Below are positions 1 through 56,948 of a DNA stretch of 56,948 nt, piece by piece. The translations under genes were made by a program, and so were the position numbers. Source of the stretch: Desulfobacterales bacterium RIFOXYA12_FULL_46_15 (GTDB taxonomy: Bacteria; Desulfobacterota; Desulfobacteria; Desulfobacterales; Desulfobacteraceae); contig MGTJ01000044.1 of assembly GCA_001799395.1 (NCBI GenBank), positions 1 through 56,948 on the forward strand, given 5' to 3'. Below the pieces are notes generated by a model. The model worked only from the letters and a program-made list of their open reading frames with translations. It searched no databases and was not told the origin of the DNA. Position 1 is the first letter of the stretch, and every line of letters starts with the position of its first letter.

Positions 1-48
1 AAGAGGCGCTGGTTGCCCTGCAGAAGAGGAAAAGCTTTCGCCCAGAAC

Positions 49-1362
49 TTAATCCGGTTCAATCCGGATCAGTTGTGTCGGCCCGGCGATAAAGGGTTGC
101 CCGTTAATCTCTTTTAGGGCTTTTTGAACATCCGCCTCCACAGCCTCATGTGTCATAATCACGATATCCACGGGCGATTCTTCCCGGCCGGGTTTTCCTT
201 CCTGGATGACGGACCGGACACTGATCCTGTTTTCCGACAGGACCTTTGATATAAAGGCAAGGACACCCAGGCGGTCCAGTACGGGAAACCTGAGATAGTA
301 TTCCGTCCTGATCTCAGCCATGGGAACCGTTTTGACGGGAAGCCAGTTTTCCAATGGAATTGAAAACGGGGAAATTGGTCGCTGCTGGCCGGTCAGGATA
401 TAACGGCAGGCCTCGATGAGGTCGCCCGCCACCCCCACTGCTGATGGCCCGGGACCGGCCCCGAGTCCGTAAAGGATGGATGGCCCCATGAATTCACCCA
501 AGACGGAAATGGCATTAAAAGCCCCGTTTACGGACGATAAAAGATGATCTTTTTTAACCAGCACCGGGTGAACCCGGGCTTCTATTCCCTGGTCCGTTTT
601 TTTTGCCTTGCCCATGTGCTTGATTGTATACCCGAGCTGCCTCGTATAATTAATGTCTGCGGCCGTGATGCCAAAAATCCCTTCCGTATAAAGTTCTGAA
701 AGATCAAACACACCGTTAAATGCGATGTTCATCAGGATAATGAGTTTGTGGGCCGCATCAATCCCCCGGATGTCCAGGGTGGGGTCGGCTTCGGCCAGCC
801 CCATGCCCTGGGCGGCTTTTAAGGCCTCGTCAAAGGAGAGCCTGTCATGGGTCATCCGGGTGAGAATATAATTGGATGTACCGTTGATAATACCGGAAAT
901 GCTTAAAATATCATCTCCTGCAAAACTTTCCCTTAAGGTCCGAATAATGGGGACGGCAGTGCCGACACTGGATTCAAACCCGAAACAGCCGGCTGCATCA
1001 TAGGCCGCAGGAAAAATGATCCGGCCTTTTTCAGCCAGCAATGCCTTGTTGGCCGTGATAACGGATTTTCCTTTTTCCAGGGCTTTCAGGATAATATCTT
1101 CAGCCAGGGTGAGCCCGCCGATCAGCTCCAGGACAATATCAATTTTCGGATCATCCAGGATATGGCCGGGATCGGTGTCTACCATCATGCCGGACAGATC
1201 CGCGCCCCTGTCTTTTTTCGGGTTTGCAACCACGGCTTTTACAATCCGGACCGGTTTTCCCACCCGTTTTTCAATATCGGCCCTGTTTTTTTCCAGGAGC
1301 CGGACCACGCCCATGCCCACATTCCCGAGGCCGAATATGCCCACGTTGATGCTGTCTTTCAT
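49..1362 (-). CDS. hom: Homoserine dehydrogenase
   Basis: This 437-residue protein is predicted to reduce aspartate semialdehyde to homoserine with NAD(P)H, at the branch point to threonine and methionine. An N-terminal Rossmann loop GLGNVG lies at residues 11-16. The central part contains the family signature around GTSNYILTRM and the substrate-binding run EADPTLDIRGIDAAHK. The C-terminal ~80 residues look like an ACT domain, the usual site of threonine feedback inhibition. The length matches the long ACT-containing class. The ATG start has a clear AAAGGAG ribosome site. It follows the zinc-ribbon dehydrogenase by 27 bases on the same strand, so the two may be co-transcribed. threonine synthase and lysA are encoded elsewhere in the window, so the aspartate family pathway is scattered. 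The family call is secure; cofactor preference is not visible. Confidence 0.95.
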   Translation of the reverse strand: MKDSINVGIFGLGNVGMGVVRLLEKNRADIEKRVGKPVRIVKAVVANPKKDRGADLSGMMVDTDPGHILDDPKIDIVLELIGGLTLAEDIILKALEKGKSVITANKALLAEKGRIIFPAAYDAAGCFGFESSVGTAVPIIRTLRESFAGDDILSISGIINGTSNYILTRMTHDRLSFDEALKAAQGMGLAEADPTLDIRGIDAAHKLIILMNIAFNGVFDLSELYTEGIFGITAADINYTRQLGYTIKHMGKAKKTDQGIEARVHPVLVKKDHLLSSVNGAFNAISVLGEFMGPSILYGLGAGPGPSAVGVAGDLIEACRYILTGQQRPISPFSIPLENWLPVKTVPMAEIRTEYYLRFPVLDRLGVLAFISKVLSENRISVRSVIQEGKPGREESPVDIVIMTHEAVEADVQKALKEINGQPFIAGPTQLIRIEPD

Positions 1363-1389
1363 CTATGTGTCTCCTTTGTTATGTAAGGA

Positions 1390-2976
1390 TTACCAGTCAA
1401 TGGGGAAATAATCCTTTAAAAATTTGCCGCACCAGTGTTTTCCGGTCAGGATACCGTGAAAAAACGGATCACAGATCCTGGCGGCCCCATCCACGATATC
1501 CAGGGGCGGCTGGAAATCATGGACCTCCTGTTTCTGCCTTGCCAGGACGGCCGGGTCTTCATCCGTGACCCAGCCCGTATCCACGGCATTCATATAAATT
1601 CCAAGCTTGGCCAGATCGCCGGCTGCCGTATGTGTCAGCATGTTCAGGGCCGCCTTGGCCATATTGGTATGGGGATGGCGGCTGTCTTTTTTAAACCTGA
1701 GAAATTTGCCTTCCATGGCTGAGACATTGACAATATGTTTCTGCCCGGTGTTATCAAGTTTCATCAATTCTTCCATCCGGTTGCAGAGCACAAAGGGGGC
1801 CACGGCATTAACAAGCTGGATTTCCAGCATTTCCGAGGTTTCGATTTCCCCCAGTTTCAGCCGCCAGGAATTGACGGCCCTCAAGTCCACCTGCTGGAGA
1901 TCTGCATCCAGCTTTGATTCAGGAAAAACCGCAGGCACATCAAGGGTATGATCATAGGAATAGGGAATCTGGGATAGCCGGGCCGACATCCTTAAGCCCA
2001 CGCCGGGAGCAGTACCGTTCCAGGTAACAGGTAGGGCTTTTTCCCGGCCCACATGGTTTGGCTGACCGTATTCCAGCTTCTTAAGGCATTTTTGATACTG
2101 GCCGAGAAGGGATTGGGCGGCCATGGGCAGATCCCCCACATCCCGGTTTTCATTTTCCATGAGATGGGCATAAAACCCCGGCGGCCTCCGGACGGTCTGG
2201 GCCGCATTGTTGATGAGAATGTCCAGACGCCGGCAGGTATGTTTGATATAATCGCAGAAGAGTTCCACACTGGGAATGTGACGCAGATCCAGTCCGTAAA
2301 CCTGGAGCCTGTGTCCCCAATCCGAAAAATCCGCCTCCCTTGAAAACCGCAAGGCCGAGTCCTTGGGAAACCGGGTGGTGGCAATCACCTTAGCCCCGGC
2401 CCTGAGCATCATCAGGCAGGCCTGATACCCGATCTTGAGCCTGGAGCCGGTGATCAGGGCCACCTGCCCCTTCAGGGAGGCGGTCTGGAATCGTTTCCGG
2501 TAATTGAAGTCAGCACATTCCGGGCAAAGAGCATCATAAAAATGATGGAGTTCCGTGAATTCAGCCTTGCAGATATAGCAGTTGCGCGGGCTTTCAAGTT
2601 TTTTCACCATTTCCCTGCGCCCTGGCCTCACCGTGTTCAATGGAATCTGCTTTGGCGCCTCAAACACAGTTGCTTCCCGGGCTTTCCGGATACCCGTATC
2701 TCTCCTCAGACTGCGCTCCCGGGTCACAACCGCAACCCGGTCTAGTCTTTTTTTCTCTTTGTTGCGCTTTTTGATCTCTTTCCGGTCCGGTCTGGAGATT
2801 TTCCCGGCTGCGGTCAAAAAGGCAATCCGTTCCGGTTCTGTAAGGCCTGCCAGGAGTTCTGAGTTTTCCGCAAGCTTTTCCAGAAGCGGAATGCAGTTTC
2901 GGATGATACTCAGGGTGTCCTGCCCGTCTTCTGTTTTTTGAATCAAATTGTTCTGTTCCGGGTTGATGGGGCCCAC
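1390..2976 (-). CDS. Zinc-ribbon short-chain dehydrogenase/reductase-like protein
   Basis: The 528-residue protein has three parts. Residues 1-130 are a charged, probably helical region rich in Lys and Arg. Two CxxC pairs follow (CYIC and CPEC, about residues 133-160), forming a probable zinc ribbon. The rest is a classical short-chain dehydrogenase Rossmann fold with the cofactor loop TGSRLKIG and the NNA motif. The serine of the active site is present (NVSAMEGKF), but the usual YxxxK is replaced by TNMAK, so the catalytic tyrosine position is threonine. An insertion of about 110 residues follows NNAAQ. The substrate is unknown, and standard SDR chemistry may not apply. The start is a GTG with no strong ribosome site; a TTG ten codons in is an alternative. 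It lies upstream of hom in the same orientation. Confidence 0.75.
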
Positions 2977-3190
2977 CTTTATCTTATGGGGTCCGGGTCC
3001 TGGTTAACAACAGGGTCCGGCCGTGTTTAAAAGAATGAAATTATTATAGATTTTTCATACCTTTGTCAATGCGGCGAAAGGGAAAACTTTCTTTTTCCGG
3101 CTCCGGATATTTGATAATTGACAAAAACAAAAGCCCGTGTCAGATTGCGGCAATAGTTCGGTTTTATACCCTATATTTATAGGAACACGG

Positions 3191-3997
3191 ATGCAGGTTA
3201 AACACATACAGGAAGGACCCATCGGCATTTTTGATTCCGGCGTCGGCGGAATCAGTGTGTTAAAGGAAGTCAGAAAACTTTTGCCTTTCGAGTCCATCAC
3301 GTATTTTGCAGACAGCGGCAATTGCCCCTATGGTTCCAAAACCCAGGAGGAAATCCTGTTTCTGGCCCGGAAGCATATTGAATTTCTCCTGGAACAGAAT
3401 TGCAAACTGATTGTCATTGCCTGCAATACCATCACTGCAGTGGCCATAGATTGCTTCAGATCCGATTATCGCGTTCCCTTTATCGGGATGGAACCGGCCC
3501 TGAAACCGGCTGCTTTGCAGACCAGAACAAAAAAAATAGGGGTTCTGGCAACAAAAAACACATTCAATGGAAAGCTTTTCAAACAAACCCTGGAAAAACA
3601 TGCATCCGGCCTGGAAGTTTTTATTCAGCCGGGATATGGGCTGGTGGAGCTGGTTGAAAAGGGTGAACAGAACAGTGAAAATGCCCGCCGGCTCCTGGAA
3701 AAATATCTCAGCCCCATGATGGAAAAAGGTGCGGATACGCTTGTGCTGGGTTGTACACACTATCCGTTTTTAAAAGAAATGATAGAAGCAGTGACACAGA
3801 ACAGGGTAGCCATCCTTGACCCTTCCGATGCCGTGGCTGCCCAGACCAAAAGAATTCTCTCAGAATTTGATTTGGTCTCACAGGAAACGGACAGTCCGAG
3901 TTTCCGCTTTTTTACAACAGGTGAAAAAGAAATGGCTGAAAAATTTCTTTCATTTGCCGTATCAGACCCCTTTGTGCTTGAGCAGATACCAGGGTAA
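3191..3997 (+). CDS. murI: Glutamate racemase
   Basis: MurI interconverts L- and D-glutamate and supplies D-Glu for peptidoglycan in the cytoplasm. Counted from the ATG at 3191 the protein has 268 residues, normal for the family. The N-terminal signature is IGIFDSGVGG. The two catalytic cysteines are in ACNT (C78) and LGCTHYPF (C188). The same frame is open back to 3137, but those extra 18 residues do not resemble MurI and AGGAA precedes the 3191 ATG, so I chose 3191. The gene is divergent from the zinc-ribbon dehydrogenase and is followed by 221 bases without a gene. It appears to be monocistronic. Confidence 0.95.
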   Translation: MQVKHIQEGPIGIFDSGVGGISVLKEVRKLLPFESITYFADSGNCPYGSKTQEEILFLARKHIEFLLEQNCKLIVIACNTITAVAIDCFRSDYRVPFIGMEPALKPAALQTRTKKIGVLATKNTFNGKLFKQTLEKHASGLEVFIQPGYGLVELVEKGEQNSENARRLLEKYLSPMMEKGADTLVLGCTHYPFLKEMIEAVTQNRVAILDPSDAVAAQTKRILSEFDLVSQETDSPSFRFFTTGEKEMAEKFLSFAVSDPFVLEQIPG

Positions 3998-4032
3998 AAA
4001 AAATTGAATTATCCTTTCAGGTATATTTTGGC

Positions 4033-4056
4033 AAAACAGAACGATTCTCCTGTTTT
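4033..4056 (+). terminator. Weak hairpin downstream of murI
   Basis: AAAACAG and CTGTTTT form a 7-bp stem around a 10-base loop, and the 3' arm supplies a short T run. The AT-rich stem makes this a weak terminator candidate for murI. Confidence 0.3.
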
Positions 4057-4144
4057 ATCAAGGTATACGGCCTTTATTCAGTAAGAGGCGGTTCTTAGGT
4101 TTTCTTAAAAAGTGTTTCATTTTGAAATATATTTTCTGTCTTTC

Positions 4145-4173
4145 TTGACAATCATACCAGACAAATTTATATC
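4145..4173 (+). promoter_or_regulatory. Sigma-70-type promoter of the SLC13 transporter gene
   Basis: TTGACA is followed after exactly 17 bases by TATATC, and the gene starts 46 bases later behind an AAAGGAA ribosome site. The -35 is perfect and the -10 matches four of six positions. Confidence 0.6.
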
Positions 4174-4218
4174 CTTGTTCTTAATGAATTTATAACTTAA
4201 AAAAAAGGAAATTCTGAT

Positions 4219-5703
4219 ATGTCAACGAGTTCTGTTTCTATAGAAGCAATTGAAGAAAAAATCCCCATTGACTGGAAAAGAGTGTTTTTCCTGATTCTTG
4301 GAGTGGCACTGTTTTGTCTAATTTATTACTGCCCGCCTTTTCCGGATGCCATTGATCCCCAAGGCAATCATTTTGTGCTGACAAAGGAAGGCAAGGGCGC
4401 CTTGGCCGTATTTGCCCTGGCAGCCACCTGGTGGATTTTTGAAGTTCTACCCATTGGTGTCACAGGCATAGCCATAGGCGTGACCCAGGCCATGTTTCTC
4501 ATCCGCAAACCCGAGGTGGCGTTCAAGGATTTCATGGACCCTTCAGTCCTTTTTATCCTGGGCTCCATTGTCATCGGCCTGACTTTTACCAAGAGCGGTC
4601 TGACCAAACGTATGGCCTATAAAATGCTTTCCATTGTAGGGGAGAAGACCAGTATGATCTATCTGGGCTGCTTTGTCATGACCGCTGCCCTCACCCATCT
4701 CATGGCCCATACGGCCGTGGCGGCCACCATGTTCCCGCTGCTTCTGGCCATTCATTCCTTTTATTCGGATGAAGATCAACCTACCAAATTTGGCAAGGGT
4801 CTGTTCATCGGCATGGCCTATGTTGCCGGCGCCGGATCAATCATCACTCTGCTGGGAGCGGCGCGCGGGGCCGTGGCCATTGGTTTTTTCAAGGAAATGA
4901 CAGGCAAGGAGATCAGCTTTTTTGAACTTTCCTATTATATGGCACCCATCGGCTGGCTCATGGTTTTTATTATCTGGGGCCTCATTATGGTTCTCTGCAA
5001 ACCGGAAAAAGCCGTTATTCCTGGCCTTAAAGCAAAAGCCGCAAAGATGTATGCCAATTTAGGCGGCTGGGGGAGAAAGGAAATCCTGACCCTTGTTGTC
5101 ACCCTTGCCGTCATTGTTATCATTGCGCTGAAAAACTGGGTTCCGGCCTTAAAGACCATTGATAAGACAGCGATTCTTCTGACCTCCACTCTGTTGTTTT
5201 TTATCCTGAATATCCTCACTATTGAAGACCTTGAAGACATTCCCTGGAATATTATTCTTCTTTTTGGCGGGGCCATGTCCATCGGGTTCTGCCTCTGGCA
5301 GACAAAAGCGGCTGAATGGCTGGCCGTAAACTGGCTTCAGCTTTTTACCAATGCCCCATCCGTAGTGTTCATTCTTGGCATGGCTTTTTTTGTCATGATT
5401 ATGACCAATTTTATCATGAACGTGGCCGCCATTGCTATCTCCCTGCCTGTGGCCCTGGTGATCGCCCCTTACCTTGGAGTGGCCGGAGAAGTCATCTTTT
5501 TCTCAGCCCTTATGACCGCCGGCATGCCCTTTATTCTTCTCATCGGCGCCGCACCCAATGCCATTGCTTATAATTCCAACCAGTTCACTGCCGGAGAATT
5601 TTTTAAATTCGGCATCATTGCCAGTATCATCCTGATGATTGTGGTCTGGCTTGCCGTGATGGTTATCTGGCCGATGATGGGAATGCCCATCTTGCTGAAA
5701 TAA
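4219..5703 (+). CDS. SLC13/DASS family anion:sodium symporter
   Basis: This is a 494-residue inner-membrane carrier with about 11-12 hydrophobic segments, the normal size for the divalent anion:Na+ symporter family (sulfate, thiosulfate, dicarboxylates, phosphate). Family features are the WWIFEVLPIGVTG run early on, the Asn-containing segment NFIMNVAAIAISLPVAL in the C-terminal half, and GAAPNAIAYNSNQF near the end, which resembles the second SNT-type substrate loop. In a sulfate reducer both sulfate and C4-dicarboxylates are plausible substrates, and the sequence does not decide between them. It has its own promoter and is followed by an inverted repeat shared with the convergent ATPase gene. 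Confidence 0.85.
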   Translation: MSTSSVSIEAIEEKIPIDWKRVFFLILGVALFCLIYYCPPFPDAIDPQGNHFVLTKEGKGALAVFALAATWWIFEVLPIGVTGIAIGVTQAMFLIRKPEVAFKDFMDPSVLFILGSIVIGLTFTKSGLTKRMAYKMLSIVGEKTSMIYLGCFVMTAALTHLMAHTAVAATMFPLLLAIHSFYSDEDQPTKFGKGLFIGMAYVAGAGSIITLLGAARGAVAIGFFKEMTGKEISFFELSYYMAPIGWLMVFIIWGLIMVLCKPEKAVIPGLKAKAAKMYANLGGWGRKEILTLVVTLAVIVIIALKNWVPALKTIDKTAILLTSTLLFFILNILTIEDLEDIPWNIILLFGGAMSIGFCLWQTKAAEWLAVNWLQLFTNAPSVVFILGMAFFVMIMTNFIMNVAAIAISLPVALVIAPYLGVAGEVIFFSALMTAGMPFILLIGAAPNAIAYNSNQFTAGEFFKFGIIASIILMIVVWLAVMVIWPMMGMPILLK

Positions 5704-5712
5704 CTGTTATAA

Positions 5713-5772
5713 CAGGACCCCTTGAGGCAACGGCTGGTTTTTTTGCCTGGTCTGCCGGCTTAAGGGGTCCTG
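5713..5772. terminator. Inverted repeat between convergent transporter and ATPase genes
   Basis: CAGGACCCCTT (5713-5723) and AAGGGGTCCTG (5762-5772) are a perfect 11-bp inverted repeat. A second pair, AGGCAA (5725-5730) and TTGCCT (5743-5748), lies inside it with a run of seven T between the arms. The right arm covers the stop codon and last codons of the P-type ATPase gene. It probably acts as a shared, bidirectional 3' end structure. Confidence 0.5.
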
Positions 5773-8309
5773 CCGGGCAAAGGAAAAACCTTTATAAGTT
5801 CCATGAGCGCCACTGCTGTAAATCCTCCTGCCAGGGCCATGAAAAGATCATTTAAGGAAATTGGGCCGAAACGATAAAGGCTCCTGAGAAAGGGAATTGT
5901 CAGAACCAGGCACATCACCGCAGCGGTTCCGGTCATAACCCATTTAAAGGCGCTATTCTTTTCTTTGAGCATGCTGATGCCGGATCTTGTGAGAGAGCGA
6001 TTGGACAGGATCATACCGAGATTACAGACCACCAGGGTTAGGAATGCCAGGGCCCTGGCTGTCTCTGCGGAATGGTCATGACTTTGGATAAAAAGATAGA
6101 CACCAAGTGTCGCAGCAAGGGTCAGGCCTCCCTGGAAAAAGCATTTGAGAAGGGTTAAAGCTTCAAAGAGCTTTTCATCTATGCTGCGCGGGTTTCGTTC
6201 CATGACGCCGCCATCGTCCTTGTCTGCCTCAAAAACCAGGGTGCAGGCCGGATCAATGATCAGTTCAAGAAAAACAATATGCACAGGGAATAAAATCAAA
6301 GGCCATTTGAAAAGGACCGGGATGAGTGAAAGCCCGGCAATGGGGATGTGCACTGAAAGGATATACATCATGGCTTTTTTCAGGTTGTCATAAATCCTTC
6401 GTCCCATGCGCACGGCAGTCACAATGGAATTGAAATCATCATCCAGAAGAACAAGGGATGAGGCTTCGCGGGCCACGTCCGTACCCCGTGCTCCCATGGC
6501 CACGCCGATGTGGGCCGCTTTCAGGGCAGGGGCATCATTCACCCCGTCACCGGTCATGGCAACGATTTCTTTGTTGATTTTAAGTGCCTTGACGATTCTG
6601 AGTTTCTGTTCCGGCACCATGCGGGCAAAAATATTGACTTTCCTTATCCGCTCTGCCAGTTCTTCATCGGTCAGGAGTTCCAGTTCAGGACCGGTAATAT
6701 ACTGATCCGGATTCTGAAGATCGATCTGCCGGGCAATGCTCATGGCCGTGCCGGGGTAGTCGCCGGTGATCATGATGGTCCTGATGCCTGCAGTGTAACA
6801 TTCTTTTATGGCTCCTTTGACATTGGAGCGGACAGGGTCTTCAAGGCCGAGCAGGCCGATGAAATGAAACTGAAAATCGTGCTGCCGTTCCGGCAGATTT
6901 GTTTTCCTGTGCCTGCCGGCTGCGACTCCGATTACGCGTTTGCCCTGGTCGCTGAGCATATTTATTTTTTCTTCCAGCCGGTTTAATCCGGATGCATCAA
7001 AATGACACAGATCGGCAATGGCTTCAGGTGCGCCCTTGGCAGCGATGATGAGATCCTCGCCGGATGTGGAGATCCACACCCTGGACATGGCCAGAAGCTC
7101 TTTGCTTAAAGGATATTCTTGCTGAAGAGTCCAGGCTGCATGAAGGTGCCCGGTATTGGAAAGGGTGCGTTCGCCCAGGTCTTTCATGGCTTTTTCCATG
7201 GGGTCGAAGGGATCGGCCGGGCTTGCAAGGATGCTGTATTCCACCACTTCGTGAAAGGCTTCAGGAAGGATATGGCTCCCTTCCCCGACCCGAAAGAACT
7301 GATTGTCTGTCACAATATCGGTAACCGTCATTTTATTCAGGGTCAGGGTGCCTGTTTTATCCACACACAGCACCGTTGCGGAGCCCAGGGCCTCAATGGC
7401 CGGAACCCGCCGGGTGAGCACCCTGTATTTTGAAATCCGCCAGGCCCCCAGGGCCATGAAGACGGTCAGGACAACGGGAAATTCTTCCGGAAGAATGGCC
7501 ATGGCCAGGGACAAGCCAGCCAGAAAGCCTTCCATGAGGTTCCCCCGGGTCAGGCAGAAGATCACCACCACAAGGATGCACAAAAGGCTGCCGGAAAGTG
7601 CAAAGATGCGGACAATGCTTTTGGTCTGGATCTGGAGCGGGGTCTGTTCTTCTTTAATGGATTGAAGGGCTTTACCGATTTTTCCCAGTTCGGTTCGATT
7701 TCCCACAGCCTTGATGATGCCCGCGGCCTGGCCGGACACCACCAGGGTTCCTGAAAACCCAAACGGAAGGTCATCCCCTCCCGGCTTTCCCAGGCCCAGG
7801 GCATCGTCCTTTGTGAAGGATTTGCGGACCGGAACGGATTCGCCAGTGAGCAGGGATTCATCCACACAAAAATTGACGGCATGGACCAGGATACAGTCTG
7901 CCGGAATGCGGTCGCCTTCGGCCAGCAGGATGACATCACCAAAAACCACTTCCCGTCCGGGGATGCGGATTTTTTCTCCCTCCCGGATGACAAAGGCACG
8001 GGGGCTGGACAGATCTTTCAAGGCTTCCAGGGCTCTTTCGGTTTTTTTCTCCTGGTAAAAGGTGATACCGATAATGACAAAAACAAAGCCGAGAAGCATG
8101 AGCGCTTCCTGTAATTCACCGGACAAAAGATAAAGCGACCCGCAGGCAATCAAAAGAAGGAACATGGGTTCTTTCAAAACCCCGATCAGGATATCTATCT
8201 CTTTTCGCCTGCCCTGGGCCGGCAATTCGTTAAACCCATCCTGTTTCTGCCGCAGGAGGACCTCATCCTGTGTCAGGCCTGTCAGTTTTTCAAATGCAAT
8301 CCGGCTCAA
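5760..8309 (-). CDS. P-type cation-transporting ATPase (P2-like)
   Basis: The 849-residue protein is a complete P-type ATPase. It has an N-terminal cation-ATPase domain, the actuator motif TGES at residues 155-158, the phosphorylation motif DKTGTLT with D317, the hinge TGDGVNDAPALK, and about ten membrane segments. The core helix 4 motif is PEEFP (274-278) rather than PEGL of Ca2+ pumps or CPC of soft-metal pumps. The helix 6 segment reads ELIIDPACTLVFE. The ion is therefore not obvious; Ca2+, Mg2+, Na+ or a transition metal are possible. A TTG start is preceded by AAGGA at proper spacing. The stop of cbiO lies only 31 bases upstream, so it is probably the last gene of the nickel/cobalt operon, which makes a role in metal balance plausible. 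Confidence 0.85.
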   Translation of the reverse strand: MSRIAFEKLTGLTQDEVLLRQKQDGFNELPAQGRRKEIDILIGVLKEPMFLLLIACGSLYLLSGELQEALMLLGFVFVIIGITFYQEKKTERALEALKDLSSPRAFVIREGEKIRIPGREVVFGDVILLAEGDRIPADCILVHAVNFCVDESLLTGESVPVRKSFTKDDALGLGKPGGDDLPFGFSGTLVVSGQAAGIIKAVGNRTELGKIGKALQSIKEEQTPLQIQTKSIVRIFALSGSLLCILVVVIFCLTRGNLMEGFLAGLSLAMAILPEEFPVVLTVFMALGAWRISKYRVLTRRVPAIEALGSATVLCVDKTGTLTLNKMTVTDIVTDNQFFRVGEGSHILPEAFHEVVEYSILASPADPFDPMEKAMKDLGERTLSNTGHLHAAWTLQQEYPLSKELLAMSRVWISTSGEDLIIAAKGAPEAIADLCHFDASGLNRLEEKINMLSDQGKRVIGVAAGRHRKTNLPERQHDFQFHFIGLLGLEDPVRSNVKGAIKECYTAGIRTIMITGDYPGTAMSIARQIDLQNPDQYITGPELELLTDEELAERIRKVNIFARMVPEQKLRIVKALKINKEIVAMTGDGVNDAPALKAAHIGVAMGARGTDVAREASSLVLLDDDFNSIVTAVRMGRRIYDNLKKAMMYILSVHIPIAGLSLIPVLFKWPLILFPVHIVFLELIIDPACTLVFEADKDDGGVMERNPRSIDEKLFEALTLLKCFFQGGLTLAATLGVYLFIQSHDHSAETARALAFLTLVVCNLGMILSNRSLTRSGISMLKEKNSAFKWVMTGTAAVMCLVLTIPFLRSLYRFGPISLNDLFMALAGGFTAVALMELIKVFPLPGRTP

Positions 8310-8340
8310 TTTTATCCTTAAAGGTTACGGGTTAAAAAAA

Positions 8341-9147
8341 TCAATGGTGGTGATGGTGATTATGGTCGTGGTCATGATGGTGCGTCTTCTTTTTAAGGTT
8401 TGCCAGTATGGGTTTATATTCCTGCATTCTCAACGGTTTTTCAAGACCGCTTTTTAAAAGCAGGTCTTCATTATTGAAAATATCCAGGGTCGGACCGTCG
8501 GCCGTGATCTCTCCCTTGTGCAGGACAATGGTCCGCTCGCATACATCCAGGGCCATGTCAAGGTCGTGGGTGGCAATGATTTTGGTATGTTCAAAGGTCT
8601 GAAGAAGACTGATGAGACGTTTGCGCGACAGGGGGTCAAGGTTTGAAGTCGGCTCATCCATGACCAGGATATCAGGTGAGGCGGCAAGAATGGTGGCAAT
8701 GGCGACAGCGCGTTTTTCACCGCCGGACAGCTTATAGGGCGGCCGGTTTTTCAGGTGGGCAGCGCCTACGGTTTCAAGGGCCAGGATCACCCGGTCTTTT
8801 ACTTCCTGTTCGGGCAGGCCCAGGTTCATAGGGCCAAAGGCCACATCATCAAACACCGTGGGCATGAAAAGCTGGTCGTCCGGGTCCTGGAAAACCATTC
8901 CCACTGACCGTCTGGCCGCTTTCATGGTTTTTGGCGTCAATTGATAATCACCGATTCGGATTTCTCCCTTTGCAGAGACCAGGCACCCGTTCAGATGGAG
9001 CAGCAATGTGGATTTACCGGCACCGTTGGCACCCACCAGGGCCACAGATTCCCCATGGGTGATGGTAAAGGAGATGCCGTTGACCCCCATGGTCCCGTCC
9101 GGATAGGTATAATAAAGGTTGTCGGCTTTGACAATATGGTGACTCAT
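8341..9147 (-). CDS. cbiO: ECF nickel/cobalt transporter ATP-binding protein with His-rich tail
   Basis: This is the 268-residue ATPase of an energy-coupling-factor importer. Walker A is GANGAGKST (residues 39-47), the ABC signature is [12 protein letters not shown], and Walker B is ILVMDEP followed by the TSNLDP D-loop. The last ~17 residues are extraordinary: ten histidines interspersed with Asp and Asn, a probable metal-binding or metal-buffering tail that supports Ni2+ or Co2+ as the substrate. Its ATG overlaps the TAA of cbiQ by one base (TAATG), so the two are translationally coupled. It would sit on the cytoplasmic face bound to CbiQ. The choice between CbiO and NikO is open. Confidence 0.93.
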
Positions 9148-9956
9148 TAAAAAAATCCTTCAATGATGCTGCCGAAAATCACGGGCAGGTTATACCTTCT
9201 GGCAAGAATAAAAAAACAAGACCAGGAGAGGATGAATATGACTTCCTTCTGCCCGAAGGTCATGGGTTTTGCCACACGGATATGACCGTCAAATCCCCGG
9301 CAGAGCATGGCCAGATGGATACGCTGGGCCCGGTCCAGTGTCCTTAGCAGCAACTGGCCCAGAAGGGGAACAAAGACCTTGAACCGCATCCGGCCGGAAT
9401 CAAAGGAGCGCAGCGATCTTGCCCGGATCATGCGGGAGGCTTCCTCGATCAGGACAAAAAGATAACGGTATAAAAACAAAAGCTGAATCACAAAGGGCAG
9501 GGGAACCTTGAGTTTTTCAAGGGCCATGCATACGCCGTTGAACCCGGTGAGGCAGATCAGGACCAGGGCTGCCCCGACCGTGAGGGCAAAGCGGATCAGG
9601 ATGGAAAAAAATGAGACCCACCCCCCGGACAGGGATACCCTGCCGATTTCCAGGAGGGGCTGGGTATCCAGAAGCGGGTTGAAAATTCCTATTAATACGG
9701 CAAACGGAGAGACAATGAGAATTTTCTTTAACAGGTAGAAAACCGGGAGATCGGCGCCAACCACCATGGCCACAGGATAGATGACAAAGGGGATCATCAT
9801 GGAAATTTCATATTTTCCCAGGGACACCACCATGACGATGAAAATGAGGGTGGTGATGAGTTTTGCACGGGGATCAAGACGGTGAAGGCCGGTGTTGCCG
9901 GATGCCAGCGTATCCATGGTCCTGATGTCAAACAGGTTGTTTTCAATGGTGGCCAT
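9147..9956 (-). CDS. cbiQ: ECF transporter transmembrane component CbiQ
   Basis: The 269-residue membrane protein is the T-component that links the substrate-binding CbiM to the CbiO ATPase. It has about five hydrophobic segments. The cytoplasmic loop between them contains the two coupling helices with Ala-Arg-type motifs, visible as MIRARSLRSF and ALCRG-like MLCRGF. The protein begins with the family-typical sequence RLDPRAKL. It sits 20 bases downstream of cbiM and overlaps cbiO, giving the order M-Q-O. No separate CbiN gene is present because that part is fused to CbiM. Confidence 0.92.
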   Translation of the reverse strand: MATIENNLFDIRTMDTLASGNTGLHRLDPRAKLITTLIFIVMVVSLGKYEISMMIPFVIYPVAMVVGADLPVFYLLKKILIVSPFAVLIGIFNPLLDTQPLLEIGRVSLSGGWVSFFSILIRFALTVGAALVLICLTGFNGVCMALEKLKVPLPFVIQLLFLYRYLFVLIEEASRMIRARSLRSFDSGRMRFKVFVPLLGQLLLRTLDRAQRIHLAMLCRGFDGHIRVAKPMTFGQKEVIFILSWSCFFILARRYNLPVIFGSIIEGFF

Positions 9957-9976
9957 TTAAATGTCTGCCGTAATTC

Positions 9977-11005
9977 TTATGTCCGGGCAGCCTTTCTCCG
10001 TTTGATGACAAAACCGATGAATACAGCCAGGCAAAGGGTCAGAAGACCCCCCACAAGACCGGACACGGATGTGCCGGGGTTGACGGCAGGCCAGGCGCCT
10101 GCGGTTTCTTCTCCAGGATGGCTTTCTGTTGTTTTGAATCCGTAATCGGGCAGAAAAGCGGTTTTTTCCTGGATGGCTGAGAGAGAGGAGTGAATCCCTT
10201 TTTCCGGGGCCGCAAATTTTTCAACCCCTGCCGTTCTGAACATGGCCCATTCCAGCCCGTCCGGGTGGGAAGAGGCGAACCAGCTCAAGGCGCCGCCCAC
10301 AATGACGGCGGCAGCGGCAAACCCGGCCAGCACCTTACCGATGGAATATCCCCGGCCGGGTTCAGGAGAGGCCATCATAATTTCAGGCCTGCTTTTCCAT
10401 ACAAACAGGATCACGGCTGCGGTTGTTATGCCTTCAACCAGGCCGATGGCAAGATGAATGGGCAGCATCAGCGCGACAAAAACAGCAAAGGGAAGCTCTG
10501 ATATGCCTGAAAAAAAAGTCTCAAGGACAACGGAAAATGCACCCATCTGCAACCCGAGGATGGCGGAAACAAGGGCCCCGGTTATGATGGCACCCGAAGA
10601 TGCCTTGCCCCTGACAAAAAGTTTGTAGATGAGCGGATAACAGATAAAACAGGGAAAGAACCCAAGGTTGAAGATATTGCATCCCAGGGCCAGAAGACCG
10701 CCGTCGGCAAAAAACAGGGCCTGAACCGTCAGGACCGAGGCCATGGCCAGGAATGCGGCATGGGGGCCGAGAAGGATGGCCAGGATCATTCCGCCGCCGA
10801 GATGGCCGCTGGAGCCTGTGGCCGGTATGGTGAAATTGATCATCTGGGCGGCAAAAATAAAGGCCCCGATGACCCCCATGAGGGGGATTTTCCGATCATC
10901 CTGATCCTGTCTTAGTTTTTTTGAACAATATCCGATCAGGCCTGCCGAGGCTGCCCACAAGGCCCCACCCACTGCCGGGGAAATCAGCGCATCTGCCATA
11001 TGCAT
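9977..11005 (-). CDS. cbiM: ECF nickel/cobalt substrate-binding protein, CbiM/NikM fused to an N-type PDGLE domain
   Basis: This 342-residue fusion carries the metal-binding S-component and its small partner. The N-terminus MHMADALISPAVG contains His2, which in this family contributes a metal ligand through the free N-terminus. For that reason the ATG at 11005 is chosen; an in-frame GTG at 11014 would bury this residue and overlaps the ribosome site AAGGAG. Six to seven hydrophobic segments follow. At about residue 240 a linker starts containing SSHPDGLEW, the PDGLE motif, followed by an extracytoplasmic stretch and a final membrane helix ending in RRRK. This equals the fused NikMN architecture. 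Ni2+ versus Co2+ cannot be told apart by eye. It is the first gene of a four-gene operon with a structured leader. Confidence 0.92.
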   Translation of the reverse strand: MHMADALISPAVGGALWAASAGLIGYCSKKLRQDQDDRKIPLMGVIGAFIFAAQMINFTIPATGSSGHLGGGMILAILLGPHAAFLAMASVLTVQALFFADGGLLALGCNIFNLGFFPCFICYPLIYKLFVRGKASSGAIITGALVSAILGLQMGAFSVVLETFFSGISELPFAVFVALMLPIHLAIGLVEGITTAAVILFVWKSRPEIMMASPEPGRGYSIGKVLAGFAAAAVIVGGALSWFASSHPDGLEWAMFRTAGVEKFAAPEKGIHSSLSAIQEKTAFLPDYGFKTTESHPGEETAGAWPAVNPGTSVSGLVGGLLTLCLAVFIGFVIKRRKAART

Positions 11006-11057
11006 GATAAACACTCCTTTTTAACAACAAATCTTTTTTCTTTTCCGGCAAAATAAA

Positions 11058-11102
11058 AACCACGTAAAGCCGGCGTTAAAATATCCGCAAACCTTCGTGG
11101 TT
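11058..11102 (-). ncRNA. Candidate hairpin with T-run in the cbiM leader (proximal)
   Basis: On the minus strand AACCACG (11102-11096) pairs with CGTGGTT (11064-11058) across a 31-base interior. The 3' arm continues into TTTATTTT, giving a terminator-like end about 40 bases before the ribosome site. The interior contains GC-rich segments (GCGG, GCCGGC) that could fold further or act as a ligand pocket. No known riboswitch class was recognised. Confidence 0.4.
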
Positions 11103-11125
11103 GAGTTGTTATAAAGCTTACTTCT

Positions 11126-11152
11126 AAAAAAACCGGCAGGCTTCATGCCTGC
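11126..11152 (-). terminator. Strong intrinsic terminator in the cbiM leader (distal)
   Basis: On the minus strand GCAGGC, loop ATGAA, GCCTGC is a perfect 6-bp GC-rich stem followed by CGG and seven T. No minus-strand gene lies upstream; the next gene on that side is divergent. The structure can therefore only act on the cbiM leader transcript, as an attenuator, or on antisense transcription from the kinase side. Confidence 0.55.
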
Positions 11153-11166
11153 ATTAAAATTATATT

Positions 11167-11195
11167 TAAATAAGATGAATTCCCGTGAATGTCAA
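11167..11195 (-). promoter_or_regulatory. Candidate promoter of the cbiMQO operon
   Basis: Reading the minus strand, TTGACA (11195-11190) is followed after 17 bases by TATTTA (11172-11167). The -35 is perfect and the -10 is weak. It would give a leader of about 150 bases containing both hairpins. Confidence 0.35.
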
Positions 11196-11280
11196 TTATA
11201 ATATTTGAATCCCTGAAGGTTGTGTGCTATTGGGTAAATATCGCCTTAAAAAAATTATTTCTCTTCAGGAAGGGATATTG

Positions 11281-12960
11281 ATGCTGCCTATCGGTTTTAA
11301 GCAGGTTCTCTTAAATATTATAAAAAATTCCGTTTTACGATATATTCTTTTTATTTCGCTTGGGGTATCTGTTTTTTTTCATATTTACAGCAATATTTTT
11401 ATTTTTCCTCAGTTTTCAAAAACGCTGGAAGGAAGAACGGTGAATACCGAAGTGGTGGAAACCTATTTGCCGCTGATGTCAATGGGCTGGTTTGAGGGAG
11501 CCATAGAGGCCTATTACGATATTACAGCCAACCGGACCGCCTTAACCGCCTTGCTGAATCGCCTGAAAACACTAATAGGGATTTTCCATCTTATTCTTCT
11601 TGCCTTACTGTTTTTTATCCTGGTTAAAGCAGGCCGGAATATGCTGGAACGGGATATGGCAGAGACCTCATTACAGAAAGCCCGTGCAGACTTGGAAAAA
11701 ATAGTGGGTGAACGGACGGCGGAATTAAAAAAAACAAATCAGACCCTGATGGTTGAGATCGAAAACCAGAGACGTTCCGATATAGCCCTCAGGGAAAGTC
11801 AAAACCGTCTCAGGGCCATGCTGGAGTCCAATCCCGATCCCATTATCATGTATGACCTGATAGGACATCCCCAATATTTAAACCCGGCGTTTACAAGCAA
11901 ATTAGGGTGGACCCTGGATGAATTGAAAGGCGGAATCATCCCCTTTGTTCCGGAAGACCAGAAGGAATTGACGGCGCAAAAGATAAAAGAGATGTATGAA
12001 TACGGGAAAATCCTGACCTTTGAAACCAAACGGCTGACAAAGGATAACCAGATCCTTGATTTTCTTGTAAGTGCCGCCCTGACCCATGACACAGAAGGGA
12101 AGCCTGACGGCATCATTGTCAACCTGACCGATATCAGTGAGAAAAAAGCTTTGGAAGCCCAATACAAGCATTCCCAGAAGCTGGAATCCATCGGAATCCT
12201 GGCCGGCGGCATTGCCCATGATTTTAACAATATACTGGCCGGTATCATGGGGTATTCCCAGTTGGCCAGGATGAATATCTCAGACCCTGAAAAAGCAGGT
12301 GAGGACCTTGACCGGGTCATGAAAGCTGCGGATCGGGCCAAGGCTCTGGTCCGGCAGATGTTGACCTTCAGCCGTCAAACCGAATATCACAAACAGTCCA
12401 TGAAAATGCATATCATGATAAATGAAGCTCTCAAACTCATCCGGTCTTCCATCTCCTTCACCATAGAAATAAAAGAAGAGATTGCCTCAAAGGCATCGGT
12501 CATGGCAGACCCCACCCAGATCCATCAGGTGATCATGAACCTCTGCACCAATGCCTGTCATGCCATGCGGGACACCGGCGGCCTGTTAACGGTGGCGCTG
12601 AAAGAAATAAAGATCCCGGGACCGGATACGATAGCGGAACTCAACATGACGCCGGGCCGTTATCTCAGGCTTCAAATCAGCGATACGGGATCAGGCATTG
12701 CGCCTGAAATCATTGATAAAATTTTTGATCCTTATTTTTCAACAAAATTTCCGGACAAAGGAACCGGCCTGGGCCTTGCAGTTGTCCACGGCATTGTCAG
12801 GGACAGCAACGGTTATATAAAAGTATACAGCCGGCAGGGCCAGGGAACGAGTTTTTTTGTGTTCCTGCCTGTTGCAACGGAAAATGCGGATTCAGGCAAT
12901 ACTCAGGATAAAAATGATTTTCCGCCCGGCGGAACTGAAAAAAAATATGGTTGTGGATGA
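11281..12960 (+). CDS. Membrane-bound PAS histidine kinase (remnant of a hybrid kinase)
   Basis: The 559-residue sensor has a membrane helix near residues 20-42, a short extracytoplasmic part, and a second helix near 98-120. A coiled coil follows, then a PAS domain starting at ALRESQNRLRAML. The HisKA dimerisation helix carries the phosphoacceptor in GGIAHDFNN, and the HATPase domain has N-box NLCTNACHAM, DTGSGI and GTGLGLA. The ATG at 11281 has AGGAAGGG upstream; the frame is open back to 11224 without family-like sequence. The last residues (GGTEKKYGCG) look wrong for this type, which normally reads into a receiver domain. An 8-A run at 12938-12945 shifts the frame just there (see the next entry). 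The signal is unknown. Confidence 0.88.
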   Translation: MLPIGFKQVLLNIIKNSVLRYILFISLGVSVFFHIYSNIFIFPQFSKTLEGRTVNTEVVETYLPLMSMGWFEGAIEAYYDITANRTALTALLNRLKTLIGIFHLILLALLFFILVKAGRNMLERDMAETSLQKARADLEKIVGERTAELKKTNQTLMVEIENQRRSDIALRESQNRLRAMLESNPDPIIMYDLIGHPQYLNPAFTSKLGWTLDELKGGIIPFVPEDQKELTAQKIKEMYEYGKILTFETKRLTKDNQILDFLVSAALTHDTEGKPDGIIVNLTDISEKKALEAQYKHSQKLESIGILAGGIAHDFNNILAGIMGYSQLARMNISDPEKAGEDLDRVMKAADRAKALVRQMLTFSRQTEYHKQSMKMHIMINEALKLIRSSISFTIEIKEEIASKASVMADPTQIHQVIMNLCTNACHAMRDTGGLLTVALKEIKIPGPDTIAELNMTPGRYLRLQISDTGSGIAPEIIDKIFDPYFSTKFPDKGTGLGLAVVHGIVRDSNGYIKVYSRQGQGTSFFVFLPVATENADSGNTQDKNDFPPGGTEKKYGCG

Positions 12961-13216
12961 CGAGGAAGTATTTATGAAAAATCCCGGGCAGGTGGATTTC
13001 ATTATTTCAGACATCACCATGCCTTTTATGACCATCGCCGCCCTTGCTGCAAATATTCTTAAGAGCCATCCGGATCTCCCCATAATCCTATGTTCCGGAT
13101 ACAGCGACAAGATTTCCGAGAACACACTCCGTAACACCGGTATCTATAAATGTCTGGAAAAACTCGTCAGCCTGGAAAACCTTGCCTTTATCATCAGGGA
13201 AAAGCTGGATGAGTGA
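12947..13216 (+). pseudogene. Detached, internally deleted receiver-domain remnant
   Basis: This reading frame overlaps the end of the kinase gene in the +1 register. It starts MVVDDEEVF, typical of the first strand of a receiver domain, then jumps directly to NPGQVDFIISDITMP, which holds the phosphoacceptor Asp. About 30 residues (helix 1, strand 2, helix 2) are missing. The end, ILCSGYSDKI and then KCLEKLVSLENLA, matches the receiver core, but the conserved Lys-Pro is Lys-Leu. With seven instead of eight A at 12938-12945 the kinase would read through as GTEKNMVVDDEE. I infer a former hybrid kinase whose receiver is no longer functional. A sequencing error in the A run could explain the frameshift but not the deletion. 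Confidence 0.75.
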
Positions 13217-13254
13217 TCCAGAGGATAAAACCTAAAAAAAACACTCAGATCCGC

Positions 13255-13380
13255 ATGGAACATCTCTGGTTCCATTACCATGACCGGGCGGTGCTGGAAG
13301 ATATCCGCCGGATATCATACCCGTCCGCCGGCTCGGGCCGGATCAGACCCTTTGCGTGGGAAACAGGGCCAATGACCTAA
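13255..13380 (+). pseudogene. Fragment resembling the N-terminus of an ABC ATPase
   Basis: An open stretch of 41 codons begins MEHLWFHYHDRAVLEDI, close to the usual start of metal-type ABC ATPases (xxLxFxYxxxxVLExI). It then departs into sequence without a Walker A motif and stops. It probably is a relic of a gene removed by deletion. The similarity is short and was judged by eye only. Confidence 0.35.
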
Positions 13381-13717
13381 GCCTTGAAAAGACCGATGTA
13401 AATATACGCTTGCTTCTCAGGCAGTCCAACTTTTTATAACCCTTCAGAATAATGCATTATCGCTTCCTTTTTACAGGTTCAAGGATAGGTGCAAATAATC
13501 TTGATTCAACCCATTCAGGCTGATCTCCTATAAAAACCATTTTGGCAGATCTTTGCCAGATAAACAATATTTACACCACTGCAGAATTTTTGAAATGACT
13601 TTACATAGTTCAGCGATGTTGATAGGGATTGCCAGGTAATATTTTTTAATTTATGGTCGGATATCATTCAAAACTGCATGATACACTGACCTTCATAATA
13701 GCTTGTTTGACCGGAGT
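13381..13717. other. Non-coding stretch without recognisable gene
   Basis: There is no gene of convincing length in these ~340 bases. On the minus strand two short open pieces in different frames look protein-like. One is 27 codons ending at 13457 (reading FIGDQPEWVESRLFAP and then a basic tail). The other lies just upstream in another frame. They may be remnants of a decayed minus-strand gene, but I cannot name a family. Confidence 0.4.
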
Positions 13718-13746
13718 TTGACATTTTCCATAATGTGGATTAGTAT
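13718..13746 (+). promoter_or_regulatory. Promoter of the RHH gene
   Basis: TTGACA (13718-13723), a 17-base spacer and TAGTAT (13741-13746) make a good sigma-70 match. The -10 lies inside the dyad described next. Confidence 0.55.
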
Positions 13747-13769
13747 AGCTATAAAAAGCCACATCATGG
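13728..13769. promoter_or_regulatory. 42-bp imperfect dyad, candidate RHH operator
   Basis: The 42 bases are symmetric about 13748.5 with 17 of 21 pairs matching. The outer arms are CCATAATGTGG and CCACATCATGG, and the centre is the perfect palindrome TATAGCTATA. It spans the spacer, the -10 region and reaches the ribosome site GGAGGT. This is the typical layout for autorepression by a ribbon-helix-helix protein; an RNA hairpin masking the ribosome site is an alternative. Confidence 0.6.
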
Positions 13770-13778
13770 AGGTGAGAT

Positions 13779-14000
13779 ATGAGGACAATTCAAATGACCC
13801 TTGATGATAATCTCGTCAAAGCGGTCGATCGCGTTTCAAAGGAACTCCACACAAGTCGTTCCGCTTTTACAAGGAAGGCTCTGCAGGATGCGCTGGCCCG
13901 TTATAAGGTCGAGCAACTAATCCATGGTTCAACAGATCGCTGCACGGGAGCGCAAAAGCCGCGCCCCGTAAGCAACACATTATGCAAAAAAATAAATTGA
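13779..14000 (+). CDS. Orphan ribbon-helix-helix (CopG/MazE-like) antitoxin-type protein
   Basis: The 73-residue protein begins with a clear ribbon-helix-helix fold: the beta strand MRTIQMTLDD, helix 1 NLVKAVDRVSKEL, the turn HTSRSAF and helix 2 TRKALQDALARY. This is the DNA-binding domain of antitoxins that pair with MazF/PemK toxins. The expected acidic toxin-binding tail is absent; after VEQL the sequence turns into a Cys- and Pro-containing tail unlike the family, so the gene is probably truncated by frameshift or deletion. No toxin gene follows: the next gene is pcm on the other strand. DNA binding and autoregulation may survive, given the dyad in its promoter. GGAGGT precedes the ATG. 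Confidence 0.7.
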   Translation: MRTIQMTLDDNLVKAVDRVSKELHTSRSAFTRKALQDALARYKVEQLIHGSTDRCTGAQKPRPVSNTLCKKIN

Positions 14001-14018
14001 GGAATCGGCTTTCTGATG

Positions 14019-14675
14019 CTATTCATCCCAGCCGTGCTGGCCGATCAGTTTGACAAACCGGCAGGCGCCCAGATTGGTTGTTCTGATACCGGTTTCCGTT
14101 TTTTCAAGTTTCAGCAATTCCTGGGAAAAAGTTCCGCCCACAGGCATGACCAGGCGTCCTCCGATTGAAAGCTGATCGATCAATGGGGCTGGAATCTGTT
14201 GACCGCCCGCAGTAACCATAATGGCATCAAACGGGCTTTCTTCTTTCCAGCCCTGGGTTCCGTCTGAATATCGCGTGACAATATTATAATATTTTAATCT
14301 ATCAAACAGCTTTCTTGTCTGTAAAAAAAGGGTATTATTTCTTTCGATTGTATATACCTTATAGGCAATCTGGGCAAGAACGGCAGCCTGATATCCGGAC
14401 CCGGTCCCTATTTCAAGAATCCTTTCATGACCTTTTAATTCAAGACTCTGGGTCATCTCTGCAATAATATAGGGCTGAGAAATTGTCTGGCCTTCACCAA
14501 TGGGAAGCGGGAAATCGCCATAGGCACTATCAACAAGAGCTTCACTTACAAACAGATGGCGGGGGACTTTGGACATTGCCTGAATGACCAAGGGTTCGGT
14601 CACTCCCCTTGAAACAATCTGTTTTTCCACCATTTCACTTCGCCAACGTGCAAATTTCTTGGGTTCGTCTTTCAT
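14019..14675 (-). CDS. pcm: Protein-L-isoaspartate O-methyltransferase
   Basis: Pcm repairs aged proteins by methylating isoaspartyl residues with S-adenosylmethionine in the cytoplasm. The family signature PLPIGEGQTISQP is present, followed by the SAM loop EIGTGSGYQAAVLAQ and the later DAIMVTAGG motif. The protein has 218 residues from the ATG at 14675, the family norm. The frame is open to a TTG at 14711 that would add 12 residues. The start chosen begins MKDEPKKF and is preceded by TAAGGGGGG at short spacing, so the exact start is uncertain. It is divergent from the potassium channel gene. Confidence 0.92.
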   Translation of the reverse strand: MKDEPKKFARWRSEMVEKQIVSRGVTEPLVIQAMSKVPRHLFVSEALVDSAYGDFPLPIGEGQTISQPYIIAEMTQSLELKGHERILEIGTGSGYQAAVLAQIAYKVYTIERNNTLFLQTRKLFDRLKYYNIVTRYSDGTQGWKEESPFDAIMVTAGGQQIPAPLIDQLSIGGRLVMPVGGTFSQELLKLEKTETGIRTTNLGACRFVKLIGQHGWDE

Positions 14676-14783
14676 GCCCCCCTTAATACCAGCAAGATAT
14701 CCTTCCGTCAAGATGATACAATCCTTTTACCATCCTGCAAACTCATCTTGATTTTTGCCGGGAAGATCAGTAATGATGAACCC

Positions 14784-15791
14784 ATGAACAGACTTCAACA
14801 GATCATAATGGCAATCATTGTTTCCTGGGTAATATTTTTGATCGGCATAACCGGGTACATGGTGATAGAAAAATGGGATTTCTTAGATGCTGCTTATATG
14901 ACAGCCATCACCCTGGCTACAGTGGGTTTCATGGAAGTTCATGAATTGAGTTCTTCAGGAAGGATCTTCACGATTATCCTGATTTTTTCCGGTGTCGGAT
15001 ATTTTGTCTATATTGCAGGACTCATTATACAATCCATTGTTGAGGGGGAAATACGATCCATATTGGGGAGGAAAAGATTGGATAAGCAAATCAGCAAGAT
15101 GAAAAATCATTATATTATATGTGGTTACGGCCGTATCGGGAAAGTTTTATGCCAGCTCATCAAAGAAGAGACCAATGATATTGTTGTGATCGAAGAAAAA
15201 GACGATCTTATGGCGGTTCTGGAAAAAGACAAAATGCATTACCTTCACGGCAATGCATCTGATGAAGATCTCCTGGAAAAAGCAAACATCAGAAATGCAT
15301 CCTTTCTGGTAGCCGCTCTTGGAACGGATACAGCCAATGTTTTTCTTGTCCTGACTGCAAGACAGTTGAATCCTGACATTTATATCCTAGCCAGGGCCAG
15401 CAACCCAGATGTGAGGAATAAATTATTGATTGCCGGGGCAAATCTTGTGGAATCTCCTTATGATACAGGTGCCATATCCATGGGATTAAAACTTTTAAGG
15501 CCAAGCGTCAGCAGTTTTCTTGATATTGCACTTTCAAGAAAAAGCGAGGCCATTCAAATCGAAGAACTTTTTGTTCCCAAAAGTTCCCAATATACCCATA
15601 TCGCCCTGAAAGACTCCAAAATCAGGCAGGATTTTAACCTTATTATCATTGCTATAAAAAAAGCATCCGGGGAGATGCTTTTTAATCCTCACTTTGAAAC
15701 ATTGATTGAACCACAGGATACGGTCATTGTCATGGGAAAGACTGCAGACTTAAGAAAATTTTCTAACGCCATCAACCCGGAAGGGGCCTGA
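14784..15791 (+). CDS. Two-helix potassium channel with RCK (TrkA-N/TrkA-C) domains
   Basis: The 335-residue protein has a first membrane helix (residues 8-28), a pore helix and selectivity filter with the sequence TLATVGFMEVHE, and a second membrane helix (about 62-85). A cytoplasmic RCK domain follows with the nucleotide loop ICGYGRIGK (113-120) and the acidic strand end VVIEE, then a TrkA-C-like domain. The overall plan is that of MthK-type channels gating K+ flow. The filter reads TVGF in place of TVGYG, so selectivity may be altered. The ATG at 14784 is chosen because the pore family starts just before the first helix; an in-frame TTG at 14748 is less likely. The ligand is not evident. 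Confidence 0.85.
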   Translation: MNRLQQIIMAIIVSWVIFLIGITGYMVIEKWDFLDAAYMTAITLATVGFMEVHELSSSGRIFTIILIFSGVGYFVYIAGLIIQSIVEGEIRSILGRKRLDKQISKMKNHYIICGYGRIGKVLCQLIKEETNDIVVIEEKDDLMAVLEKDKMHYLHGNASDEDLLEKANIRNASFLVAALGTDTANVFLVLTARQLNPDIYILARASNPDVRNKLLIAGANLVESPYDTGAISMGLKLLRPSVSSFLDIALSRKSEAIQIEELFVPKSSQYTHIALKDSKIRQDFNLIIIAIKKASGEMLFNPHFETLIEPQDTVIVMGKTADLRKFSNAINPEGA

Positions 15792-15836
15792 AATCTGATT
15801 CACAATTGTCTTGATTTTGCCCCTGTACCGGGTAGG

Positions 15837-16424
15837 TCATATTTTATAGATCACCCGTTGATCCGTAATGATGATATCCACGGTATATTTCCTTGATTCC
15901 ATCTGAATCTGATCCACGATCTGTTCTTCATAGGCAAGGGCTACCTTTCTGCATGTCTCAGGCAGGCGGGTAATAAGCTTGTTGTAAAAATTGTTCCCCA
16001 ACCCTACCCGGCCGCCCTTATCATCAAAGGCAAGCCCGGGAATAATTGCAATATTAATTTCATCCAAAGATATTTTTTTACATCTTTCAATATCCGGTTC
16101 TAGAATATCATTGGCATTCCTGATGAGATCTTTTCCATAGCTGCTGATCTTATAGAGATTGATTGCATTTTTTGCATCTGTGAAAACCGGCAGTACAATT
16201 CCTTTTTCAATCTGAAGTGCTTTTTTAATAATTCCTTCAGTGGGAATTTCATTGCTTACAGGAGTATATAAAAAGGCGAGGTGAGCCTCCATAAAATTTG
16301 CAAATTCAAACAGCCGATGCTCAATCTTTCCATATTTGATAGAAAGTTCTTCTTTTGTAAGGTTTTTCAGTCGCTCAGCCACAACCGCCAGATTATTATT
16401 TTTTACATTCTTCATATCATCCAT
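15837..16424 (-). CDS. 5-formyltetrahydrofolate cyclo-ligase family protein
   Basis: The 195-residue protein matches the family that converts 5-formyl-THF to methenyl-THF with ATP. Recognisable parts are the N-terminal helix with the TKEEL and KYGKIEHRLF region, YTPVSNEIPT (substrate side), VLPVF, the IIPGLAFDDKGGRVGLGNNFYNK loop split across the P-loop-like site, and VALAYEEQIVDQIQ near the end. The glycine-rich loop usually reads GxGKGYYDR; here it is GLGNNFYN, a weakened version. The ATG at 16424 has AGAGGA upstream, so the 17 residues further upstream in frame are not included. It is convergent with the channel gene. Function is likely but the loop change makes activity less certain. Confidence 0.8.
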   Translation of the reverse strand: MDDMKNVKNNNLAVVAERLKNLTKEELSIKYGKIEHRLFEFANFMEAHLAFLYTPVSNEIPTEGIIKKALQIEKGIVLPVFTDAKNAINLYKISSYGKDLIRNANDILEPDIERCKKISLDEINIAIIPGLAFDDKGGRVGLGNNFYNKLITRLPETCRKVALAYEEQIVDQIQMESRKYTVDIIITDQRVIYKI

Positions 16425-16601
16425 AACTTTCGTTCCTCTGATCACAAAAAAAGTTTCCCCAAATATTATACACATGTCTCAAATTGTCAACCTGCAATAA
16501 TCATTGACTGTTTACACCCTGCATGCTATCAGGGTAAGATCGTTGGAGAATCTTACGGATGTTGTAATCTGCTAACTTTTATGAGGAAAAATTAAGGAAA
16601 A

Positions 16602-17882
16602 ATGCTGGATTTAAAATTTATTAACACCCATCTGGAAGCTGTTAAAAACGGCATGAATAAAAGAAGAGCCAAGATAGACTTTTCCCTTTTGTCGGATAAT
16701 GATGAAAAAAGAAAATCATTGCTTTTAAACATAGAAGAATTAAGGCATACACGGAATACGGTTTCAGATGAGATTGCAAAATTAAAAAAATCAGGGGAAG
16801 ATGCAAACCCTCTCATCCAAAAAATGAAAGATGTGTCAGATACCATTAAAACACTTGATAAAGATCTTGCTATCGTAGAAACTGGTATCCAGAACTTTCT
16901 CATCTCATTACCAAATATTCCCCATGATGATGTGCCTGTCGGCAAAGATGAAACGGACAACCAACTTGTAAAAACATATGGAGACCCAAGAAAATTCGAT
17001 TTTGAAATCAAACCCCACTGGGAAATCGGTGAAAATTTAGGCATTCTTGATCTGACAAGAGCCAGCAAGCTTGCCGGGGCAAGATTCCCGCTTTATTTCG
17101 GAAACGGAGCAAGGCTTGAAAGGGCATTGATCAATTTCATGCTGGATATCCATGTTTCGCAGCATGGGTACAAGGAGACACTTCCACCTTTTATTGTGAA
17201 CAGGGCAACCATGACGGGTACCGGGCAATTGCCCAAATTTGGCGAAGAGCTTTTTAAACTCGAGGGATGGGATTATTTTCTTATCCCGACATCTGAGGTT
17301 CCCATGACCAATATTTATGCCAATGAGATTATCGACGAATCGCTGCTTCCCTGCAAATTCACGGCCTATACGCCCTGCTTCAGATCCGAGGCCGGGTCTT
17401 ATGGAAAAGATACAAAGGGCCTGATCCGACAACACCAGTTTAATAAAGTGGAACTTGTCAAATTAACAACGCCCGAATCTTCGTTTGAAGAACTGGAATC
17501 CCTGCTTGCAAATGCCGAAAAAATCCTTCAGCTTCTTGAACTCCCCTATCAGGTCCTTTCTCTTTGTACCGGTGATCTTGGTTTTTCTGCTGCCAAAACC
17601 TATGATATTGAAGTCTGGATGCCCAGCCAGGATAAATACAGGGAAATCTCTTCCTGCAGTAATTGTCTTGATTTCCAAGCTAGACGGGCCGGTATCCGGT
17701 TTAAAAGGAAAGGCGGGAAAAAACCGGAATACGTCCATACCTTAAACGGGTCAGGGCTTGCAGTCGGCAGAACATTTGCCGCCATACTGGAAAATTATCA
17801 GAATCCTGACGGTTCTGTGATGATCCCTGAAATATTAATTCCGTATATGGGAGGTCAAAAGATTATTCGCCATGATGCCTGA
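16602..17882 (+). CDS. serS: Seryl-tRNA synthetase
   Basis: SerS charges tRNA-Ser (and tRNA-Sec) with serine. The 426 residues have the N-terminal long coiled-coil arm that grips the variable arm of the tRNA (about residues 25-100). The class II core follows, with motif 2 in [20 protein letters not shown] and motif 3 in [18 protein letters not shown]. The conserved TSEVP substrate loop is present. Length is normal. A clear AAGGAAAA ribosome site precedes the ATG. The 3' end overlaps thrC by 11 bases, so the two are co-transcribed. The upstream region of ~120 bases shows no T-box or attenuator. Confidence 0.97.
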
Positions 17883-19377
17883 TTATTTTCCCGAAGATAT
17901 TAAGCGTTATATCATACCAGAGGCAAAAGGAGAATTGTATTACCAGTGCCTTGGATGCTCTGCCCAATACCCCATTGATAAACTTTTGTATGTATGCCCT
18001 GCATGTCAGGAAGTTCTGTTGATTCATGACCGCAAGAAAGACTCTTTGAAAAATATCCCAGGCCCTGTCTGGCAGAAAATATTTGATTTCCGGAAGATGC
18101 TCAAAATTCCAGCTCTTAAAGGGATTTACCGATATCATGAATTTATTGGCTCCTGTATCCCTTTGGACTCCATCATCTATCTTGGAGAAGGCCATACTCC
18201 TGTTGTGGAAGCCAACCAGCAACTCAAAGAAAAAATCGGTCTCTCTTTTTTTTACAAGAATGACGGACAAAACCCCAGCGCCTCCTTTAAAGACCGCGGG
18301 ATGGCCAGCGCATTGTCCAGTATAAAATACCTGATTGATCAAAAACTGATTTCCAACGTCATTGCCATTTGTGCGTCAACCGGGGATACATCGGCTTCGG
18401 CAGCCTTATACGCTTCTTATTTTGGCCCTCTGATCAAATCCGCAGTTCTTTTACCCCATAAAAAAGTTACATCCCAGCAATTATCACAACCTCTGGGGAG
18501 CGGGGCAAAAGTGTTTGAAATCCCCGGGGTCTTTGATGACTGTATGAAAATCGTAGAACACCTTTCATCCAGATATCCAGTGATCTTGTTGAATTCAAAA
18601 AATGCCTGGCGGATACTGGGCCAGGAATCCTATTCATACGAGATTGCCCAGGATTTTGACTGGAAAATGAAGGATAAAGCAATCGTTGTTCCTATTGGAA
18701 ATGCCGGAAATATCTCTGCCGTGATGAATGGATTTATAAAATTTTTTGAAGCCGGTATCATTGATGCGCTACCCAAAATTATCGGTGTTCAGTCTGAGCA
18801 TGCAGACCCTGTTTACCGATATTATCTTGAGCCTGATGAAACCAGGAGAAAATTTGTCCCTGTAAACACAAAGCCAAGTGTTGCCCAAGCCGCCATGATT
18901 GGAAATCCGGTATCAATGCCGCGTGTCATACAAATCTCAAAAAAATATAATGAAATTGCCGGAAGCCGGCATATTTTCTTTGTACAGGTTACTGAACAGG
19001 CCATTATGGATTGGCAGCTCCAGGCCAACCATAACGGTCATATTGCCTGTACCCAGGGAGGTGAATGTCTAGCAGGGCTTGCAAAAGCTTTTGAGCTAAA
19101 GATTGTTTCATCACACGAAATTGCCATTCTTGATGCCACTGCTCATGCTATTAAATTTTCAGGATTCCAAGACCTGTATTTTAACAATGCAATCCCGGAA
19201 GATTATAAAATCAGTTCCAACCCTGATTTCATAAATCTGCCGTCACTTGTTCTGCCCGAGGATAAGGATCTAATTCCATCTCAAGAGAAGCGTTTAAATG
19301 AAAAAGATTTTCAAGGCTTTGTAAAAGATATTTCTGACAAAATCGCAAAAAAATTGAAATTAGAAATATGTGAATAG
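17872..19377 (+). CDS. thrC: Threonine synthase with N-terminal zinc ribbon
   Basis: ThrC converts O-phosphohomoserine to threonine using pyridoxal phosphate. The 501-residue protein begins with a rubredoxin-like ribbon, C26xxC29 and C42xxC45, seen in many archaeal and deltaproteobacterial ThrC. The PLP lysine is K140 in ASFKDRG. The phosphate-binding stretch is [12 protein letters not shown] and the C-terminal part includes [12 protein letters not shown]. The start overlaps the serS stop by 11 bases, and a second ATG follows immediately. With hom elsewhere in the window this completes the two ends of threonine synthesis. No thrB is visible here. Confidence 0.95.
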
Positions 19378-19380
19378 TCT

Positions 19381-20646
19381 ATGAAAAAGGACGCAAGGTT
19401 AAAAGCATTCATTTTTATCATTCTATCCATCTATACCTGTATTGCCGTCCCCCATCCTTCCCATTCCAAAACCAGTAGTGTAAAAACTTCCTATAAACGA
19501 TATTCAATTATAAAATACAAAGGTGAAGATATCCTTTGTGAGCCTTATAAGGTTAACAAAAATGACTGGTTGTATAAAATCCTCAGGAAAAAAGGAGAAA
19601 TTTCGGAAAAAGATTTTCCCCATTTCATAAGTATTTTTAAAGAAATAAACCCTGATATCAGTGATATTGATGCAATTCAACCTGGAACCAACATTTTAAT
19701 ACCACTGAAAAAAATTAATAAAGATGAATATAACCTCAGTACTCCTGATAATGTGGATGTCCCTGTGGTTAAGTTTTCAACCAGTGATAAAGATCCTGAT
19801 CTTCAGCCCTTTCTGAAAAAACATATCGTACAGAATGGCGAAACCACAGATTCGACTTATGGCAAAGAAAAAAAGCAAGAGACCATAAACAATAGAATAG
19901 AGGCATATAAGCTTGCCAAGCTAAAACAATATTCATCCCTTATTGGTGGTGTCCTGTTAAGTCAGGGAAAAATATATTTTCCAGGAGATCAAAATTCAAC
20001 CTGTTTCATTGATTTATCATCTGTTCCGGTCATTGAAACCAATAGTGGTGAAAAAATCATCATTACCTCCGATAATACCCTGAGCGATGAGCTTATAGAA
20101 AATATAAAATCCTACTGGAGAGATTTAAAGACCCAATCATTATCTGAGGTTCTTGAGAAAATAAAAGATAACGATAATGCTTCTGCCGGGGTGAATTCTA
20201 CCATAAGAAATAAAAAAATGATCCAGTCTCTATTATTTCAGGCAGGATTCAACTATATCACAGATGCCAAAATTCCGTTCACTCTCAATCATATCAGCCT
20301 TGAAGCCACTTTTGGCAGAGTAACGAGAAAAGATTCAACTGATTTACTGATCAATTTCGGGAATGTTTATGGATCTGCACTGGAAGTCCTTGAAAAACAA
20401 AAATTTGAGATAATCACCATTGCGCCTGAACTTAAAGCGTCTGAAATGATAGGCCTTCTGTTTTCCAGTATAGGGTATTCAACATGGGAAAACCCTTCTT
20501 TTTCTACAGGAGAAACAGTTGACAAAATAACAGGCATCTATGCAGTTAGGGAAGAAGACAAATTATTTATTCCGATTGGAGCACCGAGTACTTCTGCAAT
20601 AGCCTATCTGAAAAAAGAAAATATAAAAATTTTATCAATTGAATAA
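19381..20646 (+). CDS. Exported LysM-domain protein of unknown function
   Basis: The 421-residue protein has an N-terminal signal peptide (basic start, hydrophobic core FIFIILSIYTCIAV). A LysM-like segment follows at about residues 52-112, recognisable from YKVNKNDWLYKIL, INPDISDIDAIQPGTNILIPL. The remaining ~300 residues show no motif I can name; they contain an acidic, Lys-rich linker (about 145-185) and a mixed alpha/beta tail. LysM binds peptidoglycan glycans. It starts 3 bases after thrC and is followed by the TPR lipoprotein, beside pilMNOPQ. A role in envelope or pilus assembly, like the LysM protein FimV, is possible, but this is inference from location only. Confidence 0.6.
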   Translation: MKKDARLKAFIFIILSIYTCIAVPHPSHSKTSSVKTSYKRYSIIKYKGEDILCEPYKVNKNDWLYKILRKKGEISEKDFPHFISIFKEINPDISDIDAIQPGTNILIPLKKINKDEYNLSTPDNVDVPVVKFSTSDKDPDLQPFLKKHIVQNGETTDSTYGKEKKQETINNRIEAYKLAKLKQYSSLIGGVLLSQGKIYFPGDQNSTCFIDLSSVPVIETNSGEKIIITSDNTLSDELIENIKSYWRDLKTQSLSEVLEKIKDNDNASAGVNSTIRNKKMIQSLLFQAGFNYITDAKIPFTLNHISLEATFGRVTRKDSTDLLINFGNVYGSALEVLEKQKFEIITIAPELKASEMIGLLFSSIGYSTWENPSFSTGETVDKITGIYAVREEDKLFIPIGAPSTSAIAYLKKENIKILSIE

Positions 20647-20692
20647 TTGATACATCAATAAAAGCCCTAAAAATGAAAGAGGAGTTCTTAAA

Positions 20693-21448
20693 ATGAAAGG
20701 ATCGTGTTTCTCATTCATTATTTTCCTGATTTTCATATCATGTGCATCCCAAAACGTGAATCCGATTAATAAAAAAGAAATTGCCATTGCAACCCAGAGA
20801 GTGGGCGAAGGATTTTATAATGCCGGAAACTATACATCAGCATTACAAAACCTGCTGGAAGCGTACGAAACCATTCCTGATGACCCATATTTAAATAACA
20901 GCCTGGGGCTCGTTTACCTTGCTAAAAAAAGGTTTGATCTGGCTGAAGATCATTTTAAAAAAGCACTGGAGTTGAAAAAAGAATATTTCGATGCAAAAAA
21001 CAATCTGGGTGCAGCATATCTGAAACAGGAGAAATGGTCTCAAGCGATTGAATGTTTTGAACATGTTTCCAGAAGCTTAGTCTATGGCTATCCCGAGATC
21101 CCTTATGCTAACCTAGGCTGGGCTTATTTCCACCAGAAAAAATATGAGAAAGCCGATTTTTATTTTAATAAATCCTTACAAATCAATCCAAAATTTTTAA
21201 TTTCCATCCACGGCTTGGCTTCTATATACTTAGAAACCGGGTCTCATCTCCAGGCAATTGATTTTCTTAACCAGGAGTTGAAAAAAGAACCTAATGCCGC
21301 GATTCTTCATTCCGATATGGCAAAAGCATATGAAGGAATAAACGATCTTTCAAAAGCAAAAAAATCATGGTCAACCGTATTGAAACTTGTTCCGGAAACA
21401 TCGCAGCTTGCTATGGAGGCCAAGAAGAAACTGAACGATTTAAATTAA
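20693..21448 (+). CDS. TPR lipoprotein, PilW/PilF-like pilotin candidate
   Basis: The 251-residue protein has a lipoprotein signal peptide ending in a lipobox with cleavage before Cys at about residue 17 (FISC-A). It is followed by about five to six tetratricopeptide repeats, for example around PDDPYLNNSLGLVYLAKKR and KEYFDAKNNLGAAYLKQEK. This is the layout of PilW/PilF, which pilots the secretin PilQ into the outer membrane. Its stop overlaps that of the convergent pilQ by 4 bases, so the two loci are physically abutting. RBS GAGGAG precedes the ATG. Assignment as pilotin rests on domain plan and location; other TPR lipoproteins look alike. Confidence 0.75.
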   Translation: MKGSCFSFIIFLIFISCASQNVNPINKKEIAIATQRVGEGFYNAGNYTSALQNLLEAYETIPDDPYLNNSLGLVYLAKKRFDLAEDHFKKALELKKEYFDAKNNLGAAYLKQEKWSQAIECFEHVSRSLVYGYPEIPYANLGWAYFHQKKYEKADFYFNKSLQINPKFLISIHGLASIYLETGSHLQAIDFLNQELKKEPNAAILHSDMAKAYEGINDLSKAKKSWSTVLKLVPETSQLAMEAKKKLNDLN

Positions 21449-23781
21449 TCTGCTATTGTAGATTTGCTCCGTTTCTGCTCCAACTGAATAATTGAGGGTG
21501 TTAAAAAGATAAGGAGTTCATTTCTATTATCTGTACTACGATCAGTCTTAAAAAGCCTTCCTAAAATAGGAATTTCTGAAAGCCCGGGGGTTCCTGAATT
21601 GCTTTTATTGTCTGTTGTTTTTACAATACCACCGATAACAATGGTGTCATTGTCATTCACCAAAAGTTCCGTTTCAGCTTCATTGGTGGCAAGAGAGGGA
21701 ACTCCATTGGTAACAGAATCAATATCATTTTTTGTTAAATAAACCGTCATTGAAATTCTTTTATCAGGAGTCACATGGGGAGTTACTTCCAACAGCAAAT
21801 CAATATTTTTAAACTTGACTGAAGAACCTCCTGTTGTATCCCTTTCAAGATATGCAAATTCAAGACCTTGCTTGATTTTAGCTTTTTTATTATCAAGGGT
21901 GAGGATTCTTGGAGATGAAATGATTTTAGCGTCACCCTTTGTTTCAGACGCATTGATTTGAGCTTGCAGGTTTAAAAAATCAACCCCTAATACATTATAG
22001 AAATTAAAAGTACCTGTGTTAGCAGGTGCAGAAGTCGGATAATTCAGAGCAATGCTGAAATCTTTGTCAGTGGTCGTTGTAACGGTTCGAGGTTTCCCAA
22101 AACCTAAACCGAGTCCCAGTTCGCGAGAAAAATTCTTTGTAACTTCAACTACTTTTGCTTCAATCATGATCTGCGGCGTTACTCTATCAAGGCGATAAAT
22201 AGTCTCTTTGGCTTGATCAATTTTAGCCTGGATATCAGTAATGATGATCATATTTGTTCGCTTATCAACACTGATTTTTCCTCTATCTTTTGTCAGAATT
22301 TGGTCAATATGGGGCTTTACATCTGTTTCTGCATCTGAATAGTTTATGGGGATATATTCTGTTACTAGGGGTTCAAGGCTTTCCTTATCATCCAGAGACT
22401 TCTTTCTTTCCGTAAAAGCCTCCTGTAGCAATTTTTCCTCCTTTTTGATAGTCTCAAGCGTGGCAATCCGAATTACATTTCCTTCAGTTTTCTGTCCGAG
22501 ACTATTCATTTTCAAGACAAGATCCAATACCTGATCCCAGGGAACCGGGTCTTCAAGGGATAAAGTCACTTTCCCTTCTACATCTTTATCAATGGCAAAA
22601 TTTATTCCGCCGACACTTCTTAAAATCCTGAATACATTTTTAATATCTGTCTCATAGAAATCCAGCTTGATTTTTTCACCTGTAAATTTTTTTTTCAGAC
22701 CATATATCTCTTCTTCAATTGTTTTGCTTTTTTCTGCGAGTTCAGCCGGCTTTTCCTGAGGCTGCGGTTCATTCTTCTTAATATCTATGGTTTCGGCTTG
22801 AACGTTTCCGCTGACTGTTTTTTTTGCTTTTGCAAAAACCGGTGGTTCAATTAGTGTCGGCTCAAAATACATAAAAATCGTATTTTGATCTTGAACCACT
22901 CGATAAGGAACAAGATCTCTGATATTAATTTCGATCTTTGAATCTTTCCGTTTACCCGGAACCTGAACCGGCATTAAACTTTCAACCGCTGATTTAAAAT
23001 ACTGAGTGAGCAATGGGCGTTTATGATTTTCCGGTATAATCGTATTATAAAGATTCAGATATATTTTTTCCTTGCCGCCAAGGGTGATATCATATTTTAT
23101 CGGGTGATTGGTTTCAACAACAATGTTGGATTTACCATCCTCCATTGAATTAAACTCAATATTCTTAAGTGTTGCCGTTTGCGCTGGAATTATAATCGTT
23201 TTATCCTTTTCCGGTGTATCAGCTGATTGCTTTTCCTTTATACCTAAAATAGACCCGGGTGTGCCTTTTTCTTTGATCTGACCTTTTTCAACGGGCTGGG
23301 CGAGTAAAAATTTCAAAATCTTGTCGGTTTCCGTAACTTTATAATCAAGATCCTTTGTTAACAGAATTTCAATTTTGGCGATTGTCATCTCCTTATCGGC
23401 ATAGTTCACAGACACATTACTGATATATTTATTTTCTTTTACGTCTGTTTTAAAATCAGGGGAAATTTTGGTTTCCGGAAAATAGATGGCAATTCCAAAA
23501 GGAAAGGACTGCTTTATTGATGTATAGACAAGTTTCTGATTTCCTGTAATGCTGATATCAATACCCTGTTCCATTATATCAACATTAACGGAATTTATCT
23601 GCCTGTCCTTTTCAGCTTTGATTTTTGCTTCTGTTATTTGAGATTTCACCTGATCCTGTTCGGCTGTTTTTTTATTTTCAGCTTCCTGAATAACACACCC
23701 TGCAGTTAAAAATATAACTAAAATCAAACTGACTATATTTATCATCAGAATGTTAAATCTTTTTGTCAGGGGGAAAAACAT
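21445..23781 (-). CDS. pilQ: Type IV pilus secretin PilQ
   Basis: PilQ forms the outer-membrane ring through which the pilus is extruded. The protein has a signal peptide with a lipobox-like end (LTAGC), two N-terminal AMIN-type beta regions that bind peptidoglycan, and a secretin/TonB short N-terminal domain (KLDFYETDIKNVFRILRSVGG). A secretin N0/N1 repeat precedes the C-terminal secretin domain with VEVTKNFSRELGLGLG and the closing LLIFLTPSII. About 778 residues is normal for the family. The ATG at 23781 is favoured because GAGGAG sits just upstream; the frame is open to 23796. It is the last gene of pilMNOPQ and starts next to the stop of pilP. Confidence 0.95.
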   Translation of the reverse strand: MFFPLTKRFNILMINIVSLILVIFLTAGCVIQEAENKKTAEQDQVKSQITEAKIKAEKDRQINSVNVDIMEQGIDISITGNQKLVYTSIKQSFPFGIAIYFPETKISPDFKTDVKENKYISNVSVNYADKEMTIAKIEILLTKDLDYKVTETDKILKFLLAQPVEKGQIKEKGTPGSILGIKEKQSADTPEKDKTIIIPAQTATLKNIEFNSMEDGKSNIVVETNHPIKYDITLGGKEKIYLNLYNTIIPENHKRPLLTQYFKSAVESLMPVQVPGKRKDSKIEINIRDLVPYRVVQDQNTIFMYFEPTLIEPPVFAKAKKTVSGNVQAETIDIKKNEPQPQEKPAELAEKSKTIEEEIYGLKKKFTGEKIKLDFYETDIKNVFRILRSVGGINFAIDKDVEGKVTLSLEDPVPWDQVLDLVLKMNSLGQKTEGNVIRIATLETIKKEEKLLQEAFTERKKSLDDKESLEPLVTEYIPINYSDAETDVKPHIDQILTKDRGKISVDKRTNMIIITDIQAKIDQAKETIYRLDRVTPQIMIEAKVVEVTKNFSRELGLGLGFGKPRTVTTTTDKDFSIALNYPTSAPANTGTFNFYNVLGVDFLNLQAQINASETKGDAKIISSPRILTLDNKKAKIKQGLEFAYLERDTTGGSSVKFKNIDLLLEVTPHVTPDKRISMTVYLTKNDIDSVTNGVPSLATNEAETELLVNDNDTIVIGGIVKTTDNKSNSGTPGLSEIPILGRLFKTDRSTDNRNELLIFLTPSIIQLEQKRSKSTIAD

Positions 23782-23782
23782 A

Positions 23783-24400
23783 TCACTCCTCATCATTTTT
23801 ATGAAGTTTTATTTCCTGAATTTGTTCTTTGAGCTTGCCTCTAAAATCTTTAACAAGCTCTGTAACCATAATACTGCTATCGTTAATTTCTGAAACCTTA
23901 CCTTGATTTCTGCCAATATATGTCCCAATTATGACTTCATATCCTTTACCGGTAGCCTCCTCAACCATTGCAATCTTTTTATTTTCCATGGTGACTATTG
24001 CAACCAAACGGATTTGCCCTAACTCTATTTTTTCAAGCGGTGTCAGAATTCTTTGAGGGTTATCATCAATTGCGGATTGAGGCTCTTCAACTTTTTCCTG
24101 GATAAGCGGCAAAAACGGATCAACCCTCCCCTGGCTATCATAGTATTCCGCCTTTTCATCACTCTTTATGGGTTCCTGAGTCTGAATATTATTTTTAGCT
24201 TCAGACATTGGCCCCATCTCTTGCTCTTGAATTTCATTTTTTTTATCTACAGGAGCTGTTCGATTCTGAGTAACAGGAAGGGGGATTTTCCCTGAAACAA
24301 CCTCAGGGGCTGAAGGTTTGTTAATACTTGTCTGATCATTACAAGCGTTTAAAAATAATATCAGATAGGTTGAGGCGGCTAATATTATTATTTTATACAT
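23783..24400 (-). CDS. pilP: Type IV pilus assembly lipoprotein PilP
   Basis: PilP is a small inner-membrane lipoprotein linking PilN/PilO to the PilQ ring. The ~205-residue protein has a signal peptide ending in LNAC, a typical lipobox. A long Pro-, Gln- and Glu-rich disordered linker follows, then the C-terminal beta domain beginning DPFLPL and containing LEKIELGQIRLVAIV and GTYIGRNQGKVSEI, which are family hallmarks. The ATG at 24400 is preferred over an in-frame TTG at 24409. It lies 19 bases downstream of pilO. Confidence 0.93.
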   Translation of the reverse strand: MYKIIILAASTYLILFLNACNDQTSINKPSAPEVVSGKIPLPVTQNRTAPVDKKNEIQEQEMGPMSEAKNNIQTQEPIKSDEKAEYYDSQGRVDPFLPLIQEKVEEPQSAIDDNPQRILTPLEKIELGQIRLVAIVTMENKKIAMVEEATGKGYEVIIGTYIGRNQGKVSEINDSSIMVTELVKDFRGKLKEQIQEIKLHKNDEE

Positions 24401-24419
24401 TATTCCCAAATCTTTTTAT

Positions 24420-25070
24420 TTATCCCTTTTTCTTTTGACTATTTTTCTGATCTTGCCCCTGCAACGCCTGTTTTTCAACAAACATATAGGTTACTGCTCT
24501 ACAGCTCATTTCTAAAGATTGCCCGTTCTGCTTGATTTTTACATCTACATCATCAATAGTCACTATTCTGTTAAGATGAAGGACCTGAAAGAAAAAATCT
24601 GCAATTTGGTGATAGCTTCCTTCCACCTTAATGGATACAGGGATTTCGTTATAAAATTGCTTGCTGATTTCATTTTCAGGTTGAAACAGGTGAAAGGACA
24701 GACCGGCATTACTTCCCGCTCTGGATACCCCCGTCAACAGAGAAGGAATCTCTCGTTTATCAGGGAGCGCTTTCATAGCCTCATGAAATGCTTCAAGAGT
24801 CTCTGACATTTTTTTTTCATAGATATTTATTTCTTCTGCTCTTTTTTTATAGGTTACGAGCGTTTCCCTCTGGGTATTTAAAGTCGTCTGCGCCTTGGTA
24901 TACTCATCTTGCCGCGGCATAATGAAGAAATAATAATACACGCCGCCGATGATGGAAAATGTCACGATACAAATCAGAAACCGCTGAACTTTTGAAAATA
25001 ATCCTATTTTCTCTATCTCAACAGCAATTTTCTGTTTGAATCCTTCAATTTTATTTTTCAGGTCACTCAT
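24420..25070 (-). CDS. pilO: Type IV pilus inner-membrane protein PilO
   Basis: PilO pairs with PilN in the periplasmic alignment complex. From the ATG at 25070 the protein has 216 residues. It has a short cytoplasmic start, one membrane helix (FLICIVTFSIIGGVYYYFF), a long coiled coil and a ferredoxin-like fold at the end. The ATG overlaps the TGA of pilN as ATGA, so the two are translationally coupled. This fixes the start; the frame extends 20 residues further into pilN but that sequence is spurious. Confidence 0.92.
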   Translation of the reverse strand: MSDLKNKIEGFKQKIAVEIEKIGLFSKVQRFLICIVTFSIIGGVYYYFFIMPRQDEYTKAQTTLNTQRETLVTYKKRAEEINIYEKKMSETLEAFHEAMKALPDKREIPSLLTGVSRAGSNAGLSFHLFQPENEISKQFYNEIPVSIKVEGSYHQIADFFFQVLHLNRIVTIDDVDVKIKQNGQSLEMSCRAVTYMFVEKQALQGQDQKNSQKKKG

Positions 25071-25657
25071 TTTTTGCCTTGTTTGAGATCTTCTTTCTTT
25101 ACCACATCCTGGCTTTTCTGGGTCTGACACAATAATTCAAATGATTTTAACATCACATCATCTTTAAATATCTTCATTTTTGCTGTTTTTAAATCAACTT
25201 TACTAAAAAGCATTGATTTTTCAAGTTTTTCCATAAACTCAGCAATGGTCGGATTATCAAAGGCAATCCCCTTAATGGTAAGCCCTGCAGTATCCGTTTT
25301 GAAACTTTCAAGCCACATTCTTTCCGGAATAACAAGATCAGGCATACTTTTGAACAGGATAAAATGTTTTTCTTTCTCTTTTTTTAAGGAAAAAACGATT
25401 TCAAGTTTTTCATCAAGCACTTTCAGATTATTCTTAATTTGGGTTACCCTGTCAGCCTTTTCCTTATATATCGATATCTGTTGATTGACTTGTTCAGTTT
25501 GGTTTTTAACTAGCATGATTTGTTTATCAAGGAGTTGGACATACCAGAACATAAAAACCAAGCTTAAAAGAATCAGAAGGAAAAAAATAGAGATCTGCCG
25601 CCTGATATTTTCCTTTTTTCTGGCAATTCTAAAAGGTAAAAGATTGATCTTTATCAT
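25067..25657 (-). CDS. pilN: Type IV pilus inner-membrane protein PilN
   Basis: PilN binds cytoplasmic PilM through its N-terminus and PilO in the periplasm. The 196-residue protein begins MIKINLLPFR, the classical INLLPxR motif inserted in the PilM groove. It continues with a membrane helix (IFFLLILLSLVFMFWYV), a coiled coil and a C-terminal compact domain. The start overlaps the pilM stop by 4 bases and the end overlaps the pilO start. It is clearly a functional member of the operon. Confidence 0.95.
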   Translation of the reverse strand: MIKINLLPFRIARKKENIRRQISIFFLLILLSLVFMFWYVQLLDKQIMLVKNQTEQVNQQISIYKEKADRVTQIKNNLKVLDEKLEIVFSLKKEKEKHFILFKSMPDLVIPERMWLESFKTDTAGLTIKGIAFDNPTIAEFMEKLEKSMLFSKVDLKTAKMKIFKDDVMLKSFELLCQTQKSQDVVKKEDLKQGKK

Positions 25658-26712
25658 TTATCATCTATTCTTCGTAATGCTAACCCAATGGCTATAGGGG
25701 CCTGAGGGGCAGCCTTGGTTATAAAAGAGTTTGAAAATTTCTTTTCATTTACGATTAACCCTTCAAATGGATTAATAATTGAAACATCTGCCTCTAACTC
25801 TGAAAGAATACAATCCTTGAATCCTTCAACAAAAACACCACCACCGCTTAATACAATTTTTTCAACCTTTCCACTATTAGTACTGGACTGAAAGGCATTT
25901 ACCACTTCAAAAATTTCAGAGCACCATAACTGAGCCACTTTTAAACAAACAGACCGGATCATATCCTTCCTACCGACATCTTTTTTTTCTCCGTTCAACA
26001 CTTGCTCTGCTTCCTCAATGCTTATCCCGGCCTGATTAGAGATTTCCTCCAGAAGCTGGTTGGTTCCGGACATATTATCTCTCACCATCAAAGATGTATT
26101 GGCCTTAAGAATATTCAAAGACATTTTGGATGCCCCGACATCAACCAATAGTGTTATCTGTTCAGTATTTTGATAAGGAAGAATTTCATAGGCATTCTGT
26201 AAAGCAAAGGTATCCACATCAATTATTTTTGGATCCAATCCGGCCAACTGTATTAGTTCAATGTATTCAGCAACCAAATCCTTTTTCACTGCAACCAGTA
26301 ATACATTGAGTTGTTCCGGAGAGAATTCGTTCTCCCCGATAACTTGGTAATCAATGTTAACGTCATCAATATCATAAGGGATATATTGTTCTGCCTCAGA
26401 ATATATCGTATCATGCAGCTCTTTTCCGGGACGGGTTGTTGTATTAATTGTTTTTATGACAACAGAGTGGCCTCCTGTAGAAATTGCTACATTTTTTTCG
26501 TGAATTTTCTGGGATTTGAAAAGTGATTTGATATCATTTGCCAGGCTTTGCATGTCTGCAATCCTTCCTTCAACAATAGAACCCGGTTTTATTCTGGACA
26601 TACCGAATTTATTCAGGACATGTCCCTGACCGGTAGATTTCAGTTCAGCAACTTTGATGAAGGAAGAACCTATATCCAAACCTACAAGATGATCTTTTTT
26701 TCGAAACATCAT
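25654..26712 (-). CDS. pilM: Type IV pilus actin-like ATPase PilM
   Basis: The 352-residue cytoplasmic protein has an actin/FtsA fold and recruits PilN. ATP-binding motifs are visible as VGLDIGSSFIKVAEL (phosphate 1), LLVDVGASKMSLNI (phosphate 2) and LSGGGVFVEGF (adenosine). It is the first gene of pilMNOPQ, starting 194 bases from the divergent kinase gene. Two adjacent ATGs (26712 and 26709) make the start slightly uncertain. Confidence 0.95.
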   Translation of the reverse strand: MMFRKKDHLVGLDIGSSFIKVAELKSTGQGHVLNKFGMSRIKPGSIVEGRIADMQSLANDIKSLFKSQKIHEKNVAISTGGHSVVIKTINTTTRPGKELHDTIYSEAEQYIPYDIDDVNIDYQVIGENEFSPEQLNVLLVAVKKDLVAEYIELIQLAGLDPKIIDVDTFALQNAYEILPYQNTEQITLLVDVGASKMSLNILKANTSLMVRDNMSGTNQLLEEISNQAGISIEEAEQVLNGEKKDVGRKDMIRSVCLKVAQLWCSEIFEVVNAFQSSTNSGKVEKIVLSGGGVFVEGFKDCILSELEADVSIINPFEGLIVNEKKFSNSFITKAAPQAPIAIGLALRRIDDK

Positions 26713-26773
26713 GTGCCTTCATAACAATAAAAATCAATAATGCTACTGATGCAGACAGCAAACATTTTTTGTA

Positions 26774-26828
26774 TTGATATTTTAGTTCAATTTACTATAT
26801 ATATTCTATGGTATAGGTCTAATGTCAA
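26774..26828. promoter_or_regulatory. Overlapping divergent promoter elements between pilM and the pilS-like gene
   Basis: On the minus strand TTGACA (26828-26823) lies 19 bases from TATATA (26803-26798). On the plus strand TTGATA (26774-26779) lies 18 bases before the same TATATA. The symmetric AT element could serve both directions. Spacing is slightly long, so this is tentative. No -24/-12 sigma-54 promoter was seen here. Confidence 0.3.
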
Positions 26829-26839
26829 GCATTATCATA

Positions 26840-26874
26840 ATTTATCGGCTATTTATTAGAGGAATCCGATAAAT
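26840..26874. promoter_or_regulatory. 9-bp inverted repeat upstream of the pilS-like gene
   Basis: ATTTATCGG (26840-26848) and CCGATAAAT (26866-26874) are perfect inverted repeats separated by 17 bases, 33 bases before the start codon. They lie downstream of the plausible promoter, so they could be an operator or a leader hairpin. Confidence 0.4.
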
Positions 26875-26906
26875 CCATCAAACCAATAAATTGAAATGTA
26901 GAATAA

Positions 26907-28298
26907 ATGTCACAAAAAAAAGATAACATGCAAGGAGTAAAGCCTTTCCGTCTGGTCAAATTTTTTACATTCTCCTCTCTTGTGATAATGTTCACAGCCA
27001 CCATCGTCATCTCCACGCTCAATGCACACTGGGTTCGCAATATCCTTCTTGAAAAAAGTGAAGAATATGCATCCCTTCTAGTTGAAAACCTGAATCACCA
27101 AATCATTTCTAGATTCATGCTTCCTGCATTAGTACAATATGGCGAGATCAGATTACGGGAAAAAGAACAGCGTATTCTGATGGATAAAGTAGTCCGGTCA
27201 ACCCTGCACAGTTTCAATGTGGAGATGGTCACCATTTATGATGAGAATAATATCATATCTTACAGTTTTGATACTTCAAAAATAGGACAAAAAAATGCCG
27301 GGGGTTTTAATTATGAGAAAGCAATGAACAAAGAAGCCACATCAAGACTGACGCAACAAGGCAGTTTTCTTGAGCTGATGCTCCGGTTTCCCCAGGAAAC
27401 CAAAATCATCACATTTTCTCCCTTGAGCTATGCAGGGAACGTACTTGGTGTTGTCGAGATTGTTCGTGATGTTTCCGATGATTATAGAAAAGTATTTAAA
27501 CTTCAGAGGCTTATTATCGGCTCTTGTTTTATTGTCATGGGGATACTATTCATCGTACTTCGATTTGTGGTGAAGCATGGGGAAAAAATTATCGAGAGAA
27601 GGGCGGATGAGCGACTCAAGCTCGAAGAAAAACTTCGCCAGACTGAGCATTTATCAGCAATCGGTGAAATGACTGCAGGGGTATCTCATGAGATTCGAAA
27701 TCCACTTGGGATTATTAAAAGCAGTGCTCAATTATTAAAGAAAAAAATGGAAAAGGTCGATGCTCAATCCACTATCCCGGATATCATTATTGAAGAATCT
27801 GCCAGGCTTGATAATATTATTACTGATTTCCTGAATTTTGCCAGACCCAGAACACCGGATTTCCATCCATGCGGGATACAAAACATTATTGAAAAAAATA
27901 TTTCCTATCTCAGACCTCAGATAGAAGACAAGAACTTTAAAATTATTAATGAAATATCAGACCCGCTGCCTGAAATATTGGCTGACAGTGCCATGCTTTA
28001 CCAGGCTTTTTTAAATATCCTGATCAATGCATTCCAGTCTTTGAAAGAAAATGGTGTTATTATAATAAGAATGAAGCAAGCCTCCGGGTATATTGTAATT
28101 AATTTTATTGATAATGGAGACGGCATTCCGGAAGATGCCTTAAAAAGGATATGGACACCATTTTTTACAACAAAGGATACCGGCACAGGGTTAGGACTTG
28201 GTATTGTCAAAAATATTATTGAGGCTCACAATGGTATGATTACCATCACCAATGAGCCGGCACAAGGCGCAAATGTTGAAATCAGATTACCGGCTTAG
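26907..28298 (+). CDS. Membrane sensor histidine kinase, PilS/NtrB-like
   Basis: The 463-residue kinase has two membrane helices (about 15-42 and 195-220) that enclose a ~150-residue extracytoplasmic sensor region. HisKA follows with the phosphoacceptor in GVSHEIRNP, then the N-box ILINAFQSL and the ATP lid motifs DNGDGIP and GTGLGLGI. The next gene, 12 bases on, is a sigma-54 response regulator, so this is a cognate pair. Position next to pilMNOPQ suggests PilS, which senses pilin; a general ZraS/AtoS-type role cannot be excluded. A second possible ATG lies seven codons in (MQGVKP). Confidence 0.85.
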   Translation: MSQKKDNMQGVKPFRLVKFFTFSSLVIMFTATIVISTLNAHWVRNILLEKSEEYASLLVENLNHQIISRFMLPALVQYGEIRLREKEQRILMDKVVRSTLHSFNVEMVTIYDENNIISYSFDTSKIGQKNAGGFNYEKAMNKEATSRLTQQGSFLELMLRFPQETKIITFSPLSYAGNVLGVVEIVRDVSDDYRKVFKLQRLIIGSCFIVMGILFIVLRFVVKHGEKIIERRADERLKLEEKLRQTEHLSAIGEMTAGVSHEIRNPLGIIKSSAQLLKKKMEKVDAQSTIPDIIIEESARLDNIITDFLNFARPRTPDFHPCGIQNIIEKNISYLRPQIEDKNFKIINEISDPLPEILADSAMLYQAFLNILINAFQSLKENGVIIIRMKQASGYIVINFIDNGDGIPEDALKRIWTPFFTTKDTGTGLGLGIVKNIIEAHNGMITITNEPAQGANVEIRLPA

Positions 28299-28310
28299 GA
28301 GATAAGCAAA

Positions 28311-29681
28311 ATGGAAACCATACTGATTGTTGATGATGAAAAAAACTATCCCATGATTATAAGCGAGCTTTTGCAGGAAGAAGGTTACTCTTCCTTAACA
28401 GCTTCTGGAGGGATGGAAGCATTGGATATTTTAAACAATGAAATCATTGACCTTGTTTTAACAGATGTAAAAATGCCGGGAATCAGCGGGATTCAGTTAC
28501 TTGAAAAAATTAAAGAAATAAACCCCGATCTTCCGGTAATTATCATGACGGCTTACGGCAGTGTGGAAAAAGCTGTTGAAGCAATGCACAAGGGTGCATA
28601 CACATTTATCCTCAAACCTTTTGAAAACCAGGCACTGATCGCCCATATAGCCAAGGCCATTTCTGTTTACAGGATTGTTCAGGAAAACAGCATGCTGAGG
28701 GAAGCCGTCATCTCCAGGTTCAGCTTTGATAATATCATTGGGAAAAGCAAACCCATGCAGGAGATCTATGAAACAATTAAAAAAGTTGCACCATCAAATG
28801 CCAACGTGCTGATTGAGGGTGAAAGTGGTACGGGAAAAGAACTGGTGGCAAAATCGATTCATTATAACAGCCTGAGAAAAGGCAACCCCATGGTTGTCGT
28901 AAACTGTGCGGCATTTGCAGAAACCCTGCTTGAAAATGAATTGTTCGGCCACGAAAAAGGTGCGTTTACCGGGGCAAACACCCTGAAAAAAGGACGGTTT
29001 GAAATCTCAGACAAAGGCACCCTCTTTCTGGATGAAATTGGCGAACTGCCTATCTCCCTGCAAGTCAAGCTACTAAGGGTTCTCCAGGAAAAAACCATTG
29101 AACGGGTTGGCGGAACAGAATCCATTTCGGTGGACTTTCGCCTGATTGCAGCTACTAATAGAAATCTTGAAGATGAGGTCAAGAATGGAAATTTCAGAGA
29201 AGACCTTTTTTACAGGCTTAATGTTGTCAAACTGAAACTCCCTCCCTTGAAAGAGCGATCCGACGATATACCATTATTGATCAGACATTTTATTGATAAA
29301 TATACCCAAGGACCACAATCTGTAGGTAAAGTATCCGGGATTTCTCCTGAAGCCGTCAGAATTTTATGTGACTACAAATGGAAGGGTAATGTCAGGGAGC
29401 TTGAAAATGTGATAGAACGCTCAGTCATTTTTTGTAATGGTAATACTATAACCCCGGCCGATCTTCCGGCACAGCTCAGAAATAACCCTCCGGTTATTCT
29501 CGACGTTGACGGAATTCCCGAAGGGGCAGGACTGGCAGAAACCCTTGTTGCCGTTGAAAAACGAATGATACAAAAAGCCATGAAGCTTTCCGGTAACGTA
29601 CAAACAAAAGCTGCTGAACTTCTGGGAATCGGAAAAAGCGGGTTGAACCAGAAACTGAAAAAATTCAATCTCGATAAATAA
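28311..29681 (+). CDS. Sigma-54-dependent response regulator, PilR/NtrC-like
   Basis: The 456-residue protein has three domains. The receiver carries the acidic pair at residues 8-9 and phosphoacceptor D52 in LTDVKMPG. The AAA+ domain shows Walker A GESGTGKE, the sigma-54 contact loop GAFTGA and Walker B LFLDEIGEL. The C-terminal Fis-type helix-turn-helix reads VQTKAAELLGIGKSGLNQKLKK. It activates RpoN promoters by hydrolysing ATP. The ribosome site AGGAG is present. It is paired with the upstream kinase and followed by two terminators. Targets are not visible in this window; pilA, the usual target of PilR, is not present here. Confidence 0.92.
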   Translation: METILIVDDEKNYPMIISELLQEEGYSSLTASGGMEALDILNNEIIDLVLTDVKMPGISGIQLLEKIKEINPDLPVIIMTAYGSVEKAVEAMHKGAYTFILKPFENQALIAHIAKAISVYRIVQENSMLREAVISRFSFDNIIGKSKPMQEIYETIKKVAPSNANVLIEGESGTGKELVAKSIHYNSLRKGNPMVVVNCAAFAETLLENELFGHEKGAFTGANTLKKGRFEISDKGTLFLDEIGELPISLQVKLLRVLQEKTIERVGGTESISVDFRLIAATNRNLEDEVKNGNFREDLFYRLNVVKLKLPPLKERSDDIPLLIRHFIDKYTQGPQSVGKVSGISPEAVRILCDYKWKGNVRELENVIERSVIFCNGNTITPADLPAQLRNNPPVILDVDGIPEGAGLAETLVAVEKRMIQKAMKLSGNVQTKAAELLGIGKSGLNQKLKKFNLDK

Positions 29682-29961
29682 TATACTGGTTTAATATTAG
29701 TTCAAATCTGTAAACTATTCTTTGATCCCTTGGTAGATGCCGTATTTACGATGATGGCATGGACGGTTTTGTGATTCTTGATAAAAGATGAGTTTAAAAT
29801 CTTGAACCTGTTTATGATTTAACTCTTAAAATCACTCATTATCAAACCAAAGCTTTAATTATTTTTACTGAATAATCAATTAGTTAAAAATTTGGCAGAT
29901 TTCATATAAATTATTATGCCGATATCGTGGCATCTGGCAGGAATTTTGCTTTGTTAATCAT
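29682..29961. other. Intergenic stretch without recognisable gene
   Basis: Between the regulator gene and the first terminator hairpin lie 280 AT-rich bases with no open frame of useful length, no tRNA-like structure and no repeat that I can see. Confidence 0.5.
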
Positions 29962-29998
29962 TAACTAACATGGTGTTAGTTATTTCATCTTTTTTCCT
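29962..29998 (+). terminator. Intrinsic terminator after the pilS/pilR-like operon
   Basis: TAACTAACA, loop TGG, TGTTAGTTA form a perfect 9-bp stem followed by TTTCATCTTTTTTCC. It fits transcription termination of the plus-strand operon. Confidence 0.6.
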
Positions 29999-30001
29999 TT
30001 T

Positions 30002-30045
30002 CTTAAAAAGGCTGCTTCTGCAAATCGCAAAGCAGCCTTTTTAAG
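30002..30045. terminator. Bidirectional terminator between convergent operons
   Basis: CTTAAAAAGGCTGCTT and AAGCAGCCTTTTTAAG are a perfect 16-bp inverted repeat with a 12-base loop. A/T runs at the base of the stem work in both directions, so it can end both the regulator operon and the feo/YfgM operon arriving from the right. Confidence 0.8.
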
Positions 30046-30050
30046 TTTTA

Positions 30051-30737
30051 TCAATTCATTTCCTGAATCTTTCCTTTTGCAATTGAGATGTACATAGAAT
30101 CCTCATGGCCAGTCACAATTTTCTCATACATCTTTTTACTTTCACCCATATTCCCTGAAGCTTCATTCAGCATTGCCAGTGAAAATCTGGCCTCATCCTT
30201 TAATAAATCCGTTTTACCTTTTTCGATCTTAAGGAAATAGTCTTTTGCCTCATCATACTCTTTTCTGGCAATACATACATGACCCAGTGAAGCAAGAAGA
30301 AAATTTTTAATCAGCTCATCATTTTCAAATAGTTGCAGGGATTCTTTATAGTATTCATAACTTTGATCAAATCTTGAAGCCTCATAACAAATTTTCGCAT
30401 ATTGAACCTTGGCAAGCCTGCCTGCATTGGTATTGGCATATTCCGTAAAAATCATTTTAAAATCCGCTTCAGTTTCCAGAAACCCTTTTTCAGAATCATT
30501 TGTCTTTGCATATTTTTTTAATGCCTCGGTCACCAGAATATCAGCAGTGTTTTCAGCTTTCTGGAAACTGTACATAATACCTGAAAAAACAAGGCCCACC
30601 AGGACAACTGCACCTATTATCAGAATCAATTGCTTTTTAAATTCTTTTACATAAGCCATCACCTTTAATACATTTTCCTGAAAAGGATCCAATTGCTCCA
30701 GTTCTTTTTTCCGCTCTCTTGAGATTTTATCTGCCAT
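30051..30737 (-). CDS. YfgM-like membrane-anchored TPR protein
   Basis: The 228-residue protein has a charged cytoplasmic start, a single membrane helix (QLILIIGAVVLVGLVFSGIMY, about 36-56) and a periplasmic region of TPR-like helices. This matches the YfgM family, an ancillary chaperone of the SecYEG translocon. It is the last gene of the feo-side minus-strand cluster, 39 bases after the SH3 gene. In Enterobacteria yfgM is linked to bamB and der, but not here. Confidence is moderate because the repeats are degenerate. Confidence 0.65.
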   Translation of the reverse strand: MADKISRERKKELEQLDPFQENVLKVMAYVKEFKKQLILIIGAVVLVGLVFSGIMYSFQKAENTADILVTEALKKYAKTNDSEKGFLETEADFKMIFTEYANTNAGRLAKVQYAKICYEASRFDQSYEYYKESLQLFENDELIKNFLLASLGHVCIARKEYDEAKDYFLKIEKGKTDLLKDEARFSLAMLNEASGNMGESKKMYEKIVTGHEDSMYISIAKGKIQEMN

Positions 30738-30776
30738 TGTCTTTTCCGCCTTAAAAAATTATATTGATTATTCGAT

Positions 30777-31235
30777 TTACCACACAAGTGTATTATGAAT
30801 CCAGCCGACATCGCCATCGGCATGTTGAATTTTAATCCAATTTACTTTTTTTTCCAGAACCTTGAAGGGGACCCCTTTATCCACCGTAAACAGTATGTTG
30901 CTCTTTACATCGGGTTTAGACCGGACATTGGATTTATCTTTAATCGTAATCACACTGTCAACTTTACCCAAGAGTGAATTATGAAGCCAGGCCACATCAT
31001 TTTCATAATCTTTGACTTTATACCAGTTCCCTTTTTTTTCAATCACAATGAAAGGATGATATTGTTCAACCTGCCATAAAACGCTATCCTCCGTTCCAGG
31101 CCCTGACCGCATATTCGCAATACCGGCAACTACAGAAAGCCTCTCCTCTGCCCAAGCAGGACTCGGCAATAAGAATATTGAAAAGACAGCACCAATTATC
31201 AGTCTTTTATAAACAGCCATTTTGAAATGCTTCAT
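30777..31235 (-). CDS. Exported protein with two bacterial SH3 repeats
   Basis: The 152-residue protein has a signal peptide (MKHFKMAVYKRLIIG..., cleavage after PSPAWA) and two tandem SH3-like domains. Each begins with the pattern xxANMRSGPG or xSNVRSKPD and ends with the echo WLHNSLLG or WIHNTLVW. Such domains bind cell-wall peptides or act as adaptor modules. The ATG at 31235 has GGGAG upstream; the frame runs on into the end of feoB but that part is not a signal peptide. It starts 26 bases after feoB. A link to iron uptake is not established. Confidence 0.75.
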   Translation of the reverse strand: MKHFKMAVYKRLIIGAVFSIFLLPSPAWAEERLSVVAGIANMRSGPGTEDSVLWQVEQYHPFIVIEKKGNWYKVKDYENDVAWLHNSLLGKVDSVITIKDKSNVRSKPDVKSNILFTVDKGVPFKVLEKKVNWIKIQHADGDVGWIHNTLVW

Positions 31236-31261
31236 AAAAGTCTCCCTGAGCCTTCCATATT

Positions 31262-33433
31262 TTAACCTGAACCCAACATCATTCCTGCCCGATATACCAG
31301 AAATGACATGCTCCATGCAACCATTGTCGTATAAATCAGATTAAATCCAGCCCATATAGCAGAGGCTTCTCTGTAAATGGTTATAACAGTCGCAAAGCAA
31401 GGCACATACAATAAAACAAAAACCATTATCGAAAGAGCGGAAAGAGCGGTCATCCCTGATTTTTTCAGGGCTTTTTCAAGCGCCTCCCCACCTTGGTTGC
31501 CGACACCATATAGTACACCCAGGGTACTAACCACAACTTCTTTGGCAACAAAGCCGGAGACAAGGGCAACGCTTGGCTGCCACCCAATACCAATGGGTAA
31601 GAAAAACGGTTCCAATGCCTTTCCCATTCTACCGATATATGACTTTGCAATCCGCTCCTGTTCCTGCTTATGATTAATTTCTGTTAAAATTAATGACAAT
31701 TGGAGGGTTAATGAACCAACCTCCTGGGTGCCTGCCGATGATATCTTTTCGGCATATTCGGATTTTACAGAACGAATCTTCGTATCATAATCCTCTGAAT
31801 AGGATATTTGTTTTGGAAAATTTGAAAGCACCCAGATAATAATAGAACCGACAAGGATAACACCGCCCATTTTTTTTAAAAACATTTTACCCCTATCCCA
31901 CATGTGAATCATAAGGCTCTTGAACATGGGGATTCGATAAGGAGGCAGCTCCATTATAAAAGGTGCTTCTTCCCCTTTGAACAAAACGCTCCTTAATAAC
32001 CTGCCGGACAGGATAGCAATGATAATCCCTGAAAAATATAAACCAAATATCACCGTGCCTGCTTTATCCGAAAAAAAACTCCCTGCCAACACAATATAAA
32101 CAGGAAGCCTTGCTGAACAGGACATAAAAGGTGTCATGAGAATGGTCAGAATTCGGTCCTTCTTGCTCTCCAGTGTTCGGGTGGCCATAATGGCAGGAAC
32201 GTTGCAACCAAAGCCCATCAACATCGGGATAAAGGATTTGCCATGGAGCCCGGCAGTGTGCATTACTCTGTCCATTAAAAAAGCAGCTCTTGCCATATAG
32301 CCCGTATCTTCAAAAAGGGCGATACAGAAAAACAGGATAAGAATATTGGGAAGAAAAACAATAACACTTCCAATCCCTGCGGTCACCCCATTTATAAGGA
32401 GATCTTTTAACATTGATGGTGGGAGGTTTTTTTCAAGGTTCAAAGACAAAAATGAAACTGCGCTTTCAATCCATCCCATGGGGTATGCGCCAAGTGAAAA
32501 GGTCAATTGAAACATGACCCAGATAAAAAAAATAAATACCGGTATCCCAAAGAGCCTGTCTGTCAGCACAAGATCAATATTTCTCGACATATCGATCCGC
32601 TTGCTGGCCAGATTGGTTACGGTTTCTTTTACAATCCCGGCAATAACCCCATACCGGTCATCAGTCAATACCATCTCAAAATCATCCTCAAACAGATCTT
32701 GAATTCTTTTCCGGCATTCACGGGCAGCCTGAAATATCTTTTCCTCAGATGAGGATGACATGCTCTGAAGTTTTGCTTTAATAACCTTATCATCTTCAAG
32801 AATTTTTATTGCATTCCAACGTGATAATCCTTCCATGTTGACGCCTGACTCAACCAATTGGTTTTCAACACTTGAAATACAGGTTTCTATCGTATGACTG
32901 TATCTGATGGGGCGGCTTTCTTTCCCTTTATTAAATCGTTTTATTTCATCAATGGCCGTCTCTATGAGATGATCCATTCCTTTGTTTTTATTGCCGATGG
33001 TAAAAACAACAGGTAATCCCATCAATTGGGACAGCTTTTTCTCATTGATCTGAATCCCTTTTGCTTCTGCCACATCAGCCATATTTAATACAAAGATGAC
33101 AGGTCTTCCCAGCTCAAGGATTTGAATGGCTAAAAAAAGGCTTCGTTCAAGGTTAGAGGCGTCAATGATATTGACAACCATATCCGGGCGTTCATTGATG
33201 ACAAAATCTCTTGCTGTAATTTCTTCAATTGAAAAGGGGGTCAGGCTGTAGGTTCCGGGAAGGTCAACAATTGTCAGGTCATAATCCTTAAACTTAAGCT
33301 TTCCTTCTTTTTTCTCAACTGTCACCCCAGGCCAGTTCCCCACCTTCTGACGGGCACCGGTCAGATTATTAAATATGGTTGTTTTACCGCAATTGGGATT
33401 TCCGGCAAGGGCAAGAGTGATCTTTTTATTCAT
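31262..33433 (-). CDS. feoB: Ferrous iron transport protein B
   Basis: FeoB imports Fe2+ through the inner membrane. The 723-residue protein has an N-terminal G domain with G1 GNPNCGKTT (residues 11-19), G3 DLPG and G4-like NMAD. A GDI-type helical spacer follows, then a C-terminal membrane part with two Gate domains (LPNILILFFCIALFEDTGYMAR and GCNVPAIMATR). Length is at the usual value. The start overlaps the upstream Fur-FeoA gene by 8 bases, so translation is coupled. In an anaerobe rich in Fe-S enzymes this is likely the main iron importer. Confidence 0.96.
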   Translation of the reverse strand: MNKKITLALAGNPNCGKTTIFNNLTGARQKVGNWPGVTVEKKEGKLKFKDYDLTIVDLPGTYSLTPFSIEEITARDFVINERPDMVVNIIDASNLERSLFLAIQILELGRPVIFVLNMADVAEAKGIQINEKKLSQLMGLPVVFTIGNKNKGMDHLIETAIDEIKRFNKGKESRPIRYSHTIETCISSVENQLVESGVNMEGLSRWNAIKILEDDKVIKAKLQSMSSSSEEKIFQAARECRKRIQDLFEDDFEMVLTDDRYGVIAGIVKETVTNLASKRIDMSRNIDLVLTDRLFGIPVFIFFIWVMFQLTFSLGAYPMGWIESAVSFLSLNLEKNLPPSMLKDLLINGVTAGIGSVIVFLPNILILFFCIALFEDTGYMARAAFLMDRVMHTAGLHGKSFIPMLMGFGCNVPAIMATRTLESKKDRILTILMTPFMSCSARLPVYIVLAGSFFSDKAGTVIFGLYFSGIIIAILSGRLLRSVLFKGEEAPFIMELPPYRIPMFKSLMIHMWDRGKMFLKKMGGVILVGSIIIWVLSNFPKQISYSEDYDTKIRSVKSEYAEKISSAGTQEVGSLTLQLSLILTEINHKQEQERIAKSYIGRMGKALEPFFLPIGIGWQPSVALVSGFVAKEVVVSTLGVLYGVGNQGGEALEKALKKSGMTALSALSIMVFVLLYVPCFATVITIYREASAIWAGFNLIYTTMVAWSMSFLVYRAGMMLGSG

Positions 33434-34415
33434 TTTTTCTATTTTTAAACCCTATTTTCTCTACAAGGATGTTTGCAGCCTCCTCGACCCGCAGCGACAT
33501 GTGATATCCTTTAACAACGATTTCAATCGGATCTTTTAACGGTGCATATTTTTCCACATAAATCGCAGTGCCCCTGTTGATTCCCATTTCAAGCAAGCGC
33601 CGTCTCAGCACACCTTCTCCCGCGACCTTCCGGACAATGCCTTCCTGGCCTGATTTCATTCGGCTGAGCAGCAAGGTCTCCTGTGGTGGCTCACCGAAAT
33701 CCTTGTTACCTTCAATGTCCCGGTCCTGTTCTACTGACTGATTAAAAAGCTGAACCATAACCTTCTCAGCCATGCCTTTACCGAGAACCATCCGGTTATC
33801 ACCATTTGCAATAACCACTTGGCCACCAAAGCCGGTAGATACAATTTCAATCAGATCTCCTATTTTCAAACCCATTGACGATATTCGAAGTTGCATATTT
33901 TTACCGGCTTCAAGTTCTTTTACAATGAGCTTTTCACCTTTTTTCGCCTTATGAAGCGGAACAAGCGGGCTTCGGTCCTTCAGGCAATTGGAACAAATGC
34001 CATAGATCTCCATTTTATGCTGAAGCATATGGAATCCATAGGCTTCAGCAACTATCAGTTGTTGTTTTTCGAGGGCTTCATCCTTGAATTCCAGAATCAT
34101 ACCGCATTTTGTACAAACCATGTGGTCGTGGTGTAATCCGAGATGCCTGTGTTCGTATTGGGTTTCCTTATCTTCAAACTCTATTTTAGTTGCAAACCCG
34201 AACTTGTATAAAAGTTCCATACTGCTGAGTACAAATCCTTTTTCAAGATGGGCTTTATCCTCTTCAAGCTGTGCAACCAGATCATTGATGGTGACATGAT
34301 GTTCAAGTTTTAAGAAAGCTTCAAGAACCAGGAGTCTGGAATCAAAACGGTCAATTCCCTGCTGTTGGAACAATCTTTTAAACTGCTTTTTTTCATGCTC
34401 GTGTGTGTCGATCAT
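33426..34415 (-). CDS. Fur-FeoA-FeoA fusion protein
   Basis: This 329-residue protein combines three modules. Residues 1-150 are a Fur-family repressor: a winged helix region, the metal motif HHDH (95-98) and two structural CxxC pairs (C101/C104, C141/C144). Residues about 151-225 are a FeoA SH3-like domain (LRISSMGLKIGDLIEIVST). Residues about 247-320 are a second FeoA domain (RRRLLEMGINRGTAIYVEKY). FeoA normally is a separate ~80-residue cytosolic partner of FeoB, and Fur a separate regulator. Here the sensor and the transporter partner are one chain, encoded just upstream of feoB with an 8-base overlap. I infer that it senses iron, regulates its own operon and may contact FeoB. Helix-turn-helix details were judged by eye. 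Confidence 0.88.
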   Translation of the reverse strand: MIDTHEHEKKQFKRLFQQQGIDRFDSRLLVLEAFLKLEHHVTINDLVAQLEEDKAHLEKGFVLSSMELLYKFGFATKIEFEDKETQYEHRHLGLHHDHMVCTKCGMILEFKDEALEKQQLIVAEAYGFHMLQHKMEIYGICSNCLKDRSPLVPLHKAKKGEKLIVKELEAGKNMQLRISSMGLKIGDLIEIVSTGFGGQVVIANGDNRMVLGKGMAEKVMVQLFNQSVEQDRDIEGNKDFGEPPQETLLLSRMKSGQEGIVRKVAGEGVLRRRLLEMGINRGTAIYVEKYAPLKDPIEIVVKGYHMSLRVEEAANILVEKIGFKNRKNE

Positions 34416-34447
34416 ACCCTCTTTTCCTTAAAATAACAGTGTAAGAT

Positions 34448-34476
34448 ATTATAGCAGCCGACTTATGTCAAGAAAA
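34448..34476 (-). promoter_or_regulatory. Candidate promoter of the Fur-FeoA/feoB operon
   Basis: On the minus strand a perfect -10 TATAAT (34453-34448) lies 17 bases from TTTTCT, a weak -35. It is 33 bases upstream of the start codon. No clear classical Fur box was seen. Confidence 0.45.
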
Positions 34477-34534
34477 TGGAAATCCAAAATTTATGGCTAA
34501 TTTTAGCAGATACCAACTAAAGAGCAAAACTATC

Positions 34535-34563
34535 TTGACAATATATTTGTTCCTCGGTTAGTA
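34535..34563 (+). promoter_or_regulatory. Candidate promoter of the Dus-like gene
   Basis: TTGACA is followed after 17 bases by TTAGTA. The -35 is perfect and the -10 weak. The start codon lies about 40 bases downstream. Confidence 0.35.
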
Positions 34564-34604
34564 ATCAGCATGTTTATCATAACCCTTATCAAACGCACAT
34601 TATA

Positions 34605-35627
34605 ATGGATGAGCCACTTTCCCGATATCTTGTTAAAAACCTGGCCATAAAAGACCGTGTAATTCAAAACAGAATTATCCTGGCACCCATGGCAGGACTT
34701 GGGCATATAGCCTTAAGACACCTTATCTCTGAATTCGGGGGGTTTGGGCTCCTTTTTACCGGGATGTGCAATGCCAAAGCCATTCCCAATGAAAATCCCA
34801 AAACATCATCGGTTTTCAAATGGCGGAAAGAAGAACTCGGATACCTTGTCTGCCAGATTTTTGGCTCTGACCCGGAAAGCATGGCGGCCGCTGCTGTACG
34901 TATTGAACAAGAAGGTTTTTTTGGTGTCGACCTGAATTTTGGTTGCTCTGTTGCTGCAATCTGCAAAAAAGGATGTGGTGCAGCACTTTTAAAAAATCCC
35001 GATCTTTCATCCAGAATTGTAAAGTCTGTTAGAAATGCCGTATCCATTCCGGTTTTTGTGAAATTCAGAACAGGCTGGAAAAATGATCCTTTGTTTGTCG
35101 CGGATATGGCCGGACGGTTTGAAGAAGCCGGGGCTGATGCGCTCACCTTTCATCCGAGGGTAGCGCCGGACAGGAGGACCCGCCCTCCCCAATGGGATAT
35201 GATACGGATTGTTCAGGAAGCCGTCGCTATCCCTGTGTTCGGCAATGGGAATCTTTTTGAAGAAAAAGATGGAATTCAAATGTTCAGGCAGACATCCTGT
35301 CAGGGCCTTTCTATCGGCAGAATGGCCGTTGCAAGACCCTGGCTGTTTGCCCAGTGGGCAAACAAATTCATGCCCGGCAATGATATTTATTATAAAACAG
35401 CCTTAAGGTTTTCAGAAATTCTTTCAGATCACTTTGATGATCTCTTTTCCGTCAGGCTTTTTAAAAAATATGCCCCCTATTTCTGTGCCAATTTCAAATT
35501 CGGCCATCAATTCCTAAAAAAACTTGTTTGTGCAGAAACCATGACTGATATCAGAAACAACCTTATATCCATCTTTGAATCCAACCCGGAAACCCTCCCA
35601 AGGCCAAACATTAATTTATTCTTATAA
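34605..35627 (+). CDS. tRNA-dihydrouridine synthase-like flavoenzyme
   Basis: The 340-residue TIM-barrel protein resembles Dus enzymes, which reduce uridines in tRNA with FMN. Family traits are the opening IILAPMAG, CQIFGSDPE, the active-site strand GVDLNFGCSVAAICKKG with the catalytic Cys, GAALLKNP, FVKFRTGW and the FMN site VFGNGNLF...GLSIGRMAVARPWLF. The active-site loop departs from the usual NxGCPxxKV: Pro is Ser and the basic residue is displaced. It thus may be a divergent Dus or another flavin reductase. No convincing ribosome site precedes the ATG. It is divergent from the feo operon. Confidence 0.75.
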   Translation: MDEPLSRYLVKNLAIKDRVIQNRIILAPMAGLGHIALRHLISEFGGFGLLFTGMCNAKAIPNENPKTSSVFKWRKEELGYLVCQIFGSDPESMAAAAVRIEQEGFFGVDLNFGCSVAAICKKGCGAALLKNPDLSSRIVKSVRNAVSIPVFVKFRTGWKNDPLFVADMAGRFEEAGADALTFHPRVAPDRRTRPPQWDMIRIVQEAVAIPVFGNGNLFEEKDGIQMFRQTSCQGLSIGRMAVARPWLFAQWANKFMPGNDIYYKTALRFSEILSDHFDDLFSVRLFKKYAPYFCANFKFGHQFLKKLVCAETMTDIRNNLISIFESNPETLPRPNINLFL

Positions 35628-35683
35628 AATGGAATATATTAGATATAAATTTATACTTTGATATAAAATTTAGAATTTTATTC

Positions 35684-35712
35684 TTGACTTATATGTTATT
35701 TTAGATGATTAT
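35684..35712 (+). promoter_or_regulatory. Candidate promoter of lysA
   Basis: TTGACT, 17 bases, GATTAT. Both hexamers match well and lie 32 bases before the ATG. The region upstream is strongly AT-rich with two GATATAAA copies. Confidence 0.45.
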
Positions 35713-35743
35713 TCATTAGGTTAATATTCTATTGGAGATCATC

Positions 35744-37027
35744 ATGAGCCTTGCATCCCATATATTGAAAAAAATAGCAGAAACCCATGGAACCCCGACC
35801 TATGTATACGATATAGACCGGATCAAAGAAAGGTATCAATATTTCCAGGCGGCCTTTCCATGGCCCGGACTGACTATCTGTTATGCCATGAAGGCCAATT
35901 ACAACCCTAATATTTTAAGAACCCTGCGTTCCCTTGGGGCTTTCATTGATGCTGTGAGTCCAGGGGATTTATATATGGCCATGGCATGCGGGTTTAAGGC
36001 TTCCCGGATCATATACACAGCCAATAATATGAAAGATTGTGAAGTCGATGAAATTATGAAAACAGGGGTTCTGATGAATATCGGATCTTTGTCCCGGCTT
36101 GAAAAATATGCTGCGAAATACCCGGGCACAAGGCTATGCCTCCGATTCAATCCGGATGTTGTGGATGGTGAACACGACAAAATCAAAACCGGCGGAGATC
36201 TGACAAAATTCGGCATTCTTCTGGAAGATGTGGACAAGGTTCTCAGGGTTGCCAGAGATCACAAACTCAAAATTGTCGGGCTTCATGAGCATACAGGCTC
36301 AGGACTGATCAAACCGGATTCCATATTAAATTCAATGAAAAACATCATGTCTGTTGCCACACAGAATAATTTTCCTAACCTTGAATTTTTGGATTTTGGC
36401 GGCGGGTTTAAAGTGCCCTATGGACCTGATGAAACAGAAATAGATTATAAACTCGTGGGCCAAGATATCGTCGCATTATTTTCCAGTTTCTGTGATAGTT
36501 ATGGGAAAAAACTCGGCCTTTATTTTGAACCTGGAAAATTTCTTACTGCAAAGGCAGGATGTCTTCTGGTTGAAGTCAATACCATTAAAACCAACCGTAA
36601 AAAAACAATCTGTGGAACTGATTCAGGATTTCCCCAACTGATTCGCCCCATGTTTTACGATGCTTACCACCATATTGAAAATATCAGTAATCCGGAAAGT
36701 GACAAAATAGAATATGATATCTGCGGGAATATCTGTGAAACAGGTGACCTGTTTGCAAAAAACAGACTTATCAGCCGGATCAGGGAAAAAGATCTACTTT
36801 CCATCAATGATGCCGGGGCTTATTGCTATGCCATGGGCGGCGTTTACAACCTTCGTCCCATGCCGGCAGAGGTTGTGGTTGAAAACGGCCGGATAATGCT
36901 TTCCAGAAGAAGAAAGACATCAGAAGACCTGATTCTTTCAATCCTTGAAGAAAGCATCGGCATTCACCCCGGCCAGCTCAACAAGCATTCAAATGAAGCT
37001 TGTTATCAAACCTTAGTGGGTGCCTGA
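35744..37027 (+). CDS. lysA: Diaminopimelate decarboxylase-like PLP enzyme
   Basis: LysA makes L-lysine from meso-diaminopimelate. Counted from the ATG at 35744 the 427-residue protein has the fold III PLP lysine K50 in CYAMKAN. It has the HEHTGSG and DFGGGF motifs, the phosphate-binding EPGKFL, and the substrate Cys region CGNICETGDLF, which fits a dimeric decarboxylase of DAP or a related amino acid. The usual EPGR is EPGK. The ATG has TTGGAG at good spacing; an in-frame TTG at 35732 overlaps that site and is rejected. The next gene starts 2 bases after the stop. Confidence 0.85.
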   Translation: MSLASHILKKIAETHGTPTYVYDIDRIKERYQYFQAAFPWPGLTICYAMKANYNPNILRTLRSLGAFIDAVSPGDLYMAMACGFKASRIIYTANNMKDCEVDEIMKTGVLMNIGSLSRLEKYAAKYPGTRLCLRFNPDVVDGEHDKIKTGGDLTKFGILLEDVDKVLRVARDHKLKIVGLHEHTGSGLIKPDSILNSMKNIMSVATQNNFPNLEFLDFGGGFKVPYGPDETEIDYKLVGQDIVALFSSFCDSYGKKLGLYFEPGKFLTAKAGCLLVEVNTIKTNRKKTICGTDSGFPQLIRPMFYDAYHHIENISNPESDKIEYDICGNICETGDLFAKNRLISRIREKDLLSINDAGAYCYAMGGVYNLRPMPAEVVVENGRIMLSRRRKTSEDLILSILEESIGIHPGQLNKHSNEACYQTLVGA

Positions 37028-37029
37028 TC

Positions 37030-37377
37030 ATGGATTTGTCACACTTCAAATGCCTCAAATGCGGTGCCTGCTGCCGTCAGGAAGGGTATGTCCGGCTTGA
37101 AAAAAATGAAGCAGACATCATTGCAGGCTTTCTTTCAATGGATGTTCTCAATTTTATTGAAACCTTCACGATGCTTACAAAAGACAGGTCAGGCTTATCC
37201 CTAATAGAAAAAGAAAATGGTGACTGTATATTTCTGACTGATGCGGGCTGCCGCATTAATGCCGTTAAACCCCGCCAATGCCTTGAATTCCCTGTCAAAT
37301 GGAAATTCAAGGATTTTGAAAATATCTGCGCCTGGGCTGCAACGGCACTAAAAAAAACAAAACGATTAAAGACCTAA
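37030..37377 (+). CDS. YkgJ-type CxxCxxCC cluster protein
   Basis: The 115-residue protein begins with FKCLKCGACCRQEGYV, the CxxCxxCC motif of the YkgJ family (zinc or Fe-S binding). A later CIFL...GCRINAVKPRQCLEFP completes the set of conserved cysteines. The biochemical role is not known for the family; some members sit next to methyltransferases or flagellar genes. The ATG at 37030 follows the lysA stop by two bases. Its end overlaps the convergent 98-residue gene by 12 bases. Confidence 0.8.
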   Translation: MDLSHFKCLKCGACCRQEGYVRLEKNEADIIAGFLSMDVLNFIETFTMLTKDRSGLSLIEKENGDCIFLTDAGCRINAVKPRQCLEFPVKWKFKDFENICAWAATALKKTKRLKT

Positions 37378-37662
37378 AATGCTAAGCCCTTCTTCAAGTT
37401 CAAAATAGGGCTTCAAGTCATAGGTGTAACCCGGGACGCCAAAATAAATGGCCAGGCTTTCCCCGATGGCCTTTAACCCTTCTGCCAATCTGTTGTTGTC
37501 TAGTTCATAAAATGTTATGGAATTCATGCCGCCTGTCATACTGGAAGAGACATAAGGCCCTCTTTTGGTCAGAAATTCCGGCAGAGCAGGGGCTTTAAGA
37601 TATCGTCTTGCAATCTCTTTTGTGCTTTCAGGGGGATAAGTAACATTTGAAATAATGACCAT
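37366..37662 (-). CDS. Small protein of unknown function (98 residues)
   Basis: I do not recognise this protein. It has no signal peptide or membrane helix. It is rich in Tyr, Pro and Gly with the stretch GGMNSITFYELDNNRLAEGLKAI, which suggests a small alpha/beta (ferredoxin-like) fold. A strong AAGGAGAGG ribosome site precedes the ATG, which supports it being a real gene. It is divergent from yedF and tail-to-tail with the YkgJ gene. Confidence 0.6.
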   Translation of the reverse strand: MVIISNVTYPPESTKEIARRYLKAPALPEFLTKRGPYVSSSMTGGMNSITFYELDNNRLAEGLKAIGESLAIYFGVPGYTYDLKPYFELEEGLSILGL

Positions 37663-37889
37663 GGGCCTCTCCTTTTCAATCGTTTATTATGACAGGTGTC
37701 AACAAAATATTTTCATATATGGCCTTTGCTGTCAAACCTTTTTAGAAGCCGACACTGAATTTGAGCATTTTTACCACCCTGTATCCGGATTGTCTATGAT
37801 AATTCAGATTTCCATTGGATATTACTATTTGACGAAGATCATAAGACTTCATACTATCAACGATGAAATAATTACAAAAGGAGTGCGCC

Positions 37890-38507
37890 ATGGGAAAAAA
37901 AATACTCGATTGCAGAACGCTTCAATGTCCGGCACCGGTTCTGAAGACAAAACAATATCTGGAGCAAGAAGCAGCAGTTGAAATTAACGTTATTGTTGAT
38001 AATGACGCAGCAGTTGAGAATGTCAGCCGGTTTCTAAACTTCCAGGGATTTAGCGTCTCTGTTGACTCTGATGGACACTCTTCAACGGTTGCAGGCCTTA
38101 GAGACCCTGAAAAAGCGAAAAAACTTGAAATAAGCCCGGGATCGATAACGTCCAGGGAAAACTCCGACCACCAGAAAATCCTTATAATGATTTCTTCCCA
38201 AAATATAGGGAAAGGAGATGATGAACTCGGACAAAAACTTATGATCAATTTTATTAAAACCTTGAAAGAGATGGGAAACGACCTCTGGAGAGTTGTTTTT
38301 GTCAATCATGGCGTAAAATTTGCTACAAAAGGATCAGCAATCCTTGATGAGCTTGTGGAATTGGAATCCGCCGGTGTCAATATCCTGGTTTGCGGCGCCT
38401 GCTTGACCCATCTTAAATTACTGGAAGAAAAAAAAGCCGGAGAAACAACCAATATGCTGGATATTGTAACATCCATGCAACTGGCTGATAAAATAATTAA
38501 TTTGTGA
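37890..38507 (+). CDS. yedF: YedF-type sulfurtransferase-like protein
   Basis: The 205-residue protein has an N-terminal TusA-like domain with the CPxP motif (LQCPAPVLKTK, C13), a sulfur or selenium carrier site. The C-terminal domain resembles DsrE/F (ILIMISSQNIGKGDDELGQ ... LVCGACLTHLKLLEEK). This fusion is known from selenium metabolism loci in many anaerobes. The AAAGGAG ribosome site is clear. There are no selD or selA genes nearby. It could also deal with sulfur transfer in a sulfate reducer. Confidence 0.85.
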   Translation: MGKKILDCRTLQCPAPVLKTKQYLEQEAAVEINVIVDNDAAVENVSRFLNFQGFSVSVDSDGHSSTVAGLRDPEKAKKLEISPGSITSRENSDHQKILIMISSQNIGKGDDELGQKLMINFIKTLKEMGNDLWRVVFVNHGVKFATKGSAILDELVELESAGVNILVCGACLTHLKLLEEKKAGETTNMLDIVTSMQLADKIINL

Positions 38508-38563
38508 TTGTTATAATAACCTGGAGTCAGAATCTACACCCTGTAACCCTTGAATCCCTTGTC

Positions 38564-39856
38564 TTATTTATTTGTGACAAAAAAATCATCAATGATTTTC
38601 TGTTTTTTTAATTCCTGCCCATAGGCATCAGCGCTTTTTTTATCCACAAATTCAGAGACCCGGACAACAAACCATGTCTTGCCCCCGCCATCCACTTTTT
38701 TTACGGTTGCCTCAATGTCTTTTTTCTTCAGGTGATTCACATAGGTGTCGGCAAATTCTTTTTTCAGATATGCCGACACCTGAATTGTAAAGGGTTTAAC
38801 TACCGGGGTGTCAATTTTTTCCTCCATTTTTTCATCAGGTGCGGGCTTAGGTTTAGGTTTAACCATATGGAACATTGTATTGATAATAAAAACCATAAGA
38901 CAGATGGAAACAAAACCCAGGAATCCTGTTTTCAGATAAAATTTTATCCTTTCGTGATCTTTGATAAATTCATAAACCCGATGAATAGATAAAATCAAAA
39001 AGCTGAAAACAGAACCGACAAGGCGGGTTGCAAATTGAATCAAAAGCCCTGCTTTTTCAAAAACAGCCCATATATATCTTCCAGCCTCAATCTTCTTTGC
39101 CGCCTTTGTTTTTTTAACCGGTTTTATTTCAGACTGGTAATAAGGCTTTTGCTTTTCAAGGGTTTCACCAGGTCCGGATAGAGTGTCACCAGGAGTATCC
39201 GGATATACTTTCGATCGTGAAGGGGTTTTTTGCACCTGCCGATACAATTTTTTTAAAGTATAATCCCTCCTTCCGAGTTTCTGAAAAATTTCCGTTATCA
39301 ATGCCGACAAAGTTTTATTGGCATAAGATGTCTCAGCAATAAGGGTCAATACTTCCTGTTCCATAGAGGTTATCATCCGCAATTTCTGCACTTGCCTGAG
39401 CCATCGTTCGGCTATATCTTCGTCGCCCGGATTCATCTTCAAATATGTGGCTGTAGCAAGACTGAAATTCTCATTCCCGGCTGATGTATTGAGTTTGAAT
39501 CTTGCTACGGCAGCCGATATTTTCCGGGTTGTCTTTTTTGCCGAAAACACACCGGGAAGGAAAGTATCATATAGTCTTAAGGCCCTGTTATATTTTTTTT
39601 CCGCTTTATTGTTAATACCGGCCATTTCCCATGCCTGACCTTCTTTGATAAGATTTTGCACTGTATTTTTTGCAAGCCTATCCATCAAAAATCCAATCAA
39701 TAAAATGAATCCGCTAATCATGATCAACAAAACCCATAAGGGGTTAATTCCTGGGAAAAACCTTGTAAAACCAGGTATTAAATAAAACCCAAGCGGTATG
39801 GTCAAAAGGGAGGTAATCCAGAGGCGAACACCGATATTTCTTAATAGCCATATCAT
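38564..39856 (-). CDS. Membrane protein with C-terminal SPOR domain
   Basis: The 430-residue protein has two N-terminal membrane helices (about 10-30 and 40-60), a helical, charged cytoplasmic region (60-290) with TPR-like features, and a third helix at about 303-325. A Pro/Lys linker follows, then a SPOR domain (about 355-430; FTIQVSAYLKKEFADTYV, WFVVRVSEF). SPOR domains bind denuded peptidoglycan at the division septum. The start overlaps the stop of the PBP1A gene by 4 bases. It is the last gene of the yggT-divIVA-pilTU set. It suggests coupling of wall synthesis to a septal or polar site. Confidence 0.8.
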   Translation of the reverse strand: MIWLLRNIGVRLWITSLLTIPLGFYLIPGFTRFFPGINPLWVLLIMISGFILLIGFLMDRLAKNTVQNLIKEGQAWEMAGINNKAEKKYNRALRLYDTFLPGVFSAKKTTRKISAAVARFKLNTSAGNENFSLATATYLKMNPGDEDIAERWLRQVQKLRMITSMEQEVLTLIAETSYANKTLSALITEIFQKLGRRDYTLKKLYRQVQKTPSRSKVYPDTPGDTLSGPGETLEKQKPYYQSEIKPVKKTKAAKKIEAGRYIWAVFEKAGLLIQFATRLVGSVFSFLILSIHRVYEFIKDHERIKFYLKTGFLGFVSICLMVFIINTMFHMVKPKPKPAPDEKMEEKIDTPVVKPFTIQVSAYLKKEFADTYVNHLKKKDIEATVKKVDGGGKTWFVVRVSEFVDKKSADAYGQELKKQKIIDDFFVTNK

Positions 39857-41856
39857 TGTTGTTTATCCCGGCATAATTGCTGTTCCGTCTTTAAAGGAAC
39901 CATCATCCGTTCTCGGCCACCCGTGCTTTCTTCCGGGGCGCATCCTGTTACCGTATCCACAGCCTCAAAATGAACATTGTCGGGAATCGGGAAATCCCTC
40001 TCAGGATCTGAGTTCAAGGCATTTATCATAAAATCGGCCCATATGGGTGCAGCTCCTCTTCCTCCGGTAATGCCGACATTGTGGCTATCCAAAAGCTTTT
40101 TTTCCTTATCAAACCCGGTCCAGACAGAGGTACATAATGTGGGGGTAAACCCTGTAAACCAGGCATCATTGAAGCTGTCCGTAGTCCCGGTCTTCCCGGC
40201 GGCGGCCCGGTTAAAACCGAGCGCCCGGATGGATTTCCCGGAACCGATATCAATAACGGATTTCATCATATCCACCAGTTGGTATGTAATGGAAGGGTCC
40301 AGCACTCTTTTTTCCTGGACAATGTGCTCATAAAGAATCCTGCCGTATGCATCTTCAACACGCCAGAATAAAAAGGGCTCATGCATGACACCAAGAGTCG
40401 CAAAAACCGAATAGGCAGCGGCCATTTCATAAGGCGTAACATTGGAAGTCCCAAGGGCCACGGAATAGACCTCCTGCAGAGGGCTTTCAATACCGCATGT
40501 CCTTGCGGTCCTGATCACTGCATCAGGTCCGGCTTTTTCCACCATCTGGGCGGCTATTGTATTAACTGACTCGGTTAAGGCTTTCTTAAGAATCATTTGG
40601 CCGGTAAAGGTTTTGCTGAAATTCCGGGGCTCCCAAGCTGCAGCCCCTTTTACCGGGATAATAACCGGTTTGTCCGTCAGAACGGTAGCCGGATGGAATC
40701 CCAGGTCCTTTAATGCCGTATAATATAGAAAGGGTTTAAACCCGCTTCCAGGCTGCCTCCTGCTCTTTGTGGCCCGATTGAATTCACTCTCATAATAATC
40801 CCTTCCGCCGATCATGGCTTTTACCGCTCCAGACCCTGTATCAATGGCGACAAGGGCTCCCTGGGGATGATCGACACCATTATCGGTTATTCCCATCATA
40901 CCGTCGAGGTTTTCAAGCCCTTTCTTCAGCGCCTGCTGAGCATAGGATTGGAGTTTTGTATCAATGGTTGCATAAACCCGGATCCCGCCATGATAGACAA
41001 CATCTTCCCCATATTTTGATATCAGTTCGCTGATCATGGCATCCAGAAAATAACTTCCGGTTCTTGAATCAGACTGCTGACGGTGAAACACAGGCTTTGT
41101 CATCGCAGCCTCCCGGGCTTCGGTTTCAGAAATAAACCCGGCCTTGGTCATTCTGATTAAAACAATATCCCGCCGTTTGAGCGCAAGATCATAATGCCTG
41201 AAAGGGTTGTAATTTGTTGGGGATTTCGGGAGTCCGGCGAGAAGCGCGGCTTCCGGCAGAGTTAAATTAAGCGCTGATTTTCCAAAAAAAACCTGGGCAG
41301 CTTTTTCCACACCTTGAGCTCCGGCCCCAAAATGTATCTGGTTGATATATGTCTGCAGTATCTCTTCTTTTGTGTTGGAGGCTTCTATCTGAAAAGATAC
41401 GAGTAGTTCTTTAAGTTTTCGGGATAAGGTTCTTTCAAAACTGAAAAAAAGATTTTTAGCCAGTTGCTGGGTAATAGTGGATGCCCCTTCCACTTTTCCG
41501 GATTGAGACGTCAATGTCACATAAAGGGCTTTCAATGTTCTAAGCTTATTCACACCTCGATGTTTAAAAAAAAGATGATCTTCTGTTGCAAGAATGGCGT
41601 TGATAAAATTTTTTGACACCATGCCCAGAGAAACAGCCTGCCTTTCGCCAAGACTTATCAGAACCTTCCCGTTTGAAGCATAGATCTGGGTCTGAGGGAT
41701 TTCTATCATTTTGCTTAGGGGTGCCGGCAGTTTTGGTAGATCTTTTGTTATATGAAAAACCAGAAACATCCCGCTAAGACTTCCGATGGAAATGAGGATC
41801 AGCCCCATAAAAAAACAGAACCGGACAATGGCTGAAACCCTTAAAAAAAGATTCAT
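39853..41856 (-). CDS. Class A penicillin-binding protein (PBP1A-type)
   Basis: This 667-residue bifunctional enzyme polymerises and cross-links peptidoglycan outside the inner membrane. One N-terminal membrane helix (about 10-32) precedes the GT51 glycosyltransferase with the catalytic region ATEDHLFFKHRGVN. The transpeptidase domain has the active serine in PGSGFKPF (SxxK), the SVN motif in TESVNTIAAQM and KTGT. Length is slightly short for PBP1A. The gene overlaps its neighbours on both sides by 4 bases, showing tight co-translation with the unknown 291-residue protein and the SPOR protein. Confidence 0.93.
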   Translation of the reverse strand: MNLFLRVSAIVRFCFFMGLILISIGSLSGMFLVFHITKDLPKLPAPLSKMIEIPQTQIYASNGKVLISLGERQAVSLGMVSKNFINAILATEDHLFFKHRGVNKLRTLKALYVTLTSQSGKVEGASTITQQLAKNLFFSFERTLSRKLKELLVSFQIEASNTKEEILQTYINQIHFGAGAQGVEKAAQVFFGKSALNLTLPEAALLAGLPKSPTNYNPFRHYDLALKRRDIVLIRMTKAGFISETEAREAAMTKPVFHRQQSDSRTGSYFLDAMISELISKYGEDVVYHGGIRVYATIDTKLQSYAQQALKKGLENLDGMMGITDNGVDHPQGALVAIDTGSGAVKAMIGGRDYYESEFNRATKSRRQPGSGFKPFLYYTALKDLGFHPATVLTDKPVIIPVKGAAAWEPRNFSKTFTGQMILKKALTESVNTIAAQMVEKAGPDAVIRTARTCGIESPLQEVYSVALGTSNVTPYEMAAAYSVFATLGVMHEPFLFWRVEDAYGRILYEHIVQEKRVLDPSITYQLVDMMKSVIDIGSGKSIRALGFNRAAAGKTGTTDSFNDAWFTGFTPTLCTSVWTGFDKEKKLLDSHNVGITGGRGAAPIWADFMINALNSDPERDFPIPDNVHFEAVDTVTGCAPEESTGGRERMMVPLKTEQQLCRDKQQ

Positions 41857-42728
41857 TTTTCCTCTCCTTTAAGGTTCAGGCTTAATTGCCAAACAGCCCA
41901 CTCGCGGCCTTTTAGAAAAATGATCCGGTTTCCTTCCGGTGATTCGAATTCAAACCCAAGTTTAATATATCCGTTTACTGCTTCATTAAAAATTCCGACA
42001 CGGATTATTTTGCCTTCTTGACTGAGCAAGGGTTCCGGGTCCACCATCAGGTCCGGAATAATTTCCGACGGCAATTTCAACAGAGCATTAAAAAAAATAG
42101 GGGCCGGGTAAATACGGTCCTGGAATCCGGCCATATCCGTCAGAATCCCCGGAACAGGCTTGTCTGAATTCTCTAATTCAATAATATCTACCTTTTGGAG
42201 TTCAATCTCCTTAATGACTCTGTTTTCAGCATCAATAAAAAAAATTTTTATCCCGCCTTTAATCCCTTCACAGAAAATCCTGTCGAGATTGCTGCCGTTG
42301 AGCAGCCATACCAATTGGGCAGGATCTATGATTTTCAGTGATGTTGATTCCTCAAGGCTGAGATACAGGGATTTAAATTGCTGCTTTTCAAGCGTCACCC
42401 ATTCTCCCGGCATAAGACTTGATAAAAGCTCTGAAAAAGATCCGGCTTTGTTTGCATTCTGCCGGATATCTTCTTTTTTGCTGACAATGGTATTAAGGTA
42501 TTCATGGGCATTGTTGGTTTGTTTCCCTGTTTCCCAGACCACCCCGGTTTCAGGGCGAAGTTCGTTTGTGGAAACCAGATAAGACCCCACAAGCGTTTCA
42601 AACCAGTCAAACCTGAATTCGGAAAAGAAAAACATTGTCGTCAGCATGAACAAAGCAATATTAGAAAAAGAGAATATTCGTTTAAACCACTCGGAAAAAG
42701 TCAAGGGTTCATACCAGTGCCGGGTCAT
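41853..42728 (-). CDS. Membrane-anchored protein of unknown function
   Basis: I do not recognise this 291-residue protein. It has one membrane helix near the N-terminus (IALFMLTTMFFFSEF, about 24-38) with an aromatic flank; the rest is extracytoplasmic and mixed alpha/beta, with no Cys cluster or enzyme motif. Its stop overlaps the start of the PBP1A gene by 4 bases, so an accessory role in wall synthesis is plausible. Confidence 0.55.
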   Translation of the reverse strand: MTRHWYEPLTFSEWFKRIFSFSNIALFMLTTMFFFSEFRFDWFETLVGSYLVSTNELRPETGVVWETGKQTNNAHEYLNTIVSKKEDIRQNANKAGSFSELLSSLMPGEWVTLEKQQFKSLYLSLEESTSLKIIDPAQLVWLLNGSNLDRIFCEGIKGGIKIFFIDAENRVIKEIELQKVDIIELENSDKPVPGILTDMAGFQDRIYPAPIFFNALLKLPSEIIPDLMVDPEPLLSQEGKIIRVGIFNEAVNGYIKLGFEFESPEGNRIIFLKGREWAVWQLSLNLKGEEK

Positions 42729-42752
42729 AAAATCTTGTGTTACTCCCTTATC

Positions 42753-43373
42753 TTAGGCTTTCCCGGTAAGTTTCAAGGATTCATTATAGATTGAATATAG
42801 GTTTTTATGATCTGCCAGGGCTCGGGATAAAAACGATTCCATATGATTGATATCACCCTGGTGAATGATTGCATTTACGCTTGAATGCAAGGCTGCCATA
42901 TCATCGTTCGTATTAAACTTCCGGCTGATTAAAACAATACAGACCCTTCGCCTTAAAGACATATCTATAGTGCTCATCCTTTCGATTATACTTGCCGCTC
43001 CTTTGTTATCCATGTCAAAATCATCATCCAGGATTAGAAGTTGATAAGTATTATATTCCATCTTACTGAATGCAACCTGCATATCAAAAGCAAAGTCGAC
43101 ATTTAATCCCATCTGATCCAGAACAGAGCTTACCTTGGGCCTCAATTCGGTCCCATCAATGCAAACCAAAGAATACAACCGGTCCTCAAATCGCCGTTGA
43201 GTAGCAGGCTTTTTGTTCTCTTCAATGGGTTGATGGTGTTTTATTGCAGCTATCGGCGGCACCTGGATCTTTTCCCTGCATTTGGGGCATGTGACGGTCG
43301 ATTCCTTGTCTTTGGGCAGTTTGTGATCCGGAATATTTAATTTTGTATTGCAGTTATGACATGTGATGTTCAT
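42753..43373 (-). CDS. Zinc-ribbon plus receiver-like protein
   Basis: The 206-residue protein starts with an MJ0042-type zinc ribbon: C5xxC8 and C29xxC32 (ITCHNCNTKLN ... VTCPKCREKI). After a short linker a domain of ~125 residues resembles a response-regulator receiver, with the acidic strand LLILDDDFD in the phosphoacceptor place and a Val-rich CIVLISRKF strand. The canonical N-terminal Asp pair (usually DD) is not present: the first strand reads LVCIDGTEL. It may be a pseudo-receiver. It starts 5 bases after pilU in the operon. A PilT/PilU-linked polarity or regulatory factor is possible but unproved. Confidence 0.65.
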   Translation of the reverse strand: MNITCHNCNTKLNIPDHKLPKDKESTVTCPKCREKIQVPPIAAIKHHQPIEENKKPATQRRFEDRLYSLVCIDGTELRPKVSSVLDQMGLNVDFAFDMQVAFSKMEYNTYQLLILDDDFDMDNKGAASIIERMSTIDMSLRRRVCIVLISRKFNTNDDMAALHSSVNAIIHQGDINHMESFLSRALADHKNLYSIYNESLKLTGKA

Positions 43374-43378
43374 AGTGA

Positions 43379-44542
43379 TTATTTTCCTTTATATCCAAGA
43401 TCAATCTCTAGAGAATCAATCTTTGATGTGGTTTCACCCCGTGAACTTTTGATTGAATCAAGGCCTCGTCCGACAATGTCTTTTCTTGATGCATATGAAG
43501 CTGCAATATTTTCCGTTATTTTTCCTTCCTCATAAAGGGCAATGATATACTCATCAAATGATATCATGCCCTGGGGTTTTCCTGCGGTAATAATATCAGC
43601 AAAGGTCTTTCCTTCTGATTCACCATGGAGGATGGTATCTTTTACTCTCAGATTCGAACCCAGAATCTCAAAGGCTGCAACCCTGCCGCCACCTATTTTC
43701 GGCAGCAACCGCTGGGAACAAACCCAACGGAGGGTATCGGCCAGGCGGATTCGAATCTGTTTTTCTTCATCAGTGGAAAACATGCCGAGAACACGATTGA
43801 CGGTTTGGCCTGCATCAACGGTATGCAGGGTTGACAGGACGAGATGACCTGTTTCTGCAGCAGTAAGACCAATTTCCACGGTTTCCCTGTCTCTCATTTC
43901 ACCCACCAGGATTACTTTGGGTGCCTGACGCAAAGCAGCTCTCAGACCATTTGCAAAGGTATCAAAATCCGAACCCAGCTCTCTTTGGTTAAAGGTGGAT
44001 TTTTTCTGGGGATGCTGATATTCAATCGGGTCTTCAAGGGTAATGATATGAACCGATTTGGTTTCATTTATTTTATCCAAAAGTGCTGCAAGGGATGTAG
44101 TTTTACCCGAACCTGTCGCCCCGGTCACAAAGATGATGCCGTTCTTTTCTTCAGCCATTCTGTGAAAGGCTTTGGGAAGATCCAGCTCCTCAATGGTCGG
44201 AATTTTTGTTTCAAGTTTACGTAAAACAATGGAATACCGGGCTGATCTTGAAAAAATATTCACACGGAACCGTGCCTTATTCCCAAGTTGATAGGACAGA
44301 TCGCAGGACCCCTCTCTGATAAGAGTTTCCATCAGCTTCCGGTTATTATGAATCAAATTCAAGGCGATGATTTCCGTCTGAAAAGGGGTCAATAATTTGA
44401 AATCAGGATCAATATGGACCGGAACCAGTTGCCCGGAGCTTTCAACCTGCAGGGGTTTTCCAGGTGTAAAATTCAAATCCGAAACATTCTCATGGGAGTC
44501 CAGCATTTTTGACAGGATATGATCAATCTGTTGTTTTTTCAT
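43379..44542 (-). CDS. pilU: Type IV pilus retraction ATPase, PilU-like
   Basis: The 387-residue cytoplasmic AAA+-like secretion ATPase has Walker A (GATGSGKTT), the Asp box and Walker B region KVILVGEMRDRET, and the His box TGHLVLSTLHT. The C-terminal motif that in PilT reads AIRNLIRE is absent (here RVKDTILHGES), which is the usual distinction of PilU. It therefore probably assists PilT in retraction. It lies 36 bases downstream of pilT. The AAAGGAAAA ribosome site fits. Confidence 0.88.
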   Translation of the reverse strand: MKKQQIDHILSKMLDSHENVSDLNFTPGKPLQVESSGQLVPVHIDPDFKLLTPFQTEIIALNLIHNNRKLMETLIREGSCDLSYQLGNKARFRVNIFSRSARYSIVLRKLETKIPTIEELDLPKAFHRMAEEKNGIIFVTGATGSGKTTSLAALLDKINETKSVHIITLEDPIEYQHPQKKSTFNQRELGSDFDTFANGLRAALRQAPKVILVGEMRDRETVEIGLTAAETGHLVLSTLHTVDAGQTVNRVLGMFSTDEEKQIRIRLADTLRWVCSQRLLPKIGGGRVAAFEILGSNLRVKDTILHGESEGKTFADIITAGKPQGMISFDEYIIALYEEGKITENIAASYASRKDIVGRGLDSIKSSRGETTSKIDSLEIDLGYKGK

Positions 44543-44578
44543 GCCGTTTTCCTTTTATTATATCTTTGGAAGACCGTC

Positions 44579-45661
44579 TTAAGCCTCGGTAAAATCAGCC
44601 GGCGGGGTTTTCAAAAACGATTTGAACAGGGATTTGTTATTGGCCTTGTTATATGCGGCATCGGCACTGATCCATCCTTTCTTATACAAATTCATGATGG
44701 CATCATCCAGTAATTGCATCCCATATTGTTTTCCTGTCTGGATCATTGATGGTACCTGATGGGTTTTGGCTTCGCGGATCAGATTCCTCACTGCCGGGGT
44801 TGCCACCAGAATCTCAAGAGCTGCACACCTTCCCTTTTTATCTATTCTTTTAAACAGGGTTTGGGCAATAATGGCCCGTAATCCATCTGCCAGAGTGGAA
44901 CGGATCTGCGCTTGCTCTGTGGACGGGAATACCTCAATGATCCTGTCGACGGTTTTAGCTGCACTGGATGTATGGAGGGTTCCGAACACGAGATGTCCCG
45001 TCGATGCAGCCTCAATGGCAAGGGAGATGGTTTCAAGATCCCTTAATTCACCGACCAGAATAATATCGGGGTCTTCACGCAACGCACCTCTTAAAGCAGA
45101 CGAAAAGGTTTTTGTGTGTGACCCGACTTCCCTGTGGTTTACAATACAGTTCTGGCTTCTGTGGACGAACTCAATGGGGTCTTCAACCGTAATGATATGA
45201 TCTTTTCTGACCTTATTGGCCTGATCAACAATTGCTGCAAGGGTGGTTGATTTACCAGATCCTGTGGGTCCGGTCACAAGAACAAGGCCCCGCGGCAGCT
45301 CTGCAAGTTTTGAAATAACGGGCGGGAGGCCCAGTTGTTCTACAGTTAAAACCTCAGAGGGAATTTCACGAAAAACAGCCGAAACCCCGTTCTTTTGCAT
45401 AAAATAATTAGCCCTGTACCGTGCCAGGCCAGGAATCTCATAACCGAAATCCACATCACCGGTTTCCTCAAAAACTTTGATTTTCTCCTGGGAGGTGATT
45501 TCATATAAAAGCCCCCGTAATTTGTCACTGGTGAGGATATCATATTTAATCCGTTGGATATCGCCGTGAAGTCTCAATGCAGGCTGCTGTCCGGAAGACA
45601 GATGGAGGTCGGAAGCCCCCTGCTCATGCATCAGCTTAAAAAAAGCATCAATTTCAGCCAT
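44579..45661 (-). CDS. pilT: Type IV pilus retraction ATPase PilT
   Basis: PilT powers pilus depolymerisation and twitching. The protein (360 residues from the ATG at 45661) has an N-terminal PAS-like domain (ASDLHLSSGQQPALRLHGD), Walker A GPTGSGKST, Asp box VEDPIEFVH, Walker B ILVGELRD, His box GTLHTSSAAKTVDRI and the retraction motif AVRNLIREAKTHQ. A TTG at 45667 is in frame, but the ATG has better spacing to AAAAGGG. It is 31 bases downstream of divIVA. Confidence 0.95.
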   Translation of the reverse strand: MAEIDAFFKLMHEQGASDLHLSSGQQPALRLHGDIQRIKYDILTSDKLRGLLYEITSQEKIKVFEETGDVDFGYEIPGLARYRANYFMQKNGVSAVFREIPSEVLTVEQLGLPPVISKLAELPRGLVLVTGPTGSGKSTTLAAIVDQANKVRKDHIITVEDPIEFVHRSQNCIVNHREVGSHTKTFSSALRGALREDPDIILVGELRDLETISLAIEAASTGHLVFGTLHTSSAAKTVDRIIEVFPSTEQAQIRSTLADGLRAIIAQTLFKRIDKKGRCAALEILVATPAVRNLIREAKTHQVPSMIQTGKQYGMQLLDDAIMNLYKKGWISADAAYNKANNKSLFKSFLKTPPADFTEA

Positions 45662-45692
45662 TGCCAATGCCCTTTTTAGTTAAATAATTTAA

Positions 45693-46193
45693 TTATGCTT
45701 GCTTTAAAAATTTCAAAGTGGAATCGGTTTCGTCGGCAGCCTTATTTTCTTCCTTGGTCATCTCAAGCATTTTTGAGTGTGATTCAAGAACCGCGCTGAT
45801 CTGCATTTCAAGCTGAATCCGTTGACGCTTCAGCTCGATAATATCGCTATGGAGTTGAGAGAGCCGTTTATGAGCCCTGTTTAATATTTTTTCGGCTTCA
45901 ACTTCAGCGTTTGCAATGATAATCTCGGAAGATTTCTTTGCATTTTCCTTCATCTGGTCCAGGACTTTCTGGGATTGAATCATGGCATTCTTCATGGAAT
46001 TTTCTCTTTTCCGATAGCCTTGATTCTCCAGATTCAGCCGATGATTTTCTTCATGGAGGGTTTGAATTGAATGATTCAGTTGATCCATCTCTCTTGCAAC
46101 ATCTTCAAGAAAATAGTCTACCTCCTGAACATCAAAACCCCTGAATCTTGTCGTGAATTCTTTCTGCTTAACAACCAGTGGTGTTATTCCCAT
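45693..46193 (-). CDS. divIVA: DivIVA-domain protein
   Basis: The 166-residue coiled-coil protein starts with the DivIVA lipid-binding signature (MGITPLVVKQKEFTTRFRGFDVQEVDYFLEDVAREM). DivIVA recognises negative membrane curvature and recruits partners to poles or septa. The N-terminal domain is followed by a long coiled coil (about 35-150). In Gram-negative bacteria such proteins are less common than in Gram-positives, but occur in deltaproteobacteria. It is between yggT and pilT in the operon, which is suggestive of polar positioning of the pilus motors. Confidence 0.88.
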   Translation of the reverse strand: MGITPLVVKQKEFTTRFRGFDVQEVDYFLEDVAREMDQLNHSIQTLHEENHRLNLENQGYRKRENSMKNAMIQSQKVLDQMKENAKKSSEIIIANAEVEAEKILNRAHKRLSQLHSDIIELKRQRIQLEMQISAVLESHSKMLEMTKEENKAADETDSTLKFLKQA

Positions 46194-46214
46194 AAAACAT
46201 TACCTCGCTTTTTA

Positions 46215-46514
46215 TTATGCCATTGCCCGGGCCAGTCCATGAAGACTGCTCACTACAAATCTCTGAAGGAAATAAATCGCTAAAATTACAATGATGGGAG
46301 AGATGTCAAGTCCCCCAAAATTTACGGGAAGTCTCTTTCTGATCTGATAAAAAACAGGTTCGGTGGCATTATTAATGAACCTGACAATTGGATTATAGGG
46401 ATCGGGGCTCACCCATGACAGAACAGCTCCTGCAACTACAATCCACATATAAATATCGAGCGCCCAGCCCAATACCCCGGCTATGGCGTCAAAAAAATTG
46501 GCAAGAATGAACAT
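46215..46514 (-). CDS. YggT family membrane protein
   Basis: The 99-residue protein has two hydrophobic segments (about 10-32 and 68-90) with the family core WVSPDPYNPIVRFINNATEPV in between. YggT/YlmG proteins occur next to division and divIVA genes, as here; the exact function is unknown, though links to cell shape and osmotic stress are reported for the family. It is the first gene of the 8-kb minus-strand set. Confidence 0.85.
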   Translation of the reverse strand: MFILANFFDAIAGVLGWALDIYMWIVVAGAVLSWVSPDPYNPIVRFINNATEPVFYQIRKRLPVNFGGLDISPIIVILAIYFLQRFVVSSLHGLARAMA

Positions 46515-46551
46515 TTGATTTACCTATTACCCATAATTTCTTTGTTTCCAC

Positions 46552-46674
46552 AAACCATTGATAAACTATGAATATTACAAAAAGTCAAGTTTTTTTAAAT
46601 ATTTAGCCTGATTAAATTTCTATATTTGCTGATTGACATCTGAAGAGGAATGGTTTATTAATGGTTTAACCATT
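46552..46674. repeat. Four 8-bp sites (AATGGTTT/AAACCATT) around the AOR promoter
   Basis: AAACCATT occurs at 46552-46559. AATGGTTT occurs at 46650-46657 and 46660-46667, spaced one helical turn apart. The second of these is part of AATGGTT-T-AACCATT (46660-46674), which is a near-perfect palindrome. The cluster covers the spacer and -10 of the promoter and looks like a regulator binding array. Confidence 0.5.
46633..46661 (+). promoter_or_regulatory. Promoter of the aldehyde:ferredoxin oxidoreductase gene
   Basis: TTGACA (46633-46638), 17 bases, TATTAA (46656-46661). A perfect -35 with a fair -10. It gives a leader of about 140 bases. Confidence 0.6.
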
Positions 46675-46728
46675 TGGTTCCGCTTCAGGGCCAAGGTTAT
46701 TTCTATAATTAAAAAATAGGGTTAAAAA

Positions 46729-46794
46729 AACAACATTTAAAAAACGCGGTCTAAAAACTTTATGTTGTTAATTTATAAAATACGGATTTTATAA
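46729..46794 (+). ncRNA. Candidate structured leader of the AOR mRNA
   Basis: Two hairpins can form: AACAACAT (46729-46736) with ATGTTGTT (46762-46769), and the perfect TTATAAAAT, loop ACGG, ATTTTATAA (46773-46794). The latter ends three bases before the AAGGAG ribosome site. I do not recognise a known molybdenum/tungsten cofactor riboswitch. Confidence 0.35.
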
Positions 46795-46809
46795 CCAAGG
46801 AGAGACAAT

Positions 46810-48948
46810 ATGGCCAATTTCCAACTGAAAGAGATTAAATCCCTCTCTTATGAAAAAGCAGAAATAAAAAAAGGGTACACAGATCAATCCCTTCGCATCA
46901 ACCTGGATTCAAACGACATTATCATCAACCCCATTGAAGAAAAAATCAAACATAAATTCATCGGCGGAAAGGGATATGACCTCTGGTTCTTGTGGAATTC
47001 CGTTTCCGGAAAAACTAAGTGGAATGACCCTGAAAATGCCGTCTGCATCTCATCCGGACCTCTTGGCGGCACTCCAGGCTATCCGGGCGGCGGAAAGAGC
47101 ATTGTCACTTCTATCTCTCCCCTGACCGGAGCCCCCATTGATTCCAATGTCGGGGGATATTTCGGACCCTACAAGAAATTTTCCGGTTTTGATGTCCTCC
47201 AGATTGACGGGAAAGCAACTTCAGACAGTGTTATCCTCATTGATGGAATCGAAAATAAAATAAAAATATTTGAGGCAAAAAACCTTCCCAAAGACTCCTA
47301 TGAATTATCCGACCAACTGACCCGATATTTTGATCCGGAAAAACCTGTTAATGTTTCTGTTGTGACGGCAGGCCCCGGCGCCGAACATACCTTTTTCGGA
47401 TGTTTGAATTTTTCCTGGTGGGATGCCGGGCGAAAAAGGGTCCGGTACAAACAAGCCGGCCGCGGTGGTATTGGAACTGTTTTTGCCAATAAACGGGTTA
47501 TGGCTGTCGTTGCCAGATTTGGTGCTGTTTCAATGAAATCCAATAATCCTGCCGATTTCGAAGCCCTGAAGCTGGTTACAAAAAACCATGCAAAAGAAAT
47601 CCATGACCTGGACCCCAAACAGAACCGCATGGCTATAGTCGGAACCACCCATCTTGTCCCCATTATGAATGATCATGACTGCTTGCCGGTTCATAATTTC
47701 AAATTCGGTTCTCATCCGGAAAGCAAGGTCATTGGCGAAGAAACATATGAACATATATTTGATAAAGGATTTGACGGTTGCTGGAAAGGATGCACCGTTG
47801 CCTGCGCCCACGGCGTAAAGGATTTTTCCCCGTTTACAGGTCCCTATCGAGGAAAAAAAGTTTTTGTTGATGGACCGGAATATGAAACCATTGCCGGTTG
47901 TGGGTCAAACCTGGGAATTTTTGATGCCCATACCATTCTTGAAATCAATTTCTATTGTGATGCTTATGGCATTGATACCATTTCCGTTGGGACATCCCTT
48001 GGATTTGTCATGGAATGTTTTGAAAACGGTCTCATTACAAAAGATCACACCGGAGGCATGGAATTAAGCTTCGGAAACCGATTCAATGCCCTGGAAATCA
48101 TCCATCAGATGGCCAGGGGAGAAGGCTTTGGTTCCATCGTCGGCAAGGGCATCAGGAATATGAAAAAAATCTTTTCAAAAGACTTTGGCGCTGATATGGC
48201 CTTTATGCAGGATATTGGAATGGAATCCAAAGGTCTTGAATTTTCCGAATATATCACCAAGGAATCCCTGGCCCAGCAAGGCGGCTACGGCCTTGCCCTG
48301 AAAGGCCCCCAGCACGACGAAGCATGGCTTATTTTTCTTGATATGGTTCACAATTTCATGCCGACCTTTGAAAATAAAGCCGAAGCCTTACACTGGTTCC
48401 CCATGTTCAGGACATGGTTCGGTCTCTGTGGCCTCTGCAAACTTCCCTGGAACGATATTGTTCCCGAAGACAATAAAAAAACATCTGAGCCTGCAAAAGT
48501 AATAAAGCATGTGGGCTGGTATGCCGATTTTTTTAGTTCCGTCACCGGCCGGAAAACTGCTCCTGAAGATATCATCACCATGAGTGAAGCGGTTTATAAT
48601 TTTCAGAGAATTTTCAATCTGAAGATGGGGTTTGGCACAAGAGAACATGATACCCTGCCTTATCGCGCAGTCGGACCTGTAACCGAAGAAGAATATGATT
48701 CCCGGAAAGAAAGATATGACGAACAGCTTAAAAACAAATACGGTTTTGATATCAGCAGCATGGATACTAAAAATAAATTATCTGCACTACGGGAAAAAAG
48801 AGAAGACCAGTATGAAAAACTGAAAGATGCAGTGTATGAGCGCCGGGGATGGACAAAAAAAGGCATCCCCACTGTGAACACCGTCAAGCGGCTGGGTATT
48901 GATTTTCCAGAAATCATGGAAATTTTAAAAAAAAATGGAGTTGAATAA
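46810..48948 (+). CDS. Tungsten-type aldehyde:ferredoxin oxidoreductase family protein
   Basis: The 712-residue protein matches the AOR family, which oxidises aldehydes to acids (or runs reverse) with a tungsto-bispyranopterin cofactor and a [4Fe-4S] cluster. The N-terminal domain has GGKGYDLWFLWN and SSGPLGGTPGYPGGGKSIV. Cluster ligands are C324, C328 and C332 (in CWKGCTVAC) and C540/C543 (CGLCKLPW). The first group is Cx3Cx3C rather than the usual Cx2Cx3C. The length is longer than the ~605 residues of classical AOR, so it may belong to a special clade. AAGGAG precedes the ATG. It is followed after 3 bases by a MoaD/ThiS-like gene. The physiological aldehyde is unknown. Confidence 0.88.
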   Translation: MANFQLKEIKSLSYEKAEIKKGYTDQSLRINLDSNDIIINPIEEKIKHKFIGGKGYDLWFLWNSVSGKTKWNDPENAVCISSGPLGGTPGYPGGGKSIVTSISPLTGAPIDSNVGGYFGPYKKFSGFDVLQIDGKATSDSVILIDGIENKIKIFEAKNLPKDSYELSDQLTRYFDPEKPVNVSVVTAGPGAEHTFFGCLNFSWWDAGRKRVRYKQAGRGGIGTVFANKRVMAVVARFGAVSMKSNNPADFEALKLVTKNHAKEIHDLDPKQNRMAIVGTTHLVPIMNDHDCLPVHNFKFGSHPESKVIGEETYEHIFDKGFDGCWKGCTVACAHGVKDFSPFTGPYRGKKVFVDGPEYETIAGCGSNLGIFDAHTILEINFYCDAYGIDTISVGTSLGFVMECFENGLITKDHTGGMELSFGNRFNALEIIHQMARGEGFGSIVGKGIRNMKKIFSKDFGADMAFMQDIGMESKGLEFSEYITKESLAQQGGYGLALKGPQHDEAWLIFLDMVHNFMPTFENKAEALHWFPMFRTWFGLCGLCKLPWNDIVPEDNKKTSEPAKVIKHVGWYADFFSSVTGRKTAPEDIITMSEAVYNFQRIFNLKMGFGTREHDTLPYRAVGPVTEEEYDSRKERYDEQLKNKYGFDISSMDTKNKLSALREKREDQYEKLKDAVYERRGWTKKGIPTVNTVKRLGIDFPEIMEILKKNGVE

Positions 48949-48951
48949 ATA

Positions 48952-49149
48952 GTGATCGAAGTGGATGGAAAAAAAATGCTCTGGGCTGAATCCATGACCC
49001 TTGCCTCGCTTTTGCAGGGCCTTGAAAATATTGAATTCTGTTCCGTGGTCCGGCTTAACGGCAGACTTGTATCCAGCCCGAAATTTACGGAAACAAAGAT
49101 TAAGGATAATTCAAAAATAGAACTGCTTCCCCTGGTTGCCGGAGGATAA
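48952..49149 (+). CDS. MoaD/ThiS-like small sulfur-carrier protein
   Basis: The 65-residue protein has a ubiquitin-like beta-grasp fold and ends in the Gly-Gly needed for thiocarboxylation (LLPLVAGG). It starts with GTG and is located 3 bases after the AOR gene; GGAG lies 11 bases upstream. In AOR operons such a protein (AorD/MoaD-like) probably supplies sulfur for the pyranopterin cofactor. It lacks a nearby activating MoeB. Confidence 0.8.
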   Translation: MIEVDGKKMLWAESMTLASLLQGLENIEFCSVVRLNGRLVSSPKFTETKIKDNSKIELLPLVAGG

Positions 49150-49255
49150 TATGACGATTTTACAGTTTTAGCTTCACAAATCCCGGCCTGTCTGCTAATA
49201 ATTATTGGGTTACTGACAGGCTGTTCATTTTTAACATAAAAAAAGAAAGAACCGA

Positions 49256-50677
49256 TTGAAACGATTTCTAATATTCTTAAAAAACCTTTTTACAAAAAAA
49301 TCACCGGCTCCATCCATTACTGTCTCGAATCATGTTCCGAAACCGATACCGCTCAAGGCTGTAGAACCTGTTCATAAACCCCGCGCAAGGCCTCCCCAAA
49401 AAAAATGGACTCTCCTGGATTTCCCTGTAGAGCCCAAAGAAGGAGAAACAAGATTCCATGATTTGGGGCTTCATTCAAGCATTCTGCATGCCATTGCAGA
49501 CTTGAAATTCAATTATTGTACACCTGTCCAGGCTAAACTTCTTCCCCATACCCTTGAAGGAAAAGATGCCACTGCTAAGGCACAAACAGGGACAGGAAAA
49601 AGTGCTAGTTTTATTATTACAATTCTTTCCGCATTCCTTAAAATACCTCAAAAAAACAATAACGGAACGCCGAGAGCATTAATCCTTGCTCCTACCCGGG
49701 AACTGGTCCACCAGATTGAAAAAGATTTTAAAGCCCTTGCCAGACACACCCGCTTCAGAATATTGGCCGTCTACGGCGGGACCGGATACCAGGAGCAGCA
49801 GACAGCGCTCAAATCCTCTCCTGTGGATGTAATTGTTGCGACCCCGGGCCGTCTCATGGATTTTATGGATAAAAAATTAATCCATACATCTAAGGTTGAA
49901 ATTATTGTCATTGATGAGGCGGACCGCATGCTGGACATGGGATTTATCCCGGATGTCCGCAGAATCATCCTTACCACACCCCATAAAAGCAAACGGCAGA
50001 CCTTGTTTTTTTCAGCCACTCTGACTCCTGAAGTGCTAAGACTGGCTCAAACCTGGACAACCGATAATACAGTAAAGATTGAGATCGACCCGGAACAAAC
50101 GGCAGCAGACAGCATACACCAGATTGTCTACATTACAACGGAAGCCGGTAAATTCAAACATGTTTATAATCTGATCCATAGTGAAAACCTCACCCGAGTG
50201 ATCCTTTTTGTGAACCGGAAAGACACGGCCAAATTTCTGGCATCAAAATTTGAAAGCTATAACCAGAAGTGCAGTATTCTTTCCGGAGATATTCCGCAGG
50301 ATAAACGATTCAAGGTTCTTGAAAATTTCAAAACCGGCAGGATCAATCTACTTATTGCAACCGATGTTGCAGCCCGCGGTCTGCATATTGAAAACATCAG
50401 CCATGTGATCAACTATGATCTACCCAATGAGCCGGACCATTATATCCACCGCATAGGCCGTACAGGAAGGGCTGGTGCATCCGGTACATCTATCAGCTTT
50501 GCAGATGAAACAAGCTCGTTTTTCATCCCGGAAATCGAAAAGGTTTTAGGGTATAAAATTGCCTGCGAATATCCATCCGATACCCTGGAAAAAGATTTAC
50601 CGGAACCAAGGAAAAAATTTCAATCAAAACCGAAGCCAACCGGAAGGAAACCATTTAAGCGCAAACAAAGGCCCTGA
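49256..50677 (+). CDS. DEAD-box RNA helicase (RhlB/RhlE-like)
   Basis: The 473-residue helicase has all core motifs: Q motif (LKFNYCTPVQAKLLP), motif I AQTGTGKS, Ia PTREL, motif II DEAD, motif III SAT, and motif VI HRIGRTGRAG. A basic, Pro-rich tail (last ~45 residues) would bind RNA. The N-terminal ~55 residues are also basic. The start is a TTG with a weak ribosome site, since no ATG precedes the Q motif. It unwinds RNA during decay, ribosome assembly or cold adaptation. Confidence 0.92.
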   Translation: MKRFLIFLKNLFTKKSPAPSITVSNHVPKPIPLKAVEPVHKPRARPPQKKWTLLDFPVEPKEGETRFHDLGLHSSILHAIADLKFNYCTPVQAKLLPHTLEGKDATAKAQTGTGKSASFIITILSAFLKIPQKNNNGTPRALILAPTRELVHQIEKDFKALARHTRFRILAVYGGTGYQEQQTALKSSPVDVIVATPGRLMDFMDKKLIHTSKVEIIVIDEADRMLDMGFIPDVRRIILTTPHKSKRQTLFFSATLTPEVLRLAQTWTTDNTVKIEIDPEQTAADSIHQIVYITTEAGKFKHVYNLIHSENLTRVILFVNRKDTAKFLASKFESYNQKCSILSGDIPQDKRFKVLENFKTGRINLLIATDVAARGLHIENISHVINYDLPNEPDHYIHRIGRTGRAGASGTSISFADETSSFFIPEIEKVLGYKIACEYPSDTLEKDLPEPRKKFQSKPKPTGRKPFKRKQRP

Positions 50678-50694
50678 ACTTTCAATATCCTTTC

Positions 50695-50722
50695 TTGACA
50701 CCTGAGGATTATTCAGTGTAAA
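50695..50722 (+). promoter_or_regulatory. Weak promoter candidate for tatA-tatC
   Basis: TTGACA, then 16 bases and TGTAAA (17 bases and GTAAAT is equally possible). The -35 is perfect and the -10 poor. Confidence 0.25.
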
Positions 50723-50773
50723 TGGAATAGCTTGATATGACCGGCAATTTTTATTATAGGAGTTTAAAAAACC

Positions 50774-51139
50774 ATGTTTGGTCTTGGAATGCCTGAAATC
50801 TTATTGATCCTGGCGATAGCTCTCATTGTCATCGGTCCCCAAAAACTACCTGACCTTGCCAAAACTCTTGGCCGTGCCATGGGAGAATTTAAAAAAGCGG
50901 CCCAGGAGTTTAAGCGCAGCATTGATGTAGAAACAACTGTTAAAGACATCAAAGACATCCAACTATCTAAAACAGATTTGAAAGATATTCTAAAAGACGC
51001 CAATGAAAAAGAGGAAACTGTTTCATCAGTTAAAAACGCAGTCACTCCCGGTCATCCTGACTTTAAGGAAGAACCGGAAATTACCGGTGTAAATTCCGAC
51101 AAAAATAGTACAACAGATTCTGATAACACAAAAATATAA
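50774..51139 (+). CDS. tatA: Sec-independent protein translocase TatA/TatB-type
   Basis: The 121-residue protein has one N-terminal membrane helix ([33 protein letters not shown] with the FG-type hinge replaced by GPQKLP), an amphipathic helix and a long acidic tail. The Pro residue after the helix and the tail length suggest TatB, but the family division is unclear. Together with tatC it exports folded cofactor proteins across the inner membrane. AGGAG precedes the ATG. The tatC gene follows after 14 bases. Confidence 0.88.
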
Positions 51140-51153
51140 TATTTACCCAACCT

Positions 51154-51954
51154 ATGACTATAGAAGAAAGAAGCCCCTTTACAGAACATCTGAGTGAACT
51201 TAGAGACCGCCTGATGCGCTCAGCCATTGCTGTTGGAGTCGGATTTTGTATTGCCTATTTTTTCAAAGAAAAGCTTTTTGAAATTTTGACTGCTCCTCTT
51301 GTAAAAGCTATTGGTGACAATAAAAATACACAGATGATTTTCACAGGACTTCCCGAAGCCTTTTTTACATACCTTAAAGTTTCATTAATTACCGGTATTG
51401 TTGTTTCCACACCCGTTCTTTTCTATGAATTCTGGATGTTTGTCTCACCCGGACTTTACAGAGATGAAAAGAAATATTTCTTACCCATTGTGCTACTCTC
51501 TTTGGTCTTTTTTATTCTTGGCTCATCTTTTGGATATTTCATAGCTTTTCCCTATGGGTTTCAGTTTTTTCTAGAATTCTCAACCGATACCATTCATGCC
51601 ATGCTTTCCATGAAGGAATATCTTTCCTTTGCTTCAACTCTGCTTCTTGCCTTTGGATTCATTTTTGAATTACCTTTGGTTCTGGCTTTCATGGCCAGGA
51701 TGGGTCTTGTAACAGTCTCTTTTTTGCAAAGAAACCGAAAATATGCAATTCTAATTATTTTCATTGTTGCCGCTGTTCTGACTCCAGGGCCCGATGTCAT
51801 CAGCCAGCTCTTGATGGCCGGTCCCTTGATGATTTTATACGAGATCGGTATTATCGGTGCTAGAATATTTGGCAAAAAATTAGAAGCAGACGCCAATACA
51901 GAACCAGATTCTGAAGAAAATCTACAAAAGGATAATAAGCAGGAAGAAAGCTGA
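51154..51954 (+). CDS. tatC: Sec-independent protein translocase TatC
   Basis: TatC recognises the twin-arginine signal. The 266-residue protein has six membrane helices and the conserved N-terminal start PFTEHLSELRDRLMRS, the early Glu, and the first-loop region VSPGLYRDEKKYF. It ends with an acidic, hydrophilic tail. No ribosome site is obvious, so translation may be coupled to tatA. Confidence 0.95.
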   Translation: MTIEERSPFTEHLSELRDRLMRSAIAVGVGFCIAYFFKEKLFEILTAPLVKAIGDNKNTQMIFTGLPEAFFTYLKVSLITGIVVSTPVLFYEFWMFVSPGLYRDEKKYFLPIVLLSLVFFILGSSFGYFIAFPYGFQFFLEFSTDTIHAMLSMKEYLSFASTLLLAFGFIFELPLVLAFMARMGLVTVSFLQRNRKYAILIIFIVAAVLTPGPDVISQLLMAGPLMILYEIGIIGARIFGKKLEADANTEPDSEENLQKDNKQEES

Positions 51955-52111
51955 TCTTCATACGATTCTGATATGTTTTTATATTGACTTTCCCTTTCTT
52001 TTGGGTGTAAAAACCTAGCGGTGCTGATATAAGGAGATACCCGGTGGCTTCAGTGAATGCAACCGGAAAAAGGTAAAATAAATTGTAACTAAAAAAGGAG
52101 CAGAATTGATC

Positions 52112-52576
52112 ATGAACAAAAAATTGCTGACTTGGCTTTTGGCTGCAAGTATTGCCGTGATTTTTGTTGCAACGGGGCTCAATGCAGGAACAAAAGTGCC
52201 CGACACGATAAAAATGGACACCAATGCTTACACCAAACGGACAAAAACCCCCCCGAAATTTGCAGTTGTTGAATTCAGCCACAAGAAACATACTGAGGAA
52301 TACAAAGCTGCCTGCGGCGAATGTCATCATGACAAAGACAATAAGCCCTTAACCCTTAAAGCGGGTGATGCTGTTCAAAAATGTTCGGAATGTCACAATG
52401 TTATGGAAAAAGATAAAAAGGACCCCAAAGATATCAAAGCGCTTGAAAATGCCATGCACGGCAATTGTGTTGAATGCCATAAACAGGCCAATATCAAGGC
52501 AGGCGACCCCAAGGGAATGAAAGGTAAGGCACCTGTTTCATGCAATAACTGCCATGTCCCGGAGAAGAAATCATAA
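52112..52576 (+). CDS. Periplasmic tetrahaem cytochrome c3
   Basis: The ~154-residue precursor has a signal peptide (cleavage near LNAG) and four CxxCH haem sites: CGECH (68-72), CSECH (91-95), CVECH (119-123) and CNNCH (144-148). Extra His at about 57, 60, 73 and 116 would give bis-His ligation as in the type I c3. It shuttles electrons between hydrogenases or formate dehydrogenases and membrane complexes in sulfate reducers. The ATG at 52112 is used; a TTG at 52106 is closer to AAGGAG. It is terminated by the hairpin below. Confidence 0.92.
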   Translation: MNKKLLTWLLAASIAVIFVATGLNAGTKVPDTIKMDTNAYTKRTKTPPKFAVVEFSHKKHTEEYKAACGECHHDKDNKPLTLKAGDAVQKCSECHNVMEKDKKDPKDIKALENAMHGNCVECHKQANIKAGDPKGMKGKAPVSCNNCHVPEKKS

Positions 52577-52608
52577 CATTTTTTAAATAGCATTTTACTT
52601 TAACGAAT

Positions 52609-52647
52609 AGGGTTTTCCGGTTTTAAGGGAAACCCTGTTTTATTTTT
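52609..52647 (+). terminator. Intrinsic terminator after the cytochrome c3 gene
   Basis: AGGGTTTTCC and GGGAAACCCT form a 10-bp stem with one G-U pair, an 8-base loop and the tail GTTTTATTTTT. It separates cytochrome c3 from the convergent cbiA. Confidence 0.75.
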
Positions 52648-52662
52648 AAAAGGTAATATGGC

Positions 52663-54084
52663 TCATGATTTTAAAGCCTTGTATGTGTTTGCCATCCCGA
52701 TCAGGGAAGAAGCCCAGGAGGGTGTGCCAAGTGCATGGATATGGGTGTATGTTCCGAACGTGTTCTGCTTAAAAAAACCGTCTCTTTTATCAACAATCCC
52801 TTTTCCCCGATCCATTCTGAATGCCATCTCATAATCTTGATAATCAATATTGAGGACGCTTGAATATCTGAACTCATGTCCGGTTAATATCTCACCTGTC
52901 TTGAAAAAGGGATTCTCATGGACTACTTCAATCCGGGTATAGCCGTGGCCTTGAGGCTGTTTACAAAGCCCGAACCGAATCTGAAAAATTCCTGTCATAG
53001 GATAGTCCACACCTTCAAGACTGAGGCATTGACCTAAAAAGATCAAACCCCCGCACTCGGCGTAAATAGGTAGTCCTTTTAGAGATAATCGTTTCAGAAT
53101 CCTTTTAAACTCTATGTTTTGCGCAAGCTCCGCAGCATGGGTTTCAGGGAATCCTCCACCCATGTATATGGCATCTACATCCGGAATTGATGTTTCTTTC
53201 AAGGGGCTGATGTATACAATGGTTGCGCCAAGTCTTATTAAAGCATCAATATTGTCCGGATAATAGAATTGAAAGGCAGAATCTCTTATAATACCGATGG
53301 TAACGCTTACAGGTTTTAATTTTTGGTTCCGGCTGACTTCCAATTCTCCCATCATCCTGATTCTCGAATCATCGGAGTATTCCCGCCTGCTAATCAATGT
53401 ATATAACCCATTCAGATCGATATTCTCCTGAACAATTTGAATAGATGCCTGAATAGCCTTATCTGCAAAATGATGTTCTTCAGATGTGACAAGCCCCATA
53501 TGCCGTTCCGGAAAATCTTCTGAATCCAGTTTGGGAATTGCTCCAAATACCGGAATTTGACAGAATTTTTCAATATTGTCTTTTAACTTTTTCTCATGTC
53601 GTTTTCCTGCAACACGATTCAGGATTACCCCGATAATCCTGATATCGGGGTCAAATTTCATACAGCCAAGAACCAGTGCCGCCATCGTCCGTGTTGCTTT
53701 GGTACAGTCTAAAACAAGTAGAATGGGAAGATTCAGAAGTTTTGCAAGCTCTGCCGTGGAAGTGGAACCATCGGTATCAATGCCGTCATAGAGACCCCTA
53801 TTGCCTTCTATGACACATATGTCACAATTTTGTGAATGTTCAATATAAGAGTATTTTACTGCAGAAGATGGGCACAGAAATGTGTCGAGGTTATAGCAGG
53901 GACGACCGGCTGCTTTTGAAAGCCAGCCGGCGTCAATATAATCCGGCCCCTTTTTAAAGGGTGAAACGTTAAAACCTTTTTCTTTCCATGCAGCGGTGAT
54001 TCCGAGAGATACAACAGTTTTCCCGGACCCGCCCCTGAGACCGGCAATAATAATTCCCGGTACTTTTTTACCACCTTTTTGCAT
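52663..54084 (-). CDS. cbiA: CbiA/DsrN-type glutamine-dependent amidase
   Basis: The 473-residue protein has an N-terminal dethiobiotin-synthetase-like ATPase (GGSGKTVVSLG, KKGPDYIDAGW) and a C-terminal class I glutamine amidotransferase domain with the active Cys in YAECGGLIFL. It would amidate carboxylates of a tetrapyrrole: cobyrinate a,c-diamide in B12 synthesis, or sirohaem to sirohaem amide for sulfite reductase, as proposed for DsrN. The genomic place, last in the dsrABD cluster, favours the DsrN-type role, but sequence alone cannot separate the two. Confidence 0.88.
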   Translation of the reverse strand: MQKGGKKVPGIIIAGLRGGSGKTVVSLGITAAWKEKGFNVSPFKKGPDYIDAGWLSKAAGRPCYNLDTFLCPSSAVKYSYIEHSQNCDICVIEGNRGLYDGIDTDGSTSTAELAKLLNLPILLVLDCTKATRTMAALVLGCMKFDPDIRIIGVILNRVAGKRHEKKLKDNIEKFCQIPVFGAIPKLDSEDFPERHMGLVTSEEHHFADKAIQASIQIVQENIDLNGLYTLISRREYSDDSRIRMMGELEVSRNQKLKPVSVTIGIIRDSAFQFYYPDNIDALIRLGATIVYISPLKETSIPDVDAIYMGGGFPETHAAELAQNIEFKRILKRLSLKGLPIYAECGGLIFLGQCLSLEGVDYPMTGIFQIRFGLCKQPQGHGYTRIEVVHENPFFKTGEILTGHEFRYSSVLNIDYQDYEMAFRMDRGKGIVDKRDGFFKQNTFGTYTHIHALGTPSWASSLIGMANTYKALKS

Positions 54085-54114
54085 GAACCCTTTAAACTCG
54101 AGGCGTTTTAATTT

Positions 54115-54372
54115 TTATTCTTCGCCTTCAGATGAGTGCTGGATGCCGGAACCTTTAAGTCCATACATGGTTGTACTTCCGGAAGACCAGTATTCAAGTA
54201 CGCCTTCTTCAACCAATTTATTAACCACTTTTTTGATTTCTCTTGGTTTGTCATCAGGAAAAATCTTGGAAAAATCATTAAAATAAAACTTGGTTTTTGT
54301 ACCGGCTTTTTTGGTCATCCACTCGACCACAGCCGCGGTTGCCGCCTCTTTATTGCCAAGAAGATCGCTCAT
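54115..54372 (-). CDS. dsrD: Dissimilatory sulfite reductase-associated protein DsrD
   Basis: DsrD is a small winged-helix-fold protein that enhances sulfite reduction by DsrAB. The 85-residue protein contains the family core KFYFNDF...REIKKVVNKLVEEGVLEYWSSGSTTMYGLKG. The second ATG (54372) is chosen because AAAGGAG is correctly spaced to it; the first, at 54378, is only one base from the ribosome site. It is 30 bases upstream of cbiA. Confidence 0.95.
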   Translation of the reverse strand: MSDLLGNKEAATAAVVEWMTKKAGTKTKFYFNDFSKIFPDDKPREIKKVVNKLVEEGVLEYWSSGSTTMYGLKGSGIQHSSEGEE

Positions 54373-54402
54373 TGCCATTCTCCTTTAAATTTAAATGGTT
54401 CA

Positions 54403-54427
54403 GCCGGAGTGAAAAATTCACTCCGGC
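54403..54427 (-). other. Perfect hairpin between dsrB and dsrD
   Basis: GCCGGAGTGAA, loop of three (AAA on the plus strand), TTCACTCCGGC form an 11-bp perfect stem. No T-run follows on the minus strand, so it is more likely an mRNA stabilising or processing element, or a partial attenuator, than a full terminator. Confidence 0.6.
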
Positions 54428-54467
54428 CTCAACATATTCATATACAATTACGGTTCAACAATTCTTC

Positions 54468-55616
54468 TTAGAATTTGAACTGAGTTGTCTGGCGCCAGCT
54501 CATGTAGGCCTGCTGACGGAAATCATCAATAAGATGATGGGTGAAATCAATTTCACAGGCCTCAAAGAATTTCTCCCAACCGATTCTTTCTGCCCAGTCA
54601 CCCATACGTTCATATTTCTGAGCGCCTTTTGCATAGGCATCAACCATTCTCTTGATGGTTGCGGTCATGGAAGGCCATCTCGGCATTTCATTGGGGAGGA
54701 AGGCCACAACAACCTTGGAGAATTTGGGAGCTGAAATCCTGTTGGAAACCTTACCGCCGGCCATGAGAACAATACCATCACCATCCGTATCTGCAAGGGG
54801 CATGGATGGACACATCGTATAGCAGTTACCGCAGTACATGCATCTTTCCTGTTTTACTTCAACGGATTTGACTTCCTGGCCATTTGCCAGTTTCACCTTT
54901 GCCGGTTTAATGGCTGCGGTGGGGCAGGCAGAAATAGCCAGAGGAATTTCACAAATCTTATCAAGATATTCATGATCCAGCATGGGCGGTTTTCTGTGAT
55001 ATCCGAGGATAGCGATATCAGAGCAGTGAACTGCACCGCACATGTTCAGGCAGCATGCCATGGAAACCCTGAGCTGTGCCGGAAGTCTCATATCCTGAAA
55101 ATCGCTGAACAATGCATCCATTGCTGCCTTTACCGTACCGGAGGCATCTGTGGCAGGGGTATGGCAATGAATCCAGCCCTGGGTATGCACGATATTGGTA
55201 ACACCGGCACCGGTTCCGCCGATGGGGAATTTAAAGGAACCACCGGCAAATTTTCTGGATTTCAGATCATTTTTGAGGGGTTCGACTTTATCCTTTGAAT
55301 CCACCATGAATTCAATATTATTACGGGTGGTGAAACGGACATAGCCGTTACAATGTTTATCAGCAATATCACAGATTTCATTGATATGACCGGTAGACAT
55401 AATACGTGCACCGCCGACTCTGACAGTATAAAGTTCATCTCCTGAATCACCCACATGAACCAGAACACCCGGCTCAAGGATTTCATGGTGAGACCATTTC
55501 CCTTTATTTTTCGCGATAACAGGAGGATAAAATTCGTTATAGTCTTTCGGACCGATGTCGGTAACTCTGTTTTCCATCGGCTTTTCTGGATTATAACCAG
55601 TAGAAATAAATGCCAT
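54468..55616 (-). CDS. dsrB: Dissimilatory sulfite reductase beta subunit
   Basis: DsrB carries the catalytically active sirohaem-[4Fe-4S] site that reduces sulfite in the cytoplasm. The 382-residue protein has the sirohaem cluster ligands C151, C188, C189 and C193 ([18 protein letters not shown]). A ferredoxin domain with C231, C259, C262, C265 and C269 ([14 protein letters not shown]) follows. Length and spacing are standard. GGGAG precedes the ATG, and dsrA ends 15 bases upstream. Confidence 0.98.
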
Positions 55617-55631
55617 TATAATTCTCCCTTT

Positions 55632-56948
55632 CTATCTAAGATGGTGTTTTCTGTATTCGTCAACGTCACGTTCCCAGCCGCCTTTTACCTCATCTTCCTT
55701 CCAGAAGATATAGGGATTGGTTCTCGGGTAGGACACATGCTGGGGCTTTGCCTCAATACCGGTGACTTCAAGAAGTTTCTGGAATCCCTGACGCATGATC
55801 AGCTCACCCAGTCTTTCACGGTTTTTGCCTTCTTCCATCCACCAATCCCAAACATTTTCAATAACTGATGTAATCGCTTCATAATCATTGTCAGGATTGA
55901 CTTCCACAAAGGGAACCAGCAATGAACCCATCTGAGCGCCATCCAGAATCGGGGCTTTTGCGCCGACAAGGATTGAAAGACCGGTATCCTTACCTATCTT
56001 AAGGGCTCTGGGCATAACATTGATGCAATGCATGCAACGGGTGCAGTTGGCATTATCAATAGAAAGTTTTTTGTTTTCAAACTTCATACATTTTGTCGGA
56101 CAGAGGCCCAGAACTTCTTTTTCAAGATCAAATTTACCCCAGTCTTTGCTGCCGCGGAATGCACCGGCATTGGCAGGATATTGCGGATCATTTTCAACAT
56201 ATTTATTCACTGCATCCTGATTAATCCGGATATCATCTCTCCATGTACCGATAAAGGACATGTCGGAACGGGCGATGGAAGCTACGCAGCAGTTGGGGCA
56301 GCCATCCAGTTTAAATTTGAATTTGTAGGGGAAAGCAGGCCGGTGAAGCTCATCCTGATATTGGTTGGTCAAAAAATATACCAATGCATTGGTATCATAG
56401 CAGGCATATTCACATCTGGACTGGCCAAGGCAATCTGCCGGCGTTCTCAGATTGGAGCCTGATCCGCCCAGATCCTGACCCATGTCATGGGTCAATGTCC
56501 AGAACACTTCTTCAAGCTGGGGAGTGGTGGTTCCAAGAAGGATGATATCACCTGTTGCGCCATGCATATTGGTCACACCGGAACCTCTTAAATCCCAGAG
56601 TTTGGTCAATGCTCTTAAATAATCCGTTGTATAGTATTTGCCTGAAGGCTGATTCACACGCATGGTATGAAAATGTTCTACACCAGGGAACAATTTGGGC
56701 TGATCACAGTATCTGCCGATAACGCCGCCGCCATACCCGAAAACACCGACAATACCGCCATGTTTCCAGTGAGTTCTGCCATGCTTGTAAGACAGCTCCA
56801 AAACGCCCAGAAGATCGGCTACGCTATCCTGGGGAATCTGGAATTCAACACCTTCTTCGTTCTTTGCTCTTTTTTCAGCCTGTGCTTTCAGGTCAGAGAC
56901 AAAGCTAGGCCATGGGCCGGATTCCAGCTGGTCCAGTAAAGGAGTCTC
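55632..56948 (-). CDS. dsrA: Dissimilatory sulfite reductase alpha subunit (5' end outside the window)
   Basis: The reading frame runs without a stop off the right edge. The visible part (438 residues) starts with ETPLLDQLESGPWPSFVSDL, near the DsrA N-terminus, so only a few codons are missing. Iron-sulfur and sirohaem ligand motifs are CEYACY, GCPNCC, CPTKC and the ferredoxin motif CTRCMHC. DsrA binds the structural sirohaem or sirohydrochlorin and forms the A2B2 enzyme with DsrB. An internal TTG at 56801 is not the start. Confidence 0.98.
   Translation of the reverse strand, partial: ETPLLDQLESGPWPSFVSDLKAQAEKRAKNEEGVEFQIPQDSVADLLGVLELSYKHGRTHWKHGGIVGVFGYGGGVIGRYCDQPKLFPGVEHFHTMRVNQPSGKYYTTDYLRALTKLWDLRGSGVTNMHGATGDIILLGTTTPQLEEVFWTLTHDMGQDLGGSGSNLRTPADCLGQSRCEYACYDTNALVYFLTNQYQDELHRPAFPYKFKFKLDGCPNCCVASIARSDMSFIGTWRDDIRINQDAVNKYVENDPQYPANAGAFRGSKDWGKFDLEKEVLGLCPTKCMKFENKKLSIDNANCTRCMHCINVMPRALKIGKDTGLSILVGAKAPILDGAQMGSLLVPFVEVNPDNDYEAITSVIENVWDWWMEEGKNRERLGELIMRQGFQKLLEVTGIEAKPQHVSYPRTNPYIFWKEDEVKGGWERDVDEYRKHHLR

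Follow-up and report, generated by a model that had tools for sequence, protein, structure and literature searches.

The window, by which we mean the whole stretch of 56,948 nucleotides analysed here, carries a fur–feoA–feoA fusion gene in front of feoB whose Fur domain has kept its metal ligands and lost its DNA-reading residues; this combination is the new point of our analysis. Since the metal sites are kept and the DNA-reading residues lost, the protein may exert its control on the pump itself and not through a promoter. We consider it possible, if well short of an even chance, that a widespread Fur clade of the Desulfobacterota has left DNA and become an iron gauge of FeoB, its dimer reporting Fe2+ to the G domain via FeoA.

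The fusion gene (P0001; 33426..34415, minus strand, as are all features below) starts with ATG and encodes 329 aa. A sequence-only reading of this DNA had seen Fur and a pair of FeoA domains within a single frame, and profile searches bear this out, every module being significant and above its Pfam cut-off: FUR (PF01475) matched residues 25-138 with E 6.3e-22 (78.4 bits, cut-off 23.1), and FeoA (PF04023) matched two stretches with E 1.5e-33 (115.2 bits, cut-off 23). The chain comprises a Fur winged-helix, DNA-binding-type half (residues 9-84; 34164..34391), a Fur metal-binding/dimerization half (85-148; 33972..34163), a first FeoA domain (FeoA1, 152-224; 33744..33962), which is the one joined to Fur in this clade, a variable linker (225-247; 33675..33743) and a second FeoA domain (FeoA2, 248-321; 33453..33674), the borders of the two repeats being those given by our own profiles. 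Neither the DtxR family nor FeoC (PF09012) matched the fusion protein at E<=1; FeoC scored above cut-off somewhere in the genome of 4/56 relatives, two of the four matches being strong. The adjoining gene is feoB (31262..33433, 723 aa; TIGR00437, E 2.4e-199), with FeoB_N, FeoB_Cyto, two Gate stretches and FeoB_C, so that the two genes share the 8 bases 33426..33433, as had been proposed.

In the AF2 model of the fusion protein (pLDDT 87.6, pTM 0.43), helices and strands like those of a wHTH are predicted for residues 9-84, and confidence is low in part of the linker (mean pLDDT 51 for residues 231-240, below 50 for 235-241). When the whole model was compared with the PDB using Foldseek, 49 of the 50 matches listed were Fur-family chains and one was FeoA. 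The winged-helix half alone gave no confident match to a solved Fur (best, 3eyy, E 0.16). Both the winged helix and the dimerization domain fold of the Fur family are predicted to be present.

The metal sites of the Fur domain are complete. The HHDH motif and the two CxxC motifs noticed earlier lie at 95-98, 101/104 and 141/144, and all 12 ligands checked are found in the window protein, namely E88, H95, H96, D97, H98, E116 and H133 together with H40 in the winged-helix half, and the cysteines C101, C104, C141 and C144. The full set recurs in 91/92 distinct fusions. The residues that contact DNA tell a different story. Magnetospirillum Fur is reported to read DNA via Lys15, Tyr56 and Arg57, an R57A variant showing no DNA binding and a K15A variant binding at 977 vs 85 nM (PMC4506495). 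In a register based on the profile alignment plus a single pairwise comparison (3eyy, E 0.16), these correspond to Asp22, Leu63 and Ser64 of the window protein. Asp22 stands where the canonical minor-groove Lys/Arg would be, within the L1 loop (GIDRFDSR, residues 20-27; 34335..34358), and the recognition helix region (residues 58-71; 34203..34244) has F61-V62-L63-S64 in place of the canonical T-V-Y-R. With these residues in the DNA-reading positions, the window protein is a Fur homologue and not a canonical Fur repressor. The idea of a sensor and a transport partner in one chain thus stands as far as the Fur-type sensor with complete sites, the FeoA modules and the overlapping feoB are concerned, while the label of repressor is not supported.

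The loss is shared by the fusions as a group. Tyr at position 63 occurs in 0/92 distinct fusions, Arg/Lys at position 64 in 4/92 and Lys/Arg at position 22 in 2/92 (Asp/Glu in 82/92), whereas Tyr63 and Arg/Lys64 are each present in 42/43 unfused Fur; these counts left out identical domains, domains of ∼100 residues or less and those below 40 bits, the dropped rows being L028 and L085 (truncated), L101 (interrupted) and low-scoring paralogues. Only L139 departs from this, and it belongs to the fusion clade, in split form. Twenty additional loci, hand-picked from the phylum list, yielded 18 extra fusions, 17 of which likewise lack the DNA-reading motif (L224 may duplicate a species already counted, L137). 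Not all unfused paralogues keep both residues, as three of 28 further ones have T-V-N-R and one has T-L-Y-Q. After thinning at 80% identity, the ratio of winged-helix to metal-half identity was 0.70 in fusions (bootstrap 0.67-0.72), that is, the winged-helix half is less conserved, vs 0.94 (0.90-1.00), hardly lower, in unfused Fur. In the L1 loop of fusions, the conserved character is acidic and not basic. Loss of the DNA-reading residues is common to the fusion clade and, by the joint placement of the fusions against unfused Fur, is largely one evolutionary event. Architecture counts are those of the feoB-linkage survey. L206, a Fur–FeoA fusion with a canonical helix, is seemingly of independent origin.

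A winged-helix fold that is predicted to be kept raises the alternative that the protein is still a transcriptional repressor, one that recognises a different operator through a re-made recognition helix, with FeoA holding the DNA-binding form as SH3 does in DtxR/MntR. Position 63, Arg or Lys in 46/92 fusions, is in keeping with such a helix, as is the report that PgMntR, which has twin FeoA domains, binds DNA and depends on the second of them to do so (PMC4805248). DNA binding with a new specificity is a strong rival to FeoB control because 19/41 fusion-bearing genomes have no other Fur and 29/84 fusions do not precede feoB (both described below); even so, we hold the repressor possible and on balance rather doubtful. 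Each of the three DNA-reading positions has changed, with acidic residues as the predominant replacement at two, and positions 63 and 64 are highly variable inside the clade. Moreover, residues 58-71 carry a mean net charge of -1.0 in fusions vs +1.2 in unfused Fur.

The upstream DNA bears on the same question. A dFUR (delta-proteobacterial Fur) box with <=3 mismatches precedes 16/43 unfused Fur genes (1.7 expected), a clear enrichment, vs 6/90 fusions (2.4 expected; two of the 92 had too little upstream DNA), which is barely above chance. For the 200 bases before the fusion gene of the window, the sorted match list points to no dFUR box at a limit of 4 mismatches. One fusion that does fit a repressor is L033, from a genome with no other Fur match (G055), in which a palindrome resembling the dFUR box with a single mismatch lies 29 bases before the gene. 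A promoter-like site, TTGACA-17-TATCTT (34443..34471), was found once, against 1.2 expected from shuffled sequence; the DNA that holds it is conserved among members of the genus. In 6/6 genomes searched, the operon promoter element has a single occurrence, in front of this operon (a backward control pattern gave 3 matches in two of the six), and a regulon controlled through it was rejected, as it recurs nowhere else in these genomes. No shared operator was found, which, together with the single occurrence of the promoter element, argues against a repressor with a new operator. An Rfam search of 28000-40000 at gathering score returned no RNA element. The earlier proposal that the protein moves between DNA and FeoB is not borne out, with the DNA-reading residues lost clade-wide, the Fur box barely above chance and the promoter element confined to one copy per genome.

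Fur–FeoA fusions are present in 43/58 related genomes and, by match span, in at least 67/395 genomes sampled from the phylum. We regard an assembly artefact as unlikely, because the three-domain frame is unbroken in 36/92 distinct fusions, including one from a single-contig genome (G008, locus L006); mis-assembly or frameshift was dismissed on the strength of this intact frame in many genomes. The three-domain form belongs mainly to the family of the window, in which the named relatives are Desulfobacteraceae, Desulfotignum and Desulfobacter; L029, L041, L093 and L216 are separate cases. Confinement of the fusion to one clade, which the sequence-only reading had suggested checking, does not hold: Fur–FeoA is spread over the phylum and appears once in a record labelled Lentisphaerae (L140). 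Nor did that reading's doubt, that a module might be insignificant or relatives might have two genes, prove justified for Fur–FeoA1. For FeoA2 it was partly so, because in two-domain relatives preceding feoB (21/56) FeoA2 is a gene of its own between Fur–FeoA and feoB.

When same-strand feoB genes up to 1.5 kb downstream were counted, feoB or feoA–feoB followed 55/84 assessable fusions and was not found after 29/84, eight of the 92 having too little downstream DNA. For the three-domain fusions the figure is 34/36, and the two exceptions, L032 and L095, both have a diverged FeoA2 (L032 and L097 of Desulfobacter latus are one and the same). In G049, FeoA2–feoB is present without any Fur match. 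The linkage counts, and FeoA being the known partner domain of FeoB, make it unlikely that the fusion serves a partner other than FeoB, such as the neighbours of solo copies, or acts as an iron store or chaperone with feoB linkage secondary. What speaks for another partner is that eight of nine feoB-less loci inspected share one or more neighbours (a small Zn-ribbon protein, radical SAM, phosphatase-like, SH3, kinase-like and TPR). SH3 and TPR genes also sit just past feoB in the window.

The fusion is the sole Fur-family match in 19/41 fusion-bearing genomes, one of the 19 being single-contig and several being assemblies <85% complete. Seven of these genomes, among them the 99% complete G046, also have no DtxR match, so the fusion may be their sole Fur- or DtxR-type iron regulator, which again suits a repressor. 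In the window's genome (G000), a candidate second Fur, a weak match on C220 within a 399-aa frame, was set aside as ATPase-like by eye. Canonical Fur with YR is encoded beside or near the fusion at L114, L127, L132, L215, L216 and L220, which fits a division of labour. Such neighbours would also suit an indirect mode of regulation, in which a subunit defective in DNA binding blocks canonical Fur via mixed dimers, with FeoA as a tether; the intact dimerization/metal half, the degenerate DNA-reading residues and the role proposed for FUR2 of D. desulfuricans (PMC545781) agree with this. Given that the 19 genomes and G000 offer no Fur partner, incomplete as several of the assemblies are, we think mixed dimers very improbable.

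We tentatively favour, at a little below an even chance, an iron sensor redirected from promoter control to FeoB control via FeoA, over a switch between DNA and FeoB. The proposal builds on what appears in the sequence itself: the domains, the operon overlap, the complete ligands, the clade-wide residue loss and the want of a general Fur box. The Fur paralogue would sense cytosolic Fe2+ at its intact metal sites, would no longer read a Fur box or bind DNA specifically in vivo, and would signal to the FeoB encoded alongside by way of its FeoA domains, perhaps with the winged helix taking part. Fe2+ filling the Fur sites would change the dimer and alter the seat of FeoA on the FeoB G domain, so that import would be slowed or halted. 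The scarcity of dFUR boxes, the acidic L1 loop, the lost Tyr, Arg and Lys and the FeoA–FeoB precedent count in favour of FeoB control. Counting against it are the fusions not before feoB, the genomes with the fusion as sole Fur match, the L033 box and G049, as well as DNA binding by PgMntR, the mostly single loss event, the canonical helix of L206 and the T-V-N-R and T-L-Y-Q paralogues.

A natural sensor–FeoA chain allows a direct test of how FeoB is switched off at iron sufficiency. If FeoB control is right, Fur–FeoA would be to sensing what FeoC is to FeoB and would supply the signal, so far missing, that turns off the import of ferrous iron. A Fur annotation in sulfate-reducer-type bacteria could then not safely be taken to mean a transcriptional repressor, which would affect regulon predictions. 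Among the matches listed from open-licence PMC literature, no title or abstract start describes a Fur–FeoA fusion.

FeoC has a winged-helix fold, and FB2, the metal transporter of the PgMntR operon, is of the FeoB type. FeoA with an additional domain, not named in the text, and proteins with two FeoA-like domains have been found before, and multiple FeoA proteins in one operon are said to merit study (PMC8749426). PgMntR likewise places two FeoA domains after a metal-sensing winged-helix regulator in an operon with a metal transporter; its sensor, however, is reported as DtxR-type with DNA binding kept, and that of the fusion is Fur-type (PMC4805248). In B. fragilis, FeoA is described as coupled to FeoB function and slows GTP hydrolysis by FeoB, and the signal that could dislodge it is placed downstream and called unknown by the authors; there FeoA is fused to FeoB, whereas in the window protein it is fused to a metal sensor (PMC8980893). 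FeoC is reported to act on FeoB post-translationally though once suggested to be a transcription factor (PMC10710835, PMC8749426); unlike the fusion, which PF09012 does not match, E. coli FeoC is described there with an Fe-S motif and not Fur sites. D. desulfuricans FUR2, too, appears as a Fur sensor that lacks a functional half for reading DNA, but its whole DNA-binding domain is absent, and the account of FUR2 in that report mentions no FeoA (PMC545781). Compared with the Fur family (PF01475) at large, the fusion shares the predicted fold, the dimerization/metal half and the metal ligands, and differs in the replaced DNA-reading Lys, Tyr and Arg of its clade, the C-terminal FeoA and, in most cases, an upstream region that carries no Fur box.

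The sequence-only reading had described a Fur domain and two FeoA domains in one gene overlapping feoB by 8 bases, and this was confirmed. The fur-feoA-feoA fusion gene (33426-34415, minus strand) encodes 329 residues, of which residues 25-138 match Pfam PF01475 (Fur) at 78.4 bits and two stretches match PF04023 (FeoA) at 115.2 bits together, both far over the curated cut-offs. The last 8 bases of the gene are also the first of feoB, which carries the expected domains. Given 54 sequences from the window and the other loci, AlphaFold2 predicted mostly confident domains (mean pLDDT 87.6) in uncertain relative placement (pTM 0.43). The 50 solved-structure matches listed for the model comprise 49 chains of the Fur family (Fur, PerR, Zur, Mur) and a single FeoA. 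SH3-domain and TPR genes lie 3' of feoB on its strand (30051-31316), and other genomes have look-alikes close to their Fur-FeoA genes.

In the Magnetospirillum Fur-DNA structures, bases are reported to be read by Tyr56 and Arg57 while Lys15 enters the minor groove; an R57A mutant was without DNA binding and K15A bound DNA at 977 versus 85 nM (PMC4506495). The window protein has Leu63, Ser64 and Asp22 at these positions, in a register taken from a profile alignment with which a weak pairwise alignment to 3eyy agrees. Across 92 distinct fusions (36 three-domain, 56 two-domain), Tyr63 occurs in none, Arg/Lys64 in 4 and Lys/Arg22 in 2, with Asp or Glu at 22 in 82, compared with Tyr63 in 42, Arg/Lys64 in 42 and Lys/Arg22 in 35 of 43 unfused Fur proteins (gap at 22 in 7). 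The exception among these 43, L139, is a split gene belonging to the fusion clade. Twenty extra loci yielded 18 fusions, 17 of them without the DNA-reading motif; the other, a Fur-FeoA gene ahead of feoB (L206:2721-3548, minus strand), retains a canonical SIYRS recognition helix and is probably a second, independent fusion event and a natural control. The unfused-paralogue control is not absolute: Tyr plus Arg/Lys is kept in 24 of 28 further paralogues of relatives, the exceptions reading T-V-N-R (L179, L182, L183) or T-L-Y-Q (L184). T-V-N-R also replaces T-V-Y-R in the Fur-family paralogue L076/L202.

All 12 metal ligands are kept in 91/92 fusions. In the 18 fusions from the extra loci, H40, E88, H96 and H98 are present throughout, and some other ligands are gone in several distant ones. 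With the sequences thinned at 80% identity to 61 fusions and 27 unfused Fur, conservation of the winged-helix half relative to the metal half was lower in fusions (ratio 0.70 versus 0.94), and positions 63 and 64 were variable (2.89 and 2.28 bits versus 0 and 0.69). The L1 loop is conserved as acidic, with Asp/Glu at 22, 25 and 26 in 52, 55 and 49 of 61, a pattern that seems to go beyond decay and to point to a re-made loop. Judged from these residues, the Fur metal sensor of the fusion clade appears whole and its DNA reader does not. HHCH rather than HHDH marks the metal site of several canonical-helix Fur proteins (L048, L114:5897-6331, L127:3980-4414, L132:3974-4414, L215:293-760, L216:134-607, L220:239-685), which, L048 excepted, adjoin or neighbour Fur-FeoA genes.

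A single match combining Fur with one or more FeoA domains occurs in 43 of 58 related genomes, counted from the matches listed, including G018, where a contig end cuts the match, and leaving out G047 because its genes are split. Across 395 genomes of the phylum, at least 67 of the matches listed (E ≤2.4e-57) span Fur and the first FeoA, whole or in part, a number resting on match span with frames checked for part of them; of five weaker listed matches of similar span, L206, L207 and L208 are fusions and L205 and L209 split genes. Among the named relatives are Desulfotignum, Desulfocicer, Desulfobacter latus and Desulfoluna, along with numerous Desulfobacterales MAGs. When the recognition columns were removed, a tree joined the 82 fusions used and the split L139 in a single group, set apart from the 42 unfused Fur and the 25 paralogues (SH-aLRT 94, support that is not strong because a quick method and 128 columns were used). 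Gene order suggests the route by which the fusion arose: fur, feoA, feoA and feoB are four separate genes in L149 and L209, many relatives have Fur-FeoA, then feoA, then feoB, and Fur-FeoA-FeoA followed by feoB is the order in the window's family and in a small number of others.

FeoB is present somewhere in 54/56 relatives, and feoB or feoA-feoB follows 55/92 fusions (34 three-domain, 21 two-domain) and does not follow 29, eight contigs being too short to judge. Three-domain L032 (= L097, Desulfobacter latus) and L095 have no adjoining feoB, and their second FeoA has diverged strongly (39-45 bits versus 91-156 in most). The window's genome has a second feoA-feoB (L201, G000:C162:1-9000; feoA 2924-3157, plus strand), divergent from dtxR (C162:2345-2545, minus strand), its one DtxR-type (PF02742) match.

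We tentatively favour, at close to an even chance, a Fur paralogue with an intact sensor that controls FeoB through FeoA instead of reading DNA. FeoA is a FeoB partner that slows GTP hydrolysis in a natural FeoAB fusion, and the signal removing FeoA from FeoB is a question raised by the same authors (PMC8980893); a Fur sensor tied to FeoA would serve as that signal. At some loci a canonical fur lies beside or near the fusion, an arrangement that would fit a division of labour.

As the main alternative, the fusion may bind DNA with altered specificity, which we consider possible if somewhat doubtful. In its favour, 19/41 fusion-bearing genomes have no other Fur-family match (several of these assemblies are <85% complete), and seven of these also lack a DtxR match (G007, G010, G023, G030, G041, G046, G055; three ≥92% complete). 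G049 has FeoA2-feoB and no Fur match at all. Furthermore, 8/9 inspected fusion loci without feoB have at least one neighbour gene in common with others of the set, so those copies must work in trans or on a different target. Eight such Fur-FeoA loci (L103, L105-L107, L110, L112, L116, L128) hold subsets of one neighbourhood, and L137 shares none. The genes of this neighbourhood encode a small Zn-ribbon protein and a radical SAM protein (one each checked in Pfam) and, read by eye, phosphatase-like, SH3, kinase-like and TPR proteins.

A 17-base delta-proteobacterial Fur box has been described ahead of feoAB and fur (Rodionov and others, PMC545781). With up to 3 mismatches, it occurs in the 200 bases upstream of 6/90 fusions (2.4 expected from shuffles) and of 16/43 unfused Fur genes (1.7 expected). 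One-mismatch boxes precede two fusions, L132 and L033. L132 has a canonical fur just upstream of its fusion; the genome of L033 (G055, 92% complete) shows no other Fur, which counts against control of FeoB. The window operon has a promoter-like site, TTGACA-17-TATCTT, in no excess over shuffles (1 found, 1.2 expected); the stretch holding it is conserved within the genus, and a pattern derived from it occurs once per genome, before the fusion operon, in 6/6 genomes.

The Fur-FeoA architecture is probably in domain databases already, and the DtxR family is known to include metal regulators that bear FeoA domains. Among the matches listed from open-licence PMC literature, none concerned a Fur-family protein with FeoA domains and clade-wide loss of DNA-reading residues; a FeoA with an additional, unnamed domain is mentioned (PMC8749426). 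PgMntR, with twin FeoA domains like the window protein, is reported to be a DNA-binding regulator requiring its second FeoA (PMC4805248), which favours altered specificity. For the control of FeoB that we prefer, FeoC, a cytosolic protein described as working on FeoB post-translationally (PMC10710835, PMC8749426) and rare in the relatives (over cut-off in 4/56, two strong), offers a precedent for the action proposed for the fusion.
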